Assembly (NCBI GenBank): GCA_902362805.1
Contig: CABIXY010000001.1
Span: 424,053-488,052, forward strand
Source of the DNA: Eubacteriaceae bacterium
GTDB lineage: Bacteria > Bacillota > Clostridia > Peptostreptococcales > Anaerovoracaceae
Direction of reading: 5' to 3'
DNA: 64,000 bases
The notes beneath the pieces are model-generated. The model was not told where the DNA came from, did no database searches, and saw nothing but the letters and a program-made list of their open reading frames with translations. This document shows positions 1 to 64,000 of this stretch, one piece after another (the first letter of the stretch is position 1; every line of letters starts with the position of its first letter). A program made the translations under genes and the position numbers.

Positions 1-1
1 C

Positions 2-994
2 TTTGTGCTTATCGACGACGTAGTGAAGGAGACCTTTGTTTTTGACGCAGTTGGCGACGGAGAAGCATCTGCCTTAGCTGACGCATTGCAGGGCAGCGCT
101 TATATTACCATGGAGGGCGGAAAAACCGGCGCAGTAGCGGAGTTTGAACAAGTCTTAACTGGCGGCAGCGATCCGGCTGTCACAGGAGACGGATATGTGG
201 AAGGCTTCTACGCGCTGGAACCGTACTATTACAATGTCATCTGTTGTGACACTGTAGCTGAGGGAGTACAGAATCTGCTCCACGAATATATCGACGAGGC
301 TGTCAAAGTGGGAAAATTCCCAATTGGCGTTGTCGGGGCAGACACGACCGCGGCTTTCAACGAGAGAAAAACCAAGTCTGCCGGTTTCAATGATGAACAG
401 ATCGCCTTTATTGGAAACGCTTATGCGGATCCAGACGGAAATTCCGTACCGTCAGTCATGGCGGTCGCTCGTCTGGCAGGTGCTATCGCGGCGACACCGT
501 CTAACAAGAGCATCGTACATAGAGCCATCAAAGGAGCCGTTGATGTACCAGAGAAATTTACAAATGCGCAGTATGAAGAGGCAATCCTGGCAGGTATGAT
601 TTTGTTCTCTAAGAGTTCTGACGGACAGATTTGGTTTGACTCTGGCGTGACAACATTGGTAGCACCAGATGAAAACCAGGATGCAGGCTGGAAGAAATTG
701 AAGAGAACCAAGGTGAGAAATGAACTGATGCACAGACTGGACGTCATCATGGAGAGACTGGTCGGCAAGGTCAACTGCGACGACAACGGCATTGCAGATG
801 TTCTGCAGGCCGGTATGGGGCTGCTGAAGGACATGGCCAGAGAGAAGAAAATTCTGGATGGAGCGACTTTTACATTGGATGCGGAAAATCCTAAGACCAG
901 TGACAGCGCTTGGTTTGTCGTAGAGGCGGACGATATCGACAGCCTGGAAAAAATATATCTGCACTATAGATTCAGCAACATGCCGACGGCATAA
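2..994 (+). CDS. Phage contractile tail sheath protein (XkdK-like), 5'-truncated by window edge
   Basis: This is the C-terminal ~330 residues of a tail sheath protein, the subunit that polymerises around the tail tube and contracts on firing. The frame is open to the left edge, so the true start lies outside; the GTG at 5 is not a convincing start. The C-terminus has the typical sheath ending (AWFVVEADDIDSLEKIYLHY), and its position just before a tube gene, a tail chaperone and a tape measure matches PBSX gene order (xkdK-M-N-O). The stop is followed by a short gap with a ribosome binding site for the tube gene. I am sure of the family; the phage-versus-tailocin question stays open because the head genes would be to the left. 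Confidence 0.9.
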   Translation, partial: FVLIDDVVKETFVFDAVGDGEASALADALQGSAYITMEGGKTGAVAEFEQVLTGGSDPAVTGDGYVEGFYALEPYYYNVICCDTVAEGVQNLLHEYIDEAVKVGKFPIGVVGADTTAAFNERKTKSAGFNDEQIAFIGNAYADPDGNSVPSVMAVARLAGAIAATPSNKSIVHRAIKGAVDVPEKFTNAQYEEAILAGMILFSKSSDGQIWFDSGVTTLVAPDENQDAGWKKLKRTKVRNELMHRLDVIMERLVGKVNCDDNGIADVLQAGMGLLKDMAREKKILDGATFTLDAENPKTSDSAWFVVEADDIDSLEKIYLHYRFSNMPTA

Positions 995-1014
995 TAGATA
1001 GGAGGAAAGAAAAT

Positions 1015-1476
1015 ATGTTAGATCAAAAAACATTAGTAAAAAACATTATGACAGGAAAGGATGGAAAGCTGCTCATCGTCATTGATAACGAATCAGAGGA
1101 GCTGCTGGAAATCGACACCTATTCTATCAAAGGCAACTACACCAATCTGGACTATCAGCCGGTAGGTTCCTACCAGAAGTTTGGCGTGCCTTCCGATGTG
1201 TCCTACACATTGACATTTACAGAAGCCGTCGTCAGAGACGACGTCATCATGGCACCCCTGCTGGAAGCAGCGGCAGCTGGAAAAAACATCAGTTTCAGCT
1301 TTAGAGCGACAGCGCAAAGACCTGACGGCACACCGCAGACCCTTGCCCTGGACGACTGTATTCCAGACGGCGAGTTTGACCTGATGACCTTGACTCCAGG
1401 AGAAGTGATCAAGAGAAATCACTCGTACAGAGTCAACTCTGCGCCGACCTGGCTGGACAAATTGGCGGGATTTTAA
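1015..1476 (+). CDS. Phage tail tube protein (XkdM-like)
   Basis: 153 residues, the usual length of PBSX XkdM-type tube proteins (DUF2001). It would form the inner tube through which DNA passes or, in tailocins, the membrane-puncturing core. The gene begins at ATG 1015 after a GGAGG ribosome site and lies 20 bp after the sheath gene, the conserved sheath-tube pair. The sequence is rich in beta-strand-like segments (YTLTFTEAVV, ISFSFRATAQ) as expected for a tube fold and has no signal peptide or membrane segment. Function is assigned from family resemblance and synteny. Confidence 0.88.
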   Translation: MLDQKTLVKNIMTGKDGKLLIVIDNESEELLEIDTYSIKGNYTNLDYQPVGSYQKFGVPSDVSYTLTFTEAVVRDDVIMAPLLEAAAAGKNISFSFRATAQRPDGTPQTLALDDCIPDGEFDLMTLTPGEVIKRNHSYRVNSAPTWLDKLAGF

Positions 1477-1547
1477 GGATATGACAATGTGAGAGAGGGG
1501 AGCAATCCCCTCTCTCCTTTCTATAACAGAGAAAAAGGAGAGAAAAA

Positions 1548-2108
1548 ATGGAAAACAATACAAATGAAGTAACGAGAGCAGAATTTATCACCCCGATGAA
1601 TGAACCGAACATGCCGGCAAAGGTGGCGGCAAAGATTGAAAAAGAGGACGAGTATGACCTGGTATCCTCTTTGCTGGCGGCGGCAGAATACCAGCAGACG
1701 CCTGACATGACGAAAGAAGTGGAGATCCGCAGAAACGGCCGACTCTATTTTACCGTTCACGTACACCCGGTTTCAGAGGACGATATTTCCCTCGCCCGGA
1801 AAAAGGCATCAAAGTATTACGAGAACCCCCAGGGCAAGAAGCTGCCGCGGGTCAGAGGGGAACTGGATTCCAATCTGTTCAATTCCTGGATCATCTACCT
1901 TGCCACGGCGGAAGAAGATCGCGAGAAAATCTGGGGTAACAGTGCCATCATGAAAAAATTCAACCTGCTGAAGCCGGTGGAATCCATCAACTATCTTCTG
2001 ATTGCAGGAGAGAAATCCCAGCTGATCGACTTGATCTTTGATATCAGCAAACTCAGCGATGAAGAAGATGATGAGGAAGCGGAGGCAGAGGACTACGCAA
2101 AAAACTAA
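1548..2108 (+). CDS. Tail assembly chaperone, short form (XkdN-like)
   Basis: 186 residues ending in an acidic tail (EEDDEEAEAEDYAKN). XkdN-like proteins lie between the tube and the tape measure and, like lambda gpG, are thought to coat the tape measure during tail assembly. Codons 185-186 plus the preceding base form A AAA AAC directly before the TAA stop, so a fraction of ribosomes should shift to -1 and make the long form (separate entry). Start ATG 1548 has a GGAG ribosome site. An acidic C-terminus and this position are typical of the family. Confidence 0.85.
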   Translation: MENNTNEVTRAEFITPMNEPNMPAKVAAKIEKEDEYDLVSSLLAAAEYQQTPDMTKEVEIRRNGRLYFTVHVHPVSEDDISLARKKASKYYENPQGKKLPRVRGELDSNLFNSWIIYLATAEEDREKIWGNSAIMKKFNLLKPVESINYLLIAGEKSQLIDLIFDISKLSDEEDDEEAEAEDYAKN

Positions 2109-2314
2109 TCAGGATAAGCAGTGTGGCCCAGTGGCTGCATTTCGCTTATCAGAATCATAACAAGGAGCCAGGTGTGCTTCTGGGACTGAGGACAGGAAGT
2201 GACCCAGTCACACCTGGTGAAAGATCTTTCATGATGGCATCGGATCTGCTGGCCATAGAAGACGGATTTGTTCCCGTCAAAGTGAGTCACTTTGCTGGGA
2301 AGGAAGAAGAATAA
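1548..2314 (+). CDS. Tail assembly chaperone, long form made by -1 frameshift (lambda G/GT analogue)
   Basis: If ribosomes slip -1 on A AAA AAC (2099-2105), translation runs on from 2105 in the frame of a 63-codon ORF (ATG-less, GTG at 2123) to TAA 2312-2314. The fusion would have 186 + 69 = 255 residues. No stop interrupts the new frame between the slip site and 2123. The added domain (AQWLHFAYQNHNKEPG...LLAIEDG) would correspond to the T part of gpGT, which binds the tape measure. The downstream ORF alternatively has its own GTG 2123 with a weak AGGA upstream, so separate translation is possible. A GGAGG at 2081-2085 upstream of the slip site resembles the stimulator of dnaX frameshifting. 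Confidence 0.75.
2099..2105 (+). promoter_or_regulatory. Slippery heptamer A_AAA_AAC for -1 ribosomal frameshifting
   Basis: The heptamer is in the correct phase (zero-frame codons AAA AAC) and abuts the stop codon of the chaperone short form. Shine-Dalgarno-like GGAGG sits 13 nt upstream. The -1 frame is open for 69 codons. Confidence 0.8.
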
Positions 2315-2385
2315 GCCAGTTTCAGCTTGTCAGCCAGGGCAGATGCGGATATAATTGAGGTATAGTGAAGTTTGGAGGTATGGCG

Positions 2386-3162
2386 ATGAAACTGATGAAG
2401 ACAGCGGAAGAGATGATACAATTCTGCGTCGATAACAATACGGGCGTTTATTCTTTTAAAGATCTCAAGCATTTCAAGGTGATAGAGGACTGCCTGCGGA
2501 CAGAAGAATATGCACTTCTCTGCTTCGAGGGGTCACAGATGGTGGACCGGGCGTTCCATTCGACAAAGGATCGAAGATATTGTCTTGCATTGACGAACAT
2601 AAGACTGATTATGGGGCAGAGGAGCGGAATGGGTGACGATTTGCAGTTTATTTGGTACAAAGATTTGAACGGCATGGAACTGACAAAAAATTCTATAATG
2701 GTCGATGCGGCGAAAAACTGGCCGTGCATACAAATTATAACCGAGGGTGTGCCATATCTGCAGGAAGAGATATCTGACATTATGGAAGAAATCAAACAGA
2801 AGAAGGCAACAGCAAAGGCGACAAAGGGGAGTAGCTCTGCGGACGAAATCCGGAAATTCAAAAACCTTCTTGATGACGGGAGTATCACGGAAGAAGAGTT
2901 TCAGCGGAAGAAGGAACAGCTGCTGGATGGGGGTGACACCCTGGAACAGCAAGAATCCGGTTCTGAAATTGTCATTGACATCAATCCTGCCGATTACAGG
3001 CCTGTCGGTGGTTATGGAGCGGTGTGTGAAAGGGAGGCTGAAATGAATGAAGGCGAAAAAGAAGTCAGTGATAATCGATGGAAAGTCATTCTGTATCCGT
3101 TTTGTATCGTAGGAGGGATAATAAGTATACTGGGATTTTTAGTGGCCGCTGGAGCAATTTAA
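2386..3162 (+). CDS. PH-like/SHOCT-domain membrane protein, copy A
   Basis: 258 residues. The N-terminal half (about 1-130) resembles bacterial PH/YokE-like domains; residues about 145-175 form a SHOCT motif (ADEIRKFKNLLDDGSITEEE); the C-terminus has one hydrophobic helix (YPFCIVGGIISILGFLVAAG). I take ATG 2386 as the start because GGAGG lies at 2374-2378 and because copy B starts at the same place. The gene sits between the tail chaperone and the tape measure, where PBSX-like loci normally have nothing. It is nearly identical to copy B (3425-4210) except for the membrane-proximal end. Function unknown; SHOCT domains are oligomerisation modules. Confidence 0.75.
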   Translation: MKLMKTAEEMIQFCVDNNTGVYSFKDLKHFKVIEDCLRTEEYALLCFEGSQMVDRAFHSTKDRRYCLALTNIRLIMGQRSGMGDDLQFIWYKDLNGMELTKNSIMVDAAKNWPCIQIITEGVPYLQEEISDIMEEIKQKKATAKATKGSSSADEIRKFKNLLDDGSITEEEFQRKKEQLLDGGDTLEQQESGSEIVIDINPADYRPVGGYGAVCEREAEMNEGEKEVSDNRWKVILYPFCIVGGIISILGFLVAAGAI

Positions 3163-3179
3163 CATAAAAGATTTAATCG

Positions 3180-3203
3180 GCACTTCCTACTGGGAGTGCT
3201 TTT
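3180..3203 (+). terminator. Rho-independent terminator after PH-SHOCT copy A
   Basis: An 8-bp stem (GCACTTCC / GGGAGTGC, one G-T pair), 4-nt loop and TTTT tail. It would partly uncouple the downstream tape-measure fragment from copy A. Confidence 0.65.
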
Positions 3204-3245
3204 AAAATACAAAAAATGAAAGGTTGATTATATGAGGAGGTTCAA

Positions 3246-3428
3246 ATGATGAATAATGTTGTTGTGATTCAGGCTGATAACCGAGGATTTGATAAGACGA
3301 AAAAACAGTTAAGTGCATTGACTGCCGAAGCAAGGAACTTGCAGAAGGCAGGTGGCTGTTTCAGCTTGCCAGCCAGGGCAGATGCGAATATAATTGAGGT
3401 AGAGCATAATTTGGAGGTAAGGCGATGA
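3246..3428 (+). pseudogene. Truncated tape-measure 5' end between PH-SHOCT copies
   Basis: A 60-codon ORF with a strong GAGGAGG ribosome site. Its first ~36 residues (MNNVVVIQADNRGFDKTKKQ) parallel the N-terminus of the full tape measure (MNNIAIIEVDKQGLSAAKRK), including the following Lys/Leu-rich helix. The remaining ~23 residues are read from sequence that also precedes PH-SHOCT copy A (2319-2365). I read it as the left-behind start of a tape-measure gene that was split when the PH-SHOCT unit was duplicated. It may still be translated. Confidence 0.6.
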
Positions 3429-4210
3429 AACTGATGAAGACGGCAGAGGAGATGATGCAGTTCTGTGTCGAGAACAATACGGGCGTTTATTCTTTTAAAG
3501 ACCTCAAGCATTTCAAGGTGATAGAGGATAGCCTGCAGACGGGAGAATATGCACTTCTCTGCTTCGTGGGGTCGCAGATGGTAGATCGGGCTTACAATTC
3601 GACAAAGGATCGAAGATGTTGCCTTGCATTGACGAATATAAGACTAATTATGGGCCAGAGGAGCGGAATGGGTGACGATTTGCAGTTTATTTGGTACAAA
3701 GATTTGAACGGCATGGAACTGACAAAAAATTCTATAATGGTTGATGCGGCAAAAAACTGGCCGTGCATACAAATTATAACTGAGGGTGTGCCATATCTGC
3801 AGGAAGAGATACCTGACATTATGGAAGCAATCAAACAGAAGAAGGCAATAGCAAAGGTGACAAAGAGGAGTAGCTCTGCGGACGAAATCCGGAAGTTCAA
3901 GGGTCTTCTTGATGACGGGATTATCACAGAAGAAGAGTTCCTAGGGAAGAAGAAACAGCTGCTGGATGGGGGTGACACCCTGGAACAGCAAGAATCCGGC
4001 TCTGAAATTGTCATTGATATTAATCCTGCTGAATACAGATCTGCCGGAGGATTTGGAGTGGTAAGTGAAAATGTGGCAGAGACGAACGTGAAAGCCGCAC
4101 AGAAGGAAGAAAACGAGAAAGTATCCGGCGTGTATCTTCCTGGATGTATATTTGGTGGTATTGTACTATTTATAGGCTTTATTGCATTTATTAATCTTAT
4201 CCAATCATAG
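3425..4210 (+). CDS. PH-like/SHOCT-domain membrane protein, copy B
   Basis: 261 residues, a close paralogue of copy A with the same order: PH-like domain, SHOCT motif (ADEIRKFKGLLDDGIITEEE) and one C-terminal membrane helix (LPGCIFGGIVLFIGFIAF). Start ATG 3425 follows TTGGAGG. The N-terminal ~210 residues are almost the same as copy A, while the last ~50 differ, so the duplicate either diverged or was resected there. A tape-measure start follows each copy. Specific role unknown. Confidence 0.75.
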   Translation: MKLMKTAEEMMQFCVENNTGVYSFKDLKHFKVIEDSLQTGEYALLCFVGSQMVDRAYNSTKDRRCCLALTNIRLIMGQRSGMGDDLQFIWYKDLNGMELTKNSIMVDAAKNWPCIQIITEGVPYLQEEIPDIMEAIKQKKAIAKVTKRSSSADEIRKFKGLLDDGIITEEEFLGKKKQLLDGGDTLEQQESGSEIVIDINPAEYRSAGGFGVVSENVAETNVKAAQKEENEKVSGVYLPGCIFGGIVLFIGFIAFINLIQS

Positions 4211-4247
4211 AATGTTTATTTTTACAATGTAAATACGATGAAATATT

Positions 4248-4275
4248 AAGCGCTTTCAAATCAGAGGCGCTTTTA
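4248..4275 (+). terminator. Weak hairpin between PH-SHOCT copy B and tape measure
   Basis: AAGCGC and GCGCTT can pair across a 13-nt loop, followed by a T/A-rich run. It occupies the same place as the stronger terminator after copy A. Probably leaky, since the tape measure must be expressed. Confidence 0.4.
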
Positions 4276-4305
4276 TAATACAGAAAAATGAAAGGAGGAT
4301 GTCTT

Positions 4306-7281
4306 ATGAATAATATTGCAATTATCGAGGTTGACAAGCAAGGTCTTAGTGCTGCGAAAAGGAAAATTAGTGATTTAACATCAGAAGTAAAAAAATTACG
4401 AAGCGAAACAAAAAAACTGCAAAAGACAAAAGTTGTGGCTCAAGTATTTCTAAATGAAGAGAAATTCAACAAATCATTTGCTAAAACTGAAAAGTTGCTA
4501 AAACAGTTGACCACATCAAAATTTGAAGTGACAGTTTTAACAAATGATGTAAAGTTGCAAAAAGTACATTCTACAATTAAAGAATTAAGTGGAAAAAAAC
4601 ATATGGTTCATATTGGAATTGATACAAGTGGAGCTTTTTCCGAACTTAACCATTTGAAGGGGCAATTGCAATCGTTAATATTAAAAAAATGGAACTTGAC
4701 TATATTTAATTCTGGTACAAATAAAAAGAACATTCCATGGGGATATGCAGTCGGAACAGCAAATGCAGTTCAACCACGTATAAAACAAGAGCCCCCCGTT
4801 GATACATTGTCTGATGTTATAGGATCCACTGCTGATATTTTGACATTTTATACAGCAGCAGATCTCATATTTGACAAGATTACTGGAAAATCCAAGAAAA
4901 ATGCTAGAAATGTTCACCTTATGAACAAGCTGCTAACAAAAGTAGGCTCGAGCATAACTAAAAGCGGTAAATTTGGTCTTGCAGCCGGATCGATAGGCTT
5001 AAAAGCGCTTAGTGCAGGAACGGTTGCTGGTGGACTTGCAACGGCTGCAGGAACTATTGATGGAGGCTATCATTTGTATAAAGGAATTACTGCAAATAAC
5101 GACTATGACAGAAGTTATGAAACTGCTAAGGGAAGTACTATTTTAGGAAGTACCATAACAGGTGTTGCAGCTGGTTCCATCTTCGGTATTCCAGGGATTT
5201 TAGTTGGCGGCGGCATTGGTTATATCGCAGGTAAAGCAGCCAGCAGCCCCATCGCCAACGCATTCACTGGGGGAAAGGTAGGTGCAATGAAAGATGCCGC
5301 AGTATCACCAAATGCGGCAAAGCGGCTGGAGGAGTTGCGCGAGAAACAAGCTGAACTGGCAAAGTCTACACTAGATGAAAAGTTTGGTTCCATTACCTTA
5401 TCTGCTGAACAGGTGGCGAAGGCAACCGAGAATTTGTTCAATCCGACGCAAACTGCCAGAATCTATAATGCAGAAGTGGCAGCATCGCAGCTAAATGAAG
5501 CTTTTGGTGCTTTGCAGCAAAGCAATAGCAATTTAAGAAAAGATATTTGGATTGCATCAACAGAAGGTCAGCTTAGCTCACAGAAAATCACTGATTTAAA
5601 AACGTCTGCGAGCACATTTGGAACAGATGCCCGAACGACATTAAAAGAAAAGCAATATGCTGACAAAGAAGCGGTTTTAGCTGTAATGGGAAATGCTGAT
5701 GAGAGCGAAGGCGTTCTAAAGTCAATAGATAACCGTTACAAGAGTCAACAGACAAAACTTAACAAAATGGAGACAAAACTAAATACCGTAATAAATAATG
5801 CTGCAGCAGACGGAAAAATAAGTGAAAAGGAACAAAGTAAAATTGACGATGTGATGACAGAGATAGACTCTTTGATAAAAAATAATAATGGTGACGAATT
5901 TAAAGCCAGCTTGGAAAAAATGGATTTAGATATAAAAGGAGATATTAATTGGGATTCATTTAGGGCAATTATAGAATCTGGCAAATTGAGTGCTGATCAG
6001 AAAGTGGATAGCCTGGAAACCGCATACAGCAATATTGCATCTTCTGTAACCGACAGCGAGAAAAAAACCTTGCTTTGGGGAGAAAATGATAAAGGTGATA
6101 AGGCGGGGCTTTACTATCAAGAATCTGGTATGTATCTCGATGTGATTAATAGCGCAACGGAAGGTTTTATGGAGCGATTTGCGGGTAATTTCGATTATTT
6201 TTCTGAATCTATTGATAAAATTATGCAAGGCGGTTTAAATGATGATGCGAGAAAGCAAATTAGCAGCTTGTATGAAGATGATGGAGCAAAAAAAGCTTTA
6301 GGAGAGCTTACGGATGGCCTAAGCGGCAGCGCTCAAGAACTTTTACAGATTGCACAGGTGTATGAAGATGCTACTGGTGAGGTGCCTAAAAAAATTCAGG
6401 AGGCTCTGAAACAATTAGATTTCTATAATTATGTAGCGGATGATAAAGCACACGTTTGGCTGAAAGAAAATGGTGGCAAGAATGCAAATAAAGAATTCAA
6501 CTTAGATGACTATATGTACATGGGACAACCCTCTCTGCAGTCAATGCCCCAGACAGTACCTCAAACAATACCGCAGGATGGTTTTGCTTATTCCTCAGGA
6601 TTACCGCAGGCACCGCAGGTCACTTTGGACGGAAAGTCAATCATAGAGGGGCAGTCATCAATTACAGCAGCGGATTTCGGAATACCGCCATTTATCACTA
6701 CGACGGTAGATGTGTACGTAAAAGAGAATAGGATTATCGGTGATCCGCCAAAAGGTGCCGGAGGCGTAGGCAGTACGATTGCTTCCGCAGGATATACACT
6801 TATGGAGGGGGCAAAAAAAGTTCTTAAGAAATTAAACGGTTTCCGCGGCGGCATCATTGGCGGCAACATCCCTGGTTATGCCGAAGGCGGATATGTCCAA
6901 GGCGGCGCGCAATTGATTACTGTCGCCGAGGAAGGCACGCCAGAGGCGATCATTCCGCTAGGCAAACATCGCAGGAAACGAGCCATAGAATTGTTCGGCC
7001 AGGTAGGAAGCTACTTGCAGGCTCCGGGTTTCGCTCCGAAGGGTTTTGCTGCTGGCGGCATTGTCGGCGGTTCTATTAGCGGCGGTTTTGGCGGCGGTAT
7101 GCCGACTGTCGTAGAAGTCGGCGGCGTGGAGATCAAAGTCGAAGCGAAGGACGGTCAGAATTTGGTGGAAACCATCAGAGAAAACAAAGAAGCAATCAGT
7201 GAGGAAATTGCAGGGGTATTTAATGCGGCCTTTAAGGGTCAGTTTGCAAATACACCGGCGTCAGGAGGTGCCAGCGCATGA
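4306..7281 (+). CDS. Tail tape measure protein
   Basis: 991 residues. Start ATG 4306 is chosen over ATG 4288 because AAAGGAGG lies at 4291-4298 between them. The N-terminus is helical and Lys-rich; residues about 215-310 are Gly/Ala-rich and hydrophobic (membrane-inserting in many tape measures); the middle is coiled-coil-like; the C-terminus has the Gly-rich ending common in this class (PGYAEGGYVQGG, EEGTPEAIIPLGK). It sets tail length and later helps DNA or ions cross the membrane. The first two thirds are visibly AT-richer than the C-terminal third and the neighbouring genes, suggesting a recombination joint at about 6.5-6.8 kb. Confidence 0.85.
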   Translation: MNNIAIIEVDKQGLSAAKRKISDLTSEVKKLRSETKKLQKTKVVAQVFLNEEKFNKSFAKTEKLLKQLTTSKFEVTVLTNDVKLQKVHSTIKELSGKKHMVHIGIDTSGAFSELNHLKGQLQSLILKKWNLTIFNSGTNKKNIPWGYAVGTANAVQPRIKQEPPVDTLSDVIGSTADILTFYTAADLIFDKITGKSKKNARNVHLMNKLLTKVGSSITKSGKFGLAAGSIGLKALSAGTVAGGLATAAGTIDGGYHLYKGITANNDYDRSYETAKGSTILGSTITGVAAGSIFGIPGILVGGGIGYIAGKAASSPIANAFTGGKVGAMKDAAVSPNAAKRLEELREKQAELAKSTLDEKFGSITLSAEQVAKATENLFNPTQTARIYNAEVAASQLNEAFGALQQSNSNLRKDIWIASTEGQLSSQKITDLKTSASTFGTDARTTLKEKQYADKEAVLAVMGNADESEGVLKSIDNRYKSQQTKLNKMETKLNTVINNAAADGKISEKEQSKIDDVMTEIDSLIKNNNGDEFKASLEKMDLDIKGDINWDSFRAIIESGKLSADQKVDSLETAYSNIASSVTDSEKKTLLWGENDKGDKAGLYYQESGMYLDVINSATEGFMERFAGNFDYFSESIDKIMQGGLNDDARKQISSLYEDDGAKKALGELTDGLSGSAQELLQIAQVYEDATGEVPKKIQEALKQLDFYNYVADDKAHVWLKENGGKNANKEFNLDDYMYMGQPSLQSMPQTVPQTIPQDGFAYSSGLPQAPQVTLDGKSIIEGQSSITAADFGIPPFITTTVDVYVKENRIIGDPPKGAGGVGSTIASAGYTLMEGAKKVLKKLNGFRGGIIGGNIPGYAEGGYVQGGAQLITVAEEGTPEAIIPLGKHRRKRAIELFGQVGSYLQAPGFAPKGFAAGGIVGGSISGGFGGGMPTVVEVGGVEIKVEAKDGQNLVETIRENKEAISEEIAGVFNAAFKGQFANTPASGGASA

Positions 7282-7955
7282 GAATCATAGCAAAGGAATT
7301 TAATAACCCATCCAATAGGCTGGAATTTTCCTGGCTGCCGACAGAAATCAAGGACAACGGGGGCAACGTCATGTTTGCCAGCTACAACCTATTGGACCGC
7401 GGGGAATTTGTCAGACCCTCTGGCAACGACTTGCGTAAGATTTCCTGGGAAGGTCGATTCCCAGGCGAGGCCAGGAGAGAAGAACCCTATCTGGCCGGTG
7501 ATTGGGAAGTGCCCGAAGACTGCGATGATCTGTTGCGGCAGTGGGCGAGCAAACGCAAAAAAGTAAAACTGACCATTGAAAATACCAACATTAACGAGTT
7601 TACATGCTATATCAACAACTACTCGTCCACCTATACAGGCGGATTTGGCGATATAGAGTATTCTATTGAGTGGATCGCCTATAAATCCTTGAGCGTCAAT
7701 GTCACGAAAAGACCTAAAACAGTCAAGAAGCAGACAAAGCGAGCAAAGAAAGACTATAAGACCCATGTCGTCGTAAGTGGAGATAACCTCTGGGATCTTG
7801 CAGTAAAATATCTGGGCAAAGGCAGTCGTTGGCGGGAAATATACGCAAAAAATGATAAAATCATTGAAAAGGTGGCAAGGGCTCATGGCTTCAAATCCTC
7901 TGACAACGGACACTGGATCTGGCCGAAGACGATATTGAAGCTGCCGAAAAAATAA
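7278..7955 (+). CDS. LysM-domain tail protein (XkdP-like)
   Basis: 225 residues. The C-terminal ~55 residues form a LysM-type domain (HVVVSGDNLWDLAVKYLGKG), a peptidoglycan-binding fold that places the tail tip in the cell wall. The N-terminal part is the tail-tube-initiator-like region found in XkdP. It overlaps the tape-measure stop by ATGA (7278-7281), so translation is probably coupled. Position between tape measure and hub matches PBSX. Confidence 0.85.
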   Translation: MRIIAKEFNNPSNRLEFSWLPTEIKDNGGNVMFASYNLLDRGEFVRPSGNDLRKISWEGRFPGEARREEPYLAGDWEVPEDCDDLLRQWASKRKKVKLTIENTNINEFTCYINNYSSTYTGGFGDIEYSIEWIAYKSLSVNVTKRPKTVKKQTKRAKKDYKTHVVVSGDNLWDLAVKYLGKGSRWREIYAKNDKIIEKVARAHGFKSSDNGHWIWPKTILKLPKK

Positions 7956-7968
7956 GGGAGGAAAGGAT

Positions 7969-9258
7969 ATGCTATATTATAGACCGATGTATTCCGTCGT
8001 CGTTATCCCTCCCAAGGGCAAGAAATACGTGGTGAAAGCCATGAGCAGCAGAGGGGAAGCGACCAATCTGGTTACCAGCCTGACGCTGACGGAATCGAAA
8101 GGACAGCTCGCTCAGAGAGCGACAATCAAAATGTTCAATCGCTATATAGACGGACGCGGTTATCCCAGCAATTTATTTCCTGTGAAAAGCCGTGTCTTTA
8201 TTTATGCAAAAGGCGCAGGCGTGGATAAAGGGAAAGAAGTCTTTCGCGGCTATGTCTGGGAGACCAATTACACCCGTTCAGATTCCAGCGAACTGACTTT
8301 GACTTGCTACGATAACCTGATCTACTTCATGAATTCAGAGACGCTGCACTATTTCTCCAAGGGTAAGAAGACGAAGGAAATCGTGTCTACGATTCTGAAG
8401 AAAAGAGGGGTCAAGTTAAAGTATAACTACAGTAACATCACCCATCCGAAACTGCCGTTGTCGGGAACTTTGGCGGACATCCTCACGTCAAAGGTTTTGG
8501 ACGAAGCAAAGAAAAAGATGGGCACGAAGTACGTGATCAAAAGCGTCAAGGACGTGGTTCACATAGACAGGGAGGGCAGCAACCAGACCATTTATCGAAT
8601 TCCGAGGGGCGAAAATGGACTGCTGATTCAATATGCCAGATCAGTCACCATGGACGGCATGGTGACTAACGTGGTCGTAACCGGAAAAACAGATGAAGAC
8701 GGCAAGACAAAAGTTGAAACGCGAGTCCCCCGCAATAAGAAGACCTATGGAACTTTGACCAGAATCATTCATAAAGACGAGGATACCAAACTGTCGGAGA
8801 TTAAGAAAGAGGCTAAATACATACTTGATGAGAACTCTCTGCCTCATAAGGAATACGATATCACCGCCATGGACATTCCGTGGGTCAGAAAAGGTGATAA
8901 AGTTCTAGTACAATTTGACGAGAAAACCTTACACGGCTGCATCGTCAATGAGATTACCCACAACGGTGACAACAACACCATGAATATGAACGTGCGCAGA
9001 CTGAAAAAGCTGAAGAAGGCTTCTGACAAGAAGCTGACCTGTCCATCTAAAACACTTCGCAGCGGCAGTCAGGGCAGCGCTGTCAAGGACTTGCAGAAAT
9101 GCCTGAATCAGGTGATGTCTTCCGGTCTGACTGTCGATGGCATCTTTGGCAGCAATACATACAAGGCTGTAAAGAGTTTTCAGAAGAAATATAAGCTGGT
9201 CGTTGACGGCATATTCGGACCAAAGTCCATTGCAAAGATGAAAAGTGCCTTAAAATAA
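7969..9258 (+). CDS. Tail hub/baseplate protein (XkdQ-like) with C-terminal peptidoglycan-binding domain
   Basis: 429 residues. Residues about 1-350 resemble XkdQ/gp27-like hub proteins, which form the central ring of the baseplate. Residues about 360-429 are a PG_binding_1 domain with the repeated motif LTVDGIFGSNTYKAVKSFQK and VVDGIFGPKSIAKMKSAL. The domain would tether the hub to peptidoglycan. Start ATG 7969 has a GGGAGGAAAGG ribosome site. I infer that this hub has taken up a wall-binding module in addition to the LysM of its neighbour. Confidence 0.82.
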   Translation: MLYYRPMYSVVVIPPKGKKYVVKAMSSRGEATNLVTSLTLTESKGQLAQRATIKMFNRYIDGRGYPSNLFPVKSRVFIYAKGAGVDKGKEVFRGYVWETNYTRSDSSELTLTCYDNLIYFMNSETLHYFSKGKKTKEIVSTILKKRGVKLKYNYSNITHPKLPLSGTLADILTSKVLDEAKKKMGTKYVIKSVKDVVHIDREGSNQTIYRIPRGENGLLIQYARSVTMDGMVTNVVVTGKTDEDGKTKVETRVPRNKKTYGTLTRIIHKDEDTKLSEIKKEAKYILDENSLPHKEYDITAMDIPWVRKGDKVLVQFDEKTLHGCIVNEITHNGDNNTMNMNVRRLKKLKKASDKKLTCPSKTLRSGSQGSAVKDLQKCLNQVMSSGLTVDGIFGSNTYKAVKSFQKKYKLVVDGIFGPKSIAKMKSALK

Positions 9259-9272
9259 AAAGCCATGTGCAT

Positions 9273-9300
9273 CTGACCCCCAAAAGTGTGGTAATATAAG
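9273..9300 (+). promoter_or_regulatory. Possible sigma-A promoter for ywbE
   Basis: CTGACC (9273-9278), 16 nt, then TATAAG (9295-9300), about 37 nt before the ywbE start. Match is moderate; the value is that it stands inside a long co-directional late operon. Confidence 0.4.
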
Positions 9301-9337
9301 TATAGTGAAAAACTATAAAACGAGTGAGTGAGGAAAA

Positions 9338-9538
9338 ATGAGTTTAAACGGACAGAACAGAGCCGACATCAAAATCGGCGCCAAAGTAAAGATCGTCTTG
9401 AAAGCCGACCAGCGCACAGGAAAGCTGACAGAAGGGGTCGTAGGAAAACTGCTGACCAAAAGCAGTTTTCATCCCCATGGCATCAAGGTGATGCTGGAAG
9501 ACGGCCAGGTCGGCCGTGTACAGGAAATTATAGAATAA
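9338..9538 (+). CDS. ywbE: YwbE family protein inserted in the tail operon
   Basis: 66 residues, full length for the YwbE family (DUF2196, about 65 residues). The sequence carries the family core (LKADQRTGKLTEGVV, HPHGIKVMLEDGQVGRVQ). Homologues are ordinary cellular genes of unknown function, with a KOW-like small beta fold. Here it lies between the hub and the baseplate genes, with a possible promoter upstream and a strong terminator directly downstream, i.e. an autonomous cargo (moron) arrangement. Start ATG 9338 has a GAGGAAAA ribosome site. Confidence 0.82.
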   Translation: MSLNGQNRADIKIGAKVKIVLKADQRTGKLTEGVVGKLLTKSSFHPHGIKVMLEDGQVGRVQEIIE

Positions 9539-9550
9539 AAGCAGCAGAGA

Positions 9551-9577
9551 AAACACCTGAATTGCAGGTGTTTTTTC
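9551..9577 (+). terminator. Terminator after ywbE
   Basis: Nine-base arms AAACACCTG / CAGGTGTTT around AATTG, followed by a run of T. A strong Rho-independent signal in the middle of the tail operon. Confidence 0.8.
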
Positions 9578-9604
9578 TTTTGTGGAAAAGGAGGTTCGGC
9601 AGAA

Positions 9605-9949
9605 ATGTCAAGCAACATAGAAAAATTAGGCGAGACCCTGCAGGGTCGCATGCATACGGTGAAAAAAAGCAGCAGCAGCGCTTTGATGGAGCTGGGAACC
9701 ATTTCTTCGTCATTGGCTCTGGAGCCGGATCAGTCGCCAGGGCCAATACCAGAAGGGGAGTATTCCATATGCAGGACTGTATCAAACAAAGTAATGAAAA
9801 AGAAGAAAGTTGTCACTGGCAGCGTGTATATGGAGGACATCCGCTATCAAAATTTGAAAGCGGGCGACAGGGTGCTGATCGTTTGGTGCGGCAGTGAACC
9901 TGTCGTCGTAGATTTAATCGCAGGGGAAGGAGAGGAAGACGATGAGTGA
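9605..9949 (+). CDS. Baseplate-region protein (DUF2577, XkdR-like)
   Basis: 114 residues. It lies where PBSX has xkdR, between hub and DUF2634 gene, and has the short beta-rich C-terminal part (SVYMEDIRYQNLKAGDRVLI) seen in DUF2577 proteins. Start ATG 9605 follows AAAGGAGG. Its last codons overlap the next start (9942). Role in the baseplate is inferred from position. Confidence 0.65.
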   Translation: MSSNIEKLGETLQGRMHTVKKSSSSALMELGTISSSLALEPDQSPGPIPEGEYSICRTVSNKVMKKKKVVTGSVYMEDIRYQNLKAGDRVLIVWCGSEPVVVDLIAGEGEEDDE

Positions 9950-10403
9950 CGAAAATTTGTTTCCTGCTGATATGGAAGAGATGACGATGGAAGAGGAAGA
10001 AATGGAAGAACTGGAGGAACAGGATGATTACATCGGTGCGGCAGCCTTTGACCGCGATTTTGTCAGAGACGGTCAGAACAGCGTTCGAGGGGCCAGCGGC
10101 ATCGACTCCTGGAAACAGTGGTGCATCAACTGCCTCACGACAGAAAGAGAGGCAAGCCCGCTTTACTCTTCCGATTTTGGTATTGCCATCACCGAAATAC
10201 TACAGGCGACGACGAGGGAAGAAGCGGAAAGTCTGTTTAAGGCTGAGGCAAAAGAAGCTCTGGAAGCGGATCCCTACGAGCGTACAGACTATGTGAGCGA
10301 AATCAGTTTTGACTGGGGCACGGACAGCGTCAATGTGTATATAGAGGTCGTTGGCATCGATGGAGCCACGATCGATTTTGAAGTGAATTTAGAAGGCAGG
10401 TGA
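9942..10403 (+). CDS. Baseplate wedge protein (DUF2634, XkdS/gp25-like)
   Basis: 153 residues. After an acidic N-terminus (MEEEEMEELEEQDD) comes the wedge-type domain with SWKQWCINCLTTEREASPLY and a DFEVNLEGR end. DUF2634/gp25-like proteins are conserved parts of contractile tail baseplates. It overlaps its upstream neighbour by 8 bp and ends just before the baseplate J gene, the usual order S-T-U. Confidence 0.8.
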   Translation: MSDENLFPADMEEMTMEEEEMEELEEQDDYIGAAAFDRDFVRDGQNSVRGASGIDSWKQWCINCLTTEREASPLYSSDFGIAITEILQATTREEAESLFKAEAKEALEADPYERTDYVSEISFDWGTDSVNVYIEVVGIDGATIDFEVNLEGR

Positions 10404-10408
10404 TAGAA

Positions 10409-11560
10409 ATGGCTGAAGAATTTAATATTCCGGATTTCTTAGACAGGGATTTTGCGGATATCATGGATGAAATGACGGCCGACATGCCGGAAGATATCGA
10501 TATGAGTGAGGGAAACCATCCTTATAATCTCATAGCGCCGACTGCAAGGCAGGAGGAATACTTTAGCGGCTTTATTTTAGCAGAAGCGCTCAAACGGGTC
10601 TTTCCAAAGTTCTGCGAAGGTTATCCAGAGTACGTGGACTACCATGCAGAGGTCAATGGCCTGCAGCGAAAAGCGGCAACCTTTGCCACGGGGAAGTTGG
10701 CAGTTACGGGTAAACCCGAGACGGTGATACCGGCAGATACAGCTTTTTCCACAGTGAGCACCGGGGACATTCCATCGGTTGGCTTTGTCTCAATAGAAGA
10801 GACAGAAATCGGAGGCAGCGGCAGCGCGGAGGTTTTGATCAGAGCGGCAGAAGCGGGAACGTCTGGCAATGTGGCAGAAAATACGATTATATTACAGGAC
10901 AGCCCGCTGGACGGTCTGGAAAGCTTGACAAATCCCCAGGCGACATCAGGAGGAATCGACGAGGAATCCGATGCCAGCCTCATTGAGAGGATTGCAGAAT
11001 ATGAAGAGATGCAGGGGCTTTCCTTTGTTGGAAATGACACGGACTATAAACGATGGGCAGAAGAGGTGAACGGGACGGGCGTTGCGACCGTAGTGCCGCC
11101 GGCGGAAGACGACGACAGCGGGACCATAACCATCGTCCTGACGGATACTTTGGGTAAGCCGGCGACGGAGGAGCTCTGTCGGCAGGTTTACGACTACATC
11201 GCAAGCCCCAATGACAGAGACAAACGAAAGGCGCCGGTCAATGGAGCGAAGCTCTCCGTGATTCCGCCAGTCGTCGTCAACATTTCGGTAACTGCGGAAA
11301 TCGAACTCACCGAGGAGGCTACTTTGGAGACGGTGAAGACGGAATTCTTGAAAAATGCAGCGGCATATATGGCAGTGGTACCAGAGGATAAAGAAGTAAA
11401 GTACACCAAGATCGGTGCGATTCTCTCTGCAACCAATGGTGTGCAGGATTATACGGCTGCGTCTTTGCAGGTTAACGGCGGAACGGAGAACATTGCCATT
11501 GCGGTCAATGAATTCCCGCAGATTCTTGCGGATAACGTCACGTTTACAGAAAGTGTATAG
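10409..11560 (+). CDS. Baseplate J-like protein (XkdT)
   Basis: 383 residues from ATG 10409; the ribosome site (GGCAGG, 10395-10400) favours this start over GTG 10400. The middle contains the baseplate-J signatures (ATFATGKLAVTG, AGTSGNVAENTI, SDASLIERIAEYEEMQG). These proteins build the baseplate wedge that triggers sheath contraction. Flanked by DUF2634 and DUF2313 genes, as in PBSX. Confidence 0.9.
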   Translation: MAEEFNIPDFLDRDFADIMDEMTADMPEDIDMSEGNHPYNLIAPTARQEEYFSGFILAEALKRVFPKFCEGYPEYVDYHAEVNGLQRKAATFATGKLAVTGKPETVIPADTAFSTVSTGDIPSVGFVSIEETEIGGSGSAEVLIRAAEAGTSGNVAENTIILQDSPLDGLESLTNPQATSGGIDEESDASLIERIAEYEEMQGLSFVGNDTDYKRWAEEVNGTGVATVVPPAEDDDSGTITIVLTDTLGKPATEELCRQVYDYIASPNDRDKRKAPVNGAKLSVIPPVVVNISVTAEIELTEEATLETVKTEFLKNAAAYMAVVPEDKEVKYTKIGAILSATNGVQDYTAASLQVNGGTENIAIAVNEFPQILADNVTFTESV

Positions 11561-11568
11561 GTGGTCAG

Positions 11569-12150
11569 ATGGGATACTATACAAGTGAGTTAATAGAAGA
11601 GATCCTCAGAAGTGAAAAGGCAAAGGAAATTCTCGGCTGGTTTCCGCCAGTTTACAGCGACGCTTATGTTTTCCTGTGGCTGCTGCAGGAGGTTGGTGCC
11701 AGTATAGAGCGCATGGAGCAGTGGGCGGAGGAATTTGCCGACCAGGTTATGCCGCAAAGGGCCACCTGGAGCCTGCCCTATTGGGAGGGACGTTATGGAA
11801 TCATTCCCAATGAAAATCTTTCCAATAAACAGCGGCGGAACCAGATCGTCAATAAGCGCAGAACCCGTGCGCCGATGCCGCCTAAGAAGATTGAGGACAT
11901 TATTACAAACATGACAGGAATTGAAACAAAGATAGAAGAGAACACTGGCAAAAATCACTTTACTGTGGTTTGCAGCGGCTACATTCCGCCAGGTCTGATG
12001 AAGATGGTGAGGAAAGAACTGAACAAATTGAAGCCGTCCCATTTGATCTACAGGATTATCTCGTCGATTTTTTATGATACGGAAATCACGAAATACCTGG
12101 CCAGTGCAGCTAGTGTTCTGAAAACTTATACAGTGAAGGAGGTGGTTTAA
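11569..12150 (+). CDS. YmfQ/XkdU-like tail protein (DUF2313)
   Basis: 193 residues, with the DUF2313 pattern near the N-terminus (VGASIERMEQWAEEFADQV) followed by the W-rich segment ATWSLPYWEGRYGI. The family lies immediately after baseplate J and connects the baseplate with the fibres. Eight bases separate it from the J gene; its stop overlaps the next start by one base. Confidence 0.82.
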   Translation: MGYYTSELIEEILRSEKAKEILGWFPPVYSDAYVFLWLLQEVGASIERMEQWAEEFADQVMPQRATWSLPYWEGRYGIIPNENLSNKQRRNQIVNKRRTRAPMPPKKIEDIITNMTGIETKIEENTGKNHFTVVCSGYIPPGLMKMVRKELNKLKPSHLIYRIISSIFYDTEITKYLASAASVLKTYTVKEVV

Positions 12151-12881
12151 TGGCTACATGGGTAAATTTCTGCAGGACCGAGCAGGGAAAGGTTTTGGAT
12201 GCCAAGCTGGTCAACGGCAGCATTCCGCTTAGGTTCACAAAGGCCATGTCGGGCAGTGAGAAAATCAACCCTGTGCTTTTGCCGACTTTGACGGAATTGC
12301 CGGGACCAAAACAGACGCTGACGTTGTCGGATAAGCTGTACACCGATGATCCGACAGAGGTGATTCTGCCGGTCATGCTGCAGAACAAAGGGCTGGCGGA
12401 GTCTTACAAAATGTACATCCTGGGACTCTATGCGGAGGATCCCGATTTGGGAGAAATCCTCTACATGGTGTGTCAGACGACGACAGAGGAAGGAGAAGAA
12501 ATTCCCAGCGAAACGAATCAGCCAGCTTTTTCCATTCAGTGGAATCACGTCATTAAGACGGCAGATGCGTCAAAAGTCGTGGTGGAGGTACCGGAGGCGG
12601 GATTACTGACAGAACTTATTGCGGATCAGAAGTATGCGCTGAAGGACCATCGCCATGACGTGTACGACATAGAAGGGTTTGAGAATCTAAATATCGATTT
12701 GGGGTATTTTGACGATGAAACTCAGCTGCAGTCACACAATACTTCGGAATATGCGCATCAGAATATGGTCTTGAATGGCAACGAAATTGAGATACTTGCT
12801 TCTGGCGAGACCTCTGATTTACAGACACATATGACAGATCCATTGGCACATTCAAATTTAAAGGTTGATGGCAATGGCTAA
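12150..12881 (+). CDS. Tail fibre/collar-type protein
   Basis: 243 residues. The N-terminal ~160 residues resemble phage tail-collar fibre attachment domains (FTKAMSGSEKI near residue 30). The C-terminal part is a short fibre shaft with the repeat theme found in Gram-positive fibres (LQSHNTSEYAHQNM, LQTHMTDPLAHSNL). It is the first of four fibre genes and probably the one that docks on the XkdU-like protein. Confidence 0.72.
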   Translation: MATWVNFCRTEQGKVLDAKLVNGSIPLRFTKAMSGSEKINPVLLPTLTELPGPKQTLTLSDKLYTDDPTEVILPVMLQNKGLAESYKMYILGLYAEDPDLGEILYMVCQTTTEEGEEIPSETNQPAFSIQWNHVIKTADASKVVVEVPEAGLLTELIADQKYALKDHRHDVYDIEGFENLNIDLGYFDDETQLQSHNTSEYAHQNMVLNGNEIEILASGETSDLQTHMTDPLAHSNLKVDGNG

Positions 12882-12903
12882 ATAAAAAAGGAGGAATAAC
12901 GAA

Positions 12904-14031
12904 ATGGCAAAAATTCAAATTAAGCGCGGCCTTCAGAGCAACGTGGAAAAACTGCTGCTCTCCCAGGGAGAACTGGCAGTGGCTCTGGACACCGGCAATC
13001 TTTATGTCGGAACCGAATCGGGTAAAGTTCACCTGAACCCCGACGGCGGGACGGCAGACGAGGCTTCAAAGCTGAAAAATGCGAGGGAGTTCTCGATCTC
13101 AGGTGATGGTAGTGCCCAGCCAGTGACATTTGATGGTACTGGAAACGTGGAACTGATCTTATCCCTGGCAACGATGTCGGGACTGACGGCAGGAACCTAT
13201 ACGAAACTGACCGTGGACGGCAAAGGTCGTGTAACGGGCGCCTCTAACATTGAGATCGCTGATTTACCGTCTATCCCAGTATCTAAAATCACAGGACTTG
13301 GGACGGCTGCAAGTCAGAATATGGGAAAAGCCAGCGGCAACGTCGTCGTCGTGGAATCAAACGGCAAGATTGCAGATTCCCTGATTCCATCCCTGGCAAT
13401 CAGCGAGACCTTTGAAGCGGATTCGGAGGCAGCAATGCTGGCTCTGTCCTGTCAAAAGGGCGATATCTGTATCAGAACTGATGAGAACAAGTCCTACATC
13501 CTGTCGGGTGATGGTGCTTCAGTTCTAGCAAACTGGAAGTGGCTCAGGACGCCGGACTGCAAGGTGCTCAGCGTCAACGGCAAGACTGGGGCGGTGACCC
13601 TTTCGGCAGCCGATGTGGGCGCAGAACCTTTGATCAAAAACGCAGGGGTGAAAGAAGCGCCGGTGGATGCGGATTCTATCGCTGTGGTGGATTCGGCAGC
13701 ATCCAATGCGACAAAACAGCTTACCTTTACAGCTTTGAAGGCGTATCTGAAAACCTACTTTGACGGGCTGTATAACAAGTATGTCCATCCGACCTACACG
13801 CAGAAAGCCAGCGGACTGTACAAAGTCACGGTGGATGGAACCGGCCATGTCAGCGCGGCTGCAGCCGTAGCCAAAGCGGATATCACGGCACTGGGCATTC
13901 CAGCGCAGGATACAGTCTACACCCTGCCCCAAGCAACGGCGGCTACCCTTGGAGGCGTGAAAGTTGGCAGCGGCCTGGTTAGCGAGGCAGGTGTCGTCTC
14001 TGTGGGAGACATCGACGGCGGAACCTTTTAA
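12904..14031 (+). CDS. Tail fibre with IKRG N-terminal module
   Basis: 375 residues. It begins with the module MAKIQIKRG...GELAVALDTGNLYVGTESG, a small phage N-terminal domain also present in the genes at 14041 and 17405. The rest is a low-complexity beta shaft with repeated GxGTAAS and VTVDGTGHVSAAA motifs and no catalytic signature. Probable receptor-binding fibre. Start ATG 12904 has AAGGAGG. Confidence 0.72.
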   Translation: MAKIQIKRGLQSNVEKLLLSQGELAVALDTGNLYVGTESGKVHLNPDGGTADEASKLKNAREFSISGDGSAQPVTFDGTGNVELILSLATMSGLTAGTYTKLTVDGKGRVTGASNIEIADLPSIPVSKITGLGTAASQNMGKASGNVVVVESNGKIADSLIPSLAISETFEADSEAAMLALSCQKGDICIRTDENKSYILSGDGASVLANWKWLRTPDCKVLSVNGKTGAVTLSAADVGAEPLIKNAGVKEAPVDADSIAVVDSAASNATKQLTFTALKAYLKTYFDGLYNKYVHPTYTQKASGLYKVTVDGTGHVSAAAAVAKADITALGIPAQDTVYTLPQATAATLGGVKVGSGLVSEAGVVSVGDIDGGTF

Positions 14032-14040
14032 GGAGGGAAG

Positions 14041-14310
14041 ATGATGGCTAGAAAATTACAAATTAAAAGAGGACAAAAGAAGGATATGCCTCAGCTTGCA
14101 GAGGGTGAATTAGGATTCGCCCTTGATGAAGAGGCAGTATATATAGGCACAGACACGAAGAATGTCCCCATATCTGCACTTGGCGGTGTCGTCGTCAATA
14201 ATAGTGCTCCAGACAATAGAGAGGTTCTCTGGATTGATACAAGTAATGGTGGCGTAGCAAAATATAATAATGGGACAGAATGGGTCTTAGTTCCTTCGGT
14301 TTGGGGGTGA
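14041..14310 (+). CDS. Short protein with IKRG fibre module, directly before the Cys-rich cassette
   Basis: 89 residues. Residues 1-48 are the same IKRG module as in the two long fibres; the rest (VVNNSAPDNREVLWIDTSNG) looks like a short phage structural domain ending at NGTEWVLVPSVWG. It has no shaft. It could be a complete adaptor protein or the remains of a fibre whose shaft was replaced by the Cys-rich cassette. RBS AGGAGGG precedes; ATG 14044 is an alternative start. Confidence 0.65.
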   Translation: MMARKLQIKRGQKKDMPQLAEGELGFALDEEAVYIGTDTKNVPISALGGVVVNNSAPDNREVLWIDTSNGGVAKYNNGTEWVLVPSVWG

Positions 14311-14314
14311 CTAT

Positions 14315-14794
14315 GTGACAGCGGAAGAATTTAAGAAATTAAAAAATAAAATCAAAGAGGAAATGAACCGTAGATGCCTAGCGGGCCTTGATGAGCGCGA
14401 AACCCCGATCGAGTTTGGTTCCTTGAGAAGGTTCGGATCAACGGAATTCGACTTCACGAATGTCCCAGAAAAGGGGAAAAAGATTCTCACAGAGCATGGC
14501 GAGAAAACGGTAAATATCTTGTATGAGATTAAAGACATTTCTGAAGTTAATTATGTAGAGAAAAATAAGAAATTGCCTGAAAAAGGAAAAATAGAATCTT
14601 TGGAAGAATATTTGGCGGCTATTTCATTGGAGTCAATTGAAGGTGAGCGCAGTTCGTGTCGTGGAGCTTGCAGTGGCCTGTGTTTTGGAAGTTGTATCAA
14701 TGGGTGTAACGGTTGTTCAGGTGCATGTAACAGTGGCTGTCAGGGCTGTTCCGCTACATGCGGTACTGGCTGTGCCGGAAGCACGATGGCGTGA
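14315..14794 (+). CDS. Cys-rich putative radical-SAM substrate peptide with long leader
   Basis: 159 residues starting at GTG 14315, five bases after the preceding stop. Residues 1-114 are charged and leader-like (one Cys at about 20). Residues 115-153 hold 11 Cys, every third or fourth residue, with Gly/Ser between (CRGACSGLCFGSCINGC). This leader-plus-core layout is that of ribosomally made, modified peptides, and a radical SAM/SPASM maturase lies 1.2 kb downstream. It resembles the CXXX-repeat peptide class known from families with radical SAM maturases, but I cannot confirm membership. No signal peptide or membrane segment. Confidence 0.65.
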   Translation: MTAEEFKKLKNKIKEEMNRRCLAGLDERETPIEFGSLRRFGSTEFDFTNVPEKGKKILTEHGEKTVNILYEIKDISEVNYVEKNKKLPEKGKIESLEEYLAAISLESIEGERSSCRGACSGLCFGSCINGCNGCSGACNSGCQGCSATCGTGCAGSTMA

Positions 14795-14807
14795 AAGGAG
14801 GAATGAG

Positions 14808-15416
14808 ATGGCTTGTTCAGGATGCAGCGGAACCTGTGTGGTGAAGTGCAATAATAATTGTACGAACGGATGTACATATGGCTGCACCGATAGCTGTGCA
14901 CAAGGATGTGCGAATGGATGTAGAAGTGGCTGCCAAGGCTGTACCGGGTGTGGTACTGGGTGTGGTACTGGATGTACGGGATGTGGAACAGAATGCAGTA
15001 GTGGTTGCTCGACTGCATGTACTGGGTGTGGGAGCGCTTGCAATACTAGCTGCGCTAGCTGTGGAACTCAGTGCAGCTATGGATGTGCTGTGGATTGCAG
15101 TGGATGTACTGGCTGTAGTATTGCTTGTCAAACGGATTGCTCAGGTTGTAGCTCTTTATGTTCGTCAGCATGCGGTGGTTGCACAGGTTGTTCTGGGTGT
15201 GGTGGCGCATGTTCATCAAATTGTAGCAGTTGCAGTGGAACTTGCACGGGATGCCAAGCGTGTAGTGGTTGTTCAGGTTGTAGTGACGGATGTGGAGCTG
15301 GGTGCAATACTGGATGTGCAGGCGCATGTAAAGAATCTTGCTTTGGTGAATGTGTCAGCACATGTTTTCAGACGTGTGCCGGACAATCAACCGTTAAAAT
15401 TTTAATTAATAATTAA
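14808..15416 (+). CDS. 52-cysteine repeat protein, putative radical-SAM substrate
   Basis: 202 residues, 52 of them Cys (26%), spaced CX2C or CX3C along the whole chain with Gly, Ser, Thr and Ala between. There is no leader: Cys starts at residue 3, and only the last ~10 residues (QSTVKILINN) are Cys-free. Start ATG 14808 is preceded by AAAGGAGG (14794-14801); earlier in-frame codons would run over the upstream gene. It is the partner of the 159-residue peptide, shares its repeat style, and lies in the same probable operon as the radical SAM gene. Alternatives: metal-binding protein or disulfide-rich fibre tip. Confidence 0.65.
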   Translation: MACSGCSGTCVVKCNNNCTNGCTYGCTDSCAQGCANGCRSGCQGCTGCGTGCGTGCTGCGTECSSGCSTACTGCGSACNTSCASCGTQCSYGCAVDCSGCTGCSIACQTDCSGCSSLCSSACGGCTGCSGCGGACSSNCSSCSGTCTGCQACSGCSGCSDGCGAGCNTGCAGACKESCFGECVSTCFQTCAGQSTVKILINN

Positions 15417-15428
15417 TGGAGGTTTGAA

Positions 15429-15719
15429 ATGAAAATTATTTTAAAGGATAAAACAGAATTGGAAATAACAATGGCTAGAATCAGCACTAGTGAAAAGGAA
15501 GGTGCTATAAAAATGATTATTTCATTGGATAATGAGCTTGTATCGCAACATACTGTAAGAGACATTCAAAGAATGTTTACTAAGGATAATATCTCTAATA
15601 TAGAGTTGAACTCAGAAAAAGGAAATGAGAATTTAACATTTACCACTCTAATCGATATTATGTATATCCTAAATGACTATGAAAAGAAGTTTGATATTAT
15701 TTTGGAACAGGAGGCTTAA
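15429..15719 (+). CDS. Small uncharacterised protein of the Cys-rich cassette
   Basis: 96 residues, not recognised. It is soluble-looking, with alternating beta and helical segments (MKIILKDKTELEITMARI; LIDIMYILNDYEKKFDIILE), no Cys and no signal peptide. RBS GGAGG before ATG 15429. It is AT-rich like the rest of the cassette and lies 12 bp after the 52-Cys gene and 1 bp before the next gene. A role as peptide-recognition or carrier protein is possible from its size and position only. Confidence 0.6.
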   Translation: MKIILKDKTELEITMARISTSEKEGAIKMIISLDNELVSQHTVRDIQRMFTKDNISNIELNSEKGNENLTFTTLIDIMYILNDYEKKFDIILEQEA

Positions 15720-15720
15720 A

Positions 15721-16044
15721 ATGAGGAGCTTTGAAATCACTATAGAAAAGGATATAGTATCTTATATTGAAAGATGTTATGCAGAATATGAGATGTTAAA
15801 AGATAATATTACATTTTTAATTCAAAACAATGCAGATAATGCTTCAATTATTAATAGTACAACGTTTCACATGTATGAGGAAAAAGAACTTCACGCTAAA
15901 ATGGCTTATGATAATGCGCGAAATGAACTTACAGAACGCTATATGCCAAAAGAGTTAACTGATCATAAAGTTGAGTGGGAACTTGATTTTAGGACGTGTA
16001 AAATGCATATCAGACAGCTGTGCGATTGTGAGGTTGCAATATGA
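15721..16044 (+). CDS. Small uncharacterised protein coupled to the radical SAM enzyme
   Basis: 107 residues from ATG 15721; CAGGAGG just upstream decides this start over an in-frame ATG at 15673. Largely helical and charged, with a final motif FRTCKMHIRQLCDC. Its stop overlaps the start of the radical SAM gene as ATGA (16041-16044), which implies translational coupling and equimolar synthesis. Its size and place fit the small accessory proteins that go with CXXX-repeat peptide maturases, but this is an inference from context. Confidence 0.6.
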   Translation: MRSFEITIEKDIVSYIERCYAEYEMLKDNITFLIQNNADNASIINSTTFHMYEEKELHAKMAYDNARNELTERYMPKELTDHKVEWELDFRTCKMHIRQLCDCEVAI

Positions 16045-17378
16045 AATTGATGCCAAAAGTAGAGGAGTATTCAGATTGGCTTGCCAGGATGTACCCAGAA
16101 CTTGCAACGGCACAAAGAGATAACGATAAGGCTTTTCTTGCTAAATCCGTCACCTTTCAGGTGACGGATGATTGCAACCTGGCCTGCTCCTATTGCTATC
16201 AGACACATAAAGGCAAGCGAAAAATGAGCATAGAGACTGCAAAGAAATTTATAGACCTGTTGCTGTCTGGGGATAAAGGGATGAAATCATATATCAACGC
16301 TGATGAAACACCAGGAATTGTTCTCGATTTCATAGGGGGAGAACCGCTTTTAGAAACCACTCTGATTGACCAGATTATAGATTATTTCAGAAGCGAAGCA
16401 ATCAGGCTGAGTCATACATGGGCGGAAAAGTTCAGAGCCAGCATATGCTCTAATGGCGTTTTATATTTTGATAAAGAGGTGCAGCGCGTTTTAAACAAAC
16501 ATAAGAATCATTTATCGTTTTCAATCACACTTGATGGAAACAAGGAACTACACGATATGTGCAGACGTTTTCCAGACGGCAGACCAAGCTACGATCTGGC
16601 AATCGCGGCTATCAATGACTGGACCTCAAAAGGGTTTTACATGGGCAGCAAGATTACGGTAGCGCCTGCCAATGTTGGATTTGTCTTTGACGCTAGCAAA
16701 CATATGATTGATTTGGGATATAGAGACATCAATATCAATTGTGTTTATGAAGAAGGCTGGGAACTGGAGCATGCGGTGACCCTGTATCAGCAATTGAAAC
16801 AATTTGCAGATTATATCTTGGAATCGAATATAGAAGAACTTTATTATGCATTCTTTAAAGAGGAAATGTACCACCCAAAGGCGAAAGATGACCTGCAGAA
16901 TTGGTGTGGAGGCAATGGCTTGATGCTGGCATGTGACCCGGATGGAATTTTGTATCCGTGCCTGAGGTATATGGAAAGCAGTTTGGGAGATGAACAGGAG
17001 CCGTATATCATAGGCGATGTCGATAATGGGCTTGCGCAAAATAACTGTTACAAGGATAGAGTGCACTGCCTGGGTTGCATTGACAGACGAACGCAATCCA
17101 CCGACGAATGTTTTAACTGCCCGATTGCAGAAGGATGTTCGTGGTGTACGGCGTACAATTATCAAGTCTTTGGAACGCCAGACAAACGAGCTACCTATAT
17201 CTGTGATATGCATAAGGCTGTCTCACTTGCCAACGTGTACTTTTGGAACAAATACTACCAGAAACAGGGTGAGGACAAACGCTTTCAAATGCACTGTCCA
17301 AAAGAATGGGCGCTGCCAATCATTGGTGAAGAAGAATATGCAAAGTTAAAGAGGCTTTCTGAAGGAAAAAGAACTTAG
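16041..17378 (+). CDS. Radical SAM/SPASM peptide maturase
   Basis: 445 residues. The radical SAM cluster motif CNLACSYC gives C45, C49 and C52 for the [4Fe-4S]-SAM centre, followed by the GGEP motif (FIGGEPLLE) at about 97. The C-terminal third has many Cys in the order of a SPASM domain (WCGGNGLMLACDPDGILYPC ... CLGC ... CFNCPIAEGCSWC), expected to hold two auxiliary clusters. Such enzymes make thioether or C-C crosslinks in ribosomal peptides. The adjacent Cys-rich proteins are the obvious substrates. A radical SAM maturase between tail-fibre genes is unusual. Family assignment is firm; chemistry is unknown. Confidence 0.88.
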   Translation: MKLMPKVEEYSDWLARMYPELATAQRDNDKAFLAKSVTFQVTDDCNLACSYCYQTHKGKRKMSIETAKKFIDLLLSGDKGMKSYINADETPGIVLDFIGGEPLLETTLIDQIIDYFRSEAIRLSHTWAEKFRASICSNGVLYFDKEVQRVLNKHKNHLSFSITLDGNKELHDMCRRFPDGRPSYDLAIAAINDWTSKGFYMGSKITVAPANVGFVFDASKHMIDLGYRDININCVYEEGWELEHAVTLYQQLKQFADYILESNIEELYYAFFKEEMYHPKAKDDLQNWCGGNGLMLACDPDGILYPCLRYMESSLGDEQEPYIIGDVDNGLAQNNCYKDRVHCLGCIDRRTQSTDECFNCPIAEGCSWCTAYNYQVFGTPDKRATYICDMHKAVSLANVYFWNKYYQKQGEDKRFQMHCPKEWALPIIGEEEYAKLKRLSEGKRT

Positions 17379-17404
17379 ACTAATAACAGGAAAGAAGGTA
17401 TCTT

Positions 17405-18298
17405 ATGACAATACAAATTAAACGTGGTAAAAAAGAAAATATGCCAACTCTCAAAGAAGGAGAGTTGGCACTTGCCACAGATGAAAAGAAACTATATATA
17501 GGAACGGGGACAGAAAACATACCGGGGTTAATGACAATCGACACTGAGATGTCAGATAGCTCAAGAAATGCAGTGCAAAATAAAGCGGCAAAAAAATATG
17601 TGGATAGTCACATTGATGATACAGCAGTTCATATTACGACAGAAGAACGAAATATGTGGAATGATAAAAGTGATTTCGGCGGGTCATACGATGACTTGAC
17701 TGAAAAACCAACAATTCCTCCTTCATACACACATCCTGTAAATCATCCGGCTACTATGATTACGCAGGATGCTACACATAGATTTGTTACCGATACAGAG
17801 AAGAATACATGGAACGGGCAAGTCAACAAAACTGATTTTGAGACTTTCCAAATAAATATAGGAACGTTGTATGATGATCACATTAATGAGCATACTACGC
17901 ATGTTAATGATGAAGTTAAACACGTAACAGCTGCTGATAGGGATGCTTGGAATAACAAAGTTGACTCGGTAAACGGAGAAGTTACAGGGAACTTTAGCAT
18001 AAGTGGAAGTATTGTTTTTAATGATAACTCTGGAGGATCAATTACATCACTTCAGAGCGGTATAAGAATAGAAACAGAAATGTATAATGGCAGCATAGTC
18101 GTTGCAAATGGTAGCGGGGCAGCACGTATCACAAATGTTGAAACTCCAGTAAGTGATTCTGACGCAGCCACAAAAAAATATGTGGATGATCACAGCGTGG
18201 ACCCAGCTACTGTTCCTAAATTCACCTCAGGCACGATAGACCTGACACCCGGTACATCACCTTTAGCAAATGGCACAATCTACTTCATGTATGAGTAA
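17405..18298 (+). CDS. Tail fibre with IKRG N-terminal module, second
   Basis: 297 residues. Residues 1-45 are the IKRG module (MTIQIKRGKKENMPTLKEGE). A collagen-like or beta shaft follows with the widespread fibre motif HPATMITQDATHRFVTDTEK and two ADRDAWNNK/EEKNTWNG-like repeats. The C-terminus (ATVPKFTSGTIDLTPGTS) is a short knob. It follows the radical SAM gene by 26 bp with an AAAGAAGG ribosome site, so the cassette lies between two genes of one fibre family. Confidence 0.72.
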   Translation: MTIQIKRGKKENMPTLKEGELALATDEKKLYIGTGTENIPGLMTIDTEMSDSSRNAVQNKAAKKYVDSHIDDTAVHITTEERNMWNDKSDFGGSYDDLTEKPTIPPSYTHPVNHPATMITQDATHRFVTDTEKNTWNGQVNKTDFETFQINIGTLYDDHINEHTTHVNDEVKHVTAADRDAWNNKVDSVNGEVTGNFSISGSIVFNDNSGGSITSLQSGIRIETEMYNGSIVVANGSGAARITNVETPVSDSDAATKKYVDDHSVDPATVPKFTSGTIDLTPGTSPLANGTIYFMYE

Positions 18299-18312
18299 GG
18301 AGGCGGAGAAAT

Positions 18313-20133
18313 ATGGCAGGAGATGTTACTAGTTCGGTCACCAGAGACGAAGCGGTTACAATCCTTAAACCTTTCGTCGATGATGAACGAATAGATGCAG
18401 GTTCAACCGAATATGAGGAGTATATAAAAGTATATGCACGTGACAAAAGCGTTAATAAATCGTATATCGAAAGCGATATCACATCACGTGGGATGTTGTT
18501 AAAATATAATGATCGTAATGATTATCGGTTTGAACTCGGTCATTGGGATAATATAGAAGAGAATTTTAAGTGTTGGACTACGGAATCAAACGAACAAACT
18601 ATTCTTGAGAGTGATATCGGATATGGAGGAACACTTAAAAGTCGGTTTAAAATTACTAATCAGATGATGAATGATTTGAATTCAATTGATCCGGGAATTC
18701 CTAATCCTGATGATATTATTATAGTAAAGCCAGTTGCGGCTCATAAAAACACAGGTATCTCAAAAGCTGTATTTATACTGATAGCTTTAAAAGCATGCGA
18801 CATATGTTTTTGGTATGGTCATAACGTTGCTTGGTACAACTCAACTTTAAAAGTTTTCCATAACGGTACGCAACTTGATGAAATTGTTATAGGTGATTCA
18901 CCAGTAGCAGCGTCAAAATCATTCGGACCGCATACATTAAAAGCTGGAGATAAGATCAGTGTCGAGTATGACGTATCGACGGTTGGGTATATACCAACCT
19001 ATATCAGCGGTGAAGTTTTTATCGATAGTATCAGAATAAAAGAAGCTTCAGTGAATAACGGGGGTGCAAGCATGAGTAAAGGTATATATTTAGGCGTGGA
19101 ACCGTTGAATTCCATGAGCATTCCAAATGATAGTCAACTTGATAAGTGGTTCGATGTTACACGAGGAGAATACACCTTTTCTTGGGATCCTGATTCTTGG
19201 AATACATTTGCACCAACTAATGTTGCAGTATTAAACTCGACAGCGAGTTTAAAAATTACACCGATGCCATTAGGCACCACTATTGTAAGGTTTGAATGCG
19301 AATACTATCTGGAGTTCAGTGAGTTTATAGTTAGAATTCTAGATGAACGAGGTAATGTTTCTAAAATTATAACTAATCTCAACGATGTTGGAGATGGAGC
19401 AATAAAATGGGAGGGTAGAGTATCTGAAGATGAAGTCGTAGAGTTTGTTTATAACACTTCTGATACTAAGAGCAGAAATGCATATTGTAATCTTAAAATC
19501 GGTTTATCGTATTCGTCGGGTAGTGATCCAGTCGCCCGCAAAGTTAAAAACATCTATGTTGGGGTGAATACGGAGGTTCCTGTTTATTCAACCACATCGG
19601 ACAGTATGCTAGTCCCTAGCAATGATAATACAAATCATGTACATGCGTTGGCTAAATACTTTACTATAGTTCACACCGGAAGTTACGGCTTTAAAAACCA
19701 ATTAGGTAATGGTAACGTATCGAGATGGGAAGCTATGAACACAAGTGTAGACAATTCTACAGCATCTACCACGTGGACAGCACTTAATGATTATGACATA
19801 TCCTTTGAATACAAATATATAACCGAAGCTAATTATGATAAATTCACCATACAAGTAGGTAGTACTTATGCTATAAATGCAGTAAGTGGTACAAGAGACT
19901 GGACTAAATGGGAAGGATCTATTAAGAAAGGCGAACAGATATCATTAAAATACACTAAAGATGGCTCTAGTAGTGCAAGTGGTGAATGCGCGTGGGTTGG
20001 AGATGTGACTATTAAAGGTAGTACAAAACAGACTGGTACTACTACGAAAAACTTAGCCCATAAAGTTAAGAAAGCTTATATCGGCATCAATGGTGTGGCA
20101 AGGTTATGCTTATGCTACACAGAAAACACTTGA
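18313..20133 (+). CDS. Large tail fibre/adhesin, C-terminus frameshifted
   Basis: 606 residues before the frame is lost. It contains two long beta-rich segments and internal linker motifs of fibre proteins (VARKVKNIYVGVN near 415, HKVKKAYIGINGVAR near 588). The VKKAYIGINGVAR linker normally continues into a terminal propeller or knob; here the frame runs out at TGA about 20131, while the expected continuation (GYAYATQKTLDRSG) is read in another frame from about 20105. The fibre is therefore truncated at its receptor-binding end, unless the shift is bypassed. Confidence 0.65.
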   Translation: MAGDVTSSVTRDEAVTILKPFVDDERIDAGSTEYEEYIKVYARDKSVNKSYIESDITSRGMLLKYNDRNDYRFELGHWDNIEENFKCWTTESNEQTILESDIGYGGTLKSRFKITNQMMNDLNSIDPGIPNPDDIIIVKPVAAHKNTGISKAVFILIALKACDICFWYGHNVAWYNSTLKVFHNGTQLDEIVIGDSPVAASKSFGPHTLKAGDKISVEYDVSTVGYIPTYISGEVFIDSIRIKEASVNNGGASMSKGIYLGVEPLNSMSIPNDSQLDKWFDVTRGEYTFSWDPDSWNTFAPTNVAVLNSTASLKITPMPLGTTIVRFECEYYLEFSEFIVRILDERGNVSKIITNLNDVGDGAIKWEGRVSEDEVVEFVYNTSDTKSRNAYCNLKIGLSYSSGSDPVARKVKNIYVGVNTEVPVYSTTSDSMLVPSNDNTNHVHALAKYFTIVHTGSYGFKNQLGNGNVSRWEAMNTSVDNSTASTTWTALNDYDISFEYKYITEANYDKFTIQVGSTYAINAVSGTRDWTKWEGSIKKGEQISLKYTKDGSSSASGECAWVGDVTIKGSTKQTGTTTKNLAHKVKKAYIGINGVARLCLCYTENT

Positions 20134-20880
20134 TAGAAGTGGTAGCCCAGTTGCTATTTTATATGGCAACGCTAAAGAAGTATGTGGTGGAGCGTGTAAT
20201 AATAATGCTGTGTTTGTTGGAGGAGAGAATAACAACGGTATTTTGTATAATGACGCGTTTAGATATGATTTTGATATTTTGGCAAAAAGTAATTTATCAT
20301 CAATGTCTTTCAGTACTCGTGGCGGGGTTTATGCTATAACTATTGAAGAAATTTGTAATGACCACGAAGAGGGCAACTATATAAAGTTCGCTAGTGGTTT
20401 TGGGTCGAATAGTAGCACGACCCTTTATCAAACGTAAATACATACAGCAATAGTTGGATTTGCGATACTCCTACAAGCATGTATGTATTCAGAGCGTATT
20501 TTACGGGTATCAGTATACCTCATGGTGTTTTATTAGCTGAAGGCACTAATTACAGTAATCCGAGCGGCCTTGTCAATGTTGATAAATACGATGAAACTAT
20601 GACCAGAACATGACCAACAAGTTTATCATATTTGAGAAAGAATTTGGCAGGGGTAAATATTAATAGAAAAATTTATGCACCCAATGATGACGTTGATTTT
20701 TACCATCAGCCGTTTTATGCAATATTTGTCGGAGATTATAATGGTACCACTAAGGTTAATCGCGTTGATACTTATGAAGATACTAATGCTATCATGTCAC
20801 AATCCGCTACGCCATTGAGTTGTACCAGAACGTAGTTAGCGACTACCGACATAGTGATTATGCATTTTTAGGAACATTGA
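20100..20880 (+). pseudogene. Decayed receptor-binding (kelch-like) end of the tail fibre
   Basis: The continuation of the fibre is spread over at least two frames with stops. Frame pieces read SGSPVAILYGNAKEVCGG, VFVGGENNNGILYNDAFRYD, VNVDKYDETMTRT then TGA, PTSLSYLRKNLAGVN, and VNRVDTYEDTNAIM ... LSCTRT then TAG. They repeat a kelch-like theme (name-VDxY-xxxTxT-PTxLSxxR-LAG) of fibre propellers. Multiple shifts and nonsense codons in one short stretch, next to intact genes, indicate real decay. Confidence 0.6.
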
Positions 20881-21127
20881 AGACATGGATCTTACATATG
20901 ATTACGATATGCATTTAACCAGCATAAATGTTTCATTCGTTTCCAACGGTCAACACATGGATAGAGTTGTTGCAAACACTGGATGGCAATGAGCTTATTA
21001 ACCAAGAAATTTAACTAAACGAACTCACAATGGTAAATACAGAATTAAGAAATTTTGTTTGATTATTACTTCGATTAGGTGGATACTTTTATGAATTTTA
21101 ATAATGTAAAGAAAGGGGGCTTATATT

Positions 21128-21517
21128 ATCAGCAGATATGCAATTTGGTACAAATTGAACAATGTGTATACACCGTCAGGAGCAAAATTTACTGCAGCGG
21201 AGTGGATTAACAAATATTTGATTGCTAGAATCGACAGTATGAAGATAGCATGCGGCGGAGGCGCCTTGAACGGTTCCATTTTGGTGTCTTGAAGGAGATG
21301 ATCCACATGTCCCAGCAGTAGGGTTGTGACTTCAGCGGATGTGCGACTGATCAGAGAAATACTCCGACCGCAGGATCAACTAACGAAGAAATCCAAGCTA
21401 CATCCCCATTGCAGCAAGTATGGAATATCAGAGCCTTATGACGCTGCAAGATGCTGAAAATACGAATACACCAGATTCAACAGATTCATCAAAAGATACA
21501 GAGTTAGCTTAAAAGAG
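21128..21517 (+). pseudogene. Broken phage protein upstream of xkdX
   Basis: A GGGGG ribosome-like site precedes ATC at 21128 where a start would be expected. The frame reads RYAIWYKLNNVYTPSGAKF and TAAEWINKYLIARID to TGA 21290. A later frame reads GCDFSGCATDQ, and a third reads ASMEYQSLMTLQDAENTN to TAA 21515-21517. These blocks belong in one conserved small protein that usually sits between the fibre and XkdX in such loci. At least two frameshifts separate them. Confidence 0.55.
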
Positions 21518-21526
21518 GCGTGTTAA

Positions 21527-21661
21527 ATGAGTTTTGAAAGAATCAAATATTATTATGATGCAGGGCTATGGAGTAATCTTATGGTAAGAGTAGCTGTAAA
21601 GACAGGCATTTTTAGCCCTGAACAGTTTAAAGCGATTACAAGCACAGATTATCAGACTTAA
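21527..21661 (+). CDS. XkdX family protein
   Basis: 44 residues (MSFERIKYYYDAGLWSNLMV...), the usual size for XkdX. These tiny proteins follow the tail fibres in PBSX-like loci and begin with a helix containing WxxxMVxxAVxxGxI. Start ATG 21527 follows AAAAGAGG. The gene is intact although both preceding reading frames are broken. Function is unknown. Confidence 0.75.
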   Translation: MSFERIKYYYDAGLWSNLMVRVAVKTGIFSPEQFKAITSTDYQT

Positions 21662-21705
21662 CAGATCGAAATCATGAACAAGTTAAGAAATAAGCAGGCG
21701 ATTTA

Positions 21706-21729
21706 ACGGGCACTTTGAGGCTCGTTTTT
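21706..21729 (+). terminator. Possible terminator between xkdX and the lysis genes
   Basis: ACGGGC and GCTCGT pair (one G-T) across an 8-nt loop, followed by TTTTT. It separates structural from lysis genes. Confidence 0.5.
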
Positions 21730-21750
21730 AAGTGGAGGTTATAACGAAGA

Positions 21751-22086
21751 ATGCTAGAATCAATCAGTGAAAATATCATCGGTATTATGTGCACCCTCGT
21801 CATGACCAGTGCGGTAGGTGCCACCACGCACCTGTTCAAGCAGTTTCGAGGCTTGTCACAGGCGGTCATGGCGATCAACCATGACCGCCTTTATCAGGCC
21901 TGCACCTTTTTCATTTTGACCGGCGAGATTACCATAGATGAACTCAAGAATCTTGAGTATCTTTACGAAGGGTATCACGCCTTGGGTGGAAACGGAACTG
22001 GCACCGAGCTATACGAGAAGTGCAAAGATTTACCGATTGTAGAAAAGAGAACGAAGTGGCACGAGAGCTATCAGCGCTCGTGTTAA
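21751..22086 (+). CDS. Phage holin-like small membrane protein
   Basis: 111 residues. One N-terminal membrane helix (IIGIMCTLVMTSAVGATTHL) is followed by a soluble helical domain with the motif LKNLEYLYEGYHALGGNGTG, frequent in small proteins of phage lysis modules in Clostridia. It lies directly before a holin and amidase. It may assist or regulate lysis. Start ATG 21751 with GTGGAGG upstream. Confidence 0.65.
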   Translation: MLESISENIIGIMCTLVMTSAVGATTHLFKQFRGLSQAVMAINHDRLYQACTFFILTGEITIDELKNLEYLYEGYHALGGNGTGTELYEKCKDLPIVEKRTKWHESYQRSC

Positions 22087-22108
22087 TGAACGGAAAGGGG
22101 TTATACAT

Positions 22109-22354
22109 ATGAGAAACAGAATTAAAAATCCATACTTTTGGATTGGCATCATCGGTGTCGTTTTGACGGCAATGGGAGTCAATGCAGAGACTTTTACCAC
22201 CTGGCAGGCAGTAGCAGACGCACTGACTGAGCTGATCAAGAACCCTTACCTGCTGGGTTCCGTGGCAATCGCGGTGCTTGGGGTCTTTGTGGACCCTTCC
22301 AGCAGCGGACTGAAAGATGTGAAAAATAGGGAGGACGGTGACGGCTCATGTTAA
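22109..22354 (+). CDS. Phage holin, phiLC3 type
   Basis: 81 residues. Two membrane helices (FWIGIIGVVLTAMGV; YLLGSVAIAVLGVFVDP) joined by a helical linker with TWQAVADALTEL, and the DPSSSGLKD ending diagnostic of phiLC3 family holins. It would make membrane lesions that let the amidase out. It overlaps the amidase start by 7 bp. Confidence 0.88.
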   Translation: MRNRIKNPYFWIGIIGVVLTAMGVNAETFTTWQAVADALTELIKNPYLLGSVAIAVLGVFVDPSSSGLKDVKNREDGDGSC

Positions 22355-23061
22355 AGGTCACCGAGATGCTGACGAAGTACAACCACGACAAAACGTCCGG
22401 CCGTAAGATCAAATATATCGTGATTCACTGGGTCGGCGCAGCGTCTACAGCTGTCAACAACGGCACCTATTTTCAGGGCGGGGACAAAGGTGCCTCCGCC
22501 CATTATTTTGTCAACGACACCCACATCGTCAAATCAGTGAGAGAAAGAGATATCGCCTGGGCGGTGGGCAGCCACGGTCTTCTCGACCAGGGCAGCCCCT
22601 ATGCAAAATATGGCGGCATCCTCTTTGGCAAGTGCACCAATCAAAACAGCATCAGCATTGAAATGTGCTGCAAGAAAAACGCCAAAGGAAAGCTGTATAT
22701 CACAGAAAAGACCATTAAAAACACGGCTGATTTAGTACAGGCGATTCAGAAGCGACTGAGCATTGACGATAATCATGTCATCAGACACTTTGACGTCAAC
22801 GGCAAACTCTGTCCTTATCCGTACATCGAAGCATCAAAGTGGAAGGTGCTCCACGCAAAGCTGACGGGGCAGCATCAGAAGATCAAGGCAAAAGGAAACT
22901 TGATTGTGAGGAAGTCTTCTCTGCTGACATCAAAGCGCATCGGACTTCTCACAAAGGGGAAATCCTATGAGATTGTCAAGACCAATAAGAAGAAGAGCCG
23001 CGGACAGCTGGCTGACGGGGGCTGGATTACGATTACAGAGAAGTATGCGGAGAAATTATAG
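22348..23061 (+). CDS. N-acetylmuramoyl-L-alanine amidase endolysin with SH3-like domain
   Basis: 237 residues. Residues about 20-155 form an Amidase_2 zinc domain (KYIVIHWVGAAS, SAHYFVNDTH, and RHFDVNGKLCPYPY supply the metal ligands). Residues about 170-237 are an SH3b-type wall-binding domain (KGNLIVRKSSLLTSKRIGLL). It cleaves the stem peptide from muramic acid at the end of the lytic cycle. It is the last phage gene; a terminator follows and the next gene is convergent. Confidence 0.9.
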   Translation: MLKVTEMLTKYNHDKTSGRKIKYIVIHWVGAASTAVNNGTYFQGGDKGASAHYFVNDTHIVKSVRERDIAWAVGSHGLLDQGSPYAKYGGILFGKCTNQNSISIEMCCKKNAKGKLYITEKTIKNTADLVQAIQKRLSIDDNHVIRHFDVNGKLCPYPYIEASKWKVLHAKLTGQHQKIKAKGNLIVRKSSLLTSKRIGLLTKGKSYEIVKTNKKKSRGQLADGGWITITEKYAEKL

Positions 23062-23078
23062 AAATCATAAACAAATAT

Positions 23079-23117
23079 GGCGAGTCGGTGGTTAAAACCA
23101 CAGGCTCGCCAGTTTTT
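23079..23117 (+). terminator. Terminator at the right end of the prophage
   Basis: Outer stem GGCGAG / CTCGCC with an inner GTGGTT / AACCAC stem, followed by TTTTT. It marks the end of the tail/lysis transcript against a convergent gene. Confidence 0.75.
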
Positions 23118-23132
23118 GTGTTGACATTAATT

Positions 23133-24362
23133 CTATTTCTGATTCTTTTTCAGCCACTCCATTGCTACATTTGCATGGATTGCGCTGCCGTAAGCCAGGG
23201 CGCTTTCGTCAATGTACATGTTCGGATTGTGCATCGGTGCGGCTCCTTCTTTGCCTACGCCAAGAAGGACGAACATGCCGGGAACTTTTTCGGTGACATA
23301 TCCGAAATCTTCTGTCGTCGGCTGGCAAGGGGCTTCGGCAAGTTTATCCGATCCGACGATTTCCGCTACGAATGGGGCAAGTTCCCTACAGAGGGCTTCA
23401 TCAGTAAAGGTGGATGGAGTATGGAAATCTATCATTTCATAATCGCCTCTCCACATTTTAATCGTATGGTCGATCATTTCGGGCACTCTCTTTACCAGGT
23501 GATTTCGAACGTCCCGGTTAAAGGTTCTGAAGGAAACAGCCAGATCTGCGGTATCAGGAATGACGTTGGCCGCTGTACCGCCGCCGCACTTGCCGACGGT
23601 GAGCGGTGCTGTTTCTCTTGGGTCCACTTCACGGCAGAGCAGCAGATTCAAGGCAGTATAGAGCTGGCTGGAGATCATCAGAGGATCGATGCAGTCCTGT
23701 GGCATGGAGCTGTGTCCGCCTTTGCCCTTGATTTTGATCATATAGGTGTCCATTGCCGATGAGGTGATGCCAGCAGTATAGCGAACCGTGCCGACTTCCA
23801 GCTGCGTATTGATATGAATCGCAAAGGCGGCGTCCACCTTTGGGTTTTCCAAAAGACCTTTTTCCACCATAAATCTGGAACCACAGCCGCATTCTTCTCC
23901 GGTCTGGAACATCAGCTTTACGGTGCCCTTGAGTTCCCCTTCCCTTTCCTTGAGCAATTTGGCGGCTCCCAGCAGCATCGCAGTATGAGCGTCATGGCCG
24001 CAGGTGTGGGCGATCCCCGGATGTTCCGATGCAAAATCTACCAAACCTTCGGCCTCGGGCATCGGCAGGGCGTCCATATCTGCACGAAGCAGGATGCAGG
24101 GTGCCCCTTTGCCGATGGTAGCCACCAGGCCGGTAGATTCGGCCATATCAGGAAAGCCGGCTTTCACAAAATCAGCACGGAACTTCTCGTCGATGGGGCC
24201 GCCGCAGGCTTTGGCTTCGATACCCATTTCTTTCAGCCTCTTTGCCACGTAAGCGGCGGTTTCCTTTAGGTCAAAGCCGACCTCCGGCTTTCTGTGCAAG
24301 TTATGCCGGTCCTCTTTTATTTGTTCTTCTATTGCTCTTGAAGCGCTAAGTATTTCATTCAT
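23133..24362 (-). CDS. M20D family amidohydrolase/carboxypeptidase, copy 1
   Basis: 409 residues. M20 di-metal motifs are visible: ILLRADMDALP, CGHDAHTAMLLGAAK, and MFQTGEECG with the catalytic Glu. The family hydrolyses N-acyl or peptide bonds of amino acids (hippurate hydrolase, IAA-amino-acid hydrolase, AbgB-like). Start ATG 24362 follows a GGAGGGG ribosome site. It is a tandem paralogue of the next gene upstream, separated by about 50 bp, probably the same transcript. Substrate unknown; the neighbouring transporter suggests peptide or aminoacyl amides. Confidence 0.87.
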   Translation of the reverse strand: MNEILSASRAIEEQIKEDRHNLHRKPEVGFDLKETAAYVAKRLKEMGIEAKACGGPIDEKFRADFVKAGFPDMAESTGLVATIGKGAPCILLRADMDALPMPEAEGLVDFASEHPGIAHTCGHDAHTAMLLGAAKLLKEREGELKGTVKLMFQTGEECGCGSRFMVEKGLLENPKVDAAFAIHINTQLEVGTVRYTAGITSSAMDTYMIKIKGKGGHSSMPQDCIDPLMISSQLYTALNLLLCREVDPRETAPLTVGKCGGGTAANVIPDTADLAVSFRTFNRDVRNHLVKRVPEMIDHTIKMWRGDYEMIDFHTPSTFTDEALCRELAPFVAEIVGSDKLAEAPCQPTTEDFGYVTEKVPGMFVLLGVGKEGAAPMHNPNMYIDESALAYGSAIHANVAMEWLKKNQK

Positions 24363-24415
24363 ATTCCCCTCCTGGATATGTTAAAAGCCCGGACCTTAGC
24401 CCGGGCTGATGCGAT

Positions 24416-25645
24416 TTATTTCTGATTTTTCTTCAGCCATTCGATGGCGACGTTTGCGTGAATTGCTGATCCATATGGCAGCATTTCTTCGTCGACAAAC
24501 ATATTTGGATTGTGCATCGGAGCGGACTCTTTGCTGCCGACACCTAACCATGCGAACATACCAGGCACTTTTTCAGTCACGTATCCAAAGTCCTCAGTTC
24601 CAGCCATGCACGGCATAACCTTTACCTTGTCTTCTCCCATGACCTCAGAGATAAATGGTTTTAATTCGTCGCAGAGATTGGCGTCGGTATATGTAGATGG
24701 AGTATGGAATGGCAGCATTTCGTAGTCGCCTCTCCACATCTTTACGGTGTGATCCACGATTTCAGGAATTCTCTGCACCAGGTGGTTTGTAACGTCTCTG
24801 TTGAACGTTCTGGCAGCGACCTGCATTTCGGCAGTGTCAGGGATGACGTTAGCAGCAGTGCCGCCGCCGCATTTTCCGGCCGTCAGTGCTACCGTCTCTC
24901 GCGGGTCAATTTCTCTGCAGCTGAGCAGATTCAACGTGGTGTAGAGCTGATTGATAATCATCAGAGGGTCGATGCAGTCCTGCGGCATAGAACTGTGTCC
25001 GCCTTTTCCTTTAATTTTAATCATGAAGGTATCCATGGCGGCAGATGTGATGCCAGGGGTATATCCGACCACGCCTTTTTCTTCGTTGGACATGACATGA
25101 ATGGCAAAAGCAGCGTCTACTTTCGGATTTTCCAAAACACCGTGGTCGACCATGAATTTGGAACCGCAGCCGCACTCTTCGCCGGTCTGGAACATCAGTT
25201 TGACTGTACCGCAGAGCTCATCCTCTCTATCTTTGAGGAGCTGTGCAGCGCCCAGAAGCATAGCGGTATGTGTATCGTGACCGCACATGTGAGCCACGCC
25301 CGGTTTTTCGGAGGCAAAGTCAACGAGACCTTCCGCTTCCTGCATCGGCAGAGCGTCCATGTCTGCACGCAACAAAATACAAGGTTCTCCTTTACCGATG
25401 GTAGCAACTACACCTGTAGAATTTTCCATGTCAGGAAACCCTGCAAAAGTAAATTTCTTTCTCAGATCTGGATCAATTGGTCCGCCGCAAGGCTGGGACT
25501 CGATACCCATCTCGGCTAATCTCTTCTGAACATAAGCGGCAGTTTCCGGCAGATCAAAACCGAATTCCGGTCTTCTGTGAAGATTGTGACGATCCTCTAT
25601 AATCTGATTCTTAATAGCTTGTGAAGCTTCCAATATACTTTTCAT
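24416..25645 (-). CDS. M20D family amidohydrolase/carboxypeptidase, copy 2
   Basis: 409 residues from ATG 25645, chosen because GGAGGAG lies directly upstream; the longer frame to 25669 has no ribosome site. Same motifs as copy 1 (RADMDALPMQEAEG, CGHDTHTAMLLGAAQ, QTGEECGCGSKF) and the same length, with high identity throughout, hence a tandem duplication. It is the promoter-proximal gene of the pair. Confidence 0.87.
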   Translation of the reverse strand: MKSILEASQAIKNQIIEDRHNLHRRPEFGFDLPETAAYVQKRLAEMGIESQPCGGPIDPDLRKKFTFAGFPDMENSTGVVATIGKGEPCILLRADMDALPMQEAEGLVDFASEKPGVAHMCGHDTHTAMLLGAAQLLKDREDELCGTVKLMFQTGEECGCGSKFMVDHGVLENPKVDAAFAIHVMSNEEKGVVGYTPGITSAAMDTFMIKIKGKGGHSSMPQDCIDPLMIINQLYTTLNLLSCREIDPRETVALTAGKCGGGTAANVIPDTAEMQVAARTFNRDVTNHLVQRIPEIVDHTVKMWRGDYEMLPFHTPSTYTDANLCDELKPFISEVMGEDKVKVMPCMAGTEDFGYVTEKVPGMFAWLGVGSKESAPMHNPNMFVDEEMLPYGSAIHANVAIEWLKKNQK

Positions 25646-25739
25646 CTTTCTCCTCCTTAAACCATTCATATTACATGAAATGGCTCATCAATGTGCTCAA
25701 TATTGATCGGGGTTAGGAAGCTCATAGATATTTTTCTGC

Positions 25740-25768
25740 ATTATAGCACACTTTTTTTCGGTCTGCAA
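25740..25768 (-). promoter_or_regulatory. Sigma-A promoter for the M20D pair
   Basis: On the minus strand TTGCAG (25763-25768), 17 nt, TATAAT (25740-25745). Transcription would start near 25733, about 90 nt before the copy 2 start. Confidence 0.65.
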
Positions 25769-25864
25769 GATGCAAAAAAATATTTTCAGAATTTTTCTTT
25801 ACATTTTGCCAAAGAGCGATTAGAATACCTGTTAACGCAGTTTGATGAAGAGGAGGAGAACATA

Positions 25865-27481
25865 ATGAACACAATTTTCTATAACGGAAAGATTTATACG
25901 GAGGACAAAGCGTACCCGCTTTGCAGTGCGCTAGCGGTGAAAAACGGCGTCATTGTGGCACTGGGAGAGGACGAAGAAATACTGAAGATGGCAGAGGCTG
26001 AAACGGAAAAAATAGATCTGGCGGGACGGTTGATGCTGCCCGGATTTGTCGATACCCACCTGCACATGTTGTTCTATGCACAGGAAGCCAGTCTGATCGA
26101 TTTGACGGACTGCAGAAGTTACGACGATGTGAAACGGCTTTGTGCAGAGAAGGTATCCTGGGCAAAAGAAAATGAAAAGTGGGTACAGGGTACGGGATTT
26201 AACCAGGATGACTGGGATGAGAAAACCATTCCGACGAGAAAAGATTTGGATCAGATTGCGGAAGAAGTACCGCTGACCATCCGCAGAACTTGTCATCACA
26301 TTACTGTTTGTAATACCAAGGCTATGGAGATTATGGGACTGATGGGAGAAAAAGAAGACTCTACACAGGTCAATATGGGATTCTATGAAGACGGCAGCCC
26401 AAATGGCATCTTGAAAGAAGACAGTCAGAATGCAGTAACGGATGCGCTTCCATTGCCAAACAAAGAGGAGATCAAAAAGCTGATTCTCTTTGGCTGTAAT
26501 CAGGCGGCCGCACAGGGCATTACAGAACTGCACTCCGACGATTTTCTTTTGATTCCTGGAGAAGCCGGAGAAAGAGTCATGGAGGCCTATCGGGAACTTT
26601 CAGAAGCGGGTCAGCTGCCGATCAGAATTTACCAGCAGTGCATGCTCTGGGGCAAAGAACTGCTGCAGCAATTTATAGACAAGGGCCACAGAACAGGAGA
26701 ATCCTACGGATTTTATAGAGTCGGACCTTTGAAGATCGTAACCGATGGCTCTCTGGGCGCGCATACGGCTTATATGAGAAAGCCTTATGCCAACGATCCG
26801 CAGACAAAGGGAAAGGCGAACTACACAGACGAGCAGTTGTATGAAATGTGTAAACTGGCCCACGACCACGGTATGCAGATTGCCACCCACTGTATCGGGG
26901 ACGGATCGCTGCAGCAGATTTTGGACGCTTACGAAAAAGTGCAGATGGAAAATCCGCGCACGGATTGCCGCCATGGTGTCGTTCACTGCCAGATCATGGA
27001 CGAAGAGCAGCAGGATCAGTTCAGAAAACAAAATCTTCTCGCTTACGTCCAGCCGGTCTTTGTCCGCTATGATATGAATATCGTCGATGACTGTGTGGGA
27101 AGCGAGTTGGCAAAGACCAGCTATAACTGGCGCAGATTTGAAGATTTGGGCGTACATCAGAGCGGCGGCTCTGACTGCCCGGTTGAAAAGTTCGATATCC
27201 TGCCAAACATTGAATACGCAGTAACGCGAACCAACAGAGAACTGCAGAAAGCCTGGTACCCGGAAAATGCGGTGACGTTGGAAGAAGCAGTGAAGCTGTT
27301 CACCTACGAAGGCGCTTATGCGTCCTTTGCTGAAAATGTCAGGGGAAGTATCACTGTTGGAAAATACGCAGATCTGGTTGTCGTCGATAAAGATATCTTT
27401 GAGATTCCGGCCGACGAAATCCATACGGCGGCTGTAGATCTGACTATGGTAGAAGGTAAAATTGCGTACAAGCGTCAATAA
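25865..27481 (+). CDS. Amidohydrolase family protein (YtcJ-like)
   Basis: 538 residues from ATG 25865 with GAGGAGGAG upstream. It has the amidohydrolase metal motif FVDTHLHML at about 62, a later ATHCIGDGSL histidine region, and the C-terminal beta barrel closing sequence (GSITVGKYADLVVVDKD). YtcJ-like proteins hydrolyse amide or related bonds with unknown natural substrates. It diverges from the M20D pair and precedes a transporter, so a shared catabolic role is likely. A shared 5' sequence motif links it to the transporter (see findings). Confidence 0.85.
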   Translation: MNTIFYNGKIYTEDKAYPLCSALAVKNGVIVALGEDEEILKMAEAETEKIDLAGRLMLPGFVDTHLHMLFYAQEASLIDLTDCRSYDDVKRLCAEKVSWAKENEKWVQGTGFNQDDWDEKTIPTRKDLDQIAEEVPLTIRRTCHHITVCNTKAMEIMGLMGEKEDSTQVNMGFYEDGSPNGILKEDSQNAVTDALPLPNKEEIKKLILFGCNQAAAQGITELHSDDFLLIPGEAGERVMEAYRELSEAGQLPIRIYQQCMLWGKELLQQFIDKGHRTGESYGFYRVGPLKIVTDGSLGAHTAYMRKPYANDPQTKGKANYTDEQLYEMCKLAHDHGMQIATHCIGDGSLQQILDAYEKVQMENPRTDCRHGVVHCQIMDEEQQDQFRKQNLLAYVQPVFVRYDMNIVDDCVGSELAKTSYNWRRFEDLGVHQSGGSDCPVEKFDILPNIEYAVTRTNRELQKAWYPENAVTLEEAVKLFTYEGAYASFAENVRGSITVGKYADLVVVDKDIFEIPADEIHTAAVDLTMVEGKIAYKRQ

Positions 27482-27496
27482 AAATTGACAACAAAG

Positions 27497-27533
27497 CACG
27501 GTGTAAATAAAAATTTACACCGTGTATTTTTTT
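27497..27533 (+). terminator. Terminator after YtcJ-like gene
   Basis: A perfect 12-bp stem (CACGGTGTAAAT / ATTTACACCGTG) with an AAAA loop, then TATTTTTTTTT. Confidence 0.9.
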
Positions 27534-27622
27534 TTACAAAATACGTTAATAAAAATTTACAGGCAGTTTTTCAAGTTTTAAGCATATGATGAGAAAGGTG
27601 CATTTTTAGACAATTTCGAAAG

Positions 27623-27639
27623 TTGGCACTACATTTGCA
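27623..27639 (+). promoter_or_regulatory. Sigma-54 (-24/-12) promoter
   Basis: TTGGCAC then TTGCA with the invariant GG (27625-27626) and GC (27637-27638) ten bases apart, matching the sigma-54 consensus. The rest of the 27482-27798 gap holds a terminator, a 9-bp inverted repeat (AAATTTAGA/TCTAAATTT, 27706-27755 region) and a 4-codon ORF at 27780. Confidence 0.7.
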
Positions 27640-27779
27640 TTATATAGGCACGAAAGCTCATAAAAGAAATAATGAAATGTGCTCAACATTCACGGGGTAG
27701 GAAAAAATTTAGAGATGATCAAAAAGGTTTATAGATTGCCTGGAAAAATCTAAATTTGTAAAAGGAGAACTGTAGCAGT

Positions 27780-27794
27780 ATGCTGCAGCACTGA
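27780..27794 (+). CDS. Four-codon upstream ORF (MLQH)
   Basis: ATG CTG CAG CAC TGA, preceded by AAAGGAGA (27761-27768), the only good ribosome site before the transporter. The transporter ATG (27799) lies 4 bases after its stop and has no site of its own. Termination-reinitiation coupling is the natural reading. Confidence 0.4.
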   Translation: MLQH

Positions 27795-27798
27795 AAAC

Positions 27799-29214
27799 AT
27801 GGGAGAAACATTAAACAAGAAAAAAGGTTTCCAAATGCCACACGTTTATGCCATTCTATTTATTATCATGTTACTTGTAACGCTATTATCTTACATAGTT
27901 CCGAATGGCGAATTTGAAAGGACTCTGACTGAATCAGGGTAGACACTCGTTAACACAGACAACTTCCAGTTTATTAAGAACGAAGATCCGATTGGTTTCA
28001 TGGACTTCTTCTCATCCATCTACACTGGCTTCGTAGAAGCTGGCACCATCATGGGTTCCCTGCTGATCTGCTCAGGATCACTGGCAATCCTCAACTACAG
28101 CGGAGCACTGGAATCTGGTATCCGCAAACTGACAGAAGTGACTAACGGAAAAAACGTTATCGCAATCCTGATTTTCTACATCTACTTCGCAGGAATGAAC
28201 ATCATGGGAGCAGGCGAAGGATGCTATCCTTTCTTCCCAATCGTTACTGGAATCGTTATCTCTCTGGGATATGACCGCATCATGGGTATGATGACCATCT
28301 GTTTCGCAGCCACAGCAGGCTTTGCCTGCGGTATGGTAAACCTGTTTACAACAGGTATCTCACAGCAGCTGGTTGGTCTGCCTCTATTCTCTGGTATCGG
28401 TTACCGTGCTGTCGTATTTGCCGTCATGTTCATCATCGGTCTGGTTAGTGCACTGCTCTATGGCAGCAAAATCAGAAAGAATCCAGACAAGAGCTATGTT
28501 GCAGATGAATATAAGGCGCAGTTAGCTGAACAGGCTGAATCAAAAGACGACGAAAAAGAGCAGGTTCCATTTGATGGAAAGAGAAAACTTGCACTGATCA
28601 TCTTTGTAGCAGTCGTGCTCTTCACCGCTTATGGATGTCTGAAGTTAGAATTTGGTCTGGGACAGTTCGCAGCACTTTACGTTGTAATGGCAATTATCCT
28701 GGCCGTGATCTTCAGAATCAATGTCAACCAGTTCTGCCAGCTGTTCACACAGGGCGCATCTCAGGTACTGGGCGCTGCATTTGCTATCGCACTGGCTCGT
28801 TCCGTCATGGTACTGCTCAATCAGGGCAAGATCATGGACACCATCGTATACTACATGGGTAACGGCCTCCAGGGCAAGAGCGCAGTTGTCACATTGCTGC
28901 TGATCTTCCTCTTCGTTACTGCATTTAACTTCTTAGTCGTATCCGGTTCTGGCAAGGCTGTCATGATGATGCCGATCATGAGCCCTCTGGGCAAGATGCT
29001 CGGCATCAACCAGCAGGTAATGGTACTCACTTACCAGCTTGGTGACGGTCTTACGAACATGTTATGGCCGGGCGGCGGCATGGTATGCTGCGCACTGACT
29101 GGCACAAACTACGGCGACTGGCTGAAAGCTTCATGGAAGACTTTCTTGACCATGATCGTTTCCGGATTTGTACTCATCGTCATCGCAAACGCCATCGACT
29201 ACGGACCTTTCTAA
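27799..29214 (+). pseudogene. YfcC-like membrane transporter with in-frame TAG at codon 48
   Basis: The frame from ATG 27799 encodes a 471-codon polytopic membrane protein of the YfcC/C4-dicarboxylate-type family (first helix FQMPHVYAILFIIMLLVTLL; later GEGCYPFFPIVTGIVIS and VVSGSGKAVMMMPIMSPLG). TAG 27940-27942 interrupts it after NGEFERTLTESG; the next residues (TLVNTDNFQF) continue the family pattern. The ATG at 28000 could start a 404-residue product but lacks a ribosome site and would lose the first helix. Probable uptake system for small amino-acid derivatives; either inactivated by a nonsense change or read through. Confidence 0.7.
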
Positions 29215-29242
29215 AAACAAGTTTAATATATCAAAGAAAAGA

Positions 29243-29288
29243 AGGCTGTGCGCATCGGTTTATACTGATGCGCACAGCCTCTTTTTTG
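29243..29288 (+). terminator. Terminator after the transporter
   Basis: A perfect 14-bp stem (AGGCTGTGCGCATC and its complement) with a 10-nt loop, followed by TTTTTT. The stretch 29289-29515 after it holds no gene or recognisable riboswitch. Confidence 0.9.
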
Positions 29289-29515
29289 TTGGTTTTTTAA
29301 ATCTCATCACTAGGAAAAGCACCAGGCAGCACGGTTTTCAGAATCGGCAAAACGTGTTCTCCCAGAAAACTAATGCATCCTTCCGAAACACGTAGCGCAG
29401 AATTGCCACTTCAGAGACAGTCTTTGATTTATGAATTCTTAATACTTTTCGTCTACCCCTTTTTACCAATTTAATGACGGATGGTTCATGATAGAGACTG
29501 AAGGGAGTGATAAAG

Positions 29516-29650
29516 ATGTCAATATCAGTTCACAGATTTGTTTTCCATATATTCATAGCCGTCGGGCTGCCGGCAGTGATTCTCGCCGGAGTATTCTTGT
29601 CAGCCCTGGTGGTTTTATACCCTATTTCAGTCATCATGGGCTGGATTTAA
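29516..29650 (+). CDS. Small membrane protein upstream of kdp
   Basis: 44 residues (MSISVHRFVFHIFIAVGLPA ...), one long hydrophobic helix, with ribosome site GAAGGGAG before ATG 29516. Not recognised. It lies about 100 bp before kdpF. It could be a small regulatory or stabilising membrane peptide, but coding is supported only by the start context and composition. Confidence 0.45.
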   Translation: MSISVHRFVFHIFIAVGLPAVILAGVFLSALVVLYPISVIMGWI

Positions 29651-29671
29651 TCTTTATACAATCTTAATGCA

Positions 29672-29724
29672 GTTGGGAAGTCTTTTAATGCCGTCTTAAA
29701 ACGCAGCGTGTTAGACTCGTAATA
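29672..29724 (+). promoter_or_regulatory. Candidate kdp regulatory region with three direct repeats
   Basis: The sequences CTTAATGCAG, CTTTTAATGCCG and CTTAAAACGCAG recur within 35 bp, followed by TAATAT about 25 bp before the kdpF ribosome site. The arrangement suggests response-regulator (KdpE) half-sites upstream of a promoter; the identity of the binder is inferred. Confidence 0.35.
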
Positions 29725-29748
29725 TGAAAATTAAGGGAGGAAGAACTT

Positions 29749-29838
29749 ATGAACATACTTATTTCTGTGATAGGCACAGCGGCTGCCGTTATGCTTATCT
29801 ACTATTTCGTAATTTTGATGCGAGGTGATAAACAATGA
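29749..29838 (+). CDS. kdpF: KdpF small subunit
   Basis: 29 residues with a single membrane helix (IGTAAAVMLIYYFVILMRG). KdpF stabilises the KdpABC potassium pump. Start ATG 29749 has GGGAGGAAG upstream; its stop overlaps kdpA as ATGA (29835-29838). Size, hydrophobicity and position before kdpA make the call. Confidence 0.8.
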   Translation: MNILISVIGTAAAVMLIYYFVILMRGDKQ

Positions 29839-31655
29839 GTGCTACGGTGATGCAATACATACTATATGTTCTGATACTGGTGGCTTTGGGCATTCCCCTG
29901 GGCACTTACATCGGCAAGGTGATGAATGGGGAGAAGACCCTCCTTTCACCAATTTTGATGCCATGTGAAAATGTGGTATACAAAGTCATGAGAGTCGACA
30001 AGCAAGAGGACATGTCCTGGAAGAAATACGCGGTTAGCGTTTTGGTCTTCTCTGGAATCGGAATTCTCTTCGTATTTTTACTACAGATGCTGCAGGCTTT
30101 CTTGCCGGGAAACCCCCAGGGTCTTGACAACGTGAAATGGGATTTGTCTCTCAATACGGCCATCAGCTTTGTGACAAATACCAACTGGCAGGCCTACAGC
30201 GGGGAATCTACTCTCAGTTACCTGTCACAGGCTTTGGGACTGACAGTACAGAACTTTGTATCCGCCGCTACGGGTATCGCGGTGCTATTCGCTATGATCC
30301 GCGGCTTTACCAAGATCAAGGAAAAAGGTGTCGGCAATTTCTGGGTGGATCTGACCAGAACTGTAATCCACGTACTGATTCCGCTGAATCTGGTCATCGC
30401 CCTGGCTCTGGTAGGCGGCGGTCTCATCCAGAACCTGAAACCGGCGGAGGAAGTCAAGCTGGTAGAGCCCATTGCAGTTACGCAAGAGGGCGAAATCATC
30501 GAAGGTGCGGATATCGACTTGGAGAAAAACGTCGTTACTGTCGATGATAAGGTAGTGAAAGATGCGGAGATAGTTGAGAAAGGCTTTGTACCGATGGGCC
30601 CTGCTGCCAGCCAAGTGGCTATCAAGCAGACGGGCACAAATGGCGGCGGCTATATGGGCGTCAACTCGGCGCATCCCTTGGAAAACCCCAATGCCTTTAC
30701 AAATCTGCTGGAAATGATATCTTTGCTGCTGATTCCTGTGGCTCTGTGCTTTACTTTTGGGCGGAATGTGAAGAACAAAAAGCAGGGCGTGGCAATCTTT
30801 ATGGCGATGTTCTTATGTCTGGCGGTCAGCCTGGCAGTGGTAGGTTATAACGAGCAAATTGCAACACCACAGTTAGCACAGGACGGGGCGGTCAATATCA
30901 GCATGGTGGATCAGGCCGGCGGCAATATGGAAGGCAAAGAAAGCAGATTTGGTATCGCCACCTCTGCGACCTGGGCAACCTTCACAACGGCTGCATCCAA
31001 CGGATCGGTCAACTCCATGCATGACAGCTACACGCCGATGGGCGGCATGATACCGATGCTATTAATGATGCTAGGTGAGGTCATCTTCGGAGGTACAGGC
31101 TGCGGCCTATACGGCATGCTGGCTTTTGCTATCTTGACGGTGTTCATCGCGGGGCTGATGGTGGGCCGTACGCCGGAATTTCTTGGTAAAAAGATTGAAC
31201 CATACGAGATGAAGTGGGCTGTGTTGGTCTGCCTGGCAACACCGATTGCCATTCTCATTGGCAGCGGTCTGGCGGCGGCGGTGCCGGAAGTGGCTGCCAG
31301 CCTCAATAACAGCGGTGCTCACGGCTTATCGGAAGTGCTCTACGCTTACGCTTCGGCAGGAGGAAACAACGGTTCAGCCTTTGCTGGCTTTAACGCCAAT
31401 ACCGTATTCCTCAACGTAACACTTGGTCTGATTATGCTGTTTGTAAGATTTTTACCGATTATCGGAACCCTCGCCATCGCAGGCAGCTTGGGACAGAAGA
31501 AACGGATTGCAGTGACAGCAGGTACGCTGTCCACGACCAACGGAATGTTCGTGTTCCTGCTGATCATGATCGTTCTTCTGGTGGGTGCGTTGAGTTTCTT
31601 CCCAGCTCTTGCATTGGGGCCAATCGCTGAATTTGTCAGCAATGTATTATACTAG
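29835..31655 (+). CDS. kdpA: Potassium-transporting ATPase, K+-channel subunit KdpA
   Basis: 606 residues, longer than the ~560 typical, due to a charged insert at about 200-250 (VTQEGEIIEGADIDLEKNVV). Four selectivity-loop regions are visible: NTNWQAYSGE, GTNGGGYMGVNSAHP, FTTAASNGSVNSM and GGNNGSAFAGFNANT. KdpA is the channel-like subunit that binds K+ with high affinity. First large gene of kdpFABC-DE. Confidence 0.95.
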   Translation: MSATVMQYILYVLILVALGIPLGTYIGKVMNGEKTLLSPILMPCENVVYKVMRVDKQEDMSWKKYAVSVLVFSGIGILFVFLLQMLQAFLPGNPQGLDNVKWDLSLNTAISFVTNTNWQAYSGESTLSYLSQALGLTVQNFVSAATGIAVLFAMIRGFTKIKEKGVGNFWVDLTRTVIHVLIPLNLVIALALVGGGLIQNLKPAEEVKLVEPIAVTQEGEIIEGADIDLEKNVVTVDDKVVKDAEIVEKGFVPMGPAASQVAIKQTGTNGGGYMGVNSAHPLENPNAFTNLLEMISLLLIPVALCFTFGRNVKNKKQGVAIFMAMFLCLAVSLAVVGYNEQIATPQLAQDGAVNISMVDQAGGNMEGKESRFGIATSATWATFTTAASNGSVNSMHDSYTPMGGMIPMLLMMLGEVIFGGTGCGLYGMLAFAILTVFIAGLMVGRTPEFLGKKIEPYEMKWAVLVCLATPIAILIGSGLAAAVPEVAASLNNSGAHGLSEVLYAYASAGGNNGSAFAGFNANTVFLNVTLGLIMLFVRFLPIIGTLAIAGSLGQKKRIAVTAGTLSTTNGMFVFLLIMIVLLVGALSFFPALALGPIAEFVSNVLY

Positions 31656-31668
31656 GAGGTATGCATAG

Positions 31669-33738
31669 ATGACTGAGAAAGTAAAAAGCTCCATGGCAGA
31701 TCAGAAAATTCTGCAGCGAGCTGTTAAAGATTCCTTTATCAAACTGAGTCCGAAGATACAGGCTAAAAATCCTGTCATGCTGCTGGTATATGTTTCTGCG
31801 ATACTGACGACGATTCTTTGGATTGCAGCTCTGGCGGGTGCGAAGGATGCGCCGGCCGGGTATACTCTGGCTATCGCCATTATCCTGTGGTTCACCTGCC
31901 TCTTTGCGAACTTTGCAGAAGCCATTGCAGAAGGTCGGGGCAAGGCACAGGCCGATACACTTCGTGCATCGCGAAGAGATGTAGATGCCAACAAAATTTC
32001 CTCTATCGAGGAAAGAGAGAAAATTACCGTAGTTCCTGCGGCTTCACTGAAAAAGGGAGATCTGGTCATCGTGCAAGCAGGGGAACAGATTCCTGCTGAC
32101 GGCGATGTGGTTTTCGGTGCGTCTTCTGTGGATGAAAGCGCCATCACGGGAGAGTCCGCTCCTGTGATTCGCGAAAGCGGCGGCGACAGAAGCGCGGTGA
32201 CAGGCGGCACCAACGTACTGTCCGATTGGATCATCGTCAGTGTGACCAGTGAACCGGGACAGAGTTTTATGGATAAGATGATCGCCATGGTTGAAGGTGC
32301 GTCCAGAAAGAAGACGCCTAATGAATTGGCTCTGCAGATTTTCTTAGTCGCTTTGTCTATCATATTTATTCTGGTTACACTGTCACTGTACACCTACTCC
32401 CTTTTCTCAGCAAAGCAGGCGGGAATCGACAATCCGATTTCTGTAACAACCTTGGTGGCTTTGCTGGTCTGCCTGGCGCCGACTACCATTGGCGCCCTGC
32501 TCTCAGCCATCGGCATTGCCGGCATGAGCAGACTGAACCGTGCCAACGTCCTGGCTATGAGTGGCCGTGCCATAGAGGCGGCTGGTGATGTGGACATTTT
32601 GATGCTGGATAAGACGGGTACCATTACCCTGGGCAACAGGCAGGCGGACAGCTTTATTCCCGTAGACGGTACGCCGGAAGAAGAACTGGCGGACGCGGCG
32701 CAGTTCTCGTCCCTGCCGGATGAAACGCCGGAGGGCAGGAGCATCGTGGTTTTGGCAAAGGAGAGATTCGGTATCAGAGAGAGAAATCTCAGTGACAAGC
32801 AGTTCACCTTTATTCCGTTCACAGCCAAGACCCGGATGAGCGGTGTGGATTATGACGGTAACGAAATCCGCAAGGGTGCGGCCGACGCCATACGCGATTA
32901 TGTTATCTCGGAGGGCGGCACCTACAGCAGTGAGTGTGAGGATGTGGTCACGAGGATTGCAGAACAGGGCGGAACGCCTCTCGTCGTCGCGAAGAATCAT
33001 AAGATTCTCGGCGTCATCCACCTGAAGGATATCATCAAAAAAGGTGTAAAGGATAAATTCGCAGACCTGCGAAAGATGGGCATCAAGACCATCATGATTA
33101 CAGGAGATAACCCTTTGACTGCGGCTGCCATCGCAGCAGAAGCCGGAGTCGATGACTTCCTTGCAGAGGCAACGCCAGAGAGCAAACTGAACATGATTCG
33201 CGATTATCAGGGCAAAGGCCATCTGGTGGCAATGACCGGCGACGGTACCAACGATGCGCCTGCCTTAGCGCAGGCGGATGTAGCAGTAGCCATGAATACC
33301 GGAACCCAGGCGGCAAAGGAGGCCAGCAACATGGTCGACCTGGACTCCTCGCCCACAAAGCTCATTGATATTGTTCGGATCGGCAAACAGCTTTTAATGA
33401 CGAGAGGCAGTCTGACCACCTTTTCCATTGCCAACGATGTGGCAAAATACTTTGCCATCATTCCGGCCTTGTTCATGGGTCTGTACCCTGGATTGTCGGC
33501 GCTGAACATCATGGACTTGGAATCTCCGCTGAGTGCAGTCCTGGCGGCAATCATCTACAACGCCTTGATCATCATCGCCTTGATCCCCCTGGCACTGAAA
33601 GGCGTCAAATATCGGGAGGTGTCAGCTGGAAAACTGCTCTCGCGAAACCTTCTCATTTACGGCCTTGGAGGTATCGTCGCTCCGTTTGCCTGTATCAAGG
33701 TCATTGACATGCTGCTGGCAGTGTGTGGGTTAATATAA
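31669..33738 (+). CDS. kdpB: Potassium-transporting ATPase, ATP-binding subunit KdpB
   Basis: 689 residues, normal length. P-type ATPase signatures: TGES in the actuator domain, DKTGTIT with the phosphorylated Asp at about 314, and [15 protein letters not shown] in the hinge. KdpB hydrolyses ATP to drive K+ uptake. It follows kdpA by 13 bp with an AGGAGG site. Confidence 0.97.
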
Positions 33739-33763
33739 ATAATACGACTAGGAGGAATGGAAA

Positions 33764-34369
33764 ATGCAAACTTTTAAATCAGTGCTGCCAAAGGCGGCAA
33801 TGATCTTCATCATATTTTCGGTAGTCTGCGGCATCCTGTATACGGGAGTTGTAACTGTTTTGGCGCAGTTGATTTTCCCGGATAAAGCCAACGGAAGCAT
33901 CATCGAAGTGAAGGGTGTGAAATATGGATCAGAACTGCTGGCGCAGCAGTACAATGATGAAAAACATATGTGGGGGCGCATCATGAATGTGGATGTATCC
34001 ACCTATACTGACAAAGAGGGCAACCGGCTGATGTATGCAGCGCCGTCCAACAAAAGTCCCGCCAGTGATGAATATGAGCAGATGATTGCAGACAGAGTGG
34101 AGTTGATCCGCGCGGCGAACCCGCAAAGGGAAGGAACTCCGATTCCGGTAGATTTGGTCACCTGCTCCGGCAGCGGTCTGGACCCGGATATCTCGCCTGC
34201 TGCAGCAGAGTATCAAGTGCCTAGACTTGCTGCGGAAAACGGCATGACCGAAGAGCAGATCAGAGTCATCATCGATCAATGCTCAAAAGGAAAGTTTCTT
34301 GGTGTATTCGGCGAAAAGACCGTCAACGTATTAAAAGTCAATTTGATGCTGGACGGGATTTTGAAATAG
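33764..34369 (+). CDS. kdpC: Potassium-transporting ATPase subunit KdpC
   Basis: 201 residues: one N-terminal membrane helix (AAMIFIIFSVVCGILYTGVV) and the conserved periplasmic-type domain with VTCSGSGLDPDISPAAAEYQ. KdpC assists ATP use by KdpB. RBS AGGAGGAATG upstream. Confidence 0.95.
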   Translation: MQTFKSVLPKAAMIFIIFSVVCGILYTGVVTVLAQLIFPDKANGSIIEVKGVKYGSELLAQQYNDEKHMWGRIMNVDVSTYTDKEGNRLMYAAPSNKSPASDEYEQMIADRVELIRAANPQREGTPIPVDLVTCSGSGLDPDISPAAAEYQVPRLAAENGMTEEQIRVIIDQCSKGKFLGVFGEKTVNVLKVNLMLDGILK

Positions 34370-34486
34370 ATTCTTGAAGAGGGACGTATGGAGTTTGTGT
34401 TCTGAGCAAAAGCGACTTAGAAATACAGATTGCACGCGCCTCTCTTCGTGGTATACTGATACTATGAAAAATCGGAGGCAAGGCAT

Positions 34487-37180
34487 ATGGAAGAAACACG
34501 GGTAAACCCGGACAAAATATTAGAGACCATCAAAAGGGCAGACGAAAAGCAGCAGTCGGGACATCTGAAAATCTTTTTCGGCTACGCCGCAGGGGTAGGA
34601 AAGACCTATACTATGTTAAAGGCGGCACAATCTGCAAAGAACAGAGGCGTCGATGTAGTAGCGGGCTATATTGAACCTCACGCCAGGCCGGAAACCATGG
34701 AACTGATGCGGGATTTGGAAAAGCTGCCTGTCAAGGAGGTCAGTCACAAGAACATCACCTTGCGGGAATTTGATCTGGACCAGGCCCTGGCTAGAAAACC
34801 TCAATTGATCCTCGTCGATGAACTGGCGCACACCAACGCTGATGGATGCCGGCATGAAAAGAGATATAAAGATGTAGAAGAACTGCTGAAAGCGGGAATT
34901 GACGTCTATACCACGGTGAACGTCCAGCATATCGAGAGCCTTAACGACATGGTTGCCGCCATCACGGGTGTTGCGGTGCAGGAGAGGATTCCCGATTCCG
35001 TCTTTGACGAAGCGGATCAGGTGGAACTGGTGGACATCGAGCCGGAAGACTTGATTAATCGGCTCAACGCAGGGAAAATCTATCGAGATGAACAGGCGCA
35101 GAGAGCTTTGATCAACTTTTTCAGCATAGAAAATCTGACGTCGCTGCGGGAAATCGCCTTGCGCAGATGTGCAGACAGGATGAATAAACTGTCAGAGCGG
35201 GTCAGGAATATCACCAATGCAGAGTATTACAACGACGAACACATCCTGGTCTGCATTTCCTCTTCACCGTCCAACAAAAAGATCATCCGCACTGCGGCAA
35301 GGATGGCCAGCGCCTTCAAAGGGACATTGACAGCCCTCTTCGTGGAGACACCGGATTTTGCAGGGATTAATGAGGCGGACAAAAAACGTCTGCAGGACAA
35401 CATCCGCCTGGCGACGCAGCTGGGGGCAAAGATCGAGACTGTTTATGGCGATGATATCGCTCTGCAGATTGCGGACTTTGCACGGCTGTCAGGCGTCTCA
35501 AAAGTCGTCATGGGCAGATATAACGCGAAAAAGAAAGTTTTGCTCGGGCGGCAGTCGCTGACGGACAAATTGATCGAGGCGGCGCCAAGCCTGGAAATCT
35601 ATGTGATTCCAGACAAAGACGTTCCTTATTATAAACCGCGGGCAGCGGGTAAAGGGACGGGGAAGTTTATTCTTCCTGACACACTGAAGAGCATCGTCAT
35701 ATTGGCGGCGGCAACCCTGCTGGGATTTGCCTTTTATGATATGGGGTTCAGTGAAGCCAATATCATCATGATCTACATTCTGGGGGTGGTGTTCACCTCC
35801 ATGGTTACAAGTGGCAAAGGGTACAGCCTGGTCAGTTCCGTAGTCAGCGTACTGATCTTCAACTTTTTCTTTACCAACCCGCGCTACACCTTTAACGCCT
35901 ATGACAACGGTTATCCGGTGACGTTTCTGGTCATGCTGATGACTGCCTTTCTCACCAGTACCCTGGTGGTCAGGCTCAAGCAGTACGCAAGAGAGGCGGT
36001 GCGGACGGCCTACCGAACAAAGATTTTGTTAGAGACTAATCAAATGCTGCAGAGCAACAAGCCGCGGAGAGAAATCGTGGAAATCATCTCTACGCAGCTG
36101 ACCAAGCTGCTGAAGAGGGACGTGATCTTTTATCTGGCAGGGGACGAAAAGTTGGGATCGCCTGTCGTCTTCCGAGCGGAGGAGGGGGGCGACAAGAATG
36201 ACTATCTCAGCGATAATGAAAAAGCGGTCGCTGCGTGGACTTTTAAAAATAACAAACATGCCGGAGCTACTACTGATACGCTGAGCAGCGCCAAATGCCT
36301 GTATTTAGCCGTACGCATCAACAGCAAAGTCTACGGCGTTGTGGGGATCGCCATTGACGGAAATCCTTTGGACACTTTCGAAAACAATATTACGCTGTCC
36401 ATCCTGGGAGAATGTGCCATGGCATTGGAAAATGAACAAGCCATGAGAGAAAAGGCAGAGGCGGACCTCCTTGCTAAGAACGAGAAACTGCGGGCAAACC
36501 TGCTGCGGGCTATCTCCCATGATCTGCGGACGCCGCTGACCTCCATTTCCGGCAACGCCGGGATTCTGATGACAAACAGCGATACTATCTGTGAAGAAAA
36601 AAAGCTTACATTATATACGGCGATTTACGATGACTCTATGTGGCTCATCAATCTGGTAGAAAACCTGCTGTCTGTCACCAGGCTGGAAGACGGTTCCATG
36701 CATCTGAATTCCAGCGCCCAGCTGATGGATGAAGTCATCGACGAAGCGCTGCAGCATATCGATCGGAAAAGTGTGGAGCACAAACTGGTCGTCCATCAGC
36801 CAGATGATTTTCTCATGGCAAAGATGGATGCAAGGCTGATTATACAGGTGATCATCAATATGGTGGACAACGCCATCAAATACACGCCAAAGGGGTCAGA
36901 AATTGTCATTACCACCGCCAGGGACGGGAACCACATCGTGGTCAGCATCGCCGATGACGGAGGCGGCATCCCGAATGAGGCAAAAAAACGAATCTTTGAC
37001 ATGTTTTATACGGTGGGTACGGGAATCGCTGACAGCCACAGAAGTCTGGGGTTGGGGCTTGCCTTGTGCAAGTCCATCATCAACGCTCACGGAGGAGAGA
37101 TTTCCGTTTTCGATAACAAGCCGAAAGGTGCGGTTTTCCGATTTACGCTTCCGGCAGAGGAGGTAACTTTACATGAATAA
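34487..37180 (+). CDS. kdpD: Osmosensitive K+ channel histidine kinase KdpD
   Basis: 897 residues, full length. Order: KdpD sensor domain with a Walker-A-like loop (GYAAGVGKTYT, about 29), USP-like domain (about 245-370), four-helix DUF4118 membrane block (about 400-500), GAF-like domain, HisKA with the phospho-acceptor in ISHDLRTPLTS (about 680), and HATPase_c (NMVDNAIKYTP; GLGLALCKSI). It senses K+ limitation and phosphorylates KdpE. It starts 117 bp after kdpC, in a gap that may hold its own promoter, and overlaps kdpE. Confidence 0.95.
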   Translation: MEETRVNPDKILETIKRADEKQQSGHLKIFFGYAAGVGKTYTMLKAAQSAKNRGVDVVAGYIEPHARPETMELMRDLEKLPVKEVSHKNITLREFDLDQALARKPQLILVDELAHTNADGCRHEKRYKDVEELLKAGIDVYTTVNVQHIESLNDMVAAITGVAVQERIPDSVFDEADQVELVDIEPEDLINRLNAGKIYRDEQAQRALINFFSIENLTSLREIALRRCADRMNKLSERVRNITNAEYYNDEHILVCISSSPSNKKIIRTAARMASAFKGTLTALFVETPDFAGINEADKKRLQDNIRLATQLGAKIETVYGDDIALQIADFARLSGVSKVVMGRYNAKKKVLLGRQSLTDKLIEAAPSLEIYVIPDKDVPYYKPRAAGKGTGKFILPDTLKSIVILAAATLLGFAFYDMGFSEANIIMIYILGVVFTSMVTSGKGYSLVSSVVSVLIFNFFFTNPRYTFNAYDNGYPVTFLVMLMTAFLTSTLVVRLKQYAREAVRTAYRTKILLETNQMLQSNKPRREIVEIISTQLTKLLKRDVIFYLAGDEKLGSPVVFRAEEGGDKNDYLSDNEKAVAAWTFKNNKHAGATTDTLSSAKCLYLAVRINSKVYGVVGIAIDGNPLDTFENNITLSILGECAMALENEQAMREKAEADLLAKNEKLRANLLRAISHDLRTPLTSISGNAGILMTNSDTICEEKKLTLYTAIYDDSMWLINLVENLLSVTRLEDGSMHLNSSAQLMDEVIDEALQHIDRKSVEHKLVVHQPDDFLMAKMDARLIIQVIINMVDNAIKYTPKGSEIVITTARDGNHIVVSIADDGGGIPNEAKKRIFDMFYTVGTGIADSHRSLGLGLALCKSIINAHGGEISVFDNKPKGAVFRFTLPAEEVTLHE

Positions 37181-37871
37181 ACCATTGATTTTGGTCGTTG
37201 AAGACGATGCGGCCATCAGAAATTTAATCACGACGACTTTGGAAACCCACGACTACAGGTTCCAGGTAGCTCCTAACGGGGAGTCGGCGATTTTGGAAGC
37301 GTCCTCTCACAATCCTGATGTGGTGCTGCTGGATTTGGGACTGCCCGATCTTGACGGTATCGAGATCATCAAGAAGATCAGAGGATGGTCGCTGATGCCC
37401 ATCATCGTTATCAGTGCCAGGTCTGAAGATACAGATAAGATTGAAGCCCTGGATGCAGGTGCTGACGACTATCTGACGAAACCATTTTCTGTGGAAGAAC
37501 TGCTGGCACGGCTGCGCGTCACTTTCCGGCGGCTAAACTATGTTCCTGGCAGCCAGGATATACAGAACTCCATCTTTGAAAATGGAGATTTGAAAGTCGA
37601 CTATGCGGCGGGCTGTGCCTTTATGGGAGAGAATGAACTTCACCTGACGCCTATCGAGTACAAACTGCTTTGTCTGCTGGCGAAAAACGTGGGCAAGGTT
37701 CTCACCCATACTTATATTACAAAAGAGATATGGGGAAGTTCTTGGGATAACGACGTGGCGTCTCTGCGGGTCTTCATGGCGACACTGCGCAAGAAGCTGG
37801 AAAAAAGTTCGACCTCGCCTCAGTACATTCAGACCCACGTGGGTGTGGGGTACCGGATGCTGCGGGTGTGA
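37173..37871 (+). CDS. kdpE: KDP operon response regulator KdpE
   Basis: 232 residues: receiver domain with acidic pair ED at 10-12, phospho-acceptor Asp in VVLLDLGLPD (about 54) and KPF (about 105), then an OmpR/PhoB winged helix (about 130-232; HVGVGYRML). It activates kdpFABC under K+ limitation. Overlaps kdpD by 8 bp. No clear terminator follows. Confidence 0.94.
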   Translation: MNKPLILVVEDDAAIRNLITTTLETHDYRFQVAPNGESAILEASSHNPDVVLLDLGLPDLDGIEIIKKIRGWSLMPIIVISARSEDTDKIEALDAGADDYLTKPFSVEELLARLRVTFRRLNYVPGSQDIQNSIFENGDLKVDYAAGCAFMGENELHLTPIEYKLLCLLAKNVGKVLTHTYITKEIWGSSWDNDVASLRVFMATLRKKLEKSSTSPQYIQTHVGVGYRMLRV

Positions 37872-37949
37872 AAAAGGTGGATAGTATGTAAACGCACGAT
37901 ACTTTGGTGAATATGTCTGCCTGTTTAGGCAATAATGTTCAAAAGGAAC

Positions 37950-37978
37950 TTGATTACTTGATTTGAATGAAGTATAAT
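37950..37978 (+). promoter_or_regulatory. Sigma-A promoter before the AAA ATPase
   Basis: TTGATT (37950-37955), 17 nt, TATAAT (37973-37978). It lies outside, and just left of, the left 29-bp direct repeat. Confidence 0.75.
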
Positions 37979-37991
37979 GAGTGAATAAATT

Positions 37992-38020
37992 AGCCTTTAT
38001 GGGCGGAAATTTTCAATGAA
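37992..38020 (+). repeat. 29-bp direct repeat, left copy
   Basis: Begins AGCCTTTATGGGCGGAAATT. Identical over 29 bases to 39329-39357. The two copies bracket the ATPase gene at a distance of 1,337 bp. Confidence 0.9.
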
Positions 38021-38026
38021 CAGGGG

Positions 38027-39322
38027 ATGAATATGGACATTAAGCGTGACAGATATTTACAGGAACTGATTTCTTACCGTTTTGATGGATTGGTTAAAGT
38101 CATAACAGGGATTCGACGTTGTGGCAAGTCATACCTTTTAAAAAACATATATCGAAAATATCTGCTTGAGGAGGGTGTGAAGGAAGAACAAATTATTTCT
38201 ATAGAACTTGACCTTGCGAGAGATATAAAGTATCGTAACCCACTGGAACTTTCCTCTTATGTGAGAAACATAGTAGAAGGGAAAAGGGAGGAGTACTATC
38301 TCTTTGTAGACGAAATTCAGATGTCAGACAAGGTGGCGAATCCCTACAATAAAGACGGAGAGAAGATTACTTTTTATGATGCACTAAATGACCTTCGCAG
38401 TTTGTCTAATTTGGATGTCTATGTAACGGGCAGCAACTCCAAAATGCTGTCAAGTGATATATTGACCGAGTTTAGGGGACGAAGTGATGAAATTCGCGTT
38501 CATCCGTTGAGCTTTTCTGAATACTATTCTGCAGTTGGAGGAGATAAGAGTGAGGCATTCGATGAGTATGCTTTTTATGGGGGGATGCCCCTTATCCTTT
38601 CGAGACCAAATGACGCTGCAAAGATGAACTACCTGAAATCACTATTTACGGAAGTATACATCAAAGACATTGTAGAGAGAAAACACATCGAGAGACAGGA
38701 CGTATTGGAACAGATCTTAGATTTGCTCTGCTCTTCTATTGGCTCGCTGACAAATCCTGCAAAGATAGCAGATACGCTGCAATCAAAACAGACAAAAGGC
38801 GTTTCATCGAACACAATTCGTGCCTATATCAGACACTTAGAGGATGCTTTTTTGTTCTCTGAAAGTAAGCGATATGATGTAAAGGGTAAATCCTATTTTG
38901 ACTCGCCAAATAAATATTATTGTGAAGATTTGGGATTGCGTAACGCTCGTATTGGATTTCGTCAGCAGGAGATGACCCATATCATGGAGAATATTATCTA
39001 CAACGAATTGGTCAATCGTCAATTCTCTGTTGATGTTGGAGTGGTGTATGCAAGAACGGTTAATGAGAAGGGAAATTCCGTTCGCACGCCGAGAGAGATA
39101 GATTTTGTCGTCAATTCTGGCGGCAAGAAGACCTACGTCCAATCAGCTTATGCAATGCCCTCGGAGGATAAAGCGGAAGCAGAACTCCGCCCGTTTGCAC
39201 TGACAGGGGATTCATTCCCAAAGATAGTGGTTAGAAAAGATATAGGAAAACGGTGGTATGATGATAAGGGAATTTTGAACATCAGCCTGATCGACTTCCT
39301 GTTAGATAAAACGGTCATTTAA
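38027..39322 (+). CDS. AAA ATPase of the AAA_14/DUF4143 type
   Basis: 431 residues. Walker A is GIRRCGKSYLL (about 27-37), Walker B is YYLFVDEIQ (about 92), and the C-terminal half matches the DUF4143 layout (YVQSAYAMPSED, nuclease-like fold). These ATPases are widespread and often present in many copies; their role is uncertain. Start ATG 38027 or 38033; ribosome site AGGGGATG. The gene alone fills a unit framed by perfect 29-bp direct repeats, suggesting acquisition as a cassette. Confidence 0.85.
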   Translation: MNMDIKRDRYLQELISYRFDGLVKVITGIRRCGKSYLLKNIYRKYLLEEGVKEEQIISIELDLARDIKYRNPLELSSYVRNIVEGKREEYYLFVDEIQMSDKVANPYNKDGEKITFYDALNDLRSLSNLDVYVTGSNSKMLSSDILTEFRGRSDEIRVHPLSFSEYYSAVGGDKSEAFDEYAFYGGMPLILSRPNDAAKMNYLKSLFTEVYIKDIVERKHIERQDVLEQILDLLCSSIGSLTNPAKIADTLQSKQTKGVSSNTIRAYIRHLEDAFLFSESKRYDVKGKSYFDSPNKYYCEDLGLRNARIGFRQQEMTHIMENIIYNELVNRQFSVDVGVVYARTVNEKGNSVRTPREIDFVVNSGGKKTYVQSAYAMPSEDKAEAELRPFALTGDSFPKIVVRKDIGKRWYDDKGILNISLIDFLLDKTVI

Positions 39323-39328
39323 CAAAAA

Positions 39329-39357
39329 AGCCTTTATGGGCGGAAATTTTCAATGAA
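39329..39357 (+). repeat. 29-bp direct repeat, right copy
   Basis: Identical to 37992-38020. It runs directly into the downstream terminator hairpin. Confidence 0.9.
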
Positions 39358-39387
39358 AAACGGTGGTCAAAAGCGACCACCGTTTTT
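39356..39387 (+). terminator. Bidirectional terminator between ATPase and pyrI
   Basis: AAAAACGGTGGTC pairs with GACCACCGTTTTT across a 6-nt loop. Serves both convergent transcripts. Confidence 0.9.
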
Positions 39388-39422
39388 CATTTGGACATGA
39401 GCTATTTTGCAAACCTGATAGA

Positions 39423-39845
39423 TTAATATTCCTTATGCTCTGCGTCGCAGTATGCGCATCTGTAGACTTTCTTGTCTTTGTCAACCAGCTTGAATTTCTG
39501 TGTAATTTCCTGTTCGATGGATGTGATGCATCTAGGGTTCTTACACTTGATGACATTGGTCAGGGTTGCTGGCAGTTCGAGGCGTTTTTTCTCAAACAGC
39601 TTGCCGTCTTTTACGATGTTGACAGTGATGTTGCTGTCGATGTAACCGAGGACATCCAGATCCAGATCGATGAGCTGGTCGATTTTGATGATGTCTTTTT
39701 TGCCGTACTTTGAGCTGTCCGCATTCTGAATGACAGCCACACAGTTGTTCAGCTTTTCCAGCTTCAGCAGTTCGTAAATCTGCATGCTCTTGCCTGCTTT
39801 GATGTGGTCTAAAACGATACCGGTGCTAACTCCATCTATATTCAT
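39423..39845 (-). CDS. pyrI: Aspartate carbamoyltransferase regulatory chain
   Basis: 140 residues. N-terminal nucleotide-binding domain and C-terminal zinc domain with CKNPRC and CAYC as the four ligands. It confers allosteric control by CTP/ATP on PyrB. Last gene of the minus-strand pyrimidine operon, 129 bp after pyrB; that gap contains hairpins (separate entry). Confidence 0.95.
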   Translation of the reverse strand: MNIDGVSTGIVLDHIKAGKSMQIYELLKLEKLNNCVAVIQNADSSKYGKKDIIKIDQLIDLDLDVLGYIDSNITVNIVKDGKLFEKKRLELPATLTNVIKCKNPRCITSIEQEITQKFKLVDKDKKVYRCAYCDAEHKEY

Positions 39846-39862
39846 ATGTATTCCTCACTTTC

Positions 39863-39974
39863 AGTAATGGTTCTGGCCCCGATTTCTGAAAAGAAATCGA
39901 TGGGCAGACCTTATGCTTTAGCGCCCCGCAAGCGACGCGGCGGCAAGGCGCTAGTCGTATAATAGCTCTATAGT
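39863..39974 (-). repeat. Hairpin-rich gap between pyrB and pyrI
   Basis: Two inverted repeats: GATTTC / GAAATC within 39882-39900 flanked by longer imperfect arms, and AGCGCC / GGCGCT within 39919-39952. No coding frame. Could tune pyrI expression or stabilise the upstream RNA. Confidence 0.45.
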
Positions 39975-40904
39975 TTACGCTTCTCTTTTGATTCCCAGTA
40001 AATACAGGATCAGTGCCATTCTGATGTGCTTTCCGCAGAGTGCCTGGAAGAAGTAGCAGGCTCTCGGGTCATCGTCCACTTCTACAGAAATCTCATTGAC
40101 TCTTGGCAGAGGATGCATGATGGTCAGGTCTTCCTTTGCCACCTGCAGTTTTTCTAAGTCTAAGATGTAGCTGTCCTTCAGTCTTACGTAATCCTCTTCG
40201 TTGAAGAATCTCTCTCTCTGTACACGGGTCATGTAGAGAATGTCCAGGTCTTCCATGGCATCTTCCAGTCTTTCGACCTCTTTCCACTCTGCCCCGGCAG
40301 CGTCCATCTTCTCTTTGACGTAATCAGGAACCTGCAGTTCATTTGGTGAAATCAGAACGAATTTGACGTTCTCGTATCTGAGCATGGCTTCGATCAAGGA
40401 GTGAACCGTTCTACCGAATTTCAGGTCTCCGCAGAGTCCGACTGTCATGTCAGAAAGTCTGCCTTTTTTTCTCTTGATGGTCAGAAGGTCTGTCAAAGTC
40501 TGGGTCGGATGGAAATGTCCGCCGTCGCCGCCGTTGATGATAGGTACTGTCGTTCTCTGGGAAGCGACAACTGGAGCACCTTCCTTTGGATGTCTCATGG
40601 CGATGATGTCCGCGTAGCAGCCGACAGTTCTGATGGTGTCGCTTACGCTTTCCCCTTTGGCTGCGGAACTGGAACTGGCTTCTGAAAATCCGAGGACACT
40701 TCCGCCCAGTTCTAACATGGCAGCTTCGAAACTGAGTCTGGTTCTGGTGCTCGGCTCAAAGAAGAGGGTTGCTAGTTTCTTGTGTGCGCAGATGTCCTCA
40801 TAGGCAGCATGGTTCTCCACGATATCGTCTGCAATTTTGATTAGTTCGTCGATTTCTTCTACTGACAGGTCAGTAATGTTGATTAGATTTCTGATTTCAC
40901 TCAT
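39975..40904 (-). CDS. pyrB: Aspartate carbamoyltransferase catalytic chain
   Basis: 309 residues, standard length. Carbamoyl-phosphate-binding motif [13 protein letters not shown] (about 48-60) and [12 protein letters not shown] are present. It condenses carbamoyl phosphate with aspartate, the committed step of pyrimidine synthesis. Start ATG 40904 directly abuts the pyrE stop, with GGGAG upstream. Confidence 0.97.
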
Positions 40905-41543
40905 TTATTTATCTCCCTTCATCCATCCTTCATCTGAAGGATTGTTTCTAAACTTGATAATTCTTTCTTTGTCTTCTGCTTTGATGTAGCCGGTTTCCGC
41001 TGCAACTTCTACTAAAGCATCCAGGTCGCAGAGGCTGACATTTTTTACGTTAGCTGCGGCAAAGCGATCCAGGCCTTTCTGCATGCCATATGTAAAGATA
41101 CTGGCAATTCCTAAAACCTCAGCGCCGGCTGCCCGCAGGACTTCTACGGTGTCGATAGCTGATCCGCCAGTAGAAATCAGATCCTCGATGACGACGACCT
41201 TCTGACCTGGCAGCAGTTTGCCTTCAATCTGATTGGTGCGGCCGTGATCTTTAGCGGAGCCTCTCACATAACCCATAGGGATGCCCATTAAGTGTCCGAC
41301 AATGGCTGCGTGGGCAATGCCCGCCGTGCTGGTTCCCATGACCACTTCGCATTCTGGATAATGTTCTTGGATGGTCTTTACCAGGCTATTTTCCACCAGG
41401 GTTCTCACCTCCGGGGCTGTCAGGGTCAATCTGTTGTCACAGTAAATTGGGCTTTTGATGCCGCTGGCCCAGGTAAAAGGCTCTTCCGGTCTTAGGAAGA
41501 CTGCCTCGATGGACAGAAGACCTTTTGCAATTTCACTTTTCAT
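40905..41543 (-). CDS. pyrE: Orotate phosphoribosyltransferase
   Basis: 212 residues from ATG 41543, which has GAGGT upstream; the longer frame to 41588 would overlap pyrF without a ribosome site. The PRPP-binding motif is VVVIEDLISTGGSAID. It makes OMP from orotate and PRPP. Lies between pyrF and pyrB. Confidence 0.95.
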   Translation of the reverse strand: MKSEIAKGLLSIEAVFLRPEEPFTWASGIKSPIYCDNRLTLTAPEVRTLVENSLVKTIQEHYPECEVVMGTSTAGIAHAAIVGHLMGIPMGYVRGSAKDHGRTNQIEGKLLPGQKVVVIEDLISTGGSAIDTVEVLRAAGAEVLGIASIFTYGMQKGLDRFAAANVKNVSLCDLDALVEVAAETGYIKAEDKERIIKFRNNPSDEGWMKGDK

Positions 41544-41563
41544 TTTCGCTACCTCACTTTTCT

Positions 41564-42262
41564 CTATCCTACAAATTCGTTTAAACATCTTTCGTATGCT
41601 GCAACAGGGTCGTCAGCTTTGGTAATCGGCCTGCCAACCACGATGTAGTCGGAACCGATCTTTTTTGCGCCTTCCGGCGTAGTGATTCTCACCTGGTCGT
41701 CTTTGGCTGCATCGGCAAAACGAACGCCGGGCGTTACGGTTAAAAATTCTTCTCCGCAGGTTTCGTGGATTTTGCCTGCTTCCAGAGGGGAGCAGACGAC
41801 GCCGTCCAAACCCGCTTCTTTCGCATTTTGTGCGTATTTGATGACCACTTTATCCAGGTCTTCATTGATCAAAAGCTCCTGCTGCATTCTCTCCTGACTT
41901 GTGGAAGTCAATTGAGTTACGGCAATTAGAAGGGGCCTGCTGCCGTCATCTCTGGTCAGGCCGCGGATGGCGGCTTCCATCATCTCTTTGGTACCAGCAG
42001 CGTGAAGATTACACATATCCACATCCAGCTTGGATAGGGCGGCCATAGCCTTCTCTACTGTGTTGGGGATGTCGTGGAGCTTCAGATCAAGGAAGATCTG
42101 ATGACCTCTCTCTTTGATTTCTCTTACAATTGACGGTCCTTCGCTGTAAAACAGCTCCATGCCGATTTTCACATAAGGCTTTTTACCAGTAAACTTGTCT
42201 AAAAATTGCAGTGTCGCTTCCTTGGAAGGGAAGTCGCAGGCTATGATGACGTCTTTACCCAT
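41564..42262 (-). CDS. pyrF: Orotidine 5'-phosphate decarboxylase
   Basis: 232 residues. The catalytic motif is [14 protein letters not shown] and the phosphate loop is near [11 protein letters not shown]. It converts OMP to UMP. It follows pyrD after a 160-bp palindromic gap, and its own start has a GGAGG site at about 42268-42272. Confidence 0.96.
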
Positions 42263-42274
42263 TTTTAATCCTCC

Positions 42275-42420
42275 TTTGCTTGTCTTTTTCGTCGATAGCT
42301 GTGTTGCGCGGCACGTCCGCGATGCTCATGTACTTCGAGTACATTCCGCCTCTCGTCGTGCCGTGCGCCTTGCTCTCGGCGAAAAATCCTGCGCAATAAC
42401 TTTTTTCTCGATAACGATTT
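42275..42420 (-). repeat. Palindromic intergenic element between pyrD and pyrF
   Basis: A non-coding 150-bp stretch with nested inverted repeats: ATGTACTTCGAGTACAT near the centre, GCGCGGCACG / CGTGCC..GCGC arms around it, and TTGCGC / GCGCAA at the outside. It looks like an inserted palindromic repeat unit rather than a regulatory leader of pyrF. Confidence 0.5.
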
Positions 42421-42422
42421 AT

Positions 42423-43334
42423 CTATTTTACGATTCCGATGATGTCGGCTAGCTTTTCGATGCCCAATTCTTCGCAGAGAGCAGGCAGTTCCTCAATGAT
42501 TTCTTTGCATGCATACGGATTGACCAGATTTGCCGCACCGACCTGTACTGCTGCAGCACCGGCCATCATCATCTCGATGACGTCTGCGGCAGAGCTGACG
42601 CCACCCATACCGATGACGGGAATATTGACCGCATTGGCAACCTGGTAGACCATTCTTAGGGCTACAGGGAAGATGGCTGGTCCGGAGAAGCCGCCCATCT
42701 TATTGGCGATTACCGGCTTTCTAGTCTTGATGTCGATGCGCATTCCCAGCAGGGTGTTGATCAGACTGATGCCGTCAGCGCCGGCATCTTCGCAGGCTTT
42801 GGCGATTTCTACAATGTCAGTGACATTGGGGCTCAGTTTGATATAGACTGGTTTGGTGGTCACTTCTTTTACTGCGCGAGTGACTTCGGCGGCGCTGTCA
42901 GCACAGACGCCATAAGCCATGCCGCCGTTATGGACATTGGGGCAGCTGACGTTGACTTCGATGATTCCCACTTGCGGTTCCTTGTCCATGGCGCGGGCGC
43001 AGGTAATATATTCTTCTATGGAAAACCCGCTAATGTTAGCAATAAGCGGCTTCTGATAGATTTTCGCCAGGTTGGGCAGTTCTTCTCTGCAGACGGCTTC
43101 CACTCCGGGATTCTGCAGTCCCACGGAGTTGATCAATCCATCTGGGCATTCAGCGATTCGCGGTAGAGGATTGCCCAGGCGGGCATCTTTGGTGGTCCCT
43201 TTGAAGGAGATGGAACCCAGGATATTGATATCGTAAATTTCAGCAAATTCTCGTCCGTATCCGAAGGTGCCGCTGGCAGGGATGACTGGATTGTCCAGTG
43301 TGATACCGCTTAAAACTACTCTTGTATCTACCAT
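42423..43334 (-). CDS. pyrD: Dihydroorotate dehydrogenase B, catalytic subunit
   Basis: 303 residues, class 1B. FMN-binding and catalytic segments: NSVGLQNPG, EVNVSCPNVHNGG with the class-1 Cys, and GMGGVSSAADVIEMMMAGA. It works with PyrK, passing electrons to NAD. Overlaps the end of pyrK by 7 bp. Confidence 0.96.
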   Translation of the reverse strand: MVDTRVVLSGITLDNPVIPASGTFGYGREFAEIYDINILGSISFKGTTKDARLGNPLPRIAECPDGLINSVGLQNPGVEAVCREELPNLAKIYQKPLIANISGFSIEEYITCARAMDKEPQVGIIEVNVSCPNVHNGGMAYGVCADSAAEVTRAVKEVTTKPVYIKLSPNVTDIVEIAKACEDAGADGISLINTLLGMRIDIKTRKPVIANKMGGFSGPAIFPVALRMVYQVANAVNIPVIGMGGVSSAADVIEMMMAGAAAVQVGAANLVNPYACKEIIEELPALCEELGIEKLADIIGIVK

Positions 43335-44056
43335 TTTATTTCCTCCTTATACAGAACTGGGCCGTCCTTGCAGATTCGCTTGTACCCGTATTTTGTCTCG
43401 CAGGTGCAGCCCATGCATGCGCCGAATCCGCATGCCATTCTCGCCTCAAAGCTGAACTGACCGTCTGGCGAGGTGTCGTAAACGGCTTTCAGCATCGGTT
43501 CTGGTCCGCAGGTGTAGACATAATCAAAATTGATCTCCTTCATCGCGTCGGTGACAAAGCCTTTGATTCCCATGGAACCATCGACGGTGGTGATGATCGG
43601 TTCAATTCCCAGCACCTGAAATTCCTTGGTCAGGATGATGTCTTCTCTTCCGTTGAAGCCGGTGATGACTTTGGGGATGACACCTTGGTCGACCAGGCTT
43701 TCGGCTAACCCGTAGAGCGGAGGGACACCGATGCCGCCGCCGACCAAAAGTGGCTGCTTGCCGCCCTTTGCTGTGTCAAAACCGTTTCCCAGAGGCATGA
43801 GGACGTCCAGCAAGCCGCCCTTCTGCATTTCGGACAGGGCTTTTGTTCCTTCTCCCACTACCTTGAAGATGATGGTCAGAAAGTCGGGTCCATAGCTGTA
43901 GATGGAGATGGGTCTTCTCAGATAAAACCCATCCAGCTTGATGTTGATGAACTGTCCTGGTGCGCTGATTTCGCTGCAGTCGCCCGTCAGGGTCATTGCA
44001 AAAATACCGTTTTGAATTTTTTTCAGGTGGTCTATTTTAAGCAGTTGTCTCTTCAT
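43328..44056 (-). CDS. pyrK: Dihydroorotate dehydrogenase B, electron transfer subunit
   Basis: 242 residues. FAD-binding segment with RRPISIYSYG, NAD domain with GGGIGVPPLYGLAE, and a C-terminal [2Fe-2S] motif (CGFGACMGCTC plus a downstream Cys). It transfers electrons from PyrD to NAD+. Overlaps pyrC by 20 bp. Confidence 0.96.
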   Translation of the reverse strand: MKRQLLKIDHLKKIQNGIFAMTLTGDCSEISAPGQFINIKLDGFYLRRPISIYSYGPDFLTIIFKVVGEGTKALSEMQKGGLLDVLMPLGNGFDTAKGGKQPLLVGGGIGVPPLYGLAESLVDQGVIPKVITGFNGREDIILTKEFQVLGIEPIITTVDGSMGIKGFVTDAMKEINFDYVYTCGPEPMLKAVYDTSPDGQFSFEARMACGFGACMGCTCETKYGYKRICKDGPVLYKEEIKW

Positions 44057-45317
44057 ATCGAATCTCTCCTTCTACGAGGGTCATGGTGATGCGTCCGTCT
44101 ACTTCCCATCCGGCAAAAGGCGTCGCCTTGCCCATGCTGGCGAACTCCGCCGGATCTATGGTGTGGTGTTCTGCCAGATCAATAACCGTCAGGTCGGCAG
44201 GCTGTCCGTCTTCGATGGTGCCGCCGGCGAGACCGAAGCGTCTGCGCGGGTTCACTGACATGAGTTCAATCAGCTTTTCCAGGGAAATGATGCCCTTCTT
44301 CACTAAATGGGTGTAGAGAATTGGAAAGCTGGTTTCAAGACCGACGATGCCGAAGGCGCTTCCGGCAAGCCCTTTTGCCTTTTCCTCTGCGCTGTGAGGG
44401 GCATGGTCCGTAGCGATCATGTCGATGGTTCCGTCCTGGATGCCTCTGATCAAAGCGTCACGGTCTTTGGCATCTCTCAGTGGCGGGTTCATCTTGAAAC
44501 GACCATCCTCTTGCAGGTCTGCATCAGAAAGCACCAGATAGTGCGGTCCTGTCTCGCAGGTGACGTCGATGCCTTTTTCCTTGGCGCATCGGATGATGTC
44601 AACCGTTTCTTTTGTTGAAATGTGACATACGTGATAACCGGCGCCAGTCTTTTCGGAGAGTTTCACATCTCTTTCGACCTGTTTCCATTCGCTTTCAGAG
44701 CAGATACCCTTGTGTCCGTGCTCCTCGGCGTAAGTTCCCTCGTGGATATAGCCACCGTCCAGGAGGCTTTCGTCCTCGCAGTGGGCGACAATCAGCTTGT
44801 TCAGCTTCTTTGCGCGCTCCATTGCGGATTCCATCAGGTCTCCTGTCTGTACGCCTTTTCCGTCGTCAGAAAATGCGCATACGTGGGGTGCTAGTTCTTC
44901 CATGTCTGCGAGGGCGCTGCGGCCGTTTTGCTCCATGGTGATGGTTCCGTAAGGAACGACCTTGACCTTGGCATTCTCTTTGATGATGTCAAGCTGAACT
45001 TGCAGGGCTTCCATGGTAGAAGGGACGGGGTTCAGATTGGGCATCGGACAGATGCAGGTGTAACCCCCTCTAGCTGCCGCCGCTGTGCCTGTGGCAATGG
45101 TCTCTTTATAAAAAAAGCCAGGTTCACGCAAATGCACATGTACATCTGTGAAACCCGGCACTATGACCTTGTCGGTGCAGTCAACGATTCTGTCTGCACG
45201 GTCGATATTTAAAGAGCTTAAGGAATTAACAAAAACTTTACCGTCAGAAACAAAAACGTCTCTCTTTTCGAATCCTCTTGGTGTAAAAACAGTACCATTT
45301 TTGAATAAAGTTGTCAT
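44037..45317 (-). CDS. pyrC: Dihydroorotase
   Basis: 426 residues, class I type. Zinc motif DVHVHLREPGF (about 59), the TDHAPHS motif (about 305) and NPRRRFGLAGG near the end. First gene of the operon; it closes carbamoyl aspartate to dihydroorotate. RBS AAAGGAGCC on the minus strand. Confidence 0.96.
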   Translation of the reverse strand: MTTLFKNGTVFTPRGFEKRDVFVSDGKVFVNSLSSLNIDRADRIVDCTDKVIVPGFTDVHVHLREPGFFYKETIATGTAAAARGGYTCICPMPNLNPVPSTMEALQVQLDIIKENAKVKVVPYGTITMEQNGRSALADMEELAPHVCAFSDDGKGVQTGDLMESAMERAKKLNKLIVAHCEDESLLDGGYIHEGTYAEEHGHKGICSESEWKQVERDVKLSEKTGAGYHVCHISTKETVDIIRCAKEKGIDVTCETGPHYLVLSDADLQEDGRFKMNPPLRDAKDRDALIRGIQDGTIDMIATDHAPHSAEEKAKGLAGSAFGIVGLETSFPILYTHLVKKGIISLEKLIELMSVNPRRRFGLAGGTIEDGQPADLTVIDLAEHHTIDPAEFASMGKATPFAGWEVDGRITMTLVEGEIRYEETTA

Positions 45318-45370
45318 GGATTTCCGGCTCCTTTCTTCATATTAAAATTATTTTTGCTCAAATCTTCAAT

Positions 45371-45399
45371 ATGTTATCATGGATTTGCATGCTTGTCAA
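45371..45399 (-). promoter_or_regulatory. Promoter of the pyrimidine operon
   Basis: Minus-strand TTGACA (45394-45399), 17 nt, TAACAT (45371-45376). The leader would be only about 47 nt, with no room for a PyrR-type attenuator, and no pyrR gene is present. Confidence 0.75.
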
Positions 45400-45538
45400 T
45401 AGGGTTAAGAAAAGTTCTAAAAAATGTATTCAAAGCGTGCACACCGCGCGTCACTGCAGGTCTGTCAAAAACTCCGTAATGAGGGGGGAGGAGAGGGTTG
45501 TCGTGCTGGTTTTACCCGTCATTTTATGAAAAAAGGCC

Positions 45539-45683
45539 AAAAACGCCTAAAACTTTCGGCTGCTGAGGCTCCGCAACGGCAGCCTGGGCAGGAACTGCGA
45601 CGAAGTTTCAACGGTTACAGCAGGCGTTGCGGGGACACTCCCTTTGCAGCCCGCAGTTTTTTTAGGCGTTTTTGCGTTTTTTT
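45539..45683. repeat. 135-bp palindromic element or structured RNA
   Basis: A 14-base arm (AAAAACGCCTAAAA, 45539-45552) pairs with 45660-45673, enclosing a GC-rich interior with further stems (GGCTGC / GCAGCC at 45558-45585; GCGGG / CCCGC). A T run follows at 45677-45683. It lies in the 483-bp gene-free space between two divergent minus/minus units (45318-45800). Confidence 0.5.
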
Positions 45684-45758
45684 GTGACAATAGGGGTTAA
45701 ATGGATGATCTACAGGGGCTTTTTTGGGCATTTTGAAAACGTTAAGCTGCATAATAAA

Positions 45759-45777
45759 GGGACGCCGAAGGCGTCCC
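45759..45777 (-). terminator. Terminator after the secreted protein gene
   Basis: An 8-bp stem (GGGACGCC / GGCGTCCC) with a 3-nt loop; on the minus strand it is followed by TTTATTAT. Confidence 0.65.
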
Positions 45778-45800
45778 AATGTCGCTGCGCAAATATGTAA

Positions 45801-46261
45801 TTAAGAGAATACCCCTGTTGGACTGCAGGTCAGAGTGACCGTTTTGGTCTTGGAGTCTATGACTTTCCCGGCATAGTATTGTTTGCCTGTAGCGGTTGCA
45901 CTGGCTGAATTGCCAGATTTGCTGCCGCTGATGTTAGATACTTTCCATGTTGCATTTTGTGCTGCGGCTGATGGCGTTGATGAAGTGCATTTGGCCGTGC
46001 CGTTGCCATAGGTGAAGGTGCCGGTAACCCTCACGTACCACAGCCGTTCGCCAGATGAAGATTCATAGTAAGCGGTTTTTGACTTTGTCTTTGTCGTGGT
46101 GGAGACTGCTTGCGCGGTATTTAATGATGCGTCTTCGATGATGGTGACATAGCGGCTGCCGTCATCAAGATATTCCACAGTGGTGACCGCATCAGATGCA
46201 TATACGGGCTGCATTGCAAAAATCAGTATAGCAGTCAATACAAAAAAATTACTTTTTTCAT
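45801..46261 (-). CDS. Small secreted protein, signal peptide out of frame at a T7 tract
   Basis: The mature part is a ~125-residue Thr/Ser-rich secreted protein (ERLWYVRVTGTFTYGNGTAK, SGNSASATATGKQYY), a type common in Clostridia and of unknown role. The open frame begins only at TTG 46238. The natural start, ATG 46261 with GGAGGG upstream, runs into TGA after 8 codons, but a -1 shift at the T7 tract (46242-46248) joins MKKVIFFVL to TAILIFAMQPVYA, a perfect signal peptide. Either phase variation, frameshifting or a mutation. Confidence 0.55.
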
Positions 46262-46270
46262 GATGCCCTC

Positions 46271-46657
46271 CTATTCAATAATAATGGTTTCATGAGTCAT
46301 AATGGAATTTTGTGCTTCTTTGTAAAGGTCATAGTAGAAATAGGTTCTTGCACAGAGCACAACTACGACAACGATGGTAATGATGACAATTGCCTTTGCG
46401 ATGGTTTTGCGCAGCGAAATCCTTTTGCATAATTGCGGCTGATCCAAAGATGTTATGTAATTGTATACGGCATCTTCTGGTTCTTCGAAATGGCTGACAA
46501 CATCCTCCCAGGTACAACTAGGGTTCAACTCGATATATTCTGTTATGGATGCTTTTAAATTCTTGATGAATATCCGCTCTTCCTTTCCATAAATCGGTAA
46601 TAGAAGATGAATTTCTTTCAGATACTGTTTTAGCTGTATTTCAATCCCTTGGTTCAT
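46271..46657 (-). CDS. Small membrane protein cotranscribed with PadR regulator
   Basis: 128 residues from ATG 46657 (ACGGAGGAAG upstream). The N-terminal half is a helical cytoplasmic domain (KASITEYIELNPSCTWEDVV) as in DUF1700/DUF6120-type partners of PadR regulators; one membrane helix follows at about 90-110 (AIVIITIVVVVVLCA). It overlaps the PadR gene by 17 bp. Such pairs usually respond to cell-envelope stress or peptides. Confidence 0.65.
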   Translation of the reverse strand: MNQGIEIQLKQYLKEIHLLLPIYGKEERIFIKNLKASITEYIELNPSCTWEDVVSHFEEPEDAVYNYITSLDQPQLCKRISLRKTIAKAIVIITIVVVVVLCARTYFYYDLYKEAQNSIMTHETIIIE

Positions 46658-47009
46658 CTTCTTCCTCCGTAAAATCGAGATCACTGGTGAGTATCCGTTC
46701 GATGCCCACGGTAATCTCATTGTAGTCTTCTAGCAAATCTGCCAGACGTTCCCTGCCTGCATCCTCCAGATGATAATAGACACGGACGCGGCGCTTGCCA
46801 ATAGGCATTTCCCTGTCGGAAATGTAGCCGTTCTTTAGCAGCTTGTACAGGGTAGGGTACAGCGTGCTCTCTGTTACGATGACATTACCGTCAGACTGCT
46901 TTTTTATTAAAGTGGTCAATTGATAGCCATACAAGTCTTGTTTTTGTAAAAGGAACAGTACGATCATCTCTACTGTTCCCATTTTGAAATTACTTCGGCC
47001 TCTTGCCAT
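46641..47009 (-). CDS. PadR family transcriptional regulator
   Basis: 122 residues, a winged-helix PadR protein (DLYGYQLTTLIKK, TESTLYPTLYKLLKNG, KRRVRVYYHLEDAG). It is divergent from the ABC operon and likely represses it and itself. Its own promoter is TTGTTT-17-TATACT on the minus strand (47038-47066). RBS AAGGGGGGG. Confidence 0.88.
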   Translation of the reverse strand: MARGRSNFKMGTVEMIVLFLLQKQDLYGYQLTTLIKKQSDGNVIVTESTLYPTLYKLLKNGYISDREMPIGKRRVRVYYHLEDAGRERLADLLEDYNEITVGIERILTSDLDFTEEEDEPRD

Positions 47010-47089
47010 TTTGCCCCCCCTTAAATTTTATATATGAAGTATATCACAAAAATTATGAAAAAACAATACTATGAAAAACATAATATATA

Positions 47090-47118
47090 TTGACAAGCAC
47101 GCGCGAACAATGTAGAAT
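47090..47118 (+). promoter_or_regulatory. Promoter of the secreted protein/ABC operon
   Basis: TTGACA (47090-47095), 17 nt, TAGAAT (47113-47118). It lies back to back with the PadR promoter, with AT-rich near-palindromes between them. Confidence 0.75.
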
Positions 47119-47159
47119 GTAGAAAAGTAAGAAAATTACAAATAGTTAAAGTGGGAGGG

Positions 47160-47290
47160 ATGTGTATGATTGCACAAGAAAAGAGTTTTTCTAAAACTGT
47201 ACAGTGATTGAGGCCACGATGACATGTATTTAAGAAAAACTCTTATGGTTATTATGACGTAGAACTTGCCAAAAAGCAAGGTTGCTTTTT
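47160..47290 (+). promoter_or_regulatory. Structured leader with short ORF
   Basis: A 15-codon ORF (ATG 47166 or 47160, after GGGAGGG) is overlapped by a 12-bp inverted repeat (AAGAGTTTTTCT 47181-47192 / 47233-47244). A second hairpin (AAAAAGC / GCTTTTT, 47270-47290) lies just before the next ribosome site. The layout recalls attenuation leaders. Confidence 0.4.
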
Positions 47291-47306
47291 AAGAGAGGAG
47301 AACGAA

Positions 47307-47743
47307 ATGAATAAAGCAAGTAAAAAGACGATGCTCATAGGTATAGTGCTGGTGATAGTACTGGCATTGTCTGCATCGGTTGCTTTTGCAGCAACAGGTT
47401 CCTATAGTGGGTATACTTACAAATTCAAGGATCTTTATTCTACAAAATCTCTTACCAAGACTGGTACGGGGCATGGCTGTTTTAATGTTACAAAATATGG
47501 CGATGGCGAAGATTCAGATACTGCAATGGGCTATTGTGATTTTTGGTTGGAGTTTGAGAACGGAGCAAGAATAACAGACAAGGCTCAAGCTGGAAAAAAG
47601 TTGGGAAGACTACTTTGCGATATGACGGAACTCCATCATATTATAAAGGAACTAGCATGTTCCTCTGTATCAGTACATCTTTATCGACTTTAAACAGGCA
47701 ATATGCAGCAGGTAAATGGTCACCGGATAACGTAACTCTTTAG
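47307..47743 (+). CDS. Secreted protein, frame broken at an A6 tract
   Basis: The N-terminus is a clean signal peptide (MLIGIVLVIVLALSASVAFA). In the original frame the product is 128 residues with an unconvincing end. A -1 shift at A AAA AAG (about 47594-47600) continues as VGKTTLRYDGTPSYYKGTSM to TAG 47743, giving about 145 residues that look more protein-like. It may be the substrate of the ABC transporter encoded next. Not recognised; a bacteriocin-like or signalling peptide is possible but unsupported by motif. Confidence 0.5.
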
Positions 47744-47800
47744 AGGGAAAGTCAGGCTTCTTTTATAGAAGCCTGATCAATTTAGGAGAGGAGTTTTGAG

Positions 47801-48541
47801 ATGAGGTATTTTGGCTGGCAGTTAAGAAAAGAAGTTTTTGCTACTGAAACAATTTTCGTTTTTCTTGCGTTTATGATTTGCTATTTTTTTACGGGAATTA
47901 GTGAAGTAAGTTTCCATAATGTGTTTCTGTCGGATTTATTGCGAATAACATGCGAAAATGTGTTGGCGCTTATTTTCCCAATGTTAGTCTGTCTCCCTCT
48001 AGCGGTTAAGTATGTAACGGAATGGCAAAGTGGATATCTCTATTTAATGTTAAGCAAGATGTCGATAAAACGATATGTTCTTACAAAATTGCTGACTAAT
48101 GCGCTGATCGGGGGACTATTAGTGAGCATTCCGGCGGCAATTTGCCTGATTATGCTCGTGATAGACAAGGGGCTTTCGGTAGGTTCCTATATGGAGTCAT
48201 CCTGGCAGATTAACTTATTTCCCATGTTGTATGAAACACATCCGGTAGGTTATGCCTGTATGATGCTCCTGGCATTTTTCCTCTGCGGAGCAGTGTTTGC
48301 AACTCTAGGGCTTGGCATTGGTGCAATACTGAAAAAACGATATCTTGCCATCCTGCTGCCGTTGGCCTATTATATCGGTACTGCTGTTGCTTTCCCTGGC
48401 GGTCCTCTCAATGCAACAAATATGTATACATTGGGGCACCTTTTCTCAAACGAATTGATTTTTTGTCTGATTCATGAGATGATTCTCTTTATCGTCGGCG
48501 CAACGCTGTTTATCATGGGGGTGCAGCGGAATGTGGAATAA
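47801..48541 (+). CDS. ABC-2 type membrane subunit 1
   Basis: 246 residues with about six membrane helices (LIFPMLVCLPLAVKYV, ALIGGLLVSIPAAICLIML, YACMMLLAFFLCGAVFATLG). It is the first of three membrane genes followed by an ATPase, as in small ABC-2 exporters. Start ATG 47801 after AGGAGAGG. Overlaps the next gene by 11 bp. Confidence 0.7.
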   Translation: MRYFGWQLRKEVFATETIFVFLAFMICYFFTGISEVSFHNVFLSDLLRITCENVLALIFPMLVCLPLAVKYVTEWQSGYLYLMLSKMSIKRYVLTKLLTNALIGGLLVSIPAAICLIMLVIDKGLSVGSYMESSWQINLFPMLYETHPVGYACMMLLAFFLCGAVFATLGLGIGAILKKRYLAILLPLAYYIGTAVAFPGGPLNATNMYTLGHLFSNELIFCLIHEMILFIVGATLFIMGVQRNVE

Positions 48542-49331
48542 GTGGACTCGCAGGACCAAAAACGTTTTCAAATATAAAGTTAGACTGACAGGGATTGCTA
48601 TCATAGCAATTTTAAACATCGGATACCTGATCCACTTTATAAGAACAGATTGTTCCTATTTTGGAGGGTACACAGAAATCAATTTCACGAGCTTTATCCT
48701 TATCGTACTCAGTGAACAGCATTTTCTCACCTTTATGGTTCCTCTTTCTATTATCTATGGTGTCAGTGAGATGAATCGGGTACGTCTTACAGAAATATTG
48801 GTATACAAGGAGAGGAACCGTTGGGACAGACTGGCGATGATATCTGGGGTAATTTACAGTCTGGGGTATTTCTTGTTTTTAATCAGTGCAATAACAGCGA
48901 TAGCAAAGCTTTCTGGAATCAATTTTACACATCTGATGAAACCCTGTAATGGAATGGAATTTATTATCCCCTATACTTTGCAAAACAGCGAAACTGTAGA
49001 TATGGTCTCTATTGCTATAGCCAATGTGGGAAATGTACTGCTTTACTGCGTTACATTGGGCATTCTCTATCACTTCCTCTTATGTATTACTAAACGGAGG
49101 ACAGGGGCAGTGCTCCTCGAAATTTTCATTTTGATCATCATATTACTCTTTACAAAATCTTTGATGAGATGGACATATCCTTATACTTTTTTAGGAAATG
49201 TGATACCCAATGTAGGCGCAGATAAGCTGAATCTGGGTATAAACTGGATCTATTGGATCTTCATAAATCTTGCATTTGCTGGATTAACGATTTTTAGAAA
49301 TAGAAAACGGGAGTATGATCAAGATGAATAG
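48531..49331 (+). CDS. ABC-2 type membrane subunit 2
   Basis: 266 residues, polytopic (LTGIAIIAILNIGYLIHFI, SLGYFLFLISAITAIA, VLLEIFILIIILLF). No enzyme motif. Overlaps both neighbours, so the three membrane proteins are translationally coupled and probably form one complex. Confidence 0.65.
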   Translation: MWNKWTRRTKNVFKYKVRLTGIAIIAILNIGYLIHFIRTDCSYFGGYTEINFTSFILIVLSEQHFLTFMVPLSIIYGVSEMNRVRLTEILVYKERNRWDRLAMISGVIYSLGYFLFLISAITAIAKLSGINFTHLMKPCNGMEFIIPYTLQNSETVDMVSIAIANVGNVLLYCVTLGILYHFLLCITKRRTGAVLLEIFILIIILLFTKSLMRWTYPYTFLGNVIPNVGADKLNLGINWIYWIFINLAFAGLTIFRNRKREYDQDE

Positions 49332-50040
49332 CGGCAGAGTAATAAGGAGAGTTGTAATTTGGAATTTCCGCAAGACAGCAAAAACGCTCATCATTCTGGC
49401 GGTATGTACATTCTTGCTGTTGTACGGATATGCAAGATGGACAGGTGATTTACAGGAATTGTTCGAAGTATACCTGGGAGGGTTTCAAAGATCAGCTTTG
49501 CTGGCTTTGCTCTGGCTTCTCGTTCATCTGCCGGTTGAAGGATTTCTCTACAGCAACTTGATGGATATGGTGAACAAATCTTTTTATACCAAAATTTTGA
49601 AGTATAAGAGCAAAGAACGCTACCTTCATGCCTCGTTATGGACCTTGGCTCCGCAAATTTTGACGTATTATATCACGGGGTATGGACTCCTTCTGATATT
49701 AGTTGGCCGTGTAGATATGAAACTCATATTCTGGCAGGTGGGACTTGCAGGTCTAGAGTCGCTTAATATCATACTAGCTGCTTTGTTGATCAGCATGATT
49801 GATGTAAGATGGGAAAACATCGCATTTCCGGCGGTCGTGATCATAGAACTCGTGAATTGTATTTTATGTGGAAAGGCAAATGGTATATTCAGGTTCTTGC
49901 CTTTTACGCAAGGCAAGTTGTTGCTGCAAAAGGAATATTTTGATAATGGAGTCGCCTTGGTAACTTCGCTAATCATATTATGTATTGTCCTGATCTGTAC
50001 GGCGATGATATGGGTTAGAAAAGATGAAAGGAGTGAGTGA
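49315..50040 (+). CDS. ABC-2 type membrane subunit 3
   Basis: 241 residues with about six membrane helices (TLIILAVCTFLLLYGYA, LTYYITGYGLLLILVGRV, ALVTSLIILCIVLICTAMI). Overlaps gene 2 by 17 bp; the ATPase follows at once. Not individually recognised. Confidence 0.65.
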   Translation: MIKMNSGRVIRRVVIWNFRKTAKTLIILAVCTFLLLYGYARWTGDLQELFEVYLGGFQRSALLALLWLLVHLPVEGFLYSNLMDMVNKSFYTKILKYKSKERYLHASLWTLAPQILTYYITGYGLLLILVGRVDMKLIFWQVGLAGLESLNIILAALLISMIDVRWENIAFPAVVIIELVNCILCGKANGIFRFLPFTQGKLLLQKEYFDNGVALVTSLIILCIVLICTAMIWVRKDERSE

Positions 50041-50042
50041 TT

Positions 50043-50711
50043 ATGGGAATCATTGAACTAAAGGGCGTGACGAAGGCTTTTAAAAAATCACGGGTGTTAG
50101 AAGATATTTCTTTAGACTTACGAGAAGGGAAAATATACGGTTTTGTCGGCAGAAACGGAACTGGGAAAAGTGTGCTTTTTAAACTGATATGTGGGTTGAT
50201 GATTCCCTCTTCCGGAGAAATCACGGTAAATGGGAAAATTCTGAAAAACGGCGGGTTTGCAGAGGATATTGGGATTTTACTCGACAATACCGGTTTTATG
50301 CCGAGGATGTCTGCCTTTGATAACTTAAAATCCATTGCGGTGATTAATAACGTGATTTCTGATGAGCGCATCAAAGAGTGCATTCAGATTGTCGGCCTGG
50401 ATGCTAACGCTGATAAACATGTCAGCAAATATTCACTGGGTATGAAGCAGCGGTTAGGTATCGCACAGGCGATCATGGAATCGCCTAAGATCCTTTTGCT
50501 GGATGAACCGATGAACGGATTGGACGAACAGGGGGTAAAGGATATGCGTATTTTATTAAAGGAATATCAAAAAGAGCACGGTGCCACGATTTTGATTGCC
50601 AGTCATGACAAGGAGGACATCGCGGAACTGTGCGATGTCGTATATTCCATCAGTGGGGGAAAGATTAGACTGCGTGATGTTAGTCAAAATTTATCTAATC
50701 ACAATTGCTGA
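50043..50711 (+). CDS. ABC transporter ATP-binding protein
   Basis: 222 residues from ATG 50043 (AAAGGAG nine bases upstream; GTG 50037 is too close to it). Walker A GRNGTGKSVLF, signature KYSLGMKQRLGIAQ, Walker B ILLLDEPMNGLD and the H-loop ASHDKED are present. It powers the preceding membrane subunits, likely exporting a peptide or giving self-protection. Confidence 0.92.
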   Translation: MGIIELKGVTKAFKKSRVLEDISLDLREGKIYGFVGRNGTGKSVLFKLICGLMIPSSGEITVNGKILKNGGFAEDIGILLDNTGFMPRMSAFDNLKSIAVINNVISDERIKECIQIVGLDANADKHVSKYSLGMKQRLGIAQAIMESPKILLLDEPMNGLDEQGVKDMRILLKEYQKEHGATILIASHDKEDIAELCDVVYSISGGKIRLRDVSQNLSNHNC

Positions 50712-50882
50712 ACGAAAGTGCAGACAATGAATAATAGTAAGACTAATGGAATGACTATTAGAACTTTCAAATTATAATTTATCAGGAATGGATTTGAATT
50801 ACGGACTATCCACAGTGCGAAGAAAGAAAACCAAACGTGAATGGATAAAATGGGTTATCTGAACTGAAACATGATGAATTCT

Positions 50883-50919
50883 AGAGGGCTGCCGCCTAAC
50901 ATGAGGCAGCCCTCTTAAA
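50883..50919 (+). terminator. Terminator after the ABC operon
   Basis: An 11-bp stem (AGAGGGCTGCC / GGCAGCCCTCT) with an 11-nt loop; the reverse strand supplies a T-run, so it also serves the minus-strand genes to the right. The 170 bp before it holds nothing recognisable. Confidence 0.7.
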
Positions 50920-50925
50920 ATCAAC

Positions 50926-51078
50926 TTATGATATCGAGGAACGTTCATTTCTTGCCGCCTCATCAATGACATTTCTCAGTATTTCATCTGCTTCTTCAAT
51001 ACGGTTTTCTTCTACTTCCAATAACTTTTCTCGTAGCTGCAGCATCTGCGCGCACTTCTCAAGCGCATCAATTCCCAT
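50926..51078 (-). CDS. Short helical protein, possible Phd/YefM-like remnant
   Basis: 50 residues (MGIDALEKCAQMLQLREKLL...), starting three bases after the GNAT stop. It resembles the C-terminal helical half of Phd/YefM-type antitoxins (LREKLLEVEENRIEEADE) without their DNA-binding N-terminus. No toxin gene is adjacent. Coding is supported by tight coupling and a GGGGTGA site; the function is unclear. Confidence 0.45.
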   Translation of the reverse strand: MGIDALEKCAQMLQLREKLLEVEENRIEEADEILRNVIDEAARNERSSIS

Positions 51079-51080
51079 TT

Positions 51081-51596
51081 TCACCCCAGATAATCCTCTC
51101 TCAATATCGCCATGACATGCACGTCGTGATACTGGCCCATCTTCTTGCAGGCGCCGCGGGCGCAGCCCTCGTGCTGAAACCCCATGGACTCGTAGAGACG
51201 GCGTGCGGGCTCGTTGCCCGTATAGTAGTCCAGGTAGACACGGTGAAAGGTATCTTCCTTGAAGGCTCTGTCGAGAACCCACTTGAGCGCCTGGCGGCCA
51301 TAGCCTTTGCCGCGCAGGGCAGGATCTCCGATGTAGATGCGGTAAACTTCCAGGGAGTCCAGCTTACGGCTGATTCCATTGAGGTAGATTCTGCCGATAG
51401 GGTTGCCGCTTTGGTCGGTGATGGTGTACTGCTCTTTTTCCGGGTCTGCCTCGTTCAGAACAAATTCTCTGATCACTTCCTCGTAGGTCTGTCCGTCGGC
51501 GATGCTGAAAAACTCGGTTACCTCAGGAGTCTGTTCCCACTGATAGAACTGCTGGCAATCCGCCAGTACAGATGGGCGTACTTGAATCATTTCCAT
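51081..51596 (-). CDS. GNAT family N-acetyltransferase
   Basis: 171 residues. Acetyl-CoA motif RGKGYGRQALKWVLDRAF and the following LDYYTGNEPARRLYESMGF are typical of RimJ/RimL-like GNATs. The substrate is unknown. It lies 13 bp downstream of the CvpA gene on the same strand. Confidence 0.85.
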   Translation of the reverse strand: MEMIQVRPSVLADCQQFYQWEQTPEVTEFFSIADGQTYEEVIREFVLNEADPEKEQYTITDQSGNPIGRIYLNGISRKLDSLEVYRIYIGDPALRGKGYGRQALKWVLDRAFKEDTFHRVYLDYYTGNEPARRLYESMGFQHEGCARGACKKMGQYHDVHVMAILREDYLG

Positions 51597-51609
51597 TGTA
51601 TCATCCTTT

Positions 51610-52266
51610 CTACGAGAAAAAGTCCCGCACTAAAATCAACAGCACGTTGTTATTATATAGGAAACCGGCGAAATAGGAATCGTCTAATGATTTGACGATG
51701 GTTTCGGACAGTCCCGGCCAGATCAGTCCCAAAATCGGAACCAACAGGGCGAAAAACAGGAATACGTAGATCAATCCTCTGACGCCGCCGAAAAGAAATC
51801 CCATAAAACCATCGAAAAAGCCGACGACTCCGTGGTGATATTTGCGTGAAAAGAGACGGACCAGGCCAAAAGCGACCAATTTGATGCCGAGTACGATGCA
51901 CAGAAAAGCGATGACCGTCATCAAAGTGGAGGTAATTGCCGCTGAAGTACCGTATATAAAGGTATCGGCAGCGTCGCTGACCCAGTCGCTGAACAAAGCC
52001 GGCATGGCCTGGTAAGAGCTGCTGTCGACAGCAGAAGTTTCGATATGGGCTAAAATATATCGATTGATGCTCTCGTCCATGGTGGTGTAGTCGATGAGAA
52101 GGCCTTTGACTTTGTCGCAGAAGAGAAAGCCTGCGATGATACAGACAAACCACTGCATAAAACTGACGACAGTCTGTGCGACTCCTTTTTTTGCCCCCAT
52201 GATGGTGGAAAATAGTAAAATTGCACAGACGATGATGTCTAGAATAATTCCTGGTCCCAAGTTCAT
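51610..52266 (-). CDS. CvpA family membrane protein
   Basis: 218 residues with four membrane helices and the CvpA-type N-terminus (ILDIIVCAILLFSTIMGAKK GV...). CvpA homologues are implicated in envelope homeostasis, originally colicin V export. Start ATG 52266 is divergent from the next gene. Confidence 0.85.
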   Translation of the reverse strand: MNLGPGIILDIIVCAILLFSTIMGAKKGVAQTVVSFMQWFVCIIAGFLFCDKVKGLLIDYTTMDESINRYILAHIETSAVDSSSYQAMPALFSDWVSDAADTFIYGTSAAITSTLMTVIAFLCIVLGIKLVAFGLVRLFSRKYHHGVVGFFDGFMGFLFGGVRGLIYVFLFFALLVPILGLIWPGLSETIVKSLDDSYFAGFLYNNNVLLILVRDFFS

Positions 52267-52358
52267 ATATTATCTCCGTTATTCGAATAGGTTGTTTTTT
52301 TCTACATATATTATATTACTAAAATTATCTTTAAAATGCAATACAAGGAGAATGTGTT

Positions 52359-53201
52359 ATGGGCGGAGATTACAGGAAATTTACAGTAGAGATGCAGCTT
52401 ATGAACGACGAATACAGACTTTGGAGGAGCGGAATTGACGGCAGCACATGCATTGTGGAATCCTATAAAGATAAAAGATCCCTTTACTTTGCAGTATCAA
52501 ACCTTTTGCCGTCTGCCAGCCTGCTGTCCCAGGGGAACAGAGAGTATCGACTGATTTTGATGGGCGTAAACGAGGGAGAAATCATTCATCGGGATTTCGG
52601 CTCTTTTTTTGTCGATCAAAAAGGAGACGGCAGCTTTTTTAAAAAATTCACCGGTCCAGCCTTGGAGTGCTATACCCATTGTCTGCTGGTTTCAGCAGAT
52701 CGGGCTGACGGCAGCATTGAGACAATCATGTCCGGCGAGATGCCGTTTTTTCACAAGCCAGTGGAAGAAATGTCAGAGGAGCCGGCAGGACCGTGTCAAT
52801 TTGACGTGACATGGAAAAGTATTTTTGAAAATGTAAGTGACAAGAACGTTGTAGCTGCCTTCTCAGAAAGTATGGATGAAACAGGAGCAAAGTGGTATCG
52901 TGTCAGCTGCGGCAGCCAAATCCCACTTCCACTGATTAACTGCAGAGAACAAGTCGAAAAATACGGACACTACATAGTAGGACAAAGGGAATCTTCCTAT
53001 TATATCGGTATTCCAGGCAGATTTCTGCAGGGAGAACAGCCCCTGCGTGAGCAGAAATGTTTTGTTCTTTGGCAGCCTATTCGCGGAGGGGAAAAATTCT
53101 TCAAGGAACTCTCGGAGCTGACGGAAAAGCTGCAGGAGGAAATCTTTGGATATTGGATTGGGGGAATCGACACGATCAGTGGTGAGATTATTCCGCTTTA
53201 G
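52359..53201 (+). CDS. Uncharacterised conserved protein
   Basis: 280 residues, soluble, no signal peptide. The N-terminal half looks beta-rich (FTVEMQLMNDEYRLWRSGID); the C-terminus contains GHYIVGQRESSYYIGIPGRF and FVLWQPIRGGEKFF, blocks conserved in Clostridia proteins of unknown function. RBS AAGGAG upstream of ATG 52359. It is followed at once by tadA. Confidence 0.65.
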   Translation: MGGDYRKFTVEMQLMNDEYRLWRSGIDGSTCIVESYKDKRSLYFAVSNLLPSASLLSQGNREYRLILMGVNEGEIIHRDFGSFFVDQKGDGSFFKKFTGPALECYTHCLLVSADRADGSIETIMSGEMPFFHKPVEEMSEEPAGPCQFDVTWKSIFENVSDKNVVAAFSESMDETGAKWYRVSCGSQIPLPLINCREQVEKYGHYIVGQRESSYYIGIPGRFLQGEQPLREQKCFVLWQPIRGGEKFFKELSELTEKLQEEIFGYWIGGIDTISGEIIPL

Positions 53202-53267
53202 TTGCACAAAATTCAATACAAAAAACTGTTGAATACTGTATGGAATTGTGGTAACATTGAAAGGTAT

Positions 53268-53738
53268 ATGAATAAGTTTATGATAGAAGCCCTGGAGGAA
53301 GCCAAAAAAGCTTTCGCCATAGGGGAAATCCCTATCGGGGCAGTGATAGAAAAAGATGGACAAATTGTAGGCAGAGGCCATAATTTAACGGAATCCATGA
53401 AGGACCCTACTGCCCATGCGGAGATGCTGGCCATTCGTCAGGCCGCACAGAATTTGGGAGGCTGGAGACTGATTGGCTGTAGCTTGTATGTTACGATAGA
53501 ACCGTGCACCATGTGTGCCGGTGCCATGGTCTGGTCCAGAATAGACAACATATATATCGGGGCGATGGACCCCAAAGCGGGGGCCTGCGGATCAGTATTC
53601 AATATCGTCTGCGATGACAGGCTGAATCACAGAATCAATGTAGAAACAGGAATCATGGAAGAGGAATGCAGTGAAATGATGAAAGCGTTCTTTACCCAGC
53701 TTAGAAATAGAAAGAAAAACAACAAATCGGAGGAGTAG
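53268..53738 (+). CDS. tadA: tRNA-specific adenosine deaminase
   Basis: 156 residues from ATG 53268 (GAAAGG upstream). Zinc/catalytic motifs HAEM (about 48) and PCTMCAGAM (about 78-86) plus the PKAGACGS segment define TadA, which makes inosine at A34 of tRNA-Arg. It lies 66 bp after the preceding gene. Confidence 0.94.
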   Translation: MNKFMIEALEEAKKAFAIGEIPIGAVIEKDGQIVGRGHNLTESMKDPTAHAEMLAIRQAAQNLGGWRLIGCSLYVTIEPCTMCAGAMVWSRIDNIYIGAMDPKAGACGSVFNIVCDDRLNHRINVETGIMEEECSEMMKAFFTQLRNRKKNNKSEE

Positions 53739-53741
53739 GAC

Positions 53742-54614
53742 ATGAAAAGAATAGGCGCTATCGTATGCCTTGCAGCACTAATCGTAACAATGACAGCTTC
53801 TGTCTGTTTTGGCGCGCAGTCGCTGGAACTGGTGAAGAATTATCCGAGGAACGAGCAGACGAACACCACCAAGGACAACATGTGCGTAAAGCTGTGGTTC
53901 AACAACGATATGGACAGTCAGAAATTGGAAAAGGTAAACAAGGATTGCTTTACCATAACTGATTCGAAGGGAAAGAAAATTCCAATCAAAGTTTTCTACA
54001 ATAACCCGAAGAACAAGAAGCAGATCATGGTACTGGCGGACACGAACAAGATTAATACGACCACGGATATTAAGGACAACACAGAGTACACGTTGACTAT
54101 TTCCGGAAAACTGCAGGATAAAGCTGGAAATACCCTGGGTGAGGATCAGAAGATTTCTTTTACTACTTTGAACCAGGGCCAGAGCACCAAGGTATATATG
54201 ATCATGATGGTCGTCATGATGGGCGGCATGTTCTTCTTCACTTCACGCCAGATGAAGAAACAGACAGCTAAACAGCAGGATGAAGGCAAGGTAAGAGAAG
54301 AACCGTTTAACCCGTATAAAGAGGCAAAGAAAACGGGCAAATCTGTGGATGAAGTCATCGCCATTCATGAAAAGGAAATGGCCAAGAAAGCTGCCAAGGA
54401 GGCAAAGAAGATCTCTCGTCAGAAAGATGAAGACGACGATGATTATGAAGAAGATGATAATGGCAACTACAAAGTAAAAGGTCCGAAACCGGTTTCTGCT
54501 GGCGGGAGCAGTTATATAACAGGCCGAAAAGCCATCGCAGAAGCGAAAAAAGCAGAAGAAGAAAGACTTGAAAAAAGAAGAGCCGCAAACGCTAAAAAGA
54601 AAAAGAAAAAATAG
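53742..54614 (+). CDS. Secreted/membrane protein with Ig-like (Big_5) domain and Lys-rich tail
   Basis: 290 residues: signal peptide (CLAALIVTMTASVCFGA), an Ig-like domain at about 30-140 (ELVKNYPRNEQTNTTKDNMC ... LQDKAGNTLGEDQKISFTTL), one membrane helix (VYMIMMVVMMGGMFFFTSRQ, about 150-168), then a long charged cytoplasmic tail ending in KKKKKK. Likely envelope-associated; role unknown. Starts 3 bp after tadA. Confidence 0.7.
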   Translation: MKRIGAIVCLAALIVTMTASVCFGAQSLELVKNYPRNEQTNTTKDNMCVKLWFNNDMDSQKLEKVNKDCFTITDSKGKKIPIKVFYNNPKNKKQIMVLADTNKINTTTDIKDNTEYTLTISGKLQDKAGNTLGEDQKISFTTLNQGQSTKVYMIMMVVMMGGMFFFTSRQMKKQTAKQQDEGKVREEPFNPYKEAKKTGKSVDEVIAIHEKEMAKKAAKEAKKISRQKDEDDDDYEEDDNGNYKVKGPKPVSAGGSSYITGRKAIAEAKKAEEERLEKRRAANAKKKKKK

Positions 54615-54620
54615 TTAATG

Positions 54621-54646
54621 CAAAATGAGCGGCCTACCGCTCATTT
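54621..54646 (+). terminator. Hairpin between the Big_5 protein and ispE
   Basis: An 11-bp perfect stem (AAAATGAGCGG / CCGCTCATTTT) with a 4-nt loop. Confidence 0.7.
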
Positions 54647-54677
54647 TGTACGTAAAATTACGGATAAAGAGGGACGC

Positions 54678-55622
54678 ATGGAAGAAATAAAGATATTGTC
54701 TTTTGCAAAGATAAATCTCTCCATCGATGTTACTGGAATTACGGAAGACGGTATGCATGCTGTCGATATGATCATGCACCAGATATCCTTTCACGACGAT
54801 GTAAATGTCAGATTTTTACCTGACCAAGCAAAACCTAAAGGCAACGTCGATATCAAAGTATCGACGAACCGCTATTATCTGCCGGTGGATGAGAGGAATC
54901 TGGCCTACAAAGCGGCGGCTTTGATATCCTCCCTATATGCGGACAAAGTGCCTGGAGGCAGAGTGGAAATTGAAATCTTTAAGAGGATTCCGGTGGCTGC
55001 AGGGCTTGCCGGCGGCAGCGGGAATGGCGCCGCCGTGCTTCACGGACTGAATCAGTTGTGGAAACTGGGACTGAGTTTGTCTGAATTATGTAGTCTGGGT
55101 GCAAGACTGGGTTCTGATGTTCCTTTCTGCGTCATGGGTCAGGCTGGTTATAACTTCTGTCTGCCGAAGAGCATTCGAAAAGACAAGATGGCAGTTTCCT
55201 GCGCCAGAGCGACAGGAACCGGCACAGAGCTGACGCCTCTAAAGGGGGTCAAACAGTCGCTGGTAATTGCCAAACCGCCGATGGGTGTGTCTACTGCAGA
55301 GGTATATCGTGAAATTGACAGTTGTAAAATAAAAGAACGTCCGGATAATGATGCTTTGGCCAAAGGCATAATGGATAGAAATTTTGCTCTGATTTATGAC
55401 AATTGCATCAATGTTTTGGAAAATTATACTCTTCGGGCATATCCGGAGGTAAAGAAGCTGAAAGAATTATTATCACAGAATGCAGAAGCTGAAAAAGTAT
55501 TGATGAGTGGCAGCGGACCGACGGTATTCGGAATTTTTAAGAGCATCTCTGATGCGAAGAACGCGTGCGAGATGCTGAGGAAGCGCCGTTATGAAGCTTA
55601 CTGGACAAAAACCACAAAATAA
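54678..55622 (+). CDS. ispE: 4-diphosphocytidyl-2-C-methyl-D-erythritol kinase
   Basis: 314 residues from ATG 54678, after GAGGGAC; earlier in-frame codons would overlap a terminator. GHMP kinase motifs: AKINLSIDV at the start, VAAGLAGGSGNGAAVLHGLN (ATP loop) and MSGSGPTVFGIF. It phosphorylates CDP-ME in the non-mevalonate isoprenoid route. Confidence 0.93.
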   Translation: MEEIKILSFAKINLSIDVTGITEDGMHAVDMIMHQISFHDDVNVRFLPDQAKPKGNVDIKVSTNRYYLPVDERNLAYKAAALISSLYADKVPGGRVEIEIFKRIPVAAGLAGGSGNGAAVLHGLNQLWKLGLSLSELCSLGARLGSDVPFCVMGQAGYNFCLPKSIRKDKMAVSCARATGTGTELTPLKGVKQSLVIAKPPMGVSTAEVYREIDSCKIKERPDNDALAKGIMDRNFALIYDNCINVLENYTLRAYPEVKKLKELLSQNAEAEKVLMSGSGPTVFGIFKSISDAKNACEMLRKRRYEAYWTKTTK

Positions 55623-55636
55623 AATAGGAGATTGAT

Positions 55637-56311
55637 ATGTTAAACTTTGATTTACAGAACCACAGACCATTAAGAGAAATTGTCTATGAACAGTTAAAAA
55701 TGCAGATTTTAACTGGAAAAATCACACCGGGAACTAGAATGATGGAAGTCGAACTGGCTGATGAAATGGGCGTCAGCAGAACCCCAGTCAGAGAGGCGAT
55801 CAGAAAACTGGAGAAGGAAGGTCTGGTCACAATTGAGCCGAGAAGAGGCGCCTATGCATCTGATATTTCTGTAAAGGACATGTTGGATACGCTGGAAGTG
55901 AGAGAGGATCTGGAAGGACTTGCGGCGGCACTCGCTGCTGAGAGAATGAGTGAGGAACAGATTGAAGATCTGGTCAAAATTACACAGGGTTACAGCGAAG
56001 CGATTAATAATAGCGACACAGAAAAGATCATCCATTACGATGAACTGTTTCATAAACATATCGTTTCCTGCAGTGGAAACAAGACTTTAATTCACCTCAG
56101 CGAGACAGTACAGGAACTGGCTTTGAGATTCCGCTACCTGTATTATGATGATTTTTCAAGATATGAGAACATGCCGGTAGAGCATAGAGAAATCATCGAT
56201 GCTATCACCAGCGGTGATGCGGAGACAGCCAGACTGGTTGCTGACAGCCATGTGAAAAAGCTGAAAGAGTTCGTCGTCAGAGAGGGCGAGGATGTCTTTA
56301 AGCACCTGTAA
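55637..56311 (+). CDS. GntR family regulator, FCD (FadR) type
   Basis: 224 residues: GntR winged helix (residues about 10-75; VSRTPVREAIRKLEKEGLV) and an all-helical FCD effector domain (about 80-210) with HYDELFHKHIV and metal-type histidines. The ligand is unknown, probably an organic acid or amino-acid derivative. 14 bp after ispE. Confidence 0.9.
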   Translation: MLNFDLQNHRPLREIVYEQLKMQILTGKITPGTRMMEVELADEMGVSRTPVREAIRKLEKEGLVTIEPRRGAYASDISVKDMLDTLEVREDLEGLAAALAAERMSEEQIEDLVKITQGYSEAINNSDTEKIIHYDELFHKHIVSCSGNKTLIHLSETVQELALRFRYLYYDDFSRYENMPVEHREIIDAITSGDAETARLVADSHVKKLKEFVVREGEDVFKHL

Positions 56312-56365
56312 CCTACATAACAAATAATACGAGAACGTGCGTAAAAGCAGAACGTGATGGATATG

Positions 56366-56389
56366 ACCCGGCAGAGATGCCGGGTTTTA
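56366..56389 (+). terminator. Terminator after the GntR gene
   Basis: ACCCGGC / GCCGGGT with a 6-nt loop, followed by TTTTAT. Confidence 0.8.
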
Positions 56390-56434
56390 TAGTGCTTTAT
56401 TAATGATTCAAGGAAAGTACATGCCTTTTTGCCA

Positions 56435-56470
56435 AAACCAAACTAGTCCGAAATCGGACTAGTTTGGTTT
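56435..56470. repeat. Perfect 16-bp palindromic stem containing CTAGTCCGA
   Basis: The arms (AAACCAAACTAGTCCG and its complement) surround an AAAT loop. The core AAACTAGTCCGA recurs at 63425-63440, after the sporulation gene. Lies in the gene-free stretch 56312-56817. Confidence 0.6.
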
Positions 56471-56602
56471 CGCAGAAATGATATGCACAAGTTGGCGGAT
56501 CGGTTCTCTGGCATTGCAATAAACAGTGAATAAAGTGGTGTATTAAGATAAAGGGGGAATTTCTTAAAAATTCTTAAAATTAATAAACAGAGAAGCCGGT
56601 TG

Positions 56603-56782
56603 TGGTATAATGAACGCACAGTCTTACGACGTTGTCGCAGGGAAGCGTTCATTGAATCATGACGTTCGATTCTAATTTCAGAGGAATTGTCATGGTATAA
56701 TGAACGCACAATCTTACGGCGTTGTCACAGGGAAGAAACCATTGAATCATCTGCGCCGATTCTATTTTTAGTGGATTGCACA
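56603..56782 (+). repeat. Two 90-bp tandem repeats, each with an extended -10 promoter
   Basis: Copies 56603-56692 and 56693-56782 each begin TGGTATAATGAACGCACA and share blocks GTTGTC.CAGGGAAG and CATTGAATCAT. Each start carries a TGnTATAAT element. Copy 1 can fold GAACGC / GCGTTC; copy 2 has lost that arm. They precede the membrane protein gene at 56818. Confidence 0.65.
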
Positions 56783-56817
56783 TGATTTAATCGTTTTAAT
56801 TGGAGAGGGGGGATTTT

Positions 56818-57216
56818 ATGAGTAAGAACTTAAAAATTTTACTGATTGCCGGGGTGATTATAGCAGTGGCGGTCTGCACTTTGATTGTTTATAGCTCCCA
56901 TCAAAAGCCATCTGTCATTCCAAAGACAGGCAGATATTCCTGCCGTGATGCGGAGATGAGTGTGTGTGCGCTGTCAGAGTATGCAGGCAATTTTGTTCTG
57001 CAAGAAGGGGGCGTGTGCTCTATAGATTCGTGTGGCACGTTGGTAAAATCTTATAACGTAGAACATAGCTTATTCCACGGCGATATTCTCGTCCTTGACT
57101 GGTTGAGAGATAAGAAATTAAAATTTAAAGTGAATTCAGATACCCAAATCACTGTATTGGAAGACTTTGGACTTTTCGAGAAGGGGCAGGTATTTAATCT
57201 GCAGGAGAGTTCCTGA
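56818..57216 (+). CDS. Small membrane-anchored protein
   Basis: 132 residues from ATG 56818 (GAGAGGGGGG upstream). An N-terminal signal-anchor helix (ILLIAGVIIAVAVCTLIVY) is followed by an extracytoplasmic domain with three to four Cys (CRDAEMSVC, GGVCSIDSC) that may form disulfides. Not recognised. Its promoter region is the 90-bp tandem repeat. Confidence 0.6.
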   Translation: MSKNLKILLIAGVIIAVAVCTLIVYSSHQKPSVIPKTGRYSCRDAEMSVCALSEYAGNFVLQEGGVCSIDSCGTLVKSYNVEHSLFHGDILVLDWLRDKKLKFKVNSDTQITVLEDFGLFEKGQVFNLQESS

Positions 57217-57234
57217 CTTTGACCTCCACTACAC

Positions 57235-57278
57235 AAAAAGCGCAAAGGAAAAAATGGAATTCTCTCTTCACGCTTTTT
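57235..57278. terminator. Bidirectional terminator between convergent genes
   Basis: AAAAAGCG and CGCTTTTT arms with a 28-nt loop. Confidence 0.5.
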
Positions 57279-57288
57279 ACTAGTTTTT

Positions 57289-57651
57289 TCACTTCTTCTT
57301 TGAGAATTCTTTCATTAACGCGCTCACGATGGTCTGCTGTCTTTCACTGAATCCGGCGGCGGCTTGCTTTGGATCATAGAATTCAACTAAAAGTGTGTGA
57401 ATAATTCCTTTTTGTGATTCTGTAAGGCCCTCGACAGAAACCATCTCTTTCTTTTCGAAGCCGACGAGATAGTCTAGAGAAACGTTGTACAGTGCCGCAA
57501 TGTCTATTAAGACATCCAAAGTTGGCAGCTTTAGATTATTTTCGTAGCTGCTGATAACCGGTTTGCTGCGTCCAATTTTTTTACCCATGGCTTCTTGAGA
57601 AAGGTGGCGCTGCAGACGGAGTTCTCTCAGGCGTTGTCCAAAATCGAACAT
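57289..57651 (-). CDS. XRE family regulator, copy 1
   Basis: 120 residues. HTH_3 domain at about 5-65 (LSQEAMGKKIGRSKPVISSY), then a linker and a C-terminal helical part (GLTESQKGIIHTLLVEF). It is a close paralogue of the regulator at 61191. Palindromes GTTCCCATATAGGAAAC (57673-57689) and GTTTTCGATATGGAAAC (57737-57753) upstream are probable operators for autoregulation. Confidence 0.85.
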   Translation of the reverse strand: MFDFGQRLRELRLQRHLSQEAMGKKIGRSKPVISSYENNLKLPTLDVLIDIAALYNVSLDYLVGFEKKEMVSVEGLTESQKGIIHTLLVEFYDPKQAAAGFSERQQTIVSALMKEFSKKK

Positions 57652-57672
57652 AGAATCACCTCCTTAAATATA

Positions 57673-57753
57673 GTTCCCATATAGGAAACAATGTACTACA
57701 CCGATGTTCCTAAAGTGCGAATATGTATTGAATTAAGTTTTCGATATGGAAAC
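57673..57753. promoter_or_regulatory. Pair of candidate XRE operators
   Basis: Two 17-bp imperfect palindromes of form GTTyyC-N5-GGAAAC at 57673-57689 and 57737-57753, each followed by AATGTA or ATTGTA, 64 bp apart. Confidence 0.5.
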
Positions 57754-57923
57754 ATTGTATGAGGAAATCTAAAAAATTGATACTTTTTCTGATAGATTGA
57801 AACCAGAATTATAATTTTAGCAAAAATGCAGCGCGCAGCGTGTGATGATAATCGGTATTTAACAGAGAGCGTGATGACTGTAATGAACAGTGATGCAGAA
57901 AGTGATGCAGAGAGGAGAGAAAA

Positions 57924-59009
57924 ATGAAAAAGTATTGTGCTGCCGCGATGGTCCTGGTGCTGGCAGCTGCCCTTATGACCGGGTGCGGGAAAAGTTCTTC
58001 AGACGAGCAGGTGAAGGCGCCAGAGTTTGAAGTCAGCAAGATCAATGTGAATTTGAAGCTGGACGCTGAACGAGAGGAACAGGAAGTATTATCCTACAGC
58101 GACAGCAAGAAGCTGATTTTTCGGATAGGGGGAGAGCATGCGGATGAATTTGTGGTAGGAACGTCGGCAGACCGGTTCGTCATATATGACATTGCTGACG
58201 AAAGCGTCGACAAAGAGTATGTGATGGACAAAGATGTCTATGGTAGAGTGGCGGTCCCATACAAAGATGGACTTCTGTACTCCTGCTATTGGGTAGATCA
58301 GAGCAATCAGTATCTTTATCATTGGCAGGTCATTTATCAGGAAGGCGATAAGAAGACGGTAATCGACCAGGGAGAAGAAGAAATGAACTCTCAAAAATCC
58401 ATGATTGTCGAAGATGATGTAATTTATTATACTTATGAAGATTGGAGTGACGGCTACCACTGCGGTGTACGAAAAGTAGAAGATGGTAAAACCGTCACAG
58501 TTGCTGAATACGACGATATAGACAAAATTGGATTGATGAAAGTGGCGGACGGCATCTGTTATATCTGGATATGGAACGACAAGAGCGTGAAATATTTTGC
58601 AACTGATGGGAACAAGATCCTGTGGGAGCAAAAGTTTGATGTGAATGATGGTCACATAAGGTACGATGTAAATGATGAGTATCTTTTGTGTTGGCAAAAT
58701 GGATCGGAGGAAAATCTTACGGCTATAAACCTGAAAAATGGCGAGGCCATCGACCGCGATATCCAGCTGAAAGATCCATGGATGACGACGATCGGAGATT
58801 ATTTCTTGATTGAGGATGAGAACAAGAACCAGTATTATGCCATTATTGAGGGCGATCAGATCACAGTTGAGAAATTAGAACTGCCAGAGGAACAGCAGTA
58901 CAAGCTTCCCCTCAGCAATAGCTTTTCTGCCGGGAAGAACAGCACAATCCTCATGGCAGGAGATTACTGGGAAGATAAAAGGGAATACTACCTTTTAAAG
59001 TTAAGTTAA
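57924..59009 (+). CDS. Lipoprotein of unknown function
   Basis: 361 residues. Signal peptide with lipobox LMTGC (Cys at about 21). The mature part looks like a beta-propeller or repeated beta-sheet protein (SDSKKLIFRIGGEHADEF, KSMIVEDDVIYYTYEDW, DEYLLCWQNGSEENLTAINL). Surface-anchored; no known enzyme motif. RBS GAGAGGAG; divergent from the XRE gene. Confidence 0.75.
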   Translation: MKKYCAAAMVLVLAAALMTGCGKSSSDEQVKAPEFEVSKINVNLKLDAEREEQEVLSYSDSKKLIFRIGGEHADEFVVGTSADRFVIYDIADESVDKEYVMDKDVYGRVAVPYKDGLLYSCYWVDQSNQYLYHWQVIYQEGDKKTVIDQGEEEMNSQKSMIVEDDVIYYTYEDWSDGYHCGVRKVEDGKTVTVAEYDDIDKIGLMKVADGICYIWIWNDKSVKYFATDGNKILWEQKFDVNDGHIRYDVNDEYLLCWQNGSEENLTAINLKNGEAIDRDIQLKDPWMTTIGDYFLIEDENKNQYYAIIEGDQITVEKLELPEEQQYKLPLSNSFSAGKNSTILMAGDYWEDKREYYLLKLS

Positions 59010-59088
59010 ATTTGCTACTGATTTACCATTTACGAAAGAGCTTTGATATGACGCTATAATTATAACCATATGATAAATATACAAAACC

Positions 59089-59142
59089 AAAACCGTAGAT
59101 TATATGTAATTCCCTTATTAGTAACACATAATCTACGGTTTT
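59089..59142. terminator. Bidirectional terminator
   Basis: A perfect 15-bp stem (AAAACCGTAGATTAT and complement) between the lipoprotein and the convergent hydrolase. Confidence 0.85.
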
Positions 59143-59175
59143 CTTCAAAAAAACTAAAATCAGTTAAGAATACTT

Positions 59176-60360
59176 TTATTTTGAAATAGATATTAATTCC
59201 TTGATAAATCTATCGCTTTCATTTATCCAAGGGCTATGACCAGAATTTTCAAACCATATAATTTCTTTATGAGGAGCTTCTAAAACATTCAAATAATCTT
59301 CTACTAAGGAAGTGGGGGCATTGATATCATGTCTGCCAAGAAAAAAATAAATCGGTACATTGATTTTTGAATAATCTGTGCGTAAATCTATATCATATAG
59401 CTGCGGATATACATGATTAAATGTAGTAACAATACCTCGTAAATAATTAATTTTATCAATTATACTATATTCAGATGAAAATATATCACGAAATGTATTA
59501 TAACCCCTATTTTGAATTTTAGGATTGCTACTCATATACGAAGATAGATAGTTTAAATATTCAGCACTTTTCCATGTAACATCAGAACCATGATAGGGAG
59601 GACGACCATTCTCCTTTAGTTTATTAATTTTATCTTTATCACCTTTTTCTGTTGCAATTTCAATAGCTTTGTCATAGTCTAAGTTTTCGGTTTTTATAAA
59701 ATCAACCATTTGTCCTGTTCCGATTACAGCATGGTAATAGTTCGGTGATTTTGATGCAAGAAATACTGCCAGAGCACTTCCCCAAGATTCCCCTACAAGA
59801 TATATCTTCTCATGATTGAATTGGTTGCGAAGATATTTTGTTAAAGCTAATCCATCTTCAACATAGGTATTTACAGTTAAGTTTTCGTTTCCAACAGAAT
59901 ATGATTTACCAGAACCGGGCTGCTCCCATACAACGACTACAAAATGCTTCTCCAATTCTGAAAGTTCATGCCTAACTGCCGCCATTTGTGAACCACCCGG
60001 ACCACCTGCCAAAAAAAGAAGAACTGGATTTTTTTTGTTTTGTCCACGAATACTTATCCACTCACTTCTGTCGTTTAAATCAACTCTTTCTAATTTAGCG
60101 ATGCTGTTTTCCATTACTTTTCCATTTTCATCTTTGATTTCGGGTGTACTTGCTGTTATTTGACTATATGCCATAAGACCTCCCGTTAATATAATTGTCA
60201 CTGTTAGCAAAATGGTGGTTCTTTTTAAACGCACCTGACTTTTTGAAGATAAAGTTTTTTTCCGTTTCTTTAATAACCAACTAATTCCCCATATAATCTC
60301 TGTCACTATGAGGATAAACATACAGACTAACAACCCTAAAAAGATAATTACTTCTACCAT
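59176..60360 (-). CDS. Membrane-anchored alpha/beta hydrolase (prolyl-iminopeptidase-like)
   Basis: 394 residues from ATG 60360 (AAAGGAGCGG upstream). Two N-terminal membrane helices (IIFLGLLVCMFILIVTEIIW; TILLTVTIILTGGLMAYS), then an alpha/beta hydrolase with oxyanion GGPGG, nucleophile elbow GESWG, Asp in LGRHDIN and His in ENSGHSPW. AT-rich. Divergent from and probably controlled by the TetR gene. Substrate unknown; may be an ester or peptide. Confidence 0.85.
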   Translation of the reverse strand: MVEVIIFLGLLVCMFILIVTEIIWGISWLLKKRKKTLSSKSQVRLKRTTILLTVTIILTGGLMAYSQITASTPEIKDENGKVMENSIAKLERVDLNDRSEWISIRGQNKKNPVLLFLAGGPGGSQMAAVRHELSELEKHFVVVVWEQPGSGKSYSVGNENLTVNTYVEDGLALTKYLRNQFNHEKIYLVGESWGSALAVFLASKSPNYYHAVIGTGQMVDFIKTENLDYDKAIEIATEKGDKDKINKLKENGRPPYHGSDVTWKSAEYLNYLSSYMSSNPKIQNRGYNTFRDIFSSEYSIIDKINYLRGIVTTFNHVYPQLYDIDLRTDYSKINVPIYFFLGRHDINAPTSLVEDYLNVLEAPHKEIIWFENSGHSPWINESDRFIKELISISK

Positions 60361-60381
60361 TTTTACCGCTCCTTTATTTTT

Positions 60382-60429
60382 TTGACCAATGTTCAACATT
60401 ATCATAACACAAAATTGACCGTTGTTCAA
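60382..60429. promoter_or_regulatory. Two TetR operators in the divergent promoter region
   Basis: TTGACCAATGTTCAA (60382-60396) and TTGACCGTTGTTCAA (60415-60429), 33 bp apart. The second overlaps the -35 of the TetR promoter (TTGTTC-16-TATAAT, -10 at 60445-60450) and the hydrolase promoter runs between them on the other strand. Confidence 0.65.
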
Positions 60430-60473
60430 GTTCATTGAATTGTGATATAATTTCTACAAAAGGTGGTGATTTT

Positions 60474-61073
60474 ATGGAAAAGAAAGACCTAATATTGGAT
60501 ACTATGTTGGAATTACTGTCGGAAAAGAAAGGAGAAAGCTGTTCCGTCAGTGATATAGCAAAAAAAGCTGGAATAGCAAAGGGAGGAATGTACTATTATT
60601 TCAAGTCAAAAGAAGAAGTCTTTGACGCCTTAGTAGAACGAACTTATCAGACTATCATTGATGATTGTCAAAAAATTGCCTCGTCTACTGGAAAAAATGC
60701 TATTGAAAAATTAAAGTACCTATATATTCATTACCGAAGTTCTATCATATCTTGTGATTTAGACGCATATCTCCATAAGCCACAGAATGCAGGTATACAC
60801 CAAAAATCTTTGGCTAAAATACTAACCAGTCTTTCACCAATTGTTGCACAGATCATAGAGCAAGGGAATGAAGAAAAAGTATTCCATTGTGCTTATCCGC
60901 TCGAATTAAGTGAAACAATTCTTTCTATTTTTTGCTTTCTATTAGACCCTGGTATTTTTACATGGACACCAGAGCAAATAGAGCGAAAGCTAACTGTTCT
61001 CGTTTCTATACTTGAAAGTGAGCTGGGTGTTCCTGAAGGTTGTATAGATTTTTTGAATAATACTTACAGATAA
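60474..61073 (+). CDS. TetR family transcriptional regulator
   Basis: 199 residues from ATG 60474 (AAAGGTGG). TetR_N helix-turn-helix at about 10-55 (CSVSDIAKKAGIAKGGMYYY). It likely represses the divergent hydrolase and itself through the two 15-bp palindromes. The ligand domain is not recognised. Confidence 0.88.
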   Translation: MEKKDLILDTMLELLSEKKGESCSVSDIAKKAGIAKGGMYYYFKSKEEVFDALVERTYQTIIDDCQKIASSTGKNAIEKLKYLYIHYRSSIISCDLDAYLHKPQNAGIHQKSLAKILTSLSPIVAQIIEQGNEEKVFHCAYPLELSETILSIFCFLLDPGIFTWTPEQIERKLTVLVSILESELGVPEGCIDFLNNTYR

Positions 61074-61080
61074 ATTATAT

Positions 61081-61132
61081 AAAATAGGTTTGCAAAACTG
61101 ACTTAAAATAACAGAAATGCAAACCTATTTTT
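61081..61132. terminator. Terminator after the TetR gene
   Basis: A 14-bp stem (AAAATAGGTTTGCA / TGCAAACCTATTTT), followed by TT; works in both directions. Confidence 0.8.
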
Positions 61133-61190
61133 ATTGAAATATAGATAATACAAAAGGCACTGGCTCCGCTGATTCCTGCACCTTGTCGCC

Positions 61191-61553
61191 TTACTTCTTC
61201 TTCGAAAACTCTTTCATCAGCTCACTCATAATTGCCTGTTGCCTTTCACTAAAACCGACAGCGGCCTGTTTTGGGTCGTGGAATTCAAATACCAGCGAAT
61301 GAATAATCCCTTTCTGCGATTCTGTCAGACCTTCTACAGATACCATCTCTTTTTTCTCGAAACCTACCAGGTAGTCCAGAGATACATTATAAAACCCCGC
61401 TATATTTTTTAAGACTTCCAATGGCGGCTCCTTTAAATTGTTTTCATAACTGCTGATGACTGGTTTGCTGCGGCCGACAATTTTGCCCATGGCTTCTTGG
61501 GAAAGATGGCGCTGCTCACGGAGTTCCCTCAGGCGCTGACCAAAATCAAACAT
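61191..61553 (-). CDS. XRE family regulator, copy 2
   Basis: 120 residues from ATG 61553 (GGAGGTGATTTT upstream), same length as copy 1 and highly similar (LSQEAMGKIVGRSKPVISSY; SLDYLVGFEKKEMVSVEGLT). Upstream GTTTTCAAATCGAAAAT (61622-61638) and GTTTTCGATTCAAGAAT (61653-61669) resemble the copy 1 operators. Probably a dispersed duplication, 3.9 kb apart. Confidence 0.85.
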   Translation of the reverse strand: MFDFGQRLRELREQRHLSQEAMGKIVGRSKPVISSYENNLKEPPLEVLKNIAGFYNVSLDYLVGFEKKEMVSVEGLTESQKGIIHSLVFEFHDPKQAAVGFSERQQAIMSELMKEFSKKK

Positions 61554-61771
61554 AAAATCACCTCCCGAAATATCGAATTCATTGATATTTACTACATAAT
61601 AAAACAATGTATCATAAATGGGTTTTCAAATCGAAAATACACAGCTCTTTGGGTTTTCGATTCAAGAATATTTTTTGAGCAATAGTTTTTCATCAATCTC
61701 ACCTCGATTGTTCTATTCGTACTTCTTTGTGCATACCTTTTAACAGGAACAACTTTGAAGGGAGAAGAGCC

Positions 61772-63403
61772 ATGACATACGAGAACGATATACCTGAGTA
61801 CGCCCTGCAGCCAGCCAGAGCACCCAAGACCATCGAGGCAGAAGCTATTTACAATACAGAGAAAATTGTTTATCCGGCGGAGGAACAGACCGTAAGCTAC
61901 CAGTTTGAAGAGGATATACTGGTGCCGGACACGAAACCGGATATGAGGGAAATACTTTTGATGGATGCAGCGTGCGATATCATGCCAGCAGAGAAAAAAG
62001 TATCTCCCAAGACAGATGACTTGCTCAATATTACAGGAGCGATTACCATTCAGACCATCTATGATTCAGAATCTGATGACAAAGAGCCGGTAGCGATTAC
62101 ATCAAAGGTGCCGTATAAATATCAGTGGAGCCTCAACCCGCTGGATCAGGCAGAAGGTGTGTTTGCCTGCAGGGTAAAAGCTCTGGAATACATGATTATC
62201 AACGAGCGGAAGTTCCGCGTCAAGATCACCTTGGAATTTTCCGGACAGCTGTTCTGCGAGAGGGAATTTCAGTTTTTTGATGGACTGAGAGATGAACAAC
62301 TGGAAATGAAAAGGGCGGAGACCTCTCTGACCTGTCTGGAGCTGATCAAGAAAGACGAAGTTTCCATTGACGAAACCTTTAAGGGGAAGGACACCAATTC
62401 CAAACCGGAATACATATTAAAACAGGATTTTATGATTACAGAAAACTATCGTCAGGTGACGACCGAAAAGGTAGTCATCAATGGCTTTGTATTCTGCAGC
62501 CTCTTGTATTCTGCGGCAGATCCATCGGAAGAAGAACCGCGGTCCGTTATCTGCCAACATAATCAGAGAATTGAGTTCACCCAGTTCGTGCCTATTGAGA
62601 AAGAGCATAGGGGTAAAAACTGGAATTCTGTAAAGACCTTTTTCAACAGCAAAGATCTGGCGGTGGTCATCGAACACGATGAAGAGAACCCCGATGAAAT
62701 ACACTTCCGCATCAAAGGAGACGTGCAGACCCGGGTAGAACTCTATGAGAGCAGACGCAGAGATATGATTATCGACGCCTATCACCGAGAAATGAACTTT
62801 GCCTACGAGATTTCAACAAAGAAGGTTTCCAACATCTCCGATGCGGCCATGTCGGAGGCTTCTATCAGAGAGATTGTCAACTTGCCAGAAGGAGCAAAGG
62901 CGTCAGAAGCTGTCTACTGTAACGCCAAAATTTTGGATTGCGAATGTGTCTGCGAAAGAGGCAAGGTCATTGTGACAGGAGCCGCTTCCTGCTGTGCCTT
63001 ATGGAAGGATCAGGACGACTGCTTCAAGGCGGCGAGAATCGTGCCTGACTTTAGAGGTTCCGTAGATATGGAAAAAGCCGTTACAGGCCAGAAAGCCTGC
63101 TGCAGGCCTCTCATCAAATCCGCCTGGGTGGAACTGATCAACGAGAAGCAGATCGAGATCAATTGTACCATCATGCTGGGCGTGGAGACCTATGACGAAG
63201 GCGAAGTCGTCCTTCTGGAGAAGCCGCATTTTGTCGACAAACCGAAAGAAAAAGAGTATCCGATGGTCATCGTCACCATGAAGCAAGGTGAAACTCTGTG
63301 GGAACTGGCAAAACGCTACCGCACCACAGAAGATCATATCAGAACGGCAAACAATCTGGAAGATGAGCCGGAATGCGGGCAGCGGCTGCTGATCGTCAAG
63401 TAG
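61772..63403 (+). CDS. sipL: SPOCS (DUF3794) and LysM domain protein, SipL-like spore coat morphogen
   Basis: 543 residues from ATG 61772 (AAGGGAG). Tandem SPOCS-type segments (about 30-170, 190-330, 350-480) and a C-terminal LysM (MVIVTMKQGETLWELAKRYR). C. difficile SipL has this architecture and recruits SpoIVA to the forespore. The neighbouring spoIIR supports sporulation. Whether this is the true orthologue cannot be decided from sequence alone. Confidence 0.75.
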   Translation: MTYENDIPEYALQPARAPKTIEAEAIYNTEKIVYPAEEQTVSYQFEEDILVPDTKPDMREILLMDAACDIMPAEKKVSPKTDDLLNITGAITIQTIYDSESDDKEPVAITSKVPYKYQWSLNPLDQAEGVFACRVKALEYMIINERKFRVKITLEFSGQLFCEREFQFFDGLRDEQLEMKRAETSLTCLELIKKDEVSIDETFKGKDTNSKPEYILKQDFMITENYRQVTTEKVVINGFVFCSLLYSAADPSEEEPRSVICQHNQRIEFTQFVPIEKEHRGKNWNSVKTFFNSKDLAVVIEHDEENPDEIHFRIKGDVQTRVELYESRRRDMIIDAYHREMNFAYEISTKKVSNISDAAMSEASIREIVNLPEGAKASEAVYCNAKILDCECVCERGKVIVTGAASCCALWKDQDDCFKAARIVPDFRGSVDMEKAVTGQKACCRPLIKSAWVELINEKQIEINCTIMLGVETYDEGEVVLLEKPHFVDKPKEKEYPMVIVTMKQGETLWELAKRYRTTEDHIRTANNLEDEPECGQRLLIVK

Positions 63404-63480
63404 CATTCCTGTAAGATGGCAAAAACAAACTAGTCCGATTTCGTACTAAACAATTTTTGTAAAAAATGTATATATCCTGA

Positions 63481-63521
63481 ATTCCTGTCCATACTTGTTT
63501 CAGAAAGGACAGGAATTTTTT
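63481..63521 (+). terminator. Hairpin directly before spoIIR
   Basis: A 10-bp stem (ATTCCTGTCC / GGACAGGAAT) with TTTTTT ending at the spoIIR start codon. The only ribosome-site-like sequence (AAAGGACAGGA) overlaps the loop and right arm. Confidence 0.75.
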
Positions 63522-64000
63522 ATGAGAGTGACATTACTACAGAGAGAAATCATTGTTTGGCTCATTTTTTTTCTGCTGGTGGCAGCCGCGGGAACTTATT
63601 ACATAAATCATACACCAAATGATCATCCGGGGATGATCCGCTTACACGTCATCGCCAACAGCGATTCGAAAGAAGATCAGGAGCTGAAATTGAAAGTGAG
63701 AGATGGAATCCTTGAATTTATGGACGGGCAGGAGAACATCGACGATGCGCGCCAGTATATCAATGACAATATTGACGAGATTGAACAGATTTCCGAAAAG
63801 ATCATCAAAGAGAACGGCTATGATTATCCGGCCAGGGCAAAGCTAAAAGTGAGCTTTATCCCGCAGAAAAGCTACGAGGATCTGACACTGCCGGCGGGGA
63901 ATTACGAAGCTCTGAAAATCACATTGGGCAGGGGTGACGGCCACAACTGGTGGTGTGTTATTTTTCCTCAGTTATGTCTGGTGGGAAAGAAAGATAAAAA
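63522..64000 (+). CDS. spoIIR: Stage II sporulation protein R (3'-truncated by window edge)
   Basis: 159 residues before the edge. N-terminal signal-anchor helix (IIVWLIFFLLVAAAGTYYI), then the SpoIIR domain with MIRLHVIANSDSKEDQELKL and LGRGDGHNWWCVIFPQLC. SpoIIR is secreted by the forespore and triggers processing of pro-sigma E. Its presence shows the host sporulates or derives from a sporulator. Confidence 0.93.
   Translation, partial: MRVTLLQREIIVWLIFFLLVAAAGTYYINHTPNDHPGMIRLHVIANSDSKEDQELKLKVRDGILEFMDGQENIDDARQYINDNIDEIEQISEKIIKENGYDYPARAKLKVSFIPQKSYEDLTLPAGNYEALKITLGRGDGHNWWCVIFPQLCLVGKKDK

Follow-up and report, generated by a model that had tools for sequence, protein, structure and literature searches.

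Radical SAM peptide maturation has been studied mostly as a source of small peptides, and the substrates of PapB-type and SCIFF maturases are short peptides. Among the closest described relatives of the locus reported here is the CXXX-repeat system (NCBIfam families TIGR04114, TIGR04115, TIGR04116, TIGR04117 and TIGR04119), seen in Bacteroidales loci and in locus L006, in which the substrate is likewise an array of Cx2-3C spacing; in these cellular systems, the Cys proteins carry a Tat-like signal. It is to be noted that L006 had been filed as a phage, but its Tat genes and families led us to read it as a cellular system of Bacteroidetes. Among phage protein families, PHROG 1802 (radical SAM) and PHROG 6085 (unknown function) are annotated singly, and are tied there neither to tails nor to each other. 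For the jumbo phage SPN3US, the accessible part of the virion study (PMC5694885) names gp168-170 as tail candidates, refers to a tailless mutant, and makes no mention of the SPN3US Cys proteins. A description of radical-SAM-matured Cys arrays in phage tails was found neither in the literature searched, which excluded preprints and most subscription papers, nor in the accessible parts of PMC11118758, PMC10352776, PMC12360287 and PMC5694885, and a term search of PMC7552025 was negative.

Gene content of the cassette

The window, i.e., the entire 64,000-nucleotide stretch of DNA that was analyzed, opens with a contractile tail operon, in which Pfam recognized a sheath, a tail assembly chaperone, a LysM protein, a YqbQ-like protein, a sheath initiator, baseplate J and Mu gp48, and PHROGs a fiber, and which also contains an ORF of tape-measure size (997 amino acids). 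The first-pass annotation had placed a six-gene cassette on one strand between two tail-fiber genes of one family, and all six genes are indeed present in that orientation, both flanking fiber genes carrying Mtd_N (Table 1). The presumed orphan fiber N-terminal module at the head of the cassette also matched Mtd_N; this protein is so far tied to the cassette by its adjacency. Counting from position 14031 onward, the intergenic gaps are 9, 4, 13, 12 and 1 bp, followed by a 4-bp overlap of the S2 and maturase genes and a gap of 26 bp. The AT-richness ascribed to the cassette was pronounced in S1 and S2 only (GC of 0.285 and 0.318), with P2 at 0.488 and the maturase at 0.428, the upstream tail genes having a GC of 0.465 and the downstream region (17405-22100) 0.386. 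Of the two proteins annotated as Cys-rich repeats, P2 is an array almost from end to end, whereas P1 is so in its last 45 residues only.

Table 1 Features of the tail locus, in window positions
Feature	Positions	Strand	Basis or remark
Contractile tail operon	5..12881	+	Pfam; PHROGs for the fiber at 12150-12881
Flanking fiber gene with Mtd_N	12904..14031	+	Pfam PF18454, 36 bits; tail and virion PHROGs
Mtd_N-type short fiber docking protein, 89 aa	14041..14310	+	Pfam PF18454, 26.7 bits (cutoff 26.3)
P1: NT domain (about residues 1-114) and 45-residue Cys array with 11 Cys	14315..14794	+	GTG start; NT profile E 6e-30
P2: Cys array (202 aa, 52 Cys), NT absent	14808..15416	+	Counterparts in loci L001, L002, L110
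S1: small accessory protein	15429..15719	+	Profile matches confined so far to phage-type loci
S2: probable TIGR04116 counterpart in phages (CXXX repeat peptide modification system protein)	15721..16044	+	Phage-only profile
Radical SAM/SPASM maturase, CXXX-repeat target family	16041..17378	+	TIGR04115, 514.8 bits (cutoff 350)
Flanking fiber gene with Mtd_N	17405..18298	+	Pfam PF18454, 40.1 bits; tail PHROGs
Holin and N-acetylmuramoyl-L-alanine amidase	22109..23061	+	Pfam PF04531 and PF01510

The CXXX-repeat resemblance noted earlier proved right for one component and, judged by profile, probably for a second. First of all, the predicted radical SAM/SPASM maturase is a member of TIGR04115, the CXXX-repeat maturase family, scoring well above the curated cutoff, and has a CX3CX2C motif at residues 45-52. 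The next-best families, namely the PapB-type ranthipeptide maturases (NF047865, 170 bits, cutoff 340) and the SCIFF maturase (TIGR03974, 121 bits, cutoff 425), fell far below their cutoffs, and the closest solved structure was that of a SCIFF maturase (5wgg, 143 bits). Relatives of the enzyme in other loci scored 399.3 (L003) and 360.6 bits (L004) against TIGR04115, i.e., above the cutoff, and 300.6 bits (L005), below it. PHROG 1802 was matched by the window enzyme at 2e-67, and PHROG 6085 by P1 and P2 at 6e-4 and 3e-3, respectively. Secondly, S2 was not called as TIGR04116 in the NCBIfam search, but a profile seeded with phage S2 proteins only, run against 3207 ORFs, had TIGR04116-type proteins of cellular loci as its top matches, with E down to 1e-13; an earlier seed that included one cellular member was circular for TIGR04116. 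The S2 model, of high confidence (pLDDT 96), consists of a helical and a beta hairpin. It does not resemble a classical RRE (PqqD-like winged helix), a reading that we therefore do not favor; the search for one gave nothing at E of 0.001 or lower, and PqqD was absent from the best 50 of 377 matches. The order P1-P2-S1-S2-maturase is identical in L001, L002 and L110 and, together with the TIGR04115 score of 514.8 bits, places the cassette well beyond chance.

Recurrence of the cassette beside phage tail genes

As the first-pass annotation had proposed as a check, relatives were sought, and they were found next to tail genes in many phages, so homologs are not confined to loci outside phages. 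A maturase of this kind is paired with an array fused to NT, a dedicated domain of ~105 residues, in 84 loci (66 distinct). Tail or lysis genes were recognized in 48 of the 66 distinct NT loci versus none of the 70 distinct cellular loci (0/59 Tat-type and 0/11 other), and in 39 of 57 when the nine loci that supplied the probes were left out; 18 of the 66 had no tail probe match. Encoding within the tail module, one of the features expected of a tail structural protein, is seen in the window and, by tail or lysis probes, in these 48 loci. Among ten upstream neighbors that were picked, seven matched a PHROG named as tail and three did not. The S1 profile matched in 20 of the 84 NT loci; among loci lacking NT, it matched in none of 72 from genomes and in none of 32 viral ones. 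Of 107 viral-labeled maturase loci, 32 lack NT by profile; 16 of these have an array, and none was found in the DNA examined of the other 16.

The NT loci share the maturase family with the cellular CXXX systems and differ from them in composition. All 60 Tat-type loci, counting the one that supplied the probe, have the TIGR04119-like second maturase, and none of the 84 NT loci does; in the NT loci, tail genes lie nearby, and the substrate carries NT in place of the Tat-like signal. Since so many loci pair the enzyme with an NT-fused array, it is very improbable that a cellular CXXX cassette was inserted into this prophage by chance; cellular versions do exist, and the low GC of S1 and S2 would suit such an event, but the cassette and its position are common to dozens of diverse phages, none of the Tat-type cellular loci has NT, and the phage members mostly occupy branches separate from those of the cellular ones. 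Overall, we regard the cassette as a branch of the CXXX-repeat radical SAM system that belongs to phages and probably has a tail protein, not an exported protein, as its substrate; this reading, together with the role proposed below, is given a probability of roughly 0.6.

The Cys arrays and the NT domain

All Cys spacings in P2 are Cx2C or Cx3C. In the phage arrays overall, 73% are Cx3C and 25% Cx2C, compared with 88% and 7% in the cellular arrays. Array length differs among relatives, the longest noted having 145 Cys in 650 amino acids (L115). At E up to 1, P1 and P2 matched no NCBIfam family, and thus neither of the substrate families TIGR04114 and TIGR04117. PapB substrates have an acidic residue at a fixed place, unlike the phage arrays, in which no acidic residue is common at a fixed position. 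An array start motif, C-x3-C-x-G-x-C, is present in 64 of the 67 phage arrays and in 78 of the 88 cellular ones, and a narrower one, C-x-G-L-C, in 46/67 versus 11/88. Since Gly is in any case the commonest residue at the Gly position, and the narrower motif is so unevenly distributed, our claim is limited to a common type of array and does not extend to a recognition motif. In the AlphaFold2 model of P1, the NT domain is helical, with low confidence around residues 21-40, and pLDDT is below 50 from residue 125 on; thus, nothing was read from it about array structure. The array may alternatively be a metal-binding or redox protein of the virion or the infected cell, or a protein co-ejected with DNA, the radical enzyme making some other change. 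Cysteines so densely spaced, as Cx2C and Cx3C, might allow metal binding, the array has no confident predicted fold, and its modification is predicted from gene content; nonetheless, we consider this unlikely, as the arrays are accompanied by a dedicated maturase, one of a family that modifies peptides, with its TIGR04116-like partner, and lie beside fiber genes.

For the NT domain, aligned from 53 relatives, neither sequence (best E 0.67) nor fold points convincingly to a solved relative, and in the viral model library it matched one protein, which is nameless (E 2e-5). In an NT-only search of viral loci, it was joined to an array in all 25, with the maturase also present in 23 and the other two lying near contig ends; among database NT proteins, an array follows residue 95 in 69 of 71, and the two exceptions (114 and 126 amino acids) end at the first cysteines. 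Since NT was thus met only with Cys arrays, a role as a generic tail anchor is unsupported, and its occurrence would fit a leader or recognition domain too. Such exclusiveness would suit a RiPP-type bacteriocin or signaling peptide with NT as its cleavable leader, produced and released through the prophage late operon and host lysis; the enzyme family does act on Cys-rich peptides, and lysis genes lie downstream in the window. However, in 128 flanking genes, the Pfam families listed (25 of 40) include no transporter, leader-peptidase or immunity family, nor any peptidase linkable to leader removal; the arrays are long (up to 145 Cys), and NT sits C-terminal to the array in 5 loci. A peptide of this kind is therefore quite unlikely, and the weaker reading when set against a tail protein. 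Of the original hypothesis, which had allowed for either product, the tail half is supported by recurrence beside tail genes, while the bacteriocin half finds little support in the flanking families and array lengths.

In one locus (L073), a single protein joins a domain matching a tail PHROG to an array. A seeming fiber-array fusion in L116 was an artifact of TAG read as Q, the genes being separate. In four picked radical SAM gut phage records (L191-L194), no array of this type was present among the ORFs listed; L191 has two Cys-containing ORFs, neither of them an array. Of the 30 gene pairs compared among the four closest cassettes, 27 were saturated at synonymous sites, and the dN/dS values of the other three (0.22, 0.09 and 0.24) are not trustworthy because their dS of 2.4 to 4.9 is too high.

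Proposed role in the tail

The best reading of the tail-protein substrate is that reused CXXX chemistry yields crosslinked, length-variable stalk or tip proteins. P1 and P2 would be produced along with the late tail genes, and in the reducing cytoplasm their arrays would be processed by S2 and the radical SAM/SPASM enzyme, most likely by the installation of many short-range thioether links, by which a floppy Cys/Gly/Ser/Thr repeat would stiffen into a stalk or tip element of variable length. NT, placed where the cellular versions carry an export signal, would then dock the product on the tail or fiber, and the virion would carry it. Since the same gene set adjoins tail genes in many phages, some phage tails may have chemically hardened parts, and the enzyme family seems to serve virus assembly here, its substrates being much longer than is common. 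Confirmation would establish a covalent hardening chemistry for phage tails, none having been found described in the literature searched, and would give PHROG families 1802 and 6085 a function.

A distant version of the cassette was found in all six isolated jumbo phages of the SPN3US group that were examined, in which two tandem Cys-array genes have a virion structural gene on one side and two radical SAM genes on the other, a combination like that of the NT cassettes; in the SPN3US locus (L190), the two Cys-array ORFs are at 3094-3483 and 3497-3898. Their Cys proteins begin with a Cys-free stretch of about 48 residues that is unlike NT, no S2 was recognized in these phages, and the SPN3US maturase scored 125.6 bits against TIGR04115, under the cutoff of 350. 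The Cys-array genes were mostly missed or misframed in annotation, and substitutions in the Cys frames are third-position-biased. The chances seem evenly balanced that radical-SAM-crosslinked Cys arrays form a general class of phage tail material, i.e., virion proteins matured by a dedicated phage-encoded enzyme, in phages of Firmicutes hosts (the tail in the window being contractile) and, in a more distant form, in Enterobacterales jumbo phages including SPN3US. Confirmation would also reveal Cys-array genes as missed or misread in well-studied jumbo phages; the question is directly testable in SPN3US, which is genetically tractable, and also in prophages of Anaerobacterium chartisolvens DSM 27016, Neglectibacter timonensis SN17 and Faecalibacterium sp. 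I4-1-79. By analogy only, collagen-like phage fibers are also length-variable, low-complexity repeats among tail genes, and collagen-like families occur among the neighbors of the cassette.

The cassette within a contractile tail operon

Downstream of the sheath gene, Pfam assignments placed a tail assembly chaperone, a 997-aa ORF of tape-measure size, a LysM protein and a YqbQ-like protein, followed further along by a contractile sheath initiator, baseplate J, a Mu gp48-type protein and then the fibre genes; the tail encoded in the window is contractile. Head genes are expected to lie beyond the window, and therefore a phage and a tailocin are indistinguishable from this stretch. Two Mtd_N-bearing fibre genes enclose a short Mtd_N protein, the Cys-rich proteins P1 and P2, the small proteins S1 and S2, and a radical SAM/SPASM enzyme, and Pfam identified a holin and then an amidase downstream. 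Between the gene at 18313-20133 and the holin lies a region with many stops and fibre-like stretches in differing frames, apparently the remains of a fibre or tail gene in decay.

Coordinates of the features discussed (L003, L083 and L190 are loci from other sequences)
Feature	Sequence	Coordinates	Strand	Basis
Tail sheath gene, inside which the window starts	window	5-991		Pfam PF04984
P1	window	14315..14794	+	
P2	window	14808..15416	+	
S1	window	15429..15719	+	
S2	window	15721..16044	+	
Radical SAM/SPASM maturase	window	16041..17378	+	
Stop-rich region, decayed in appearance	window	20090-22108		
Extra Cys-containing protein and two more radical SAM genes	L003	12011-15455		TAG read as Q
Cys array, then Hint-type domain, in one protein	L083	4405-5520		
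Tandem Cys ORFs of SPN3US	L190	3094-3898		

The enzyme and the Cys-array proteins

The enzyme scored 514.8 bits against TIGR04115 ('radical SAM peptide maturase, CXXX-repeat target family'; cutoff 350), the next families being PapB (170 bits, cutoff 340) and the SCIFF maturase (121 bits, cutoff 425). Its CX3CX2C motif occupies residues 45-52, and 5wgg was the nearest solved structure by profile search (143 bits). Recoded phages are well represented among those with this type of maturase, TAG or TGA being read through in the maturase frame of L004/L076, L080, L003/L048, L026, L058, L059, L065, L071 and others. In L003, the extra genes listed in the table adjoin the first cassette, and both further radical SAM genes fall outside TIGR04115.

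In P1, residues 1-114 contain a single Cys and the final 45 residues contain 11, while all 52 Cys of the 202-residue P2 are spaced by 2 or 3. Across relatives, the first part of P1 is a single conserved domain (here NT), followed by the Cys array. Structure prediction gave a helical NT, with low confidence around residues 21-40, and no fold for the array of P1. Array length after NT was constant at 45 residues in the window, L001 and L110, and varied in other pairs (327 versus 273 residues in L009 and L010; 69 versus 248 in L008 and L013); in five loci (L045, L056, L057, L063, L064) NT follows the array. Phage arrays comprised 73% Cx3C and 25% Cx2C spacings, against 88% and 7% in cellular ones. 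One L073 protein combines a Cys array with an F5/8C-type domain (tail PHROG, 4e-12), a single case that is suggestive but short of proof. Another single protein, in L083, carries a Hint-type autoprocessing domain after its array. A precomputed Pfam label, PF27846.1, was found on 50 of 68 NT proteins (P0008 to P0068), and was absent from the results for P0008 and P0042 in a direct Pfam search.

Recurrence of NT, array and maturase

The maturase scan of viral contigs matched at least 166 relatives, of which the best 80 were kept, and the genome scan likewise retained the best 80 of at least 505. A scan of viral contigs with NT only returned 25 loci, all with the array joined to NT and 23 with a maturase; in the other two, L098 and L100, the sequence ends 955 and 69 bases past the array. 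When the NT part of L049 was searched against 5.8 billion proteins, 68 of 69 candidates matched; with the P1 search (3 of 134 candidates) this gave a set of 71 NT proteins, of which 69 have an array beyond residue 95 and two, of 114 and 126 aa, end at their first cysteines. Among 50,697 phage records, the L049 query found NT in one (MT835573) and the L042 NT query in none.

In total, 84 maturase loci carried NT, 9 of them in genomes and the other 75 in viral contigs, phage records or the window; removing near-identical maturases left 66 distinct ones. In these 66, the maturase had the array gene upstream in 45 cases and downstream in 18, the other 3 being ambiguous by ORF calling, and both genes lay on one strand in all but L038. 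Of the 107 viral-labelled loci, 32 yielded no NT; an array was present in 16 of these, and none was seen in the DNA examined for the other 16.

Neighboring genes were compared using 16 tail, fibre and lysis probes, at least one of which matched in 48 of the 66 distinct NT loci (39 of 57 once nine probe-source loci were removed) and none in the remaining 18, in 59 distinct cellular loci with a Tat-like signal, or in 11 other distinct cellular loci. Among 128 genes beside the cassette in 34 picked loci, a tail-fibre PHROG was the commonest (9; among the matches listed, 25 of 325 families), and the highest counts among the Pfam matches listed (25 of 40 families) were for collagen and DUF5048 (4 each) and tail-collar fibre, glycosyl hydrolase 25, Mu gp48 and DUF2612 (3 each); 7 of 10 picked upstream genes matched a PHROG named as tail. 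In Anaerobacterium chartisolvens (L116) the array gene comes after a fibre gene of the tail-collar type (PHROG tail fibre, 3e-57), the Eubacterium MAG locus L110 has a fibre gene three ORFs upstream, and in Faecalibacterium sp. I4-1-79 (L136) the preceding gene has weak tail-fibre matches (best E 0.0015). The neighbors in Neglectibacter timonensis (L111) were judged by eye, and counted in the probe tally only if a probe matched.

The best reading is a crosslinked rod on the tail, for which we infer the modification, the type of link and the location on the virion. The radical SAM enzyme and S2 would connect cysteines along the array with residues close by, and the linked array would form a rigid rod attached to the tail by NT; like stalks, arrays can differ in length between relatives. 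Neither the enzyme family nor the CXXX system nor the PHROG clusters are new, and searches of an open-access library found no description of their use on tail proteins. That Cys arrays crosslinked by radical SAM enzymes are a general class of phage tail building material we consider an even proposition (about 0.5), since the shared array start motif is weaker evidence than it first appears.

Cellular relatives and the partner proteins

NT occurred in 9 of the best 80 genome loci, in Bacillota or Mycoplasmatota by record titles and tree labels. Sixty loci, L006 included and mostly of Bacteroidales, encode a Cys protein that bears a Tat-like RR motif. A TIGR04119-like second maturase accompanied all 60 (the probe's own locus among them) and none of the 84 NT loci; further matches came from the 11 other genome loci (3) and from the 32 viral loci that lack NT (1). 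In a quickly built tree with the Tat rows thinned, 26 cellular rows formed one set (SH-aLRT 98), and a separate 84-row set (support 81) contained nearly all phage rows, together with genome rows L113 (cut at a contig end) and L117 (NT not found); outside both lay L079 and the long-branched L081, L083, L084 and L085. Because cellular enzymes of the same family act on substrates lacking NT, we read NT as a docking domain, the probable phage counterpart of the export signal; it is also possible that NT is a leader. The Clostridial relatives L124, L132, L163 and L173 have short Cys peptides (65-88 aa), in which neither NT nor a Tat-like signal was recognised, and which appear to be a third substrate type.

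The window's S2 received no NCBIfam call, and its confident model (pLDDT 96) gave no match to solved folds at E of 0.001 or below. The top matches of a phage-only S2 profile among 3207 cellular ORFs were TIGR04116-type partner proteins (E down to 1e-13), and the L006 counterpart scored 104.6 bits for TIGR04116. In 67 of 107 viral-labelled loci the gene immediately upstream of the maturase encodes an S2-type protein. By profile search, S1 was present in 20 of 84 NT loci and absent from all loci that lack NT (72 genome, 32 viral).

A version in jumbo phages

Radical SAM genes of jumbo phages matched the window enzyme weakly (about 22-25% identity). In SPN3US, the tandem ORFs (130 aa with 21 Cys; 134 aa with 20 Cys) are flanked by a 'virion structural protein' gene and two radical SAM genes; the adjacent giant gene spans 5184 bases. 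The larger enzyme has TIGR04115 as its best family, yet at 125.6 bits is well below the cutoff, and is thus not a member. Passages of the SPN3US virion study (PMC5694885) make no mention of the Cys proteins. Such a pair (127-142 aa, 20-23 Cys) was found in all six jumbo phages examined, from five genera. Codon differences between L190 and L198 at positions 1, 2 and 3 numbered 14, 8 and 68 in one Cys frame and 14, 10 and 73 in the other, and since they fall mainly on third positions, both ORFs are evidently real genes. Frame arithmetic showed that in five of the six records (L190, L195-L199) neither Cys frame is annotated, some annotation being in another frame; in Wellington, the second Cys ORF is annotated with its start placed later. 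DNA similar to the SPN3US pair occurs in 61 phage records and DNA similar to the Phobos pair in 28, the two sets overlapping.
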